This document shows, in pieces, positions 1 through 22,616 of a stretch of 22,616 nt of DNA. The notes beneath the pieces were generated by a model. The model worked only from the letters and a program-made list of their open reading frames with translations, was not told where the DNA came from and did not search any database. Source of the DNA: a virus. The stretch's first letter is position 1. Each line of letters starts with the position of its first letter. Where the stretch lies: positions 1 through 22,616 of IMG/VR virus record IMGVR_UViG_3300031963_012204. One strand, written 5' to 3'. The translations under genes were made by a program, and so were the position numbers.

Positions 1-627
1 CTATGGCTTGACGGAAACGCTGAAGGCGCCCAAGCCAACCTCTGCGGCGCCGACCTCCGCGGCGCCGATTTCCGCGACGCCGATTTCCGCTACGCCAACC
101 TCCGCGACGCCGATTTCCGCTACGCCGACCTCCGCGACGCCGATTTCCGCTACGCCGACCTCAGCGAAGCCGACCTCCGCGACGCCGACCTCCGCGGCGC
201 CGATTTCCGCTACGCCAACCTCCGCGACGCCGATTTCCGCTACGCCAACCTCCGCTACGCCGATTTCCGCTACGCCGACCTCCGCTACGCCGATTTCCGC
301 GACGCACTGGGGATTCCCATTGCTGAAGATGCCCCCGCCAGACTGCTCGCTGTTGCCCATGCAGCCCTGGCCGCTCCCGACGCGCTGGAGATGGGGACAT
401 GGCACACATGCGAGACGACCCATTGCATCTGCGGATGGGCTGAGCATCTGGGCGGCCCGCTGGCCAAGCTGATCATTCAACAAAACGGTAACGCAGTAGG
501 CGGATTGATGCTGCTAGGCATCGATGCGCACGCGCATTTTTACGTGACCAATGAAAAGGCGCGTGAGTTTTTGCAGTCTGTTATTGACAACGCCAACACA
601 ACCATCATTGCAGGAGTGAGCGCATGA
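1..627 (+). CDS. Pentapeptide-repeat protein, 5' end outside the window
   Basis: Read from base 1 in frame 1, this strand encodes 18 tandem pentapeptides of the A(D/N)(L/F)R(Y/D/G) type (about residues 12-101), then a C-terminal domain of about 107 residues with a [17 protein letters not shown] segment. Pentapeptide repeats fold as a right-handed beta-helix; some mimic DNA, but nothing here identifies a target. Similar pairings of pentapeptides with a Trp-His-Thr-Cys..Thr-His-Cys domain are, from memory, common in phage and prophage proteins of unknown function. There is no stop upstream and no convincing start in the window, so the gene is partial; an internal ATG at 391 would give only the C-terminal domain. 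It overlaps ssb by an ATGA junction. The array keeps other frames open on both strands, and those readings (Ala-Thr-Pro and Val-Ala-Glu-rich) are shadows. Confidence 0.8.
34..306 (+). repeat. Tandem 15-base coding repeat (pentapeptide array)
   Basis: Eighteen 15-base units occupy 34-303, and two neighbouring units often form a 30-base higher-order repeat pairing a GATTTC unit with a GACCTC or AACCTC unit. The units are nearly identical in nucleotides as well as residues, with the same codons reused. This suggests recent expansion by slippage or recombination rather than conservation of the protein fold alone. Confidence 0.85.
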
Positions 628-989
628 ACTGCATTACCCTCGTCGGCAGAGCCGGCCGAGATCCTGAGGTCCGGTATTTTGAATCCGGCTCCATGGTCGC
701 CAACCTTTCGATTGCGGTGAACCGCCGCCGGGACGAGGATCCCGAATGGTTCAACCTTGAGATCTGGGGCAAAGCCGCCCAGGTCGCTGCGGACTACGTG
801 CGGAAGGGTTCGCTGATCGGCGTGATCGGTTCTGTGAAAACGGAAAAATGGACAGACCGCGCCACCGGCGAAGAGCGCAAAAAGACGGTCGTCCGGGTTG
901 ACAACCTGACACTGCTCAGCTCCAAACGCGACTCCGAGCCGTCGGACGGTGGTGGATTTGCGCCCAGCGAGGAAGAGGTGCCTTTCTGA
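624..989 (+). CDS. ssb: Single-stranded DNA-binding protein (SSB)
   Basis: A 121-residue protein with the bacterial SSB OB-fold: it opens [18 protein letters not shown], continues with an ANLSIAVNR strand and [21 protein letters not shown], and ends in a short acidic tail, EEEVPF, matching the DDIPF-type tip that recruits partner proteins. The linker before the tip is unusually short compared with cellular SSBs of about 150-180 residues. It would coat ssDNA during replication and recombination. The start overlaps the pentapeptide gene by ATGA, and its stop shares one base with the sigma factor start, so the three are probably co-translated. The RecT and RecE-like genes downstream make a recombination role likely. 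Confidence 0.95.
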
Positions 990-1831
990 TGGATTCCCTC
1001 GGAACCTACCTGCACGAGATCGGCCGCGTACCGCTTCTCACCACGACCCAGGAGATCCAACTGGGGCGTCAGATCCAGGCGATGCAAGCACTCGAAGCCG
1101 AAGGCCGTACTGAGCTGACCCGTGATGAGCAACGGATCATGCGGAACGGCAAGCGTGCGATGGACAAGATGATAAAATCCAACCTCCGATTTGTGGTCAC
1201 CATCGCCCGCAAATACCATTACGTCTGCCAGACACTGGAACTGGCGGATGTGATCAGCCTGGGAAACATCGGGCTAGCGACTGCTGCGCGTAAGTTCAGG
1301 CCAGAGCTTGGCTACAAGTTCTCGACCTATGCGTATTGGTGGATCCGGCAGAGCATCACACGCGGAATCAATAATGAAGATCGGTTGATCAGGCTTCCGG
1401 TACATCAGTTCGAGCGGATCGGCAAGATCCGCAACCTGCGGATGAAGCATCCGGGGATGACGATCGATGAAGCTGCTGCCAAGTTGAAGATTTCGATCCA
1501 TGATCTACGGCCGGCATTGCTGGCGTGGACATTGGCGAGCCTGGATAAGGAGGCCGTCGAGGATGGCACAACGATCGGCAGCACAGTTTCGGATGTTACC
1601 CAGTGTCCGGATGATGAGTTGCTGCGGACAACAGCGAACGATGAGGTGCAGATGGCACTGAGTGCATTGAAGCCTGAAGACCGAAACGTGATCGAGTGGC
1701 GGTTTGGGTTCAAAGGGCAGATGGCGCTATCAGAGATCGGCAAAAGAACTGGAGTATGTCGGGAACGTGTGCGACAACGCGAGAAGCGTGCGCTGCTGCG
1801 GTTGCGGTCGTTATTGCAGGTGGCGGGATGA
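989..1831 (+). CDS. Sigma-70 family RNA polymerase sigma factor
   Basis: A 280-residue sigma factor lacking region 1.1. Region 1.2 is DSLGTYLHEIGRVPLLT; regions 2.1-2.4 run through SNLRFVVTIARKY and FSTYAYWWIRQSITRGI; region 3.0 has RLPVHQFERI; region 4 ends with a helix-turn-helix, LSEIGKRTGVCRERVRQ. YAYWWIRQ resembles cyanobacterial group 2 sigmas. Residues equivalent to E. coli sigma70 Q437 and T440 (-12 contact) and H455 and E458 (extended -10) appear kept, so -10 recognition is probably near the housekeeping type. In region 2.2, however, the core-binding DLIQEGN motif reads DVISLGN, changing the positions of Q406 and E407. It probably directs host RNA polymerase to phage promoters. Its start overlaps the ssb stop by one base; its stop overlaps the next start by ATGA. 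Confidence 0.93.
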   Translation: MDSLGTYLHEIGRVPLLTTTQEIQLGRQIQAMQALEAEGRTELTRDEQRIMRNGKRAMDKMIKSNLRFVVTIARKYHYVCQTLELADVISLGNIGLATAARKFRPELGYKFSTYAYWWIRQSITRGINNEDRLIRLPVHQFERIGKIRNLRMKHPGMTIDEAAAKLKISIHDLRPALLAWTLASLDKEAVEDGTTIGSTVSDVTQCPDDELLRTTANDEVQMALSALKPEDRNVIEWRFGFKGQMALSEIGKRTGVCRERVRQREKRALLRLRSLLQVAG

Positions 1832-2079
1832 CAGCCACCTATGACCAGCGCGGCATGAGCCTTCTCAACGATTACCCCCGGTGCGCCGGATGGGGCGATG
1901 GCCCCGAAGATTGGCTGGAGGAATGCTACGACTGTCAGCGCCGGACGGCGCCACCAGGTGGGCAGCAGCATCACCCGCCGCTGATCATTGCGTTCTGGTG
2001 TGAGGATTACATCCCGCCCGATCGGCCGGAGGATCAGCGGTTGCGCAACTGGCCCGGCAGCAAGGACTGGGTGGTGTAG
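1828..2079 (+). CDS. Small Cys-rich protein, paralogue of the 14398-14598 gene
   Basis: An 83-residue unknown with Cys at 19, 33, 36 and 58 in the arrangement RCAG..CYDCQRRT..PGG..WC, suggesting a single zinc site. The segment MSLLNDYPRCAG from residue 10 and CxxCQRRT are repeated in the 66-residue protein at 14398-14598. I chose ATG 1828 because it overlaps the sigma stop (ATGA) and has AGGTGG five bases upstream; ATG 1855 would make the protein start exactly as its paralogue does. The family may be a DNA- or protein-binding zinc knuckle, but no function can be named. An open minus-strand frame across this region has no supporting features. Confidence 0.7.
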   Translation: MTATYDQRGMSLLNDYPRCAGWGDGPEDWLEECYDCQRRTAPPGGQQHHPPLIIAFWCEDYIPPDRPEDQRLRNWPGSKDWVV

Positions 2080-2083
2080 AGGC

Positions 2084-2269
2084 ATGAACGACCACTGCGT
2101 CCTCGATTACTCCAAGCACCCCCAGGTGCTCCGCTGCCTGGAGTGCGGCGACACTCAGGAACTGGTGCTGCCGATGGCTATCTCTGCGGTGGTGACGCAG
2201 ACGAATCGGTTCATAGCTGATCACCGCAAGTGCCGGCCCCTTTTTACCTCCACTTCTTTCAAGTCATGA
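2084..2269 (+). CDS. Small putative zinc-finger protein
   Basis: A 61-residue unknown with C18-x2-C21 (RCLECGDTQE) and H47-x2-C50 (DHRKC), a CCHC spacing compatible with one structural zinc. The spacer is about 25 residues, so it would be a zinc-ribbon-like rather than a classical finger fold. The ATG at 2084 lies just after the previous stop, with a GAGG sequence immediately upstream, and the stop forms ATGA with the next gene. The function is unknown; small phage zinc proteins often act as transcription or host-takeover factors, but that is only an analogy here. Confidence 0.65.
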   Translation: MNDHCVLDYSKHPQVLRCLECGDTQELVLPMAISAVVTQTNRFIADHRKCRPLFTSTSFKS

Positions 2270-2439
2270 CCTACGACGACCGACTCAACATCGCCAAATG
2301 TGCCCGGCAGCGTGGCCAACAGGCCGCCGCCGATGGCGACCCCGGGCGCTACTACCGGGAGACTGCCGCCAGCTTCCGGTTAGTGGGCCGGTATGGCAAC
2401 GCCGCCACGTTTGACCGGCTCGCGGAGGGGGTGGGATGA
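2266..2439 (+). CDS. Small hypothetical protein
   Basis: A 57-residue, probably helical soluble protein with ATGA overlaps at both ends. I do not recognise a family. Its opening, RLNIAKCARQRG, loosely resembles the opening of the 45-residue protein at 15992-16129 (ENVARCAKERS), so the two may be distant relatives; the match is too short to be sure. The rest is rich in Ala, Arg and Tyr with no clear motif. Position and junctions support it as a real gene of the early operon. Confidence 0.55.
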   Translation: MTYDDRLNIAKCARQRGQQAAADGDPGRYYRETAASFRLVGRYGNAATFDRLAEGVG

Positions 2440-2615
2440 GCCACTACCTGCGCAATCTCTCCCGCCATCCCGGCCTCCCGGTGACCGTGTTCTTTAGCGC
2501 TCTTGCTATGGCGGACAGCAGCCATTCATCACGCGGCGTCCTTTTTGGCGCGGTGGTCGCGAGCGTCTATTGGCTGCCGGTGCTGCTCACCACCCCACGG
2601 GGCCCGCAGCCATGA
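2436..2615 (+). CDS. Small probable membrane protein
   Basis: A 59-residue protein with two hydrophobic stretches, about residues 14-25 (LPVTVFFSALAM) and 35-51 (VLFGAVVASVYWLPVLL), separated by a short Ser/His loop, so a two-pass inner-membrane hairpin is plausible. It overlaps both neighbours by ATGA. No family recognised. It could be a host-interaction or superinfection-type membrane peptide, but this is only a guess from size and topology. Confidence 0.55.
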   Translation: MSHYLRNLSRHPGLPVTVFFSALAMADSSHSSRGVLFGAVVASVYWLPVLLTTPRGPQP

Positions 2616-2869
2616 CCACCCCCAACGCCATCGCCCTGGTCCGCGCGCGGCTGTCGTGTCAGCTCGAGGCCGCCGCCCGTGAAGTCGAGCAGGCCCTCAC
2701 GGATGACGCCCCGATCCGGGCGGCCTACGACCAGGGCCGCGCCGACGAACGCCAGGACATGGTGGCCCGGCTCATGTGCTGGCACGAGTCCATCCCGCCC
2801 ACTGCCGGCCGCCATGCCGCCCTCCTCCGTTCAACCCTTCACGACATCATCCGGAGCGTCACCACATGA
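2612..2869 (+). CDS. Small hypothetical protein
   Basis: An 85-residue, probably all-helical protein starting MTTPNAIALVRARLSCQLEA, with an acidic middle (TDDAPIRAAYDQGRADERQD). The start at ATG 2612 overlaps the previous stop by ATGA; an in-frame start at 2570 would lie inside the previous gene. It contains two Cys (16 and 56) without a zinc-like arrangement. I recognise no domain; helical content and co-translation with its neighbours are all that can be said. Confidence 0.55.
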   Translation: MTTPNAIALVRARLSCQLEAAAREVEQALTDDAPIRAAYDQGRADERQDMVARLMCWHESIPPTAGRHAALLRSTLHDIIRSVTT

Positions 2870-2904
2870 CCCGCATTGACCAGATCATCGGGTCGGGGAG
2901 ATGA
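2866..2904 (+). CDS. 12-codon linking ORF between ATGA junctions
   Basis: This ORF encodes MTRIDQIIGSGR. It begins on the ATGA that ends the preceding gene and ends on the ATGA that starts the helicase. It also carries GGGGAG just before the helicase ATG, so it may exist mainly to carry ribosomes to the helicase start or to hold its ribosome binding site. Whether the peptide matters is unknown. Confidence 0.3.
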   Translation: MTRIDQIIGSGR

Positions 2905-4310
2905 GCTACGCCTCTTTCCTCGACCAAAAAACCCATGCCGGCGCTCTCCAGGGCTTTGAACCGGTATGGATGCCCTCCTCCCTGTTTGATTTCCAGCAGT
3001 CTCTAGTGGGTTGGGCCATCCGCAAGGGTCGCGCTGCGATCTTTGCCGATTGCGGGCTGGGCAAGACGGCCATGCAGCTCACATGGGCTGAAAACGTCGC
3101 CCGGCACGCCGACAAGCCGGTGCTGATCCTCACCCCTCTCGCGGTAGCGGCTCAGACCGTGCGCGAGGGTGAGAAATTTGGAATCGAGTGCCATCGGTCC
3201 AGCGATGGGGTGATCGCCGGCCGAATCGTGATCACCAACTACGAACGGCTGGAGCACTTCAACCCTGCCGACTTTGCTGGGGTGGTCTGCGATGAGTCCA
3301 GCATCTTGAAGAGCTTCGACGGATCCCGCCGCAATGAGATCACCAACTTCATGCGGAAGGTGCCCTACCGGCTGCTGGCGACTGCTACGGCTGCCCCTAA
3401 CGACTTCATCGAACTGGGGACCAGCTCCGAAGCGCTCGGATACATGGGGCACATGGACATGTTGGCTCGGTTCTTCAAGAACGATCAAAGCAACCTCACC
3501 AGCCGGCGGATGTACGGCGAGGCGCCGAAATGGCGTTTCAAGGGCCATGCCGAGACGCCTTTCTGGCAGTGGGTCACAAGCTGGGCCCGTGCCTGCCGTA
3601 AGCCCTCAGACCTCGGCTACGACGATGGCCGCTTTGTGCTCCCCCCATTGCGCGAAACCGACCACCTGATCGAAACCGACACCATACCGGAAGGTATGCT
3701 TTTCGCCCTCCCCGCCACCGATCTACGGGAACAACGGGCAGAGAAGAAGCGCACCGTCCGCGAGCGCTGTGAACAGGTGGCCGCCATGGTCGCCAACACC
3801 GGTCAGCCGGCCCTGGTCTGGTGTCACCTCAACGAGGAAGGCAACCTCCTCGAACAACTGATCCCGGACGCTATTCAGGTCTCAGGCTCCGACCGTGACG
3901 ACCTGAAGGAACAGCGGCTGATCGACTTCGCCGAAGGTCGCAGCCGTGTCCTGATCACTAAGCCCAAGATCGGCGCATGGGGTCTCAACTTCCAGCGCTG
4001 CAGCCACATCACCTACTTCCCTTCCCATTCTTTCGAGCAGTATTACCAGTCGGTCCGGCGTTGCTGGCGTTTCGGGCAGGAAAACCCCGTCACAGTTGAC
4101 ATCGTGTTGACGGAAGGCGAGCGGCGCATCATGGACAACCTGCAGCGCAAGCGGCAGCAGGCTGAACAGATGTTTGCCAATCTCGTCGCCGAAATGAATC
4201 ACTCGCTGGAGATCCAGCGCAAGCCCCACCAATCCACCACCATTACCCTCCCCTCATGGCTGTCCTCACCGACCGTTACGCCATCTACAACGGCGACTGC
4301 ATCGAAGTAA
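2901..4310 (+). CDS. SNF2-like superfamily 2 helicase / DNA translocase
   Basis: A 469-residue two-lobed SF2 ATPase. Lobe 1 has Walker A CGLGKTA at about 51-57, a DESS Walker B box at 131-134 and TATAAPND (motif III) at 161-168. Lobe 2 ends with motif VI, QSVRRCWRFGQ, at 383-393, the arginine-finger pattern of SNF2/Rad54-like and type III restriction translocases. After about residue 400 there is a charged helical segment and a Ser/Thr-rich tail, part of it encoded in the overlap with the methyltransferase (4256-4310). The DESS variant in place of DEAH is, from memory, frequent in phage copies. No nuclease domain is visible. It probably remodels or translocates along dsDNA. The 55-base overlap with the methyltransferase suggests a functional pair. 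Confidence 0.9.
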   Translation: MSYASFLDQKTHAGALQGFEPVWMPSSLFDFQQSLVGWAIRKGRAAIFADCGLGKTAMQLTWAENVARHADKPVLILTPLAVAAQTVREGEKFGIECHRSSDGVIAGRIVITNYERLEHFNPADFAGVVCDESSILKSFDGSRRNEITNFMRKVPYRLLATATAAPNDFIELGTSSEALGYMGHMDMLARFFKNDQSNLTSRRMYGEAPKWRFKGHAETPFWQWVTSWARACRKPSDLGYDDGRFVLPPLRETDHLIETDTIPEGMLFALPATDLREQRAEKKRTVRERCEQVAAMVANTGQPALVWCHLNEEGNLLEQLIPDAIQVSGSDRDDLKEQRLIDFAEGRSRVLITKPKIGAWGLNFQRCSHITYFPSHSFEQYYQSVRRCWRFGQENPVTVDIVLTEGERRIMDNLQRKRQQAEQMFANLVAEMNHSLEIQRKPHQSTTITLPSWLSSPTVTPSTTATASK

Positions 4311-5236
4311 TGCAAGGGCTCCCGTCCGAGAGCATCCACTTCTCGATCTATAGCCCGCCGTTCGCCGGTCTCTACGTCTACAGCTCCGATGAACGGGACG
4401 TGAGTAACTGTGTGGACTATGCCCAGTTCATGGACCACTACGGCTACGTGGTTCGTGATCTTCACCGGTTGACGGTGCCAGGGCGGCTGACCGCTGTCCA
4501 CTGCACCGACATTCCCTCTGGCAACAGCGGCCAGGATTCGCTGATGGACCTGCCGGGCAAGATCATCTCCCTGCACGAGGCCAACGGCTGGCACTACGTC
4601 GCCCGCCACACGATATGGAAGGAACCCCTATGGGTGCGCAACCGGACGATGGTGAAAAACCTGGCCCATAAGACGGTCGTGGACGATGCCGCCTTTGCTG
4701 GCGTCGCCTCAGCCGACTACCTGCTGATGTTCCGCCGCAGCGGCACCAACCCCATCCCGATCGCAAACCCCACCGGCCTTGACCACTACGCCGGGGAATG
4801 CCCGATCCCTCAGGAACTGCTGCGGTACAAGGGATGGAAGGGCAAGCAAACCGAGAATCGTTTCAGCCACTGGATCTGGCGCCGCTATGCCAGCTCGATA
4901 TGGGACGACATCAACATGGGCCGTGTCCTGCCGTTCCGCGACAGCAAGGATCCCGACGATGAGAAGCACGTACACCCCTTGCAACTGGATGTGATCGACC
5001 GGGCGATCTGCCTTCGCTCCAACCCTGGCGAGACGGTGCTCACCCCGTTCATGGGTGTCGGCTCCGAAGTGTTCGGCGCCGTCTCTCTCGGCCGCCGTGG
5101 CATCGGAATCGAACTGAAGGAGAGCTATTTCCGGCAGGCGATCAAGAACATGGCGATCGCCGTGGAAGACACTCGCGAGCCGGACCAGTCCGCGCTGTTT
5201 TCTGACTCTGACCTTTTTGCTGAGGTTTCCGCATGA
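4256..5236 (+). CDS. Beta-class DNA methyltransferase (N4-cytosine or N6-adenine)
   Basis: A 326-residue amino-methyltransferase. The catalytic motif SPPF (33-36) comes before the S-adenosylmethionine motif TPFMGVG (263-269), the order of the beta class. The substrate loop begins NGDCIEVMQGL. An SPPF rather than DPPY motif favours N4-cytosine, though N6-adenine is not excluded. The helix before motif I has HPLQLDVIDRAI, typical of the family. The region between them, about 200 residues, holds the target-recognition domain. The start at 4256 lies inside the helicase gene, and the N-terminal motif needs this start, so the overlap is real. No cognate endonuclease is adjacent, so it is probably an orphan enzyme used for self-protection or regulation, or a partner of the helicase. 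Confidence 0.92.
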   Translation: MAVLTDRYAIYNGDCIEVMQGLPSESIHFSIYSPPFAGLYVYSSDERDVSNCVDYAQFMDHYGYVVRDLHRLTVPGRLTAVHCTDIPSGNSGQDSLMDLPGKIISLHEANGWHYVARHTIWKEPLWVRNRTMVKNLAHKTVVDDAAFAGVASADYLLMFRRSGTNPIPIANPTGLDHYAGECPIPQELLRYKGWKGKQTENRFSHWIWRRYASSIWDDINMGRVLPFRDSKDPDDEKHVHPLQLDVIDRAICLRSNPGETVLTPFMGVGSEVFGAVSLGRRGIGIELKESYFRQAIKNMAIAVEDTREPDQSALFSDSDLFAEVSA

Positions 5237-5472
5237 CCATGATCACCAACGATTCCAACCGCAACCTGCCGCCATTCATCGGCTTGTGGAGCCCCGCACC
5301 AGGGTGCGGGAAGTCAACGGTCGCGCATTATCTGGGCGAACTGCAGCCGGGATACAGCGACGACAGCGGCCACCGATCAGAGGCCGGCTTGGGTGATATT
5401 CCTATCGCCCGGACGATCGTGAACGACGGCACGCTCAGCGAGCTGCGGCGCAAGGTGGGGGTGATGGCATGA
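5233..5472 (+). CDS. Shortened P-loop protein, probable internally deleted dNMP kinase
   Basis: A 79-residue protein with a Walker A-like loop, PAPGCGKSTV (21-30), in which the usual first Gly is Pro. It jumps after about 10 residues to GHRSEAGLGD and TIVNDGTLSELRRKV, which resemble the C-terminal end of phage deoxynucleoside monophosphate kinases (His-Ser-Glu, then Ile-x-Asn-Asp/Asn-Gly-Thr/Ser-Leu-x-x-Leu). Those enzymes are normally near 180-240 residues, so the LID/NMP-binding core appears missing. The frame is intact and both ends have ATGA junctions, so it is still translated, but kinase activity is unlikely. Alternatively it may be an unrelated small P-loop peptide. Confidence 0.7.
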   Translation: MTMITNDSNRNLPPFIGLWSPAPGCGKSTVAHYLGELQPGYSDDSGHRSEAGLGDIPIARTIVNDGTLSELRRKVGVMA

Positions 5473-6062
5473 AGGAACGTCCGATCCTGTTCTCTGGCCC
5501 GATGGTGCGGGCCATCCTCGAGGGACGGAAGACGCAGACGCGGAGGGTGGTAAAACGCCAGGGCGACATGGAGTTCGACCCTGCTGATCCTCACTTCGGA
5601 CCTTACTGGCTGTCCTATGCCACCGAAGCGGATGGGGAAGACGCCAAAGTCCGCTGCCCCTACGGCGTGCCAGGCGACCGGCTCTGGGTGCGGGAGACGT
5701 TCGCGGAGAACGCGGGCACAGCCGGCGGCATCGTCTACCGCGCTGACGTCGGCGATTCATGCCATGGCGTCGCACGACTGGATCTGAAATGCCAGGAATG
5801 GACGCATCACGTTGACCGCTGGCGCCCGTCGATCTTCATGCCCCGGCGGTTCAGCCGCATCCTGCTGGAGATCACCGGCGTGCGGGTGGAGAGGCTGCAG
5901 GACATCAGCGATGACGACTGCCGAGCAGAGGGCTACGACCGATCACACGCTTTCCCCCGTGAATGGTTTGCCCGGCTTTGGGCATCTATTAACGGCCCCG
6001 GATCATGGGCCGCCAACCCGTGGGTGTGGGTGGTGAGCTTCCGGAGGGTGGAGGCGAAATGA
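5469..6062 (+). CDS. ASCH/PUA-like phage protein of unknown function
   Basis: A 197-residue protein with the recognisable phage architecture: RPILFSGPMVRAILEGRKTQ at the start, TRRVV shortly after, CPYGVPGDRLWVRETF in the middle, then RWRPSIFMPRRFSRILLEIT, a ISDDDCRAEG segment and a C-terminal SWAANPWVWVVSF. This family is widespread in phages and prophages and resembles ASCH-fold (PUA-like) RNA/nucleotide-binding domains; its function is not established as far as I recall. Start and stop both form ATGA overlaps with neighbours. Length and motifs look complete. Confidence 0.82.
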   Translation: MKERPILFSGPMVRAILEGRKTQTRRVVKRQGDMEFDPADPHFGPYWLSYATEADGEDAKVRCPYGVPGDRLWVRETFAENAGTAGGIVYRADVGDSCHGVARLDLKCQEWTHHVDRWRPSIFMPRRFSRILLEITGVRVERLQDISDDDCRAEGYDRSHAFPREWFARLWASINGPGSWAANPWVWVVSFRRVEAK

Positions 6063-6877
6063 CGCTGCTCCCCTTCCTCCTGCACCTCCCCGACGGCAAG
6101 CGTCGCCGCGGTGCGGTCAGGGCCCGTGATTGGGCCACTGGCATGGATGCCTTGTGGACCCGCTACCCCGGGGCATCGGTCCAGCTCACCATGCTCGCCT
6201 CATCGCCACCCTCAAACACTGCCCCCGTCGCCGCCACTGAACGGCTCCCGCTGGCACAGGCTGAGGCCATCGCTGATTCGATGGGCACCGGCAGTCCCGC
6301 CCTGGATCGGATCGTGGAGAGGCTCGGCAGCACCGCCGACCCCAAACGCCGCTACGAGTACGTGCTGTGGCTGGCCAAGAAGCTGCCTCCCCTGCCGGAG
6401 GACTACCGGCAGGACGTGTTCAAGGTGCGGGGCTGCGTGTCGCAGGTGTATGTGGTGGGGCAGCTGCAGGAGGGGCGCCTGCATTGGCAGGGCGATTCGG
6501 ATGCGGCAATCACCAAGGGGCTGATAGCGTTGCTGGTCGAGGGTCTGGAGGGCCTCACCCCCGCCCAGGTGGAAGCCCTCGATCCGGCCTTCCTGGCCGA
6601 CACCGGGCTGCAGGCGAGCCTCACGCCCTCGCGCGCCAACGGCTTCCTGAACATCTTCCGGATGATGCAGGCCCAGGCCCGCTCCCTCAGCGCCGACATC
6701 CCGCGGTTCACATCTCGTCGCTGGTCCGCGGTGTCGGTGCCGGTGGCGACCGCCAGGAACAATTCCCGCACCAGCCCTTCAATCGGTGCGGCTGGTGCTG
6801 ACTGCAGACACGCGGCGACGGCTGCTGCAGACTCCTGCCGGGCGGTGGCCGCCGCCGAGGCGTTCCTGAGGGCCTGA
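6059..6877 (+). CDS. sufE: SufE sulfur-acceptor domain fused to a phage-like N-terminus
   Basis: A 272-residue ORF in three parts. Residues 1-44 look like a short phage protein (HLPDGKRRRGAVRARD). Residues about 75-213 are a full SufE domain: PALDRIVERLGSTADPKRRY, then KVRGCVSQVYV with the sulfur-accepting Cys at 126, WQGDSDAAITKGLIALL, and SLTPSRANGFLNIFRMMQ. The last 58 residues are Ala/Ser/Arg-rich and unlike SufE. SufE takes persulfide sulfur from the cysteine desulfurase SufS and passes it to the SufBCD scaffold. The gene may be translated as one fusion from ATG 6059 (ATGA overlap), or SufE may start at the internal ATG 6191 or 6281. It looks like host-derived cargo inserted behind a truncated or short phage gene. 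Confidence 0.82.
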   Translation: MTLLPFLLHLPDGKRRRGAVRARDWATGMDALWTRYPGASVQLTMLASSPPSNTAPVAATERLPLAQAEAIADSMGTGSPALDRIVERLGSTADPKRRYEYVLWLAKKLPPLPEDYRQDVFKVRGCVSQVYVVGQLQEGRLHWQGDSDAAITKGLIALLVEGLEGLTPAQVEALDPAFLADTGLQASLTPSRANGFLNIFRMMQAQARSLSADIPRFTSRRWSAVSVPVATARNNSRTSPSIGAAGADCRHAATAAADSCRAVAAAEAFLRA

Positions 6878-7093
6878 GGAAACACGGGACGAGAGCCAGG
6901 CAGCGGCACAGGGGACGGCGGGAGGTGGTCTGCATGGTACGTGGTTATTTGTGAACAACCGACCACTAGGCAGGACATGGGTTAGTATGTGGAAGTCCTG
7001 AGCGGCGGACGGGCAAACCCACCGACCGGGACACCCCAATCCACGCCTGCAGTCGAGCCTGAGCGCTCCTGCCGGTATTCCCCTTCTGAACCG
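6878..7093. other. Non-coding gap ending the first gene block
   Basis: About 215 bases without a well-supported gene. The + strand run of ATGA junctions ends here. TAGTAT at 6983-6988 could be a -10 element, but no good -35 lies 16-18 bases upstream. A GTG at 6989 could extend the next gene by 35 residues. The end of the SufE ORF and this gap read as a coherent minus-strand frame down from 6978 (ARQESAAAVAACLQS, GLVRELFLAVATGTDTADQR), which might be a remnant of a gene next to sufE in its source genome. Confidence 0.4.
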
Positions 7094-7501
7094 ATGAACT
7101 ACCTGACTACTGACTGGGGCCCAGCAATCCGGCACGGTTGCCGCAGTGTTGCCCCTGTGCTCGTTCTGATCGCCTTGGCCGTGACGGTCGCTGTGGAGCG
7201 GACCTATGCCGCCGGGTTCCGGCTCGGCTGCTGGGTGCACGGCGCGAACGACTGGCTGGCGGCGCACTGGGTTGCGCTGTGGGTCGGTCCGCAGTCCGAA
7301 CCCAAGCCGACTGCACCGCTGGCGCTGCCGCCTGCCCCTGCACCCATCGCCCTGCTGGCCCCTGCGCCGGTGCCGGTTGATGGCCTCGCGCTGGCGTTGC
7401 AGTTGATCGGTGCCGGTGTGAGCATCCGCCAGGCAGCCCGCACGGTCGGCATGGCCCGCACCACGTTGCAGCGCCGGCTGCGGGAGGTGGCTACGGCATG
7501 A
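7094..7501 (+). CDS. Possible membrane-anchored helix-turn-helix protein
   Basis: A 135-residue protein with a hydrophobic helix at about 18-34 (SVAPVLVLIALAVTVAV), a further Trp-rich stretch to about 65, a Pro/Ala linker at about 66-94, and a C-terminal helix-turn-helix at about 95-130 (GAGVSIRQAARTVGMARTTL). The HTH resembles the DNA-binding part of resolvases/invertases, with no recombinase domain. This arrangement suggests a membrane-tethered DNA-binding regulator or a protein that anchors phage DNA. I chose ATG 7094; GTG 6989 is an alternative. Neither has a strong ribosome binding site. Loss of the catalytic domain from a resolvase is possible, but the Pro-rich linker and TM argue for a designed architecture. 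Confidence 0.68.
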   Translation: MNYLTTDWGPAIRHGCRSVAPVLVLIALAVTVAVERTYAAGFRLGCWVHGANDWLAAHWVALWVGPQSEPKPTAPLALPPAPAPIALLAPAPVPVDGLALALQLIGAGVSIRQAARTVGMARTTLQRRLREVATA

Positions 7502-7532
7502 CCCCCACGGCCCGCCGGAGCCTATCCGGCAC
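7502..7532 (+). repeat. Intergenic hairpin repeat, copy A
   Basis: This segment follows the stop of the HTH gene. It carries a perfect stem GCCGGA (7514-7519) and TCCGGC (7525-7530) around a five-base loop. It matches the segment at 7767-7798 at most positions (CCCCACGGC, CGCCG, GAGCC, ATCCGGCA). There is no T-run, so it is not a normal terminator; it may be an mRNA-stabilising or protein-binding hairpin. Confidence 0.65.
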
Positions 7533-7558
7533 TCTCTACCGCACAGCACCGCACAACC

Positions 7559-7765
7559 ATGGCAAAACTTCAAGAAGTGACGATAGAAGCCAACTTAGGC
7601 GCATCCCAGGATGGAAGCATTGCCAGAGCCTCGCTATCACCTGAAGGTTTACGCATCACGATCGCAAAGGGCGATTCTATTCAGGAAATTATTCTCAACA
7701 GCCGGGAGCAAATAGAGGCGTTATCTTGCATTTTTGAAACTCACCGCTACGCAAAAATTGGCTAG
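7559..7765 (+). CDS. Small hypothetical protein in an AT-richer patch
   Basis: A 68-residue protein beginning MAKLQEVTIEANLGASQDGS, predicted mostly beta-strand followed by a helix (NSREQIEALSCIFETH). The ATG at 7559 sits in ACCATGG, with no obvious Shine-Dalgarno sequence. Base composition is visibly more AT-rich than the neighbouring genes, as in 10579-11055 and 11880-12197. It is flanked on both sides by the duplicated GCCGG hairpin, as though it were an inserted cassette. No family recognised. Confidence 0.6.
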   Translation: MAKLQEVTIEANLGASQDGSIARASLSPEGLRITIAKGDSIQEIILNSREQIEALSCIFETHRYAKIG

Positions 7766-7766
7766 C

Positions 7767-7798
7767 TCCCCACGGCTCGCCGGGAGCCCATCCGGCAA
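7767..7798 (+). repeat. Intergenic hairpin repeat, copy B
   Basis: The second copy of the hairpin repeat starts just after the stop of the 68-residue gene. The stem is GCCGG (7779-7783) with CCGGC (7792-7796) around an eight-base loop; compared with copy A there is one inserted G and a compensating mismatch. Preservation of the stem with loop changes supports selection on an RNA or DNA hairpin. Confidence 0.6.
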
Positions 7799-7817
7799 CC
7801 CATCCCATCACACCCCC

Positions 7818-8141
7818 ATGAAAACCGAGTACCCCCTATTAGCCTCCATCGGCAAAACGCTTGCCGCCATTGAGATCTCTTGCCGCAACGCTCAGTGCGT
7901 CCTGGTGTTTGATGATGACACCTTCACGACGCTTAGGGCAAAGATGTATGGCGACGATCCCGAAATTGAGCCCGACATTCTTGACCGGAGCTCCTTTGGA
8001 TATGAGGAGCTGATCCGCGCTGGAATCATGACCGAGGAAGAGGTGACGGCACTGCGAGCAGAGAAGGAGGCCAGAGCGCAGGCATATGCCGAGCGACGGG
8101 AACGAGAGACGTATGAACGGCTGAAACGGAAGTTTGGTTGA
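7818..8141 (+). CDS. Hypothetical protein with C-terminal coiled coil
   Basis: A 107-residue protein: an N-terminal beta-type region (CVLVFDDDTFTTLRAKMYG), then a helical, highly charged tail (EEEVTALRAEKEARAQAYAE) that looks like a coiled coil. ATG 7818 follows the second hairpin repeat; the in-frame start at 7734 would overlap the previous gene and is less likely. It is lower in GC than its neighbours. I recognise no family. The coiled coil suggests self-assembly or a partner protein. Confidence 0.6.
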   Translation: MKTEYPLLASIGKTLAAIEISCRNAQCVLVFDDDTFTTLRAKMYGDDPEIEPDILDRSSFGYEELIRAGIMTEEEVTALRAEKEARAQAYAERRERETYERLKRKFG

Positions 8142-8160
8142 CCCCACTGCACCGCATCCC

Positions 8161-8427
8161 ATGACCCAGTTCCTCAGCATCACCGACACCGGAGGCCGGA
8201 TTGGCCGGATCCGGTGGAGCAACACGTCCCCCCGATCCCGCCTGTGGGGCAACGTGTGGTGGGATCTGTCGTGGCCGCACCAGAGGCCGCCACTGAGCCG
8301 ATTCGCTGCCTTGTTCGCCGAGATCGCCGACAACGCCGCCCTGGCCGCCCAGGTGCTGCAGTCCTCGGTTGAGCGGGCCACCGAGGCTGTGCGGGAGCTG
8401 GGCAAAGCCTTTGGGAGGCTGCAATGA
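8161..8427 (+). CDS. Hypothetical protein with helical C-terminus
   Basis: An 88-residue protein from ATG 8161 (a TTG at 8134 would add nine residues). It opens MTQFLSITDTGGRIGRIRW, has a Trp-rich middle (WGNVWWDLSWPHQ) and a long Ala-rich amphipathic helix (ADNAALAAQVLQSSVERATE). It ends with an ATGA overlap to the 45-residue ORF. I recognise no domain; it may be a small oligomeric phage protein. Confidence 0.6.
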   Translation: MTQFLSITDTGGRIGRIRWSNTSPRSRLWGNVWWDLSWPHQRPPLSRFAALFAEIADNAALAAQVLQSSVERATEAVRELGKAFGRLQ

Positions 8428-8561
8428 CCCGCCCCTACCTCGCCACCCTCGCCAACGGCACCACCGCCCGGCTGATGGCCGTGAGCCGTGCTGCAGCGAT
8501 CCTCACGGCACGCGAGCTGTTTACCACCGTCGTCCGTGTCGTGGAGGATGGGGACTGGTGA
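8424..8561 (+). CDS. Small hypothetical protein
   Basis: A 45-residue protein, MTRPYLATLANGTTARLMAV at its start and an acidic VVEDGDW end, with a helical middle (SRAAAILTARELFTTVVRVV). The ATGA junction with the previous gene supports translation. Its 3' end overlaps the end of the minus-strand gene at 8521-8718 tail to tail, so transcription from the two sides would collide here. No family recognised. Confidence 0.5.
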   Translation: MTRPYLATLANGTTARLMAVSRAAAILTARELFTTVVRVVEDGDW

Positions 8562-8718
8562 CTGCCTCCTCTCCGTCATCGTCCCAGCCTTCCTCCACCT
8601 CCAGCAGCGTTTCCGCCAACAGTTCCATATCGGCCGCCACGTCCGATAGGTCAAGGTCGATTTGCATGAAGGCCAACACAGCACAGCACCGCTCAAGGTA
8701 GCGACTGTCGGACAACAC
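8521..8718 (-). CDS. Small acidic protein, divergent from cyAbrB
   Basis: Reading down from GTG 8718, the minus strand encodes 65 residues: SDSRYLERCCAVLAFMQIDL, DLSDVAADMELLAETLLEVE, then a very acidic EGWDDDGEE and a basic tail. This is a natural-looking acidic helical protein, and bases 8562-8718 have no competing + strand gene, which supports it as real. It would be transcribed away from cyAbrB. An ATG 17 codons in is an alternative start. No family recognised; acidic small phage proteins sometimes act as anti-repressors or DNA mimics, so an interaction with cyAbrB is worth testing. Confidence 0.55.
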   Translation of the reverse strand: MLSDSRYLERCCAVLAFMQIDLDLSDVAADMELLAETLLEVEEGWDDDGEEAVTSPHPPRHGRRW

Positions 8719-8766
8719 TACAAACGCTACCGCCTGTGGTCGGTATCATTACCACCGAGATGCACA
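8697..8766. promoter_or_regulatory. Divergent control region with inverted repeats upstream of cyAbrB
   Basis: GGTAGCG (8697-8703) and CGCTACC (8725-8731) form a 7-base inverted repeat with a 21-base spacer, spanning the start of the minus-strand gene. TATCAT at 8744-8749 matches five of six bases of a -10 box for cyAbrB and sits inside a smaller dyad, GGTA-N4-TACC (8742-8753), so a protein bound there would block the promoter. No good -35 is present. The GGTAGCG motif recurs at 9145-9151, but also inside unrelated genes such as the helicase, so its specificity is unproven. Confidence 0.5.
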
Positions 8767-9156
8767 ATGCACATGATGGCGCTGACCGGTGACGAACTCC
8801 TGCGGCGGGTGAATGAACTGAATGCCGAAGGGGCGAACAAGACCAGGCTCGCCCGTGAGACGGGCTATATCACCCAGAAGAAGGACGGCACCGAACGGGT
8901 CAATTTCACCGGGTTCTATGAAGCCCTGCTGTCGGCCCAAGGCACGATCAGCAAACGACCGAAACGCAAGCCCGGTCGGCCCGGTCGCCCGCTGTCGTAT
9001 CGAACCAGGGTGCTGAGCGGCGTGGGTCATGCCGTCGTCGGTGCCCGCTACCTGGATCAGATCGGAGTGAGCGAGGGGGACATGCTGCAGATCAGCGTCA
9101 GCCGCGGCCGGCTCACCCTGACCCCCATCCGTGGCGAGTCTCGCGGTAGCGATTAG
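8767..9156 (+). CDS. abrB: cyAbrB-type transcription regulator
   Basis: A 129-residue protein matching the cyanobacterial AbrB (cyAbrB) layout: an N-terminal cyanobacteria-specific domain (ALTGDELLRRVNELNAEG, GYITQKKDGTERVNFTGFYE ALLSAQG) and a C-terminal swapped-hairpin AbrB domain (YRTRVLSGVGHAVVGARYLD, then GVSEGDMLQISVSRGRLTLT). Cellular cyAbrBs are global regulators of carbon/nitrogen balance and of other genes in cyanobacteria. The start is one of ATG 8767, 8773 or 8776, all in phase; 8776 gives the canonical M-A-L-T-G. It has its own promoter candidate and terminator, unlike the operon genes around it. In a phage it could serve as repressor of a lysogeny switch or mimic the host regulator. 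Confidence 0.88.
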   Translation: MHMMALTGDELLRRVNELNAEGANKTRLARETGYITQKKDGTERVNFTGFYEALLSAQGTISKRPKRKPGRPGRPLSYRTRVLSGVGHAVVGARYLDQIGVSEGDMLQISVSRGRLTLTPIRGESRGSD

Positions 9157-9182
9157 TATTGATGCGGTAGGTCGGGGTTCCG

Positions 9183-9210
9183 GGGCTCTCTGAGGGGGGA
9201 GCCCTTTTTT
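9183..9210 (+). terminator. Rho-independent terminator after cyAbrB
   Basis: The stem GGGCTC (9183-9188) pairs with GAGCCC (9199-9204), followed at once by six T (9205-9210). It lies 26 bases past the cyAbrB stop and isolates the regulator from the RecT operon. Confidence 0.9.
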
Positions 9211-9409
9211 GTGCGGTATGGTTTGCGGATCGGTCATCACCACCGCCACCGATCTAGACCACATGGTATGGGCTCCGCGATGCCCCTTGGCTGTAGCCGT
9301 GGGCACATCCGGCAGCGGCCGTGATGGAGGTTGCCAAACGGTAGGGAACGTGGTTAGGGTGTGTGCAGGTTCTTCATCAGGACCGCAATCACCCCTTACC
9401 TGAGTTTTT
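9211..9409. promoter_or_regulatory. Non-coding control region before recT
   Basis: About 200 bases without a supported gene. GATCGGT (9228-9234) and ACCGATC (9248-9254) form a 7-base dyad with a 13-base spacer. It is flanked by two direct copies of GGTATGG at 9215-9221 and 9265-9271, exactly 50 bases apart. This is a plausible operator or replication/recombination protein site. A weak promoter candidate is TTGCCA (9331-9336) with TTAGGG (9354-9359) at 17-base spacing; the -10 is poor. Confidence 0.45.
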
Positions 9410-10579
9410 ATGCCCCGAACAGCAGCGGCGCCCAGTCGAAACGGCGCCATTCAGCAAGTGCAGACCCGCCCGGCGGCGGGTGCGTTGCAGCCCGCGCAGG
9501 CCGGCACCGTCGAGGCAGCCCTCCAGGATCCCGCCGTTAAGGGCCAACTCGCTCGGGCCCTTCCCTCATTCATCACAGCCGATCGCTTCCTGCGGGTCGT
9601 GCAGACCGAGGTGAGGAAGACCCCGGAGCTTGCTCGCTGCAGCCCGGCGAGCTTCATGGCTTCCATGATGACCGCCGCGCAGCTTGGGCTGGAGATCGGC
9701 GTCAACGGTGGCGCATTCCTGGTGCCCTACAAGGGAATCTGCAGCTTCGTCCCCGGATGGAAAGGGCTGGTCGACCTTGTGTCTCGCACCGGCCGCGCCA
9801 CGATCTGGACCGGCGCCGTGTTTGAAGGTGACGAGTTCGACTATGCCTTGGGCGATAGCCCATTCGTCACCCATCGCCCCGGCGATGAATCCGACCCTGA
9901 GCGGCTGACGCACGTCTATGCAATCGGCCGGGTTCGGGGCAGCGAGTTTCCGATCATTGAAGTCTGGACCGCAAACAAGATCTGGCAGCACCGCGACAAG
10001 CACAACAAGCAGGGCCAGAAGCATTACAGCTATCGCAACCCTGAGATGTATGCGCGGAAGGTGCCACTACTGCAGGTGATCAAGTATCTGCCGACTTCGA
10101 CGGAGCTGGCGATTGCGCTCGACGCCAACGATCAGGCCGAGATCGCACCGGTGACGGTCACTGTGTCGCAGCCCAAAGCGCCGCAGTTGCCGGCCGATTC
10201 GCAGCCTGCTGCCGACGCCGTGGATGCCACCACGCCGCAGCCCCAATCCGACCCCCCCGCCCCGATCGCCACCATCAGCCAGGAGCAGTTGGAAACGATC
10301 ATAGGCGCGATGGAAAACCGCCTCGGCGCCGTCGGATCCGAAGCGTTCGTCACTGAGGTCTGTGCAGTGATGCAGGTGGAGGATCTGAGCCAACTGCCCG
10401 CCGATGCGTTCTCCGCCGTCATGAAGTCCCTGGCCGATAATGCCGCGGTCGCCGCATGGGGCGAAGGCAAGAGCCGCCAGGGCCGGCAGTTGATCAGCCC
10501 GGAGCGGATCCAGGAACTGCTGAGCGACCCATCGCCTGAGCTGCCGCTGCAGCCGGCGGCCATGCCGGAGTTTGACTGA
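9410..10579 (+). CDS. recT: RecT-family single-strand annealing protein
   Basis: A 389-residue RecT/Redbeta-like recombinase. The core runs from about residue 30 to 240: ITADRFLRVVQTEVRKTPEL, SPASFMASMMTAAQLGLEIG, a LVPYKGICSFVPGWKGLVDL segment and HYSYRNPEMYARKVPLLQVI. These match the RecT fold that anneals complementary ssDNA and promotes strand invasion. After about 240 there is a Pro/Ala/Gln linker and a C-terminal helical domain ending in an acidic tail, longer than the E. coli Rac RecT (269 residues). It starts at ATG 9410, after the non-coding region. With SSB and the RecE-like nuclease it forms a Red-like pathway. Its stop shares a base with the next start. Confidence 0.93.
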   Translation: MPRTAAAPSRNGAIQQVQTRPAAGALQPAQAGTVEAALQDPAVKGQLARALPSFITADRFLRVVQTEVRKTPELARCSPASFMASMMTAAQLGLEIGVNGGAFLVPYKGICSFVPGWKGLVDLVSRTGRATIWTGAVFEGDEFDYALGDSPFVTHRPGDESDPERLTHVYAIGRVRGSEFPIIEVWTANKIWQHRDKHNKQGQKHYSYRNPEMYARKVPLLQVIKYLPTSTELAIALDANDQAEIAPVTVTVSQPKAPQLPADSQPAADAVDATTPQPQSDPPAPIATISQEQLETIIGAMENRLGAVGSEAFVTEVCAVMQVEDLSQLPADAFSAVMKSLADNAAVAAWGEGKSRQGRQLISPERIQELLSDPSPELPLQPAAMPEFD

Positions 10580-11055
10580 TGGACAAGCCACTCGACATTC
10601 GCGTCGGCCAGCAATGGGAACGCCGCGACGGGCAGACTGTAACCATTAAGGAAAAAACGAAAACCGGTTACTTTTATTCCAAATGCGAAAAAGGGTTTGA
10701 ATGGTATTACTTGCCAGACGGTCAACTCAACACATACGTCGATGAGTATGCGTTGGTCAAGCTCCTTCAAGATGTGCCGCCAAGCAAGCCAGAGCCCGAC
10801 CCGGCCAAATCCGAGGCTCCCGATTCGATCCGCAGCGGCAGTGAGCCGTTCTATGTGGTGGTAGTGGACGACGATTCTGGTGGCCGCGCCACCAACGACA
10901 ACCCTGGCCACTCCATCACGTGGGAGACACAGATCCCCGAGGGCAGCAACCTTCGCGCTGTCCTTCGCCAGCGTGCCGCAGTCGGCAACCGCTACGGCAC
11001 CACCTACATCGCCGAGTGCCGCATCATTCCGGAGCTTACCCATGACCCGCTCTGA
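10579..11055 (+). CDS. Hypothetical protein, mosaic composition
   Basis: A 158-residue protein in two halves. Residues about 1-65 (RVGQQWERRDGQTVTIKEKT, CEKGFEWYYLPDGQLNTY) look like a small beta-barrel, SH3-like domain, and are encoded by noticeably AT-rich DNA. Residues about 66-92 are a Pro/Ser linker, and the rest (EPFYVVVVDDDSGGRATN to the end) is encoded by normal high-GC DNA. This suggests a domain fusion of two sources. It starts one base into the recT stop and overlaps the next gene by 14 bases. No function can be named. Confidence 0.7.
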   Translation: MDKPLDIRVGQQWERRDGQTVTIKEKTKTGYFYSKCEKGFEWYYLPDGQLNTYVDEYALVKLLQDVPPSKPEPDPAKSEAPDSIRSGSEPFYVVVVDDDSGGRATNDNPGHSITWETQIPEGSNLRAVLRQRAAVGNRYGTTYIAECRIIPELTHDPL

Positions 11056-11635
11056 ACTCCTCCCCCTGGAAGGCCAGTGGGTGCGGTGGCGGGGCCTCGT
11101 CGACTGCTGGAAATCACGTCCCAACGGTGACACCGACATCTGCATCAGGGCCGTCCGCATCTGGCCGTGGGCATTCACCGAACCGCTCGACACCCTGCGG
11201 CCATCGCTGCAGACTGATCACCTCTGGCTGCGGTGCCCTGCCGCCTTTGTTGCCACCCTCAACGTCGAGCGGCTGCAACCGGCGAACGGGATCGGCACCG
11301 TGGGATGGTATCGCCGGGCTGATGGGACCACGAACGTCGGCGTGCGGGCCCGGGTGCTGACGAACGCGGGCGAGCTACAGCGATTGGTCATCGACCACAT
11401 GCGCCACGGCGAATGGCATCAGGCGATCGGCCTGATCGATGACTACCTGGCGCGGCACCGCAGGGGCGTGAGCATCCTGTGTGCGCCGAACCAGGCGCCG
11501 GAGGCGATCGTGGCGGACCTTAAATGGAGCCGGAAGCTGGCGGCCGACAACCTGAACCGGTTGCGATCGGCACCCAGGTATGGCCGGAGCCGTAGCGCCG
11601 GCCGATTTCGTGACCTATTGCAAACCCGCCAATGA
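11042..11635 (+). CDS. Hypothetical protein
   Basis: A 197-residue protein starting MTRSELLPLEGQWVRWRGLV. The N-terminal two thirds look beta-rich (CIRAVRIWPWAF, HLWLRCPAAFVATLNVERLQ), and the C-terminal third is basic and helical (DLKWSRKLAADNLNRLRSAP), possibly nucleic-acid binding. The ATG at 11042 lies 14 bases before the end of the upstream gene. The position between RecT and the RecE-like nuclease is suggestive of recombination or regulation, but no family is recognised. Confidence 0.65.
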   Translation: MTRSELLPLEGQWVRWRGLVDCWKSRPNGDTDICIRAVRIWPWAFTEPLDTLRPSLQTDHLWLRCPAAFVATLNVERLQPANGIGTVGWYRRADGTTNVGVRARVLTNAGELQRLVIDHMRHGEWHQAIGLIDDYLARHRRGVSILCAPNQAPEAIVADLKWSRKLAADNLNRLRSAPRYGRSRSAGRFRDLLQTRQ

Positions 11636-11811
11636 TCCCGATCGTTTCCGCCGGTCGTCGGTTTCTAATCGTGAACGGTTACCGCATTGTTATTGACCAA
11701 TCCCCTGAGCAGTCCGATGATTTTCTCCCCCGCGAGCTTCTTTTCCCGCCTGGCAACGGTTGCGGTCGTGATCGCAGCCGGTCTGACGATCGCAACTGCC
11801 GGGCCGTCTGA
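11632..11811 (+). CDS. Small hypothetical protein, ATGA-linked
   Basis: A 59-residue ORF whose ATG overlaps the preceding stop as ATGA. The first 38 residues (VSAGRRFLIVNGYRIVIDQS, DDFLPRELLF) look like a beta-hairpin protein; the last 20 are Arg/Asp-rich and low in complexity. Its 3' half is overlapped in another frame by the ORF at 11717-11875. Both may be used, or this one may have been cut off by the second. Junction and codon texture favour translation of at least its N-terminal part. Confidence 0.5.
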   Translation: MIPIVSAGRRFLIVNGYRIVIDQSPEQSDDFLPRELLFPPGNGCGRDRSRSDDRNCRAV

Positions 11812-11875
11812 GCGAGCGCTTGATGCTGCCTGTGCCCACTACGCCCCTTCTGCCGCCGCTTGTCTGCGGCTTTGA
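11717..11875 (+). CDS. Small signal-peptide-like protein
   Basis: A 52-residue ORF with a basic then hydrophobic N-terminus, MIFSPASFFSRLATVAVVIA, continuing AGLTIATAGPSERALDAACA, which reads like a signal sequence or single membrane anchor. Two Cys follow in the short exported part. It starts inside the 11632-11811 ORF in a different frame. Similar tiny exported proteins occur at 15213-15362. No family recognised, so function is unknown. Confidence 0.45.
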   Translation: MIFSPASFFSRLATVAVVIAAGLTIATAGPSERALDAACAHYAPSAAACLRL

Positions 11876-11879
11876 ACCC

Positions 11880-12197
11880 ATGACCGAACACACACCTCTG
11901 CCCCAGTGGCCAAATGGCATCACAGATCGCCCTCCCATCGCAAGCGATGCCGACAGTAACGGTCTGGTTCAAGTTATTAGGGAAAACAATACATGGCACA
12001 CTCACACATGGGAAGACGCTGCCAGAGGGCGTTTTGTATGGATGCACACGCCTGCTTGGCGCCCTCGCATAGCCCCATCCGATGCGTCTGAAGCCCTGAA
12101 GTCCCTTATTTTTTGGGAGACTTCCGGTCAACAGAGATGGTACAAGGCAGCGGAAACCCTTGAAGCTTTCATCTCACAACACTCCAGCACGCCATGA
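11880..12197 (+). CDS. Hypothetical protein in a low-GC patch
   Basis: A 105-residue protein starting MTEHTPLPQWPNGITDRPPI. It contains Trp/His-rich segments (NNTWHTHTWEDAARGRFVWM, WETSGQQRWYKAAETLEAFI) but no recognised motif. ATG 11880 is preferred over the in-frame start at 11820, which would overlap the signal-peptide ORF. Composition is lower in GC than its neighbours. ATGA links it to the next gene. Confidence 0.62.
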   Translation: MTEHTPLPQWPNGITDRPPIASDADSNGLVQVIRENNTWHTHTWEDAARGRFVWMHTPAWRPRIAPSDASEALKSLIFWETSGQQRWYKAAETLEAFISQHSSTP

Positions 12198-12418
12198 CCA
12201 CAACCCCCACCGCGCCAGCCACGCTGAATGACGTAAAAGGCCACCCGCTGTGCCGCGTGGTCTACAGCGCCGACGAGTCAGACAGCCCCCACCGGTACCA
12301 CTTCACGAACGGCTACTACGAGGAATACGCAACCGATGCCGACGTGGTTCATATCGCGTCGCTGTTCATCAGCGATGGCCTGCCTTTCACCCTCACCGTT
12401 TCGGAATACAACCCATGA
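12194..12418 (+). CDS. Small hypothetical protein
   Basis: A 74-residue protein with ATGA junctions on both sides. The middle, HPLCRVVYSADESDSPHRYH, and the end, IASLFISDGLPFTLTVSEYN, look beta-rich and soluble. It sits directly before the RecE-like nuclease and is co-translated with it, so a small accessory role in recombination is possible, but no motif supports it. Confidence 0.58.
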   Translation: MTTTPTAPATLNDVKGHPLCRVVYSADESDSPHRYHFTNGYYEEYATDADVVHIASLFISDGLPFTLTVSEYNP

Positions 12419-13422
12419 CTGCAACCCTCGTCGCAGCGCCGGTGCTGCACCTCACACCCCAGGCCCTGCCGATCCTCCCCCGGGAGGCCTACGACAACCT
12501 CCCCGGCTGGAACGCCAGCCTCCTCAAGCTGGCACTGAGCCGCACCCCAGCCCACGCATGGGCGGCATACCGGGATCCGAACCGGCCGCCGCAGTTGAAC
12601 AAGCCAACCTTCCTCGTCGGCAGCGCATTGCACGCGATGTTGCTGGAGCCGGAGGACTGGCCGAATCAGTTCATCACGATCCCGGCTGATGCGCCGAAGC
12701 GGCCGACCGAGAAGCAGCTGCAGGATGGCGCCGAGTCGAAGCCCGGCACCAAGATCCGCGAGGCCTATGAGGATGCCCATCGCCGGCAGCGCTGGTGGCT
12801 GGAGTTCGATGCCAGGGCCGCCAGCGCCACGGTGCTGAGCCAGGGTGAATACGACCTCGCGCTCGCCCTGAGCCAGGCGGTGCAGTCTCACCCCGGACTG
12901 GCGCCGTTCTTCGGCTCGCAGTTCCGCCACCTGAACGAACTAACCCTGACGTGGTTCGATCCTGTGACGGGCCACCGGTGCAAGGTGCGGATCGACGCGC
13001 TCCGGTTCAACGGCAGCGAGCTGCGCGTCCTGGATCTCAAGAGCGCCGCGGATGCCGGCCCGGATCCGTTCGGGAAGTCGGCCGCGGGCTTCGGCTACGT
13101 GCTGCAGGGTTCGTTCTACACCGACGCCGTGGACCAATGCCGCGATGCGATCTGCGAACTGCTGGGACTGTTTACTGGTGCGCTGGACGGGATTCCGATC
13201 GTGTTTGAGTTCGTGGCGATCGAAAAGGAAGTGCCGGCGCCGCAGTTTATCGGCCGGTACTTCCTGACGGATGACCAATTGCTGATCGGCCGGCAGTTGT
13301 ACCGGAAGGCGCTGCAGATGGTGGCCGCTGCCCAGGTGCTGGATTACTGGCCGGGTTACGACACAGCGCCGCAGCCGTTGCAGTTGCCGGCGTGGTGGGT
13401 GCGGCAGATGGAGGCAGCATGA
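12415..13422 (+). CDS. RecE/exonuclease VIII-like PD-(D/E)XK nuclease
   Basis: A 335-residue nuclease resembling the C-terminal exonuclease domain of RecE. It has VGSALHAMLLEP (68-79), then the active site, RIDALRF with Asp194 and LDLK with Asp207 and Lys209, and the QxxxY helix GSFYTDAV with Gln231 and Tyr235. These are the expected metal-binding and catalytic residues of the PD-(D/E)XK fold, and all are present. It would resect dsDNA 5' to 3', making the ssDNA that RecT anneals. The start at 12415 is the ATGA of the previous gene; an in-frame earlier start would overlap that gene. E. coli RecE has a long extra N-terminus that is absent here. Confidence 0.88.
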   Translation: MTATLVAAPVLHLTPQALPILPREAYDNLPGWNASLLKLALSRTPAHAWAAYRDPNRPPQLNKPTFLVGSALHAMLLEPEDWPNQFITIPADAPKRPTEKQLQDGAESKPGTKIREAYEDAHRRQRWWLEFDARAASATVLSQGEYDLALALSQAVQSHPGLAPFFGSQFRHLNELTLTWFDPVTGHRCKVRIDALRFNGSELRVLDLKSAADAGPDPFGKSAAGFGYVLQGSFYTDAVDQCRDAICELLGLFTGALDGIPIVFEFVAIEKEVPAPQFIGRYFLTDDQLLIGRQLYRKALQMVAAAQVLDYWPGYDTAPQPLQLPAWWVRQMEAA

Positions 13423-13562
13423 CCAGCCCCCAACTCCCCAAGTTCCGCCCCGACCCGCCGACCCGGCTGGTGTCGGTGTCATCCCTGCGGAAGCTGCACT
13501 GGCTGATGAATGTGGCGATTGCGCTACAGATTGTTCAGCTCTTTACCTACCTGATCCGATGA
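13419..13562 (+). CDS. Small membrane peptide
   Basis: A 47-residue protein with a Pro-rich N-terminus, MTSPQLPKFRPDPPTRLV, and one hydrophobic C-terminal helix, HWLMNVAIALQIVQLFTYLI, so a single-pass membrane anchor is likely. ATGA overlaps at both ends link it to the nuclease and the next gene. No family recognised. Confidence 0.5.
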   Translation: MTSPQLPKFRPDPPTRLVSVSSLRKLHWLMNVAIALQIVQLFTYLIR

Positions 13563-13786
13563 CTCTATTCAAGGCCAAAGTGCAGCGGGATTATGACCCT
13601 CCCGCCCAGGAACTTATCGATGCGTATGAGGGCGCCGTGGGATCCACGGGGCCTGGTGCCAATCCGGCCAGTATCGCGGCGGTGCTGAGCAAGCTGGTCG
13701 GCAACCACACGACCTGCCACAAGTCATCGCCCGAGCCATTCATTCCGGTTCGCGCTGTGATCACACTTATCCAGGGGTTGAAATGA
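13559..13786 (+). CDS. Small hypothetical protein
   Basis: A 75-residue soluble protein, MTLFKAKVQRDYDPPAQELI at its start, with a helical middle (NPASIAAVLSKLVGNHTTCH) and no zinc-like cluster. ATGA overlaps on both sides. No domain recognised. It could be a small replication or packaging accessory protein, but nothing in the sequence tells which. Confidence 0.55.
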   Translation: MTLFKAKVQRDYDPPAQELIDAYEGAVGSTGPGANPASIAAVLSKLVGNHTTCHKSSPEPFIPVRAVITLIQGLK

Positions 13787-13890
13787 GCACACCAGACCAA
13801 GGGCCGCAGTGCCCGCCGGTGCCTGATTACGTGTCCCAGTTGTTCTGGACATCCTTCGAGGACAGGTCGACCCCCAACCAGCCGGCGTAG
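13783..13890 (+). CDS. Very small hypothetical protein
   Basis: A 35-residue ORF, MSTPDQGPQCPPVPDYVSQL then FWTSFEDRSTPNQPA, linked to the preceding gene by ATGA and ending TAG two bases before the next ATG. Pro-rich, with no recognisable feature. The coupling supports it weakly. Confidence 0.4.
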   Translation: MSTPDQGPQCPPVPDYVSQLFWTSFEDRSTPNQPA

Positions 13891-13892
13891 AG

Positions 13893-13967
13893 ATGCTGAA
13901 GCTGCCGTTCATCCCGATCCCCACGGCAACCAACGGTTACAACGATCACACCTTTGTCTTCACCTGA
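13893..13967 (+). CDS. 24-codon ORF between coupled genes
   Basis: The ORF encodes MLKLPFIPIPTATNGYNDHT and four more residues. It begins two bases after the preceding TAG, and its TGA shares a base with the next ATG. It may be a real peptide or simply fill the spacing in a coupled mRNA. Confidence 0.35.
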   Translation: MLKLPFIPIPTATNGYNDHTFVFT

Positions 13968-14401
13968 TGGCTTTCTACTTCACTACACCGCTCTACGAAA
14001 AGCGCGGCCGGCGGTATTACTTATGGGGCAATGGCGAGCACTGGGATACCCAAACCGACGCCATGCGGGCTGGCACCTGTCGTCTTGTCTATTGCCCCGA
14101 ACCTGGTTTATATCGCTATCGCTACGACGTAAGTCCCGACACAGCAGCGTTTCTAGCTGCAGGTGAGATCGCCCGCCGTGCCATGGAGGAAGCGATGCAC
14201 GAAAAAGCACGATCAGCCACGGCCATGTCTCGGGCGGTTCCATGGACGCCAGAACAGACGCGCTTGATTCAGCAGTTTGAGCGCGACATGAACGCCACAG
14301 GAGCGTTTCTCCCTACCCACTGGCTGCAAAGCACACCCCGCGACATTGCGCAGGCTGGAATTGACGCGGTGCGCCGTGTGCATGAAGAAATGGCGCCATG
14401 A
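13967..14401 (+). CDS. Hypothetical protein
   Basis: A 144-residue protein beginning MAFYFTTPLYEKRGRRYYLW. The N-terminal half is beta-rich with many aromatic residues (GLYRYRYDVSPDTAAFLAAG), and the second half is helical and charged (MEEAMHEKARSATAMSRAV, TRLIQQFERDMNATGAFL). It starts on the TGATG of the previous ORF and ends ATGA with the Cys-rich paralogue. No family recognised. Confidence 0.65.
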   Translation: MAFYFTTPLYEKRGRRYYLWGNGEHWDTQTDAMRAGTCRLVYCPEPGLYRYRYDVSPDTAAFLAAGEIARRAMEEAMHEKARSATAMSRAVPWTPEQTRLIQQFERDMNATGAFLPTHWLQSTPRDIAQAGIDAVRRVHEEMAP

Positions 14402-14598
14402 GCCTGCTGAATGACGTGAGGCGGTGTGCAGGCAACTGGTACCTAAAACGTGCCGACCCCGTCTACCCACCGGTAAAGGTATATTCCAATCAGTGTTGCG
14501 ACTGCCAACGCCGCACATCCCCCGGCGGTGAGGACACCCCCCACATGCCGCCGCCCGATTTCGTGGACGGCGTTTGCCCCTCTCGCATTGCACCATGA
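14398..14598 (+). CDS. Small Cys-rich protein, paralogue of the 1828-2079 gene
   Basis: A 66-residue protein, MSLLNDVRRCAGNWYLKRAD, with Cys at 10, 33, 34, 36 and 60. It shares MSLLND..RCAG, CxxCQRRT and PGG with the 83-residue protein at 1828-2079, so the two are diverged duplicates about 12.5 kb apart. It keeps the four Cys positions of a likely zinc site, plus one extra. ATGA overlaps link it to both neighbours. No function is known; the shared motifs show that the Cys arrangement is conserved. Confidence 0.65.
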   Translation: MSLLNDVRRCAGNWYLKRADPVYPPVKVYSNQCCDCQRRTSPGGEDTPHMPPPDFVDGVCPSRIAP

Positions 14599-14828
14599 CT
14601 GACACCCCCCGCTCCCTTTCGCCCGCCGCGCAGGCGGTCAGCGCCGCGATAGAGGCCAGCTACGAATACGGCGGCCTTTTGGACGCAAGCTGCGCAGCGC
14701 GGATCGCAGCAGCCGCCCTCCGCGCTGCGACGGATGCCACTGAGCAGCCCCAATACAACTTTTCCTACGTCTGCGACGCCAGCGAACTTCGCGCCATCGC
14801 CAACGAACTCGATCCTCACCCCCAATGA
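14595..14828 (+). CDS. Small phage-type hypothetical protein
   Basis: A 77-residue helical protein starting MTDTPRSLSPAAQAVSAAIE. SPAAQAV... followed by an ARIAAAALRAATDA helix resembles a small family I recall from cyanobacterial and phage genomes, of unknown function. It ends with a helix ASELRAIANELD that looks like the same kind of unit. ATGA overlaps on both sides; ATG 14595 is chosen over an in-frame 14574. Confidence 0.6.
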   Translation: MTDTPRSLSPAAQAVSAAIEASYEYGGLLDASCAARIAAAALRAATDATEQPQYNFSYVCDASELRAIANELDPHPQ

Positions 14829-14947
14829 ACACCACCTGGCAACTCACCGCCGCATCACCAGCGCTTCCGCGTGTGCAATGGCTATTTATCCCGGCTCGAT
14901 CCGGCTCTCTGGCAGGGTTTTGGATCCTCGCAACTGTGATGGCATGA
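14825..14947 (+). CDS. Small membrane-associated ORF
   Basis: A 40-residue ORF, MNTTWQLTAASPALPRVQWL then FIPARSGSLAGFWILATVMA, hydrophobic at its C-terminus. ATGA overlaps link it to the genes before and after it. It may be a membrane peptide, but the short length makes this uncertain. Confidence 0.4.
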   Translation: MNTTWQLTAASPALPRVQWLFIPARSGSLAGFWILATVMA

Positions 14948-15216
14948 CCACCCCACCCCTCGACCGTCCGCCGCTGTGGCGCCTCATGGCCGACGCCTAT
15001 GCCGAGGCCACGGATTCCACCGTCCGCGATTTTGATGTCATCGCCACAGGCAACGCCGCCGAGATCCGCGCCTTGGCGGACGCCGTGGTGCCGGAGGAGC
15101 CGCTAGGCGAGTTCACCACTGCGCTGGCCACATTCAAAACGGTGGAGCGCAACCAACGCCAACGCATCCGCGCCCTGCTGATCGCCGAGGCCGAGCGGGC
15201 GGAGGAGGGGCGATGA
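14944..15216 (+). CDS. Hypothetical helical protein
   Basis: A 90-residue protein, MTTPPLDRPPLWRLMADAYA, rich in helices (GNAAEIRALADAVVPEEPLG, ERNQRQRIRALLIAEAERAE). The first helix has the ADAYAEATD type of sequence also seen in small cyanobacterial and phage proteins. ATG 14944 is chosen for its ATGA overlap; an in-frame start at 14734 would overlap two other genes. No function known. Confidence 0.58.
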   Translation: MTTPPLDRPPLWRLMADAYAEATDSTVRDFDVIATGNAAEIRALADAVVPEEPLGEFTTALATFKTVERNQRQRIRALLIAEAERAEEGR

Positions 15217-15362
15217 CCCCACGCATTGCTGCAGCCCTTGCACTGGTTCTTGCCCTTCAGATCACAGCCGCCGCTTGGTGGCTGCCGCAGAAGTGGCAAG
15301 CGTGCCAGAAGCTCTACGACAACCACCCAGCGCAAGTGTTCTGCCTCCTGTCCTCAAACTGA
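15213..15362 (+). CDS. Small exported or membrane protein
   Basis: A 49-residue protein with a signal-like N-terminus, MTPRIAAALALVLALQITAA, then AWWLPQKWQACQKLYDNHPA and a second Cys near the end. An Ala-x-Ala site could be cleaved, leaving about 27 exported residues with two Cys able to form a disulfide. The ATGA overlap with the previous gene supports it. No family recognised. Confidence 0.5.
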   Translation: MTPRIAAALALVLALQITAAAWWLPQKWQACQKLYDNHPAQVFCLLSSN

Positions 15363-15387
15363 GTCCGTCATCTGGGAACCCTGAACC

Positions 15388-15774
15388 ATGAACCTCGACA
15401 CCCTCGCCCAGCTTCACGCGAACCACTGCGACCGCGCCGATGGTTATGCCACCTCGACACATGCCGGAGTTGCTGCAGTGCTGCGGGAGGTTGCGAATGA
15501 TGCCCGGGACATGGCAGCCGGCGACCTGACCATGTTCGCCGCCAAGCTCGACAAACTCGCGATGGCCCCGATGACGTATCCCACGATCACCACGCTGCCG
15601 ATCAGGGACGGCACCCAGGTCTATCGGGTTGAGATCCCGGGGCTGAGGATTGAGCACGGCCAGGCATGGCAGGCTGAGGCACTGTTTCAGCAGCAGGCCC
15701 ATGCACTGGGGATTGAGTTGCCGGCGGAGTGGTTTGAGCGGCGGCTGGGGGAGCGGTCGAGGCCGGCGGCATGA
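15388..15774 (+). CDS. Hypothetical protein
   Basis: A 128-residue protein starting MNLDTLAQLHANHCDRADGY. The first half is helical (GVAAVLREVANDARDMAAGD), and the second half contains a beta segment (TQVYRVEIPGLRIEHG) and another helix. It is separated from the previous gene by 25 bases, one of the few gaps in the operon. It ends ATGA with the next gene. No family recognised. Confidence 0.6.
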   Translation: MNLDTLAQLHANHCDRADGYATSTHAGVAAVLREVANDARDMAAGDLTMFAAKLDKLAMAPMTYPTITTLPIRDGTQVYRVEIPGLRIEHGQAWQAEALFQQQAHALGIELPAEWFERRLGERSRPAA

Positions 15775-15995
15775 CCCGCGCCCGCTGGGAGGAAGCCGAT
15801 GACGGCCAGCAGAAGCCGGTCATCGATCGGATCCACACCCTCCCCCTTGAGGACCGGCCCAGCCTTCTGCATTGCGCTCAGCTCACGTGCTGGTGCTCGC
15901 CACGGCTGGACCCTGACGACCCGGCCATCGTGCTGCACCAGGCGATGACGCCCGCCCAGCAGGGCTGGGTGCTGATCGGGAAACTGGACCCATGA
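15771..15995 (+). CDS. Small hypothetical protein with a CxxxxxCxC cluster
   Basis: A 74-residue protein with Cys in CAQLTCWC near residues 36-43 and a nearby His, then PAIVLHQAMTPAQQGWVLIG. The Cys cluster could bind metal, but no fourth Cys or clear His completes a site. ATGA overlaps on both sides. No function can be named. Confidence 0.55.
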   Translation: MTRARWEEADDGQQKPVIDRIHTLPLEDRPSLLHCAQLTCWCSPRLDPDDPAIVLHQAMTPAQQGWVLIGKLDP

Positions 15996-16129
15996 CCCCA
16001 ACCGACTGGGAGAACGTCGCCCGCTGCGCCAAGGAACGATCGCTGAGCTGCTACGACATCCGCCGCAGCTGGGACGAGTGGGAGTCCTGGCAGGCGGCCC
16101 AAGCGCTCAGCGGCCGATCGCCGTTCTAA
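15992..16129 (+). CDS. Last gene of the + strand operon, small hypothetical protein
   Basis: A 45-residue, Trp- and Arg-rich helical protein, MTPTDWENVARCAKERSLSC followed by DIRRSWDEWESW. Its start resembles the 57-residue protein at 2266-2439. Its TAA (16127-16129) overlaps the TAG of the opposing endolysin (16126-16128), so the two convergent transcripts overlap at their stop codons with no terminator between. No function known. Confidence 0.55.
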   Translation: MTPTDWENVARCAKERSLSCYDIRRSWDEWESWQAAQALSGRSPF

Positions 16130-17286
16130 GCCTTCACCGCCGGGCACGTGCCCATCCCCCAGTCCACATACAGATCCCGAGGGTCAGTGTCCCGCAGCCA
16201 CCTGATCAGGATCTGCAGATCGGAGATGGATCGCATCCCCACGCACCCCGCCGTGCCAGGGGTGGTGCCGTGGTTGGCGTCGTAGTGGGCCTCGATCGCG
16301 CTCCGCCGCGTCGTGCCCGGCGCCAGGTAGGTGAGCGGCACCGACGCCGGCCCCAGCCCTGCCCCCCAGCTCGCGCTGTAGTTGTCCTGGCCGCCGGCCC
16401 ATGCGATGTTCTCGATCCGGTAAAGCCCTTCCGGTAGCGGCTCCAGGCTGCCGGCACGCGAGGCAGCACCGGTGCGGAACTCCTGGGCCCGGGGTGCGCC
16501 AGACACCACCAGCAGATGATCGACCACCCGGCCAGCCTTCACATAGGCGAGCTTCAGCAGCACCAGGCCGCGGCCATCCATCGTGCCGGTGCGGGTCAGT
16601 CGCAGATGTGGCGCACTGGTGGGCGACGCCACCAGCTGGCCGCTGCCGGTGTCCATGGGCGCCTTGCCGATGAACAGCGCCACCTCCGCCGCACGGCGCC
16701 GGGTCAGGCCCGGCAGCGGCTGATCCCCTGCCTTGTTCCAGCGGGCCAGTTCCTCCCTGGCCACGGTGTCGGGATCTTCGCCAGCGAGGATGCGACGGCG
16801 GAAGGTGCTGGTCTCGACGGCGCCGGTGCCGACGTTGAATGCCCAACTGATGACGGCAGCCTGCCGATTTGCCGGCCAGCCACGCATCGGCGGGAGCACT
16901 TCGAACAGGCGGAGGGCGATCTGCTCCACGTGGGTGCGCAGCAGTTGCTCGGCTTCGGCCGCATTGATCTGATCACCTTCCCGCACCGGGCGGCCCTCTA
17001 TCCTGGTGGACCCGTAGCCGATGGTCCACACGCCAGCCGGGCAGCGGTAAGCCTCAAGGCGCAGTCCTTCAAACTCGCGGATGATCGCCAGTGCCGCCGG
17101 CATCCAGTCGGTCACCTTGCCGGATTGGGACCAGGTGACGAACCATGACCGGTCGCGCCGCATGGCGGCGGCGTAGCCGTTGGCCCGGAGGTCGGCCTCA
17201 AGCTCGCCGATTGCCGCGAGCTGGTGAGGCAGTCCGCGGTAGAACCGGAACAGTTGATCGAGAGTGATGGGCGCGGGGTTGCTCAT
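16126..17286 (-). CDS. Modular endolysin: GH24 lysozyme with a YkuD-like C-terminal domain
   Basis: A 386-residue lysis enzyme. After an N-terminal segment of about 60 residues (possible wall-binding or anchor) comes a T4-type/phage lysozyme domain with Glu73, eight residues, Cys82, five residues, Thr88 (EFEGLRLEAYRCPAGVWTIG), the catalytic triad layout of phage lysozymes. The domain runs to about 210. From about 225 to the end there is a second domain with His334 and His339 ahead of GTAGCVGM, Cys348, similar to the HG..GCxxM pattern of L,D-transpeptidase (YkuD) folds. There is no signal peptide, so release would need a holin. It is the last gene of the minus-strand arm. Confidence 0.85.
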   Translation of the reverse strand: MSNPAPITLDQLFRFYRGLPHQLAAIGELEADLRANGYAAAMRRDRSWFVTWSQSGKVTDWMPAALAIIREFEGLRLEAYRCPAGVWTIGYGSTRIEGRPVREGDQINAAEAEQLLRTHVEQIALRLFEVLPPMRGWPANRQAAVISWAFNVGTGAVETSTFRRRILAGEDPDTVAREELARWNKAGDQPLPGLTRRRAAEVALFIGKAPMDTGSGQLVASPTSAPHLRLTRTGTMDGRGLVLLKLAYVKAGRVVDHLLVVSGAPRAQEFRTGAASRAGSLEPLPEGLYRIENIAWAGGQDNYSASWGAGLGPASVPLTYLAPGTTRRSAIEAHYDANHGTTPGTAGCVGMRSISDLQILIRWLRDTDPRDLYVDWGMGTCPAVKA

Positions 17287-17287
17287 C

Positions 17288-17557
17288 TCAGCGGTTCCGC
17301 AGGCTCACAGGCCGCGCCGCCCGGCGAGGATCAAACAGCCCCGCGATCGCATCGACCTCAGCAAGCGTCGGAGCGATGCCGGTCCGCTTGGTGACGGCTT
17401 GAACGATGAGCGCTTCGATCACCACCGGCGCCGACTGGCTGATCAATTCGCCAGGCAGCCGCCGATCGATCTCGCGGAAGATTTCAGGCAACACGCGCCG
17501 CAACACCGGCCGGATTGCCAGACGCAGCAGGAAACGGGCAACAGATGACAGGTTCAT
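17288..17557 (-). CDS. Hypothetical protein upstream of the endolysin
   Basis: An 89-residue protein, basic and amphipathic at its start (SSVARFLLRLAIRPVLRRVL), then PGELISQSAPVVIEALIVQA and a helical GIAPTLAEVDAIAGLF. The basic, amphipathic N-terminus could bind a membrane. It ends one base before the endolysin ATG region and begins with an ATGA overlap. Position between membrane proteins and the endolysin makes a lysis role possible, but it is not shown. Confidence 0.6.
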   Translation of the reverse strand: MNLSSVARFLLRLAIRPVLRRVLPEIFREIDRRLPGELISQSAPVVIEALIVQAVTKRTGIAPTLAEVDAIAGLFDPRRAARPVSLRNR

Positions 17558-17859
17558 GTTCCAGCGGGGGCGAGGCCCATGTTGTGAAGGTGTGCGCGAT
17601 AGCTGGCCAGGATTTGATCAACGTATGGCGCCAACTGATCCGGATTGGTGGCATCAATGGCGAGGATCGCCGGGGTGTCTTCCGGTTCAACGTCGAGGTC
17701 TGTTTTGAATCCACAGAACCCGTGAAGGCGTTGCTGAGCTTGGAATCCTGAAACCCCTTCGATCAGCTCAAACGGAAATCCCCACCAAGACTGATCGGGA
17801 CAACCTGTGAGCTCCAGGATTTCGGATTCACCCCATGCGATCAGTACCGGCTGGGCCAT
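17554..17859 (-). CDS. Hypothetical protein of the lysis region
   Basis: A 101-residue acidic soluble protein, MAQPVLIAWGESEILELTGC, with a middle rich in aromatic residues (SWWGFPFELIEGVSGFQAQQ) and DATNPDQLAPYVDQILASYR near the end. No membrane segment or known motif. ATGA overlap with the next gene, and three bases from the previous one. Function unknown. Confidence 0.6.
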   Translation of the reverse strand: MAQPVLIAWGESEILELTGCPDQSWWGFPFELIEGVSGFQAQQRLHGFCGFKTDLDVEPEDTPAILAIDATNPDQLAPYVDQILASYRAHLHNMGLAPAGT

Positions 17860-17862
17860 GGC

Positions 17863-18186
17863 CTAGGAGCGGTTGTCTTCAGTGTTCCCATCGTCTCGAA
17901 TAAACCTGCCGGATTCGTCACGCTTGCGCGGTGACTTCCGAGAACCATGCAGATGTGGGTTTTTTGTCCAGTAGCCGCCCCATGCGCTGAGCACTGACGC
18001 GAACCCTGCGACCACTGCGGGAACACCGATCTGCAGGGTTTCCCGGCACTCGCCACGCTTGATCCGAAAGCTGTAGCAGTCGCCGATCATGAACAGGGCA
18101 ATGATCGCAGCGCTGATGCCGGCTACGACACCACCGCCTGCAGCAGCGGGCGCATAGCTTGGCGGAGTCCTGTCAGGAGTGTTCAT
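17863..18186 (-). CDS. Two-pass membrane protein, holin candidate
   Basis: A 107-residue protein with two predicted membrane helices, about 18-36 (GGVVAGISAAIIALFMIGDC) and 52-72 (LQIGVPAVVAGFASVLSAWG), and a long basic, hydrophilic C-terminus (SRKSPRKRDESGRFIRDD). Size, topology and the position upstream of an endolysin without a signal peptide fit a class II-like holin. No strict family signature is visible, so this is inference. The start overlaps the upstream gene by ATGA. Confidence 0.65.
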   Translation of the reverse strand: MNTPDRTPPSYAPAAAGGGVVAGISAAIIALFMIGDCYSFRIKRGECRETLQIGVPAVVAGFASVLSAWGGYWTKNPHLHGSRKSPRKRDESGRFIRDDGNTEDNRS

Positions 18187-18455
18187 GGCCGGCGTAGTGC
18201 GTCGCGGACTGGTGCGGCAGCCATGAGGAGCAGCTGCTGCTGTCGTGGTGTGGGCTGATAGCCCTGGACTGCCGCGAGCCGGCGGTTCATGCAGTCACTG
18301 CAGGCGGGTGAGCACTTGCCAAGACATGGGCCAGTGTGACGAATGACGTAGCCGAGGTGGAATGCCAGGCGGGGATCAGCAGCGATGACGCGGATCGTCG
18401 CGGCGACCGTGCCAACGGTGAGCCTGGCCAGCTTGAGTGCGTGGCGTGGTGTCAT
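18183..18455 (-). CDS. Small Cys-cluster protein
   Basis: A 90-residue protein with a dense Cys motif, CLGKCSPACSDCMNRR, that is C-x3-C-x3-C-x2-C, preceded by a helical N-terminus (RHALKLARLTVGTVAATIRV). Four Cys in 12 residues could bind zinc or an Fe-S cluster, or form disulfides. It is co-translated (ATGA) with both membrane neighbours. No family recognised, and its presence in a lysis region is unexplained. Confidence 0.6.
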   Translation of the reverse strand: MTPRHALKLARLTVGTVAATIRVIAADPRLAFHLGYVIRHTGPCLGKCSPACSDCMNRRLAAVQGYQPTPRQQQLLLMAAAPVRDALRRP

Positions 18456-18709
18456 TTGGTCAGATCGTGATAGAGCCGCTTTTCAATGTCATCAACCCGG
18501 CGGTTGAGCCTCACATATTCGCCTTTGATCACCTCCTGATTGCTCAGGATCTGCTCCAGTGTTGGTGGCAACTTGAACACCATATAACCGACGCCGCCGA
18601 ACATGCCGAGGACAGCGGCGCCAAGAACAAGGCCGGTGACGTTGGTAGTGACGGTCGCCCAGTTGATGAGGGCTTTGGAGTCGTCGGTCACGTCAAGATC
18701 GGACTGCAT
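18452..18709 (-). CDS. Membrane protein with coiled coil (holin/hemolysin XhlA-like candidate)
   Basis: An 85-residue protein with a single hydrophobic segment about 22-48 (VTGLVLGAAVLGMFGGVGYM) and a C-terminal heptad-like stretch (LEQILSNQEVIKGEYVRLNR, then VDDIEKRL). Small coiled-coil membrane proteins of this size accompany endolysins in many phages (XhlA/holin-antiholin type), but here the order is membrane then coil, the reverse of XhlA. A spanin-like or antiholin role is possible. It overlaps the following gene by ATGA. Confidence 0.6.
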   Translation of the reverse strand: MQSDLDVTDDSKALINWATVTTNVTGLVLGAAVLGMFGGVGYMVFKLPPTLEQILSNQEVIKGEYVRLNRRVDDIEKRLYHDLTK

Positions 18710-18736
18710 CGTTCTGTTGCAGTTTTCCGGGGTCGG

Positions 18737-19507
18737 TCATGGGATGGCAGCAGCGATGGCGTCTATCAGGGTGGTGACGCGGGAGTTAAGTGTCGCCAAC
18801 GCCAGCGATTCCCCGATGCTGTAGAACGAGATGCGCGCGTTACTGAACACTGCCGTCCCGTCGCGGCAAAAGAGGAAGATTGAAGAGTTGGCGGGTGCGT
18901 TACTCGTAAGGCTTAGAGTGTTGTTAGACCCGTTTACCCTGGCCGTGATAGAGCCTGATGCGCTTCTGCTGGCGCCGCGGAAACCCAGCGAGGATGCCGT
19001 ACTCGCTACCGCTGCTGTGGCTGTATTGCTAAGTGAGAAATTGGAGTTACCGTTTGATGTGTCAGAGGCAATCTGAGAACTTCCTGGCGTGGCGGCTGTC
19101 GTGGTACCCATGTGGATGCCAGTTGCGCTCGGGGCCACAGATATAAAGACACTTTGGTGCCTGTTGTTCTGAGGATCGGCGTTGTTGTTGCGGTTGGTGT
19201 TAAGGTACTTGCTGCTGCCGTTGCCGAGCAATCCGGTTTCCCGGTTGTAATCGCCGCTTACAAAGTTCACGTTCGTGGGCGCAGTGCCCACCAGCGGCAC
19301 TAGGGCGCCGGTCAGCGTGCGGGCCCCGGCCAGGATGCACGAAGCCTTGATGGCGCTCCAGATGCCGTCCGCCTTGCAGCCGACAACGAAGGCGTTGATG
19401 GCGTTGCGAACGCCTGTCTCCAGCGCCTGGCCATCGGCTGCTTCGACCGCCGCGATGTAAGCGGCGGCATCCGTGTCAAACACTTTCCTTCTATCGACTA
19501 AGATCAC
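18737..19507 (-). CDS. Tail fibre / lectin-like virion protein
   Basis: A 256-residue protein from GTG 19507, with GGAG seven bases upstream. The N-terminal part (AYIAAVEAADGQALETGVRN, KADGIWSAIKASCILAGART) belongs to a type I recall from phage tail proteins; the middle has GDYNRETGLLGNGSSKYLNT and NRNNNADPQNNRHQSVFI, typical of a concanavalin-like fold; the C-terminal third is Ser/Asn/Thr-rich. It probably binds host surface sugars. An in-frame ATG at 19588 would add 27 residues and overlap the upstream gene by 17 bases. Confidence 0.72.
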   Translation of the reverse strand: MILVDRRKVFDTDAAAYIAAVEAADGQALETGVRNAINAFVVGCKADGIWSAIKASCILAGARTLTGALVPLVGTAPTNVNFVSGDYNRETGLLGNGSSKYLNTNRNNNADPQNNRHQSVFISVAPSATGIHMGTTTAATPGSSQIASDTSNGNSNFSLSNTATAAVASTASSLGFRGASRSASGSITARVNGSNNTLSLTSNAPANSSIFLFCRDGTAVFSNARISFYSIGESLALATLNSRVTTLIDAIAAAIP

Positions 19508-19575
19508 GCGCCGACTCCGGTTTGCACGCCCCGTCGCTGGCGGGATCCATGGCGGGGCGAGGCGTTGTCGGTCAT
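19504..19575 (-). CDS. Linking mini-ORF before the fibre gene
   Basis: A 23-codon ORF, MTDNASPRHGSRQRRGVQTG and three more residues. Its ATG forms ATGA with the upstream stop, and its TGA forms GTGA with the fibre GTG start. It is basic and unlikely to fold; it may only carry ribosomes to the fibre start. It is redundant if the fibre starts at ATG 19588. Confidence 0.3.
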   Translation of the reverse strand: MTDNASPRHGSRQRRGVQTGVGA

Positions 19576-20192
19576 GGTTGAATGCCATTGACCCAGCCCT
19601 CGCTGGCGATGAAATCGATCGGGCCGGTTTCGCCGGCTTCCTCAATCTCGGCGTAAAGCTGGTTGAGTCGCGATTGATTGGCGAAGGTTGCGGACATGAG
19701 CAGTTCGTGGCGATCAATCAGGTCGCGGAACTCCTGCCCTTGATTGTTGGCGGCCACCTGTTCCTTGGCGTAGGCCAGCATCTCGGCGTAGCCCGGTGCC
19801 TGCGGCCACAGCTCGGCTTGAGCACGGGCGGCATAGCCCTCCACCAGTGTGCGAAGCTCCGCTTTGCTGCGGCGGATGATGACTTCCGTGCGCTGGTATG
19901 TGCCTTTGGGATGCCCTTGCGGTGCGTCAGGAATCGGGACCAGATTCCATCCGCTGGCGATGTCGTCCACCCGGAAGTATTCGGGGTCATAGGGGACCGA
20001 CTGGAACGGAACGATCTCATAGAAATCGAACGCCTGATCGTGCACCAGGCCGTTGAGGAACGGCCACTGAACGCCGGCAGGGTTGAGCACCTGACCGTCA
20101 ACGACGGCCACGTATCGCTTGACACTCTGTCCGGTTTCGACGTTGTATTCAACGCCGGTTGTCGGGTTGATAGCAGTGATGGGATTGGACAT
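19572..20192 (-). CDS. Fibre-associated protein
   Basis: A 206-residue protein beginning [20 protein letters not shown]. The N-terminal 110 residues are beta-rich (YVAVVDGQVLNPAGVQWPFL, DFYEIVPFQSVPYDPEYFRV), and the remainder is a long helical segment (AELRTLVEGYAARAQAELWP onward). This resembles the layout of phage tail-fibre assembly or chaperone-like proteins with DUF4376-type helical ends, but I am not certain. Its position between two fibre genes supports an assembly or structural role. It starts one base inside the collagen gene stop. Confidence 0.6.
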   Translation of the reverse strand: MSNPITAINPTTGVEYNVETGQSVKRYVAVVDGQVLNPAGVQWPFLNGLVHDQAFDFYEIVPFQSVPYDPEYFRVDDIASGWNLVPIPDAPQGHPKGTYQRTEVIIRRSKAELRTLVEGYAARAQAELWPQAPGYAEMLAYAKEQVAANNQGQEFRDLIDRHELLMSATFANQSRLNQLYAEIEEAGETGPIDFIASEGWVNGIQP

Positions 20193-21466
20193 TAGGAATA
20201 CCTCACGAGGATGGTGAAAATGTGGCCCGAAGATCCGGTGCCGACTGACACCAGATCAACGCCCAAGGTGTCGCCAGCAGCCAGCGATTGAGACCCGGTA
20301 AGGGTGCCGGTCGCGTCGGTGAAGATGGCGCTTGAAGCAAGGCTGGCGTTGGCAGATAACAGCGACGTCTTGGTGCCGCTGCGGCGGGCGTAGAGCATCG
20401 CCGTGCTGGCGGTAGAGCCGGTAGATGTGGGCGCCAGCTCCCACGTTGCGCCCACCACGGTGCACGCACGCGGCACTGTGGTCTCGACGTGGTTGTTGCC
20501 AACCGTCGCGGTTTCGCCCGTGTTGGAAACACGGAGTTTGATGACGTCGGTGAACGCAAGGGCGCCGCTGGTGATGCTCAGACCGCCGCTGAGCGGGGCA
20601 CCTGCAGCGCTGCCGCCGTTGTTGTAGATGAATTGGCCATCGCTGCCCGCTACCGGGCCAGCTGGGCCTTGGGGTCCGGTGGCACCAGCCGCGCCTGCCA
20701 CCCCCTGAGGCCCGGTATCACCCTGCGGACCAGTCGGGCCCTGTGGACCTGTCGCTCCGGATGCCCCCGCAGGCCCCTGCGGTCCAGTCGGGCCCGCCGG
20801 ACCTTGAGGGCCAGTAAGTCCCGCCGCCCCATCCGCTCCGGGGTCACCCTTCGCCGCCAGCAGTTGCCAGAATGTTGCGTTGGGCGGGGATTGGTTCGTG
20901 CTGTTCGCTATGGCAACATACGACGATCCCTGATGCGTAACTGCATCAAAGGTCGCGGCAGAGTAGGCAGTAGCGGAACTCCAAGACCCGCGCCAGTTCG
21001 TAGAACCTCCACTGGGGCCAGTCGGGCCCGCCGGGCCTTGAGGACCGGTCGCCCCTGCTGCCCCTGCTGCCCCAGTGTCGCCCTTGGGACCCTGTGGGCC
21101 CGTCGGACCGGCCGGACCCTGCGGGCCTGTGACCCCTGTTGCGCCGGTGTTGCCGGTGTCCCCCTTGATGCCTTGCGGGCCCTGAGGGCCAGTCGGGCCC
21201 GTTGGGCCCGCCGGACCTTGAGGGCCCGTCGCCGTTACCGTCGCGGTGACTCGATTCCCGGGATCATCATAAGTGAATGAGATTCCGGTATGCCCGCCTG
21301 CGGTGAGCAGCGCCGCCGCGGCGTCTTGGATCTCCTCCGTCGTGGCGCCGCCACCCGTACCAGTGCCCCCGGGTCCAGGCGGGCCGGGAATCGTCACCTC
21401 GAGGACGATGACGCCCGTCGCTTCGACGAACTCAACCTGAACCGGCGTGCCGACGATCGTGCTCAT
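20192..21466 (-). CDS. Collagen-like tail fibre with embedded carbohydrate-binding-like domain
   Basis: A 424-residue fibre protein. Residues about 1-80 form a head-proximal domain; 81-153 and 207-270 are Gly-x-y collagen repeats rich in [10 protein letters not shown]; between them, about 157-203 ([20 protein letters not shown] to NATFWQLLA) resembles a small carbohydrate-binding module of the CBM5/12 type; 275-424 form a C-terminal Ser/Thr-rich knob, probably for trimerisation and receptor binding. Collagen-like segments in phages act as rigid triple-helical stalks. Starts ATGA from the preceding gene. Confidence 0.85.
20657..21226 (-). repeat. Collagen repeat tracts at nucleotide level
   Basis: Two GC-rich tracts of nine-base Gly-Pro-Gln and Gly-Pro-Ala/Thr units, interrupted by the 157-203 domain at about 20858-20998. 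The repetition is visible in both DNA strands (GGGCC and GGACC patterns). It may let the stalk length vary by slippage. Confidence 0.75.
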
Positions 21467-21831
21467 GCCGCCGCCTCCGTGACGTTGCGGTTCAACACGG
21501 CGGGACCTTCCATCAGGAAGTTCCGCTCACCGGTTGCCGGAACCCAGAGGAGGTCCCAGTAGCCGTCTTTCGTGACGGCCCTGGTCTGCTCCCATGTTGC
21601 GCTGATCGTCAGCCGCCCGCGGACGCGGTTGGCGTCGTCAGGATCCCAACCGGTTTCTGCCCTGACGATCCACGTAACTGTCAGCGGCAGCAGCAGGGTT
21701 CCGCGCTTTTCGTTATTCCACACGCTTGCATAGACTTCCGCCCCGGTGCAATCAAAAAGCAGCCGGATCTCGTGCTCTAGCGTCCCCCGCTGGGGGATGG
21801 TGAGCGGTACGGTGGCGGGCGCCGTGGTCAT
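21463..21831 (-). CDS. Small virion-associated protein upstream of the fibre
   Basis: A 122-residue, beta-rich protein, [20 protein letters not shown], with [20 protein letters not shown] and [19 protein letters not shown]. It resembles small immunoglobulin-like or baseplate/fibre-connector proteins of phages, but I cannot name the family. It starts 21 bases after the terminator of the preceding gene and ends in ATGA with the collagen fibre, so they are a unit. GAGG just before the ATG is close to ideal in sequence but tightly spaced. Confidence 0.6.
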
Positions 21832-21842
21832 GCCTCAGTTTT

Positions 21843-21875
21843 CCCGCCAACAAAAAAGGCGGGCATCAGCCCGCC
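21843..21875 (-). terminator. Rho-independent terminator after the structural gene, with an extra complementary arm
   Basis: On the minus strand GGCGGG (21875-21870), a six-base loop and CCCGCC (21863-21858) are followed by six T (21857-21852), a clear terminator 25 bases beyond the gene stop. A further GGCGGG (21848-21843) lies past the T-run and can also pair with the CCCGCC arm in read-through RNA. Confidence 0.9.
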
Positions 21876-21900
21876 TCTCGTGTCACCCGGTCGCAGCTCG

Positions 21901-22584
21901 TCAGCCGAGCTGGAAATACAGGGTGTTGGTGCCGGCAGGCACGGCGACGCCGTTGGTCACATCCCCGGTGCCGGAAGCGCTGGTGATGTTGGCATGGGTG
22001 CGGGCGTAGCTGATGGTGGTAGCAGCCACCGCGGTCACGACATAGGTCCCGTTGAAAACTGCGTTGCTGCAGTTCGCCACGGTGGTCGTGTCGCCCACCA
22101 GAACGCTATGGGTGCCAACCGTGATGGTGGCAACGTTGGAGGTGAGGGCTATGTTCGAGATCGACAAGGTGCCGATCCCAGGAACCGCTTTGACGGCCAT
22201 CACGCGGCAGTCACCGGCGATGGTGGGGCTGGTGCCGGCACGAACGGCAGTTTCGATCTGCCGGCCGGTGATCGCGATCTCGTTGGTGGAAGAAGCCGAG
22301 TAGGAGATCCGACCCACCTCGATCCAGTTCGTAACGGCAGCGAGACCAGAACCCCGAGGCACATGAGCGACGGAGATGACATGGCCACCAGCGGAGTTGC
22401 TGGCCTGGCCGACACCGACGAACTTGAGAATATCGGTGGCGTTGAGCTTGGTGTCCAGGAGCTGAGCAGCCCCGGTGCGGGTGGTCGCTGCGCGGTTCTC
22501 CCAAGCACCGACAGCACCGACGAGAACGGCGGAGGCGTCGAGTTGATAGAACCGCTGATCAGCGAGTCCAGTTGCGCGAGTCAT
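21901..22584 (-). CDS. Probable structural (tail or head-decoration) protein
   Basis: A 227-residue protein starting MTRATGLADQRFYQLDASAV. The first half has VLVGAVGAWENRAATTRTGA and DTKLNATDILKFVGVG; the second half (ISNIALTSNVATITVGTHSV, VVTAVAATTISYART) reads as an immunoglobulin-like beta domain. Low charge, Ala/Thr/Gly-rich composition and a strong terminator suggest an abundant virion protein, such as a major tail or decoration protein. An in-frame stop lies just upstream, so the start is fixed at or after ATG 22584. It lacks a Shine-Dalgarno sequence. Confidence 0.6.
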   Translation of the reverse strand: MTRATGLADQRFYQLDASAVLVGAVGAWENRAATTRTGAAQLLDTKLNATDILKFVGVGQASNSAGGHVISVAHVPRGSGLAAVTNWIEVGRISYSASSTNEIAITGRQIETAVRAGTSPTIAGDCRVMAVKAVPGIGTLSISNIALTSNVATITVGTHSVLVGDTTTVANCSNAVFNGTYVVTAVAATTISYARTHANITSASGTGDVTNGVAVPAGTNTLYFQLG

Positions 22585-22605
22585 GAATCAGAAAAGCAAA
22601 GGGAC

Positions 22606-22613
22606 AGGAGGTG
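22606..22613 (+). promoter_or_regulatory. Strong Shine-Dalgarno sequence pointing out of the window
   Basis: AGGAGGTG on the + strand, three bases from the window end, is among the best ribosome binding sites in the window. It suggests a + strand gene starting just beyond 22616, divergent from the structural gene. On the minus strand the same bases read CACCTCCT, the 16S anti-Shine-Dalgarno sequence. Confidence 0.35.
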
Positions 22614-22616
22614 AAG

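Follow-up and report, generated by a model that had tools for sequence, protein, structure and literature searches.

The closest described counterparts of the sigma factor analysed here come from Synechococcus phages. The best cultured match is rpsD4 of phage S-CBS3 (GU936715), annotated as a 'group 2 RNA polymerase sigma factor', with 41.7% identity over 98% of the sequence. According to the accessible text of a review (PMC10452541), expression of S-CBS3 RpsD4 in S. elongatus enhanced growth and raised acetyl-CoA 1.9-fold, which suggests that the protein is active but is no proof of core binding. The rpsD4 product of phage S-CBS1 (HM480106) is a second cyanosiphophage group-2-like factor, with 43.2% identity over 91%, and the sigma factor of phage S-LBS1 (MG271909) differs more, at 31.6% identity. 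One report, in its available parts, treats S-LBS1, S-CBS1 and S-CBS3 as relatives whose sigma factors diverge, S-CBS1 being without ssb (PMC6157547); in phage P-SS2, according to the available part of another, the sigma gene adjoins ssb in the opposite order to that seen here (PMC2784084).

We analysed the 22,616-base virus record IMGVR_UViG_3300031963_012204, positions 1 to 22,616, hereafter the window, which as a whole gave no megablast match to phage records. Its sigma gene extends from position 989 to 1831 on the plus strand, begins with ATG and encodes 280 residues. The surroundings partly resemble those in S-CBS3, with ssb upstream and lysozyme and fibre genes downstream on the opposite strand. 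In S-CBS3, however, one small ORF separates ssb from the sigma gene, and the sigma gene lies near lysozyme, whereas the window has helicase, methylase, RecT and exonuclease genes in between; in S-LBS1 ssb lies about 2.7 kb upstream.

The product belongs to the sigma-70 family by several measures. Pfam models Sigma70_r1_2, Sigma70_r2 and Sigma70_r4 matched at 44.8, 57.1 and 57.3 bits, above their gathering cut-offs of 22, 24 and 24.1, respectively. Sigma70_r3 was absent from the Pfam matches at E 0.001, and the alignment has a 5-residue gap in the region 3 part; region 3 is not obligatory in the sigma-70 family. The phrog_351 profile matched residues 42-276, spanning region 2 to region 4, with E 5.9e-70, placing the protein in PHROG_351 as a phage group-2-like factor. 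The top NCBIfam model was TIGR02997 (Sig70-cyanoRpoD), which covered residues 2-273 with 235.7 bits, below its curated cut-off of 384.5 and hence outside the cyanobacterial RpoD/SigA subfamily, from which the window sigma also differs in the loop and the motif described below. The matched portions of the sigma factors of S-CBS3 (260.6) and of phage contig L307 (247.6) likewise fell below that cut-off.

Both promoter recognition elements are intact. The -10 helix, WWIRQSIT (positions 1337-1360, plus strand), contains WWIRQ at residues 117-121, as in sigma factors of the group 1/2 type, and we take Q121 and T124 to occupy the places of sigma70 Q437 and T440. The -35 recognition segment of region 4.2, RERVRQ (1760-1777, plus strand), is also retained. 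Judged from the alignment, both helices read like those of housekeeping factors, an impression that the earlier sequence-only reading had formed for the -10 residues. Bases 1-20000 of the window contained one promoter-like site, compared with a mean of 3.7 in shuffled sequences.

AlphaFold2 modelled the protein with a mean pLDDT of 85.3 and a pTM of 0.52. Block values ran from 91 to 98 over residues 1-130 and from 94 to 98 at the region 2.2 helix, which the model predicts to be unbroken across residues 85-102, and values below 50 were confined to linker stretches within residues 183-206. The top structural matches were sigma chains, mostly from initiation complexes, including the cyanobacterial RNAP-SigA structures 9dvu and 8gzg. 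Whole-chain TM-scores were just 0.34-0.45, with rmsd above 20, as would be expected if the model leaves the relative placement of its two confidently predicted halves undefined.

The feature that sets this protein apart lies in region 2.2, where the motif DVISLGN (residues 87-93; positions 1247-1267, plus strand) replaces the DLIQEGN of E. coli RpoD. Ser90 (codon 1256-1258) and Leu91 (codon 1259-1261, both on the plus strand) are the equivalents of E. coli Q406 and E407, as numbered in the accessible part of an endosymbiont study (PMC8321222). ORF, Pfam and alignment data thus all bear out the sigma factor and the substitution that had been proposed from the DNA. The same study, in its available text, names residues 403, 406, 407 and 409 as contacts, sums up E. 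coli mutagenesis at three such residues as causing 'just a weakening' of attachment to the coiled coil of beta-prime, and notes E407A in 17 Hodgkinia strains (PMC8321222). The proposal that E. coli changes at Q406 and E407 weaken core binding therefore holds, within what these parts of the study report.

To place the pair at 406/407 among other phage factors, we aligned the best 80 of at least 600 viral relatives, the comparison that the sequence-only reading had called for. QE occurred in 73, QD in three, QF in two, and QL and SE in one each, so that position 406 was altered in a single relative and position 407 in six. Considering these frequencies of single changes, 1/80 and 6/80, both together are to be expected seldom, but not never. 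In this sample the five top-scoring relatives (L002-L006) all read QF or QD.

Pattern scans, which demand an exact WWIRQ at fixed spacing, found no other IMG/VR contig in which serine and a hydrophobic residue precede WWIRQ at the spacing seen in the window, although records very near the window were possibly skipped. Nor did any of 386 cyanobacterial genomes contain Ser, Thr, Cys, Arg or Trp followed by a hydrophobic residue in that context; as a positive control, the pattern with QE and WWIRQ matched in ten of ten genomes. Glutamine followed by a hydrophobic residue, together with WWIRQ, was found in nine viral contigs and in one of the 386 cyanobacterial genomes, where it reads QV (L287; G357:C4:90528-90632).

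The sequence-only reading had set its case against the chance that S and L are common in active cyanobacterial sigma factors. They are not: all 55 distinct cyanobacterial sequences of the WWIRQ type have QE, the group 1/2 pair from which the window's SL departs. The other 22 of the 77 distinct cyanobacterial region 2 sequences, which lack WWIRQ, comprise QV in 11, QE in six, and SA, AS, QL, QI and QQ once each; these 77 were drawn from 179 matched frames. Ten genomes gave 95 region 2 places, of which 80 were taken as separate stretches and some others as whole loci. Among all sequences compared, Leu at 407 recurred only in phage contig L046 (QL) and in one cyanobacterial sequence of the non-WWIRQ kind. 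Within the viral and cyanobacterial sets searched, no second sigma of the WWIRQ type combined S and L in this way, and the function of the pair in such a context is therefore without direct precedent. The motif is real and uncommon.

Each position taken singly is more variable in nature. Three of the four cultured cyanosiphophages compared have an altered pair: S-CBS1 reads SE, with Ser at 406 as in the window but Glu kept at 407; S-CBS3 reads QD rather than SL; S-LBS1 shares with the window an altered 407 (QA); and KBS-S-2A retains QE. Infectious relatives thus carry Ser at 406, or Asp or Ala at 407. A scan for Ser at 406 alone returned 65 viral contigs, which on translation gave SE in 55, SD in five, SS in four and SA in one, and a looser pattern added a 66th viral row with ND. 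Most of the Ser-406 contigs, judged from the flanks, resemble Bacteroidota RpoD, and phage contig L307 is also among them.

Cellular and plasmid-borne factors vary as well. Four sigma factors from Bacteroidota plasmid records have N-E or D-E, E. coli RpoS has EE and FliA QA, RpoH from an E. coli plasmid has QE, and a SigG has QI. The sigma chain of PDB 6pfv, entered as 'RNA polymerase sigma factor' and presumably WhiG, reads S-S, and we take B. subtilis SigD to carry S-L itself at this place. The accessible portions of the literature on sporulation sigma factors and Bacillota phage sigma factors held nothing bearing on 406/407, the sporulation work concerning other residues.

The window sigma also differs from host factors immediately upstream of the motif. 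A loop of ten residues (positions 1217-1246, plus strand) leads from the KY of region 2.1 to D87 of region 2.2, two residues more than in the 80 cellular cyanobacterial sigmas compared, all of which have eight. The loop is of the same length in S-CBS3 and has 11 residues in S-CBS1 and S-LBS1. Loops of 10-12 residues, for which we coin the name long-loop phage sigmas and among which the window falls, occurred in 134 of 225 viral rows (e.g. L004, L012 and L471); these rows (207 distinct) combine similarity matches with matches chosen by pattern (Ser at 406, QE, or Q-hydrophobic), so that such proportions are not population rates, and the best-80 sample above is the less biased one. Of the distinct long-loop viral sigmas among the matches listed, 121 in number and partly chosen by the QE pattern, 106 have QE.

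We built a tree of 86 rows, comprising 77 long-loop viral rows (the window included, thinned at 85% identity) and nine cellular rows, without the loop and motif columns and leaving out short-loop viral rows as well as L163, which is the same phage as L004. On this tree loop length requires one change, and the pair switched between QE and non-QE at least eight times. The partner of the window, on another tree and on this one, was L010, with SH-aLRT values of 80 and 88. Since L010 keeps QE, the S-L changes may have arisen on the window's own branch. Deep forks were weakly supported in both trees, and a single origin of the longer loop is offered as a suggestion from these sequences. In the open-access literature searched, as far as accessible, this elongated loop of cyanophage sigmas did not come up.

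The repeated changes bear on whether the factor might be weak by design, as had been suggested from the motif. The S-L pair would then lower affinity for the core, and the phage sigma could rival host SigA only when abundant, late in infection, or when host sigma is reduced, which would set the timing of its action. A rare pair located in the beta-prime contact, where E. coli mutants bind less (PMC8321222, available part), fits such a role, as does the fact that a pair held constant in the 55 cyanobacterial WWIRQ sequences has been altered repeatedly in phages. Retention of QE in 73 of the best 80 of at least 600 viral relatives, and in most of the long-loop sigmas listed, a partly QE-chosen set, nevertheless argues against a general phage strategy, and non-QE cellular sigmas occur naturally; we consider design for weakness rather improbable, although it is the leading alternative to a fully working factor. 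A wider interpretation, to which we give a slightly better but still low chance, is that cyanophage-type sigmas form a group with a remodelled beta-prime interface. A longer 2.1-2.2 loop, acquired once, would lie next to the site that touches the clamp helices, and QE, almost invariant in host sigmas, would have been lost several times, most markedly as S-L in the window. Such a loop may provide contacts in place of those lost, or help the phage factor to escape host control (e.g. by anti-sigma factors) as it competes for core.

Other deviations of the protein are few and clustered. In an alignment of 150 relatives, 39 columns reach a conservation of 95% or more; the window sigma keeps 36 of them and departs at three, L68F, Q90S and D104R, all in region 2. 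The median number of departures among viral relatives is zero, and three or more occur in six of 70, so that the window sigma is among the more deviant relatives at near-invariant columns. Its terminal branch is long (1.0 and 0.81 changes per column on the two trees), and the nearest sigma among the sequences in both trees has 44-45% identity. Three region 2 departures, more than in most relatives, and a long branch are what one would see if the motif were an early lesion in a sigma gene freed from selection. The ORF is intact, however, it is coupled to SSB, and the recognition residues are retained together with the 36 conserved columns, making a decaying gene very unlikely.

On the host side, the clamp-helix stretch corresponding to E. 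coli beta-prime 250-320 is 80-82% identical to E. coli in nine of ten cyanobacterial genomes, the tenth giving no match, and R275, E295 and A302 are retained in all nine. A modified host polymerase as a requirement for this sigma factor was rejected on these grounds. Restoration of binding through an altered beta-prime, or through a phage protein acting as partner, was the other outcome envisaged from the motif. A candidate for such a partner is a small Cys-containing ORF of 83 residues (positions 1828-2079, plus strand), the ATG of which overlaps the sigma stop codon (ATGA). This product has no Pfam match, though, a scan of 20 window ORFs revealed neither a partner nor a gene for polymerase modification, and the conserved clamp helices speak against an altered polymerase; we hold a need for either to be most improbable. 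Considering also the altered pairs of cultured S-CBS1, S-CBS3 and S-LBS1 and the natural non-QE cellular sigmas, inferring polymerase modification, dependence on a partner or designed weakness from the motif finds no support. The small Cys ORF has a likeness elsewhere in the window, at 14398-14598 on the plus strand: 'MSLLND..RCAG' and 'C.DCQRRT' are common to both, and neither has a Pfam match over cut-off.

Upstream, the sigma gene is joined to a gene for a single-strand DNA-binding protein of 121 residues (SSB; positions 624-989, plus strand; PF00436, E 1e-27) through a TGATG junction, in which the SSB stop codon TGA and the sigma ATG have base 989 in common. Co-translation with SSB had been singled out as unusual, an idea that we rejected. 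Among the 93 viral sigma loci compared, 54 also carry an SSB-like frame, always upstream and on the same strand; it lies within 300 bp in 30 of the 93, distances being taken between the ends of open frames rather than start codons. With repeats counted once (L168, L170, L171 and L163 being the same as L003, L046, L002 and L004), SSB is present in 51 of 89 loci and within 300 bp in 27.

Further features of the window were recorded alongside. The G+C content of the sigma gene is 56.1% (67.6% at third positions), below the 62.9% of the window, with third positions at 75.7% in the helicase gene and 78.7% in the RecT gene; the lower value hints at a different history. The ORF at 6005-6877 (plus strand) encodes a SufE-family domain (PF02657, E 9.7e-40) without a PHROG match and is a possible iron-sulfur auxiliary metabolic gene. 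The ORF at 20192-21466 (minus strand) encodes a collagen-repeat protein (PF01391, E 1.2e-21), probably a tail fibre. Positions 1-300 (plus strand) contain near-tandem repeats of about 15 bases, identified by eye, with short repeats in open frames. An AbrB-like regulator (PF14250) is encoded at 8662-9156 (plus strand), a family that we take to be cyanobacterial and therefore a hint of the host. From this protein and the relatives of the sigma factor, we infer that the host is a cyanobacterium.

Taken together, we regard it as probable, on the strength of the comparisons above, that this is a working phage group-2-like sigma factor that binds the unmodified host core and in which the S-L substitutions are tolerated. 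In favour of this reading, the domains and recognition helices are intact, 36 of 39 conserved columns are kept, the region 2.2 helix is predicted to be intact, the pair is altered in three of the four cultured cyanosiphophages compared and changed at least eight times on the tree, and the clamp helices are conserved. A cyanosiphovirus would make a group-2-like sigma-70 factor from an operon with SSB. The factor would bind unmodified host core, with region 2 on the beta-prime clamp helices and region 4 on the beta flap, and would steer it to promoters, probably those of phage genes, whose -10 and -35 elements are close to consensus. The S-L pair would be a tolerated change among phage sigmas in which the motif changes repeatedly and which have a longer loop ahead of it than host factors do. 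Core binding, promoter targets, timing and the small effect of S-L are what we infer from this combination, and weaker core binding of the window sigma is possible.

A change that looks damaging when set against the E. coli textbook motif thus lies close to natural variation. The contact at 406/407 is nearly fixed in cyanobacterial sigmas of the group 1/2 type and freer in phage sigmas presumed to work with the same polymerase. This group-wide pattern, in which a longer loop goes with recurrent departure from QE at the beta-prime interface, is of more interest than the motif of the window itself. Should some of the contact be taken over by the longer loop, the sigmas of cyanophages would constitute a natural set of variants for studying how sigma factors compete for core.

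Follow-up and report, generated by a model that had tools for sequence, protein, structure and literature searches.

The question raised by this locus is what a cyAbrB regulator does on a viral genome, and whether the very small acidic gene that faces it is its partner. In cyanobacteria, carbon, nitrogen and day-night metabolism are under the control of cyAbrB-type proteins, which show H-NS-type silencer behaviour. We know of no protein antagonist of cyAbrB, and to our knowledge little has been established about lysis-lysogeny control in cyanophages. In the available part of the sparse literature that treats cyAbrB or AbrB together with phages or cyanophages, a phage-borne cyAbrB was not described. 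The window, meaning the whole 22,616-base stretch analysed here (IMG/VR record IMGVR_UViG_3300031963_012204), is linear and probably a fragment. Its plus strand encodes an SSB, a sigma-70-like factor, a helicase, a DNA methyltransferase, SufE, several small genes, the cyAbrB, RecT and a RecE-type exonuclease, and late genes, among them those for a lysozyme and a collagen-repeat fibre, occupy the minus strand of its right part. The sigma-70-family factor (989-1831, plus strand; phrog_351, 5.9e-70) lies in the early region, and phage-specific promoters served by it are possible. The RecT-like annealing protein gene (9410..10579, plus strand; phrog_148, 4e-53) was the constant neighbour downstream of cyAbrB.

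The cyAbrB open reading frame (ORF) that a sequence-only reading had proposed on the plus strand proved to be real. Its product matched PF14250 at 1.9e-10 and 41.1 bits against a curated cut-off of 25 (41.9 bits when the search was run on DNA), and only the start, previously placed at 8767 or upstream, had to be moved to the ATG at 8773 or 8776, giving a gene at 8773/8776..9156. PHROG and NCBIfam searches with this protein returned no match. The one close relative (L002:5001-5360, 65% identical) is on a 40.5-kb viral contig, of which L002, L005 and L009 are all parts. The window protein is basic (pI 10.5, charge +9). In a structural model built from 34 viral sequences the N-terminal part was confident, with three helices and a small hairpin, and the C-terminal AbrB hairpin was weaker. 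The ten best Foldseek matches were AbrB, MazE or SpoVT chains, the top ones including the AbrB N-domain, with probabilities of 0.57-0.99; the best E value was only 0.06, with none below 0.001, and pLDDT was about 65-78 in the C-terminal AbrB-type region. By this ranking the C-terminal end of the protein is predicted to adopt an AbrB-type beta fold. The same kind of fold is found in the MazE/SpoVT-AbrB antitoxins, although the MazE Pfam score of the window protein was below the cut-off. Like cyAbrB1 and cyAbrB2 of Synechocystis (PF14250), it has its AbrB-type domain in the C-terminal half and a basic charge; unlike them, it is viral, has a divergent AbrB half, adjoins RecT and an acidic gene, and occurs as one copy per record. 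A single PF14250 copy was found in each of the 15 RecT-group records searched whole, that of the window included.

Viral cyAbrBs were common in metagenomic viral contigs and absent from PHROGs. With a broader pattern scan, cyAbrB relatives were confirmed in 94 viral stretches, of which the best 80 were kept. These fell into a RecT-linked group and a larger group (for example L010, L014-L018 and L035-L039) without an acidic partner, many members of which immediately follow a gene whose end (GHDHMNDALGYVIWREFNPL) we take to be that of a large terminase. About 60 viral cyAbrBs, mostly behind this terminase-like gene, were without an acidic partner. The window cyAbrB was 32-36% identical to cyanobacterial plasmid copies, and the only two non-viral members of the cyAbrB tree were both plasmid copies. 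Genome scans with window-derived patterns found no host genome relative of the phage cyAbrB. A protein search of 50,697 phage records gave only partial matches, to the N-terminal half, in the cultured cyanophages B23 (L003:2965-3393) and P-TIM68 (L004:2007-2165, a gene of about 52 amino acids); from this comparison, these two proteins could be dominant-negative forms, like truncated H-NS.

In other RecT-group contigs a family of small acidic proteins (for example MEIDLDLWPLVEPLVPLLEELERVEALAAEE) is encoded on the plus strand just before cyAbrB. When IMG/VR was scanned with the acidic family alone, 17 contigs were recovered, eight of them outside the cyAbrB loci kept earlier. A cyAbrB lay 60-284 nt downstream of the acidic gene in all 16 evaluable contigs, and the seventeenth contig ends 25 nt after the match. 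Four of the 17 contigs had identical acidic sequences and others were close, so that the independent cases are fewer, about a dozen at most. Among the RecT-linked loci with enough upstream DNA, the acidic gene was on the plus strand in 16 of 19; the exceptions were L046 and, with a divergent ORF, the window and L009. Of the loci lacking RecT, a single one contained the acidic gene, on a contig that stops short of RecT. The order of the slot is GDW gene, acidic gene, cyAbrB and RecT, the GDW gene being a small gene, ending in GDW, that stands ahead of the acidic one in several of the related phages; in the window its homologue is at 8424..8561 on the plus strand (profile E value 4e-4 among 3127 ORFs; BLASTP 6e-8 to L012:7508-7675). 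Across all loci, 17 contigs have the acidic gene ahead of cyAbrB and co-directional with it; it is divergent only in the window and L009, in the same slot, where from the gene order it looks as if it had been inverted in place. The family matched no Pfam or PHROG entry, toxins included, had no convincing relative in the PDB, and was not found in sequenced phages or plasmids. The earlier suggestion that the acidic protein partners cyAbrB was strengthened by this survey, in which every evaluable member of the family adjoined a viral cyAbrB gene. Since the two genes are adjacent in related viruses, the acidic protein is probably a dedicated partner or off-switch of cyAbrB, and the pairing appears to be a gene partnership so far undescribed, which the window probably shares. 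In a subgroup of loci (L097:4192 onward, L098 and L102) the cyAbrBs have a long acidic C-terminal tail as well as an acidic partner gene. Between cyAbrB and RecT, many relatives carry a 251-residue gene with a weak HTH match (L011:2122-2877 and equivalents) that is missing in the window.

In the window, the minus-strand ORF facing cyAbrB is a likely member of this family. It lies at 8521..8667, exactly between the GDW gene homologue and cyAbrB and reversed in direction, encodes 48 amino acids (MQIDLDLS...), and aligns to L002:4744-4908 on the minus strand. The product has a pI of 4.05 and a charge of -11, and was predicted to be helix only, as one helix followed by an acidic tail. The ORF had been read as a 65-residue protein from a GTG at 8718; the ORF itself is present and probably real, but that length is too long. 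The start is assigned to the ATG at 8667 on the evidence of the relative, in which the only usable start is the codon aligned with this ATG, a stop lying three codons ahead of it. About 108 nt separate the acidic and cyAbrB start codons in the window. In L009 the minus-strand ORF next to the acidic ORF looks like a secreted protein.

The 7-base inverted repeat GGTAGCG/CGCTACC, to which an operator role had been given, is indeed present between the genes (8697-8703/8725-8731). However, when the 108-nt intergenic region was shuffled, 8% of the shuffles contained such a dyad, as did 20% of 108-nt window pieces, and L009 lacks the right arm; as a conserved operator the repeat was rejected as chance-level and absent from the relative, and as an RNA hairpin it was rejected with a z score of -0.34. 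No known RNA family was found in the region. The left arm lies within a 12-mer, TCAAGGTAGCGA (8693..8704; TCGCTACCTTGA on the minus strand), that recurs exactly in L002/L009, 23 nt from the acidic start codon there and 25 nt from it in the window, and that may serve the acidic gene as its -10 region. The TACCTT within it fits the C-rich TANNNT type of -10 reported for SigE (PMC11368403). The smaller dyad claimed over the -10 fared better: GTGGT-N10-ACCAC is present at 8736..8755, centred on the -10-like TATCAT (8744-8749) of cyAbrB, and has a counterpart with the same centre in L002/L009, in the form GGTC-N8-[GT]ACC. The number expected in shuffles of the intergenic region was 0.003, for a dyad that had been noticed before the calculation, and a role as operator is plausible. 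In seven RecT-group loci the cyAbrB promoter carries ATTGC-N4-GCAAT, another symmetric element; these loci are related and do not make seven independent cases. Behind cyAbrB there is a strong intrinsic terminator, as had been claimed (9182..9211, plus strand; a 10-pair stem and a T run), which is also found in L002 (5422-5444). With this terminator and the -10-like site, cyAbrB can be read from the sequence as its own transcription unit. In a sigma-70 promoter scan of both strands no full promoter reached threshold. Right behind the terminator, GGTATGGT (9215..9222, plus strand) is a candidate -10 of the RecT unit, matched in L009 by GGTATCGT in the corresponding position, and GGTAT[GC]GT is found behind the terminator and ahead of the RecT unit in the window and L002. 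An operator common to the cyAbrB and RecT promoters was rejected, the local alignment scores being reached by 189 and 734 of 1000 shuffles.

The reading that we favour, tentatively, is that these genes form a conserved cyanophage regulator-modulator pair in front of the RecT/RecE recombination genes, in which cyAbrB would be a repressor, or autorepressor, and the acidic protein of about 45 residues likely its antagonist. From the two genes, their tight linkage within the group and the symmetric element at the cyAbrB promoter, all of them visible in the sequence, we infer DNA binding and repression by cyAbrB and antagonism by the acidic protein. The basic cyAbrB, with its AbrB-type fold, would recognise symmetric DNA at its own and nearby early promoters and repress these promoters, and the acidic protein (pI 4) would bind cyAbrB and relieve this repression, as AbbA does with AbrB. 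In the lineage of the window the acidic gene would have been turned round in place, so that both genes start from one 108-nt intergenic region; the divergent layout is a local variant and not the basis of the system. Support for the pair model comes from linkage, slot synteny, the opposite charges (-11/+9), promoter symmetry in two subgroups, the AbrB-type fold and the AbbA precedent. Counted against it are the weak profile match of the window ORF, antisense conservation, a cyAbrB/RecT promoter motif that did not exceed chance, and the binding mode of host cyAbrB2, which binds long AT-rich tracts and not a tight operator (PMC11368403). AbbA, the acidic anti-repressor of Bacillus subtilis AbrB, is a DNA mimic, and like the phage pair it combines a small acidic protein with an AbrB-type regulator (PMC4238804). 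Unlike AbbA, the acidic family was predicted as helix only and had no AbbA sequence match among solved structures (its profile against PDB chains gave none at E values up to 10); the phage genes, unlike abbA and abrB, are adjacent.

The weak profile match bears on whether the window has the acidic gene at all, since that gene could have been lost, leaving an ORF with a chance resemblance. With the acidic-family profile the window ORF was the best of 1002 six-frame ORFs, but with an E value of only 0.19 (0.0076 when the search was limited to a 1.2-kb region). The overlapping plus-strand frame is conserved between the window and L009 about as well as the acidic ORF, so that pairwise conservation is no proof of minus-strand coding; pairwise codon bias was rejected as proof as well, the strands being indistinguishable. 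The promoter scan also favours the absence of a gene. On the other side, slot, start, length and charge are all the same, and the ORF is 49% identical to that of L009, which itself shares 4 nt with the start of the next gene-like ORF on the minus strand. In the first profile, the ORFs of L009 and the window also ranked first and second of 1002 (E values 0.71 and 0.84). Loss of the gene is unlikely, and membership in the family is probable, resting on slot, start, length, charge and the weak profile match. If the gene is real, its divergence from cyAbrB recalls cI/cro-type lysis-lysogeny switches, in which divergent small genes likewise head early genes, and the sequence-only reading had seen the layout of a genetic switch. 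The divergent genes and two dyads are physically present, but as a general design the switch was not supported: 17 other contigs have the two genes in the same direction, the 7-bp dyad is neither above chance nor conserved, and the acidic product of the window has no Pfam domain, DNA-binding or other. An operator common to the two divergent promoters was not found, with this dyad at chance and the promoter scan below threshold. A lambda-like switch built on the 7-bp dyad is thus highly improbable.

Other readings keep both genes and change what they do. The acidic protein could be a co-regulator that acts together with cyAbrB, through stability, cooperativity or contact with RNA polymerase. 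The linkage data agree with this, and the same-direction order is also typical of subunits made together; such a role is nonetheless unlikely, as a promoter-like site and a terminator belong to cyAbrB itself and about 60 viral cyAbrBs do without the acidic gene. Alternatively, the phage cyAbrB could be aimed at the host, competing with or poisoning host cyAbrB and lifting the silencing of phage DNA, with the acidic protein targeting the host copy. Host cyAbrB2 is a nucleoid-associated silencer (PMC11368403), and the N-terminal-half matches of B23 and P-TIM68 look as a dominant-negative would. The phage protein, however, has both halves and is present in exactly one copy in each of the 15 records, and the promoter symmetry in two subgroups and the adjoining early genes fit self-regulation as well, leaving a host-directed role improbable. 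Toxin-antitoxin pairs with MazE/SpoVT-AbrB antitoxins differ in that the acidic partner resembles no toxin family of Pfam or PHROG. Within the favoured regulator-modulator reading, a bolder version, which we consider rather unlikely, is that the acidic micro-proteins are an undescribed phage family of specific cyAbrB antagonists (DNA mimics) that control an early-gene decision and possibly disarm the host cyAbrB silencer too.

A cyAbrB carried by a virus together with a tiny protein dedicated to it would offer a direct and cheap test case for a cyAbrB antagonist, and the pair a handle on lysis-lysogeny control in cyanophages. A serine recombinase was looked for and not found in the window fragment; it was present in 6 of the 15 RecT-group records, that of L009 included, which makes a temperate life cycle plausible for part of the group. 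SufE is an iron-sulphur cluster assembly factor, and the phage-encoded SufE of the window (6071-6877, plus strand; PF02657, 135.8 bits) is probably an auxiliary metabolic gene. At positions 1-480 a pentapeptide-repeat gene shows long open repeat frames on both strands.
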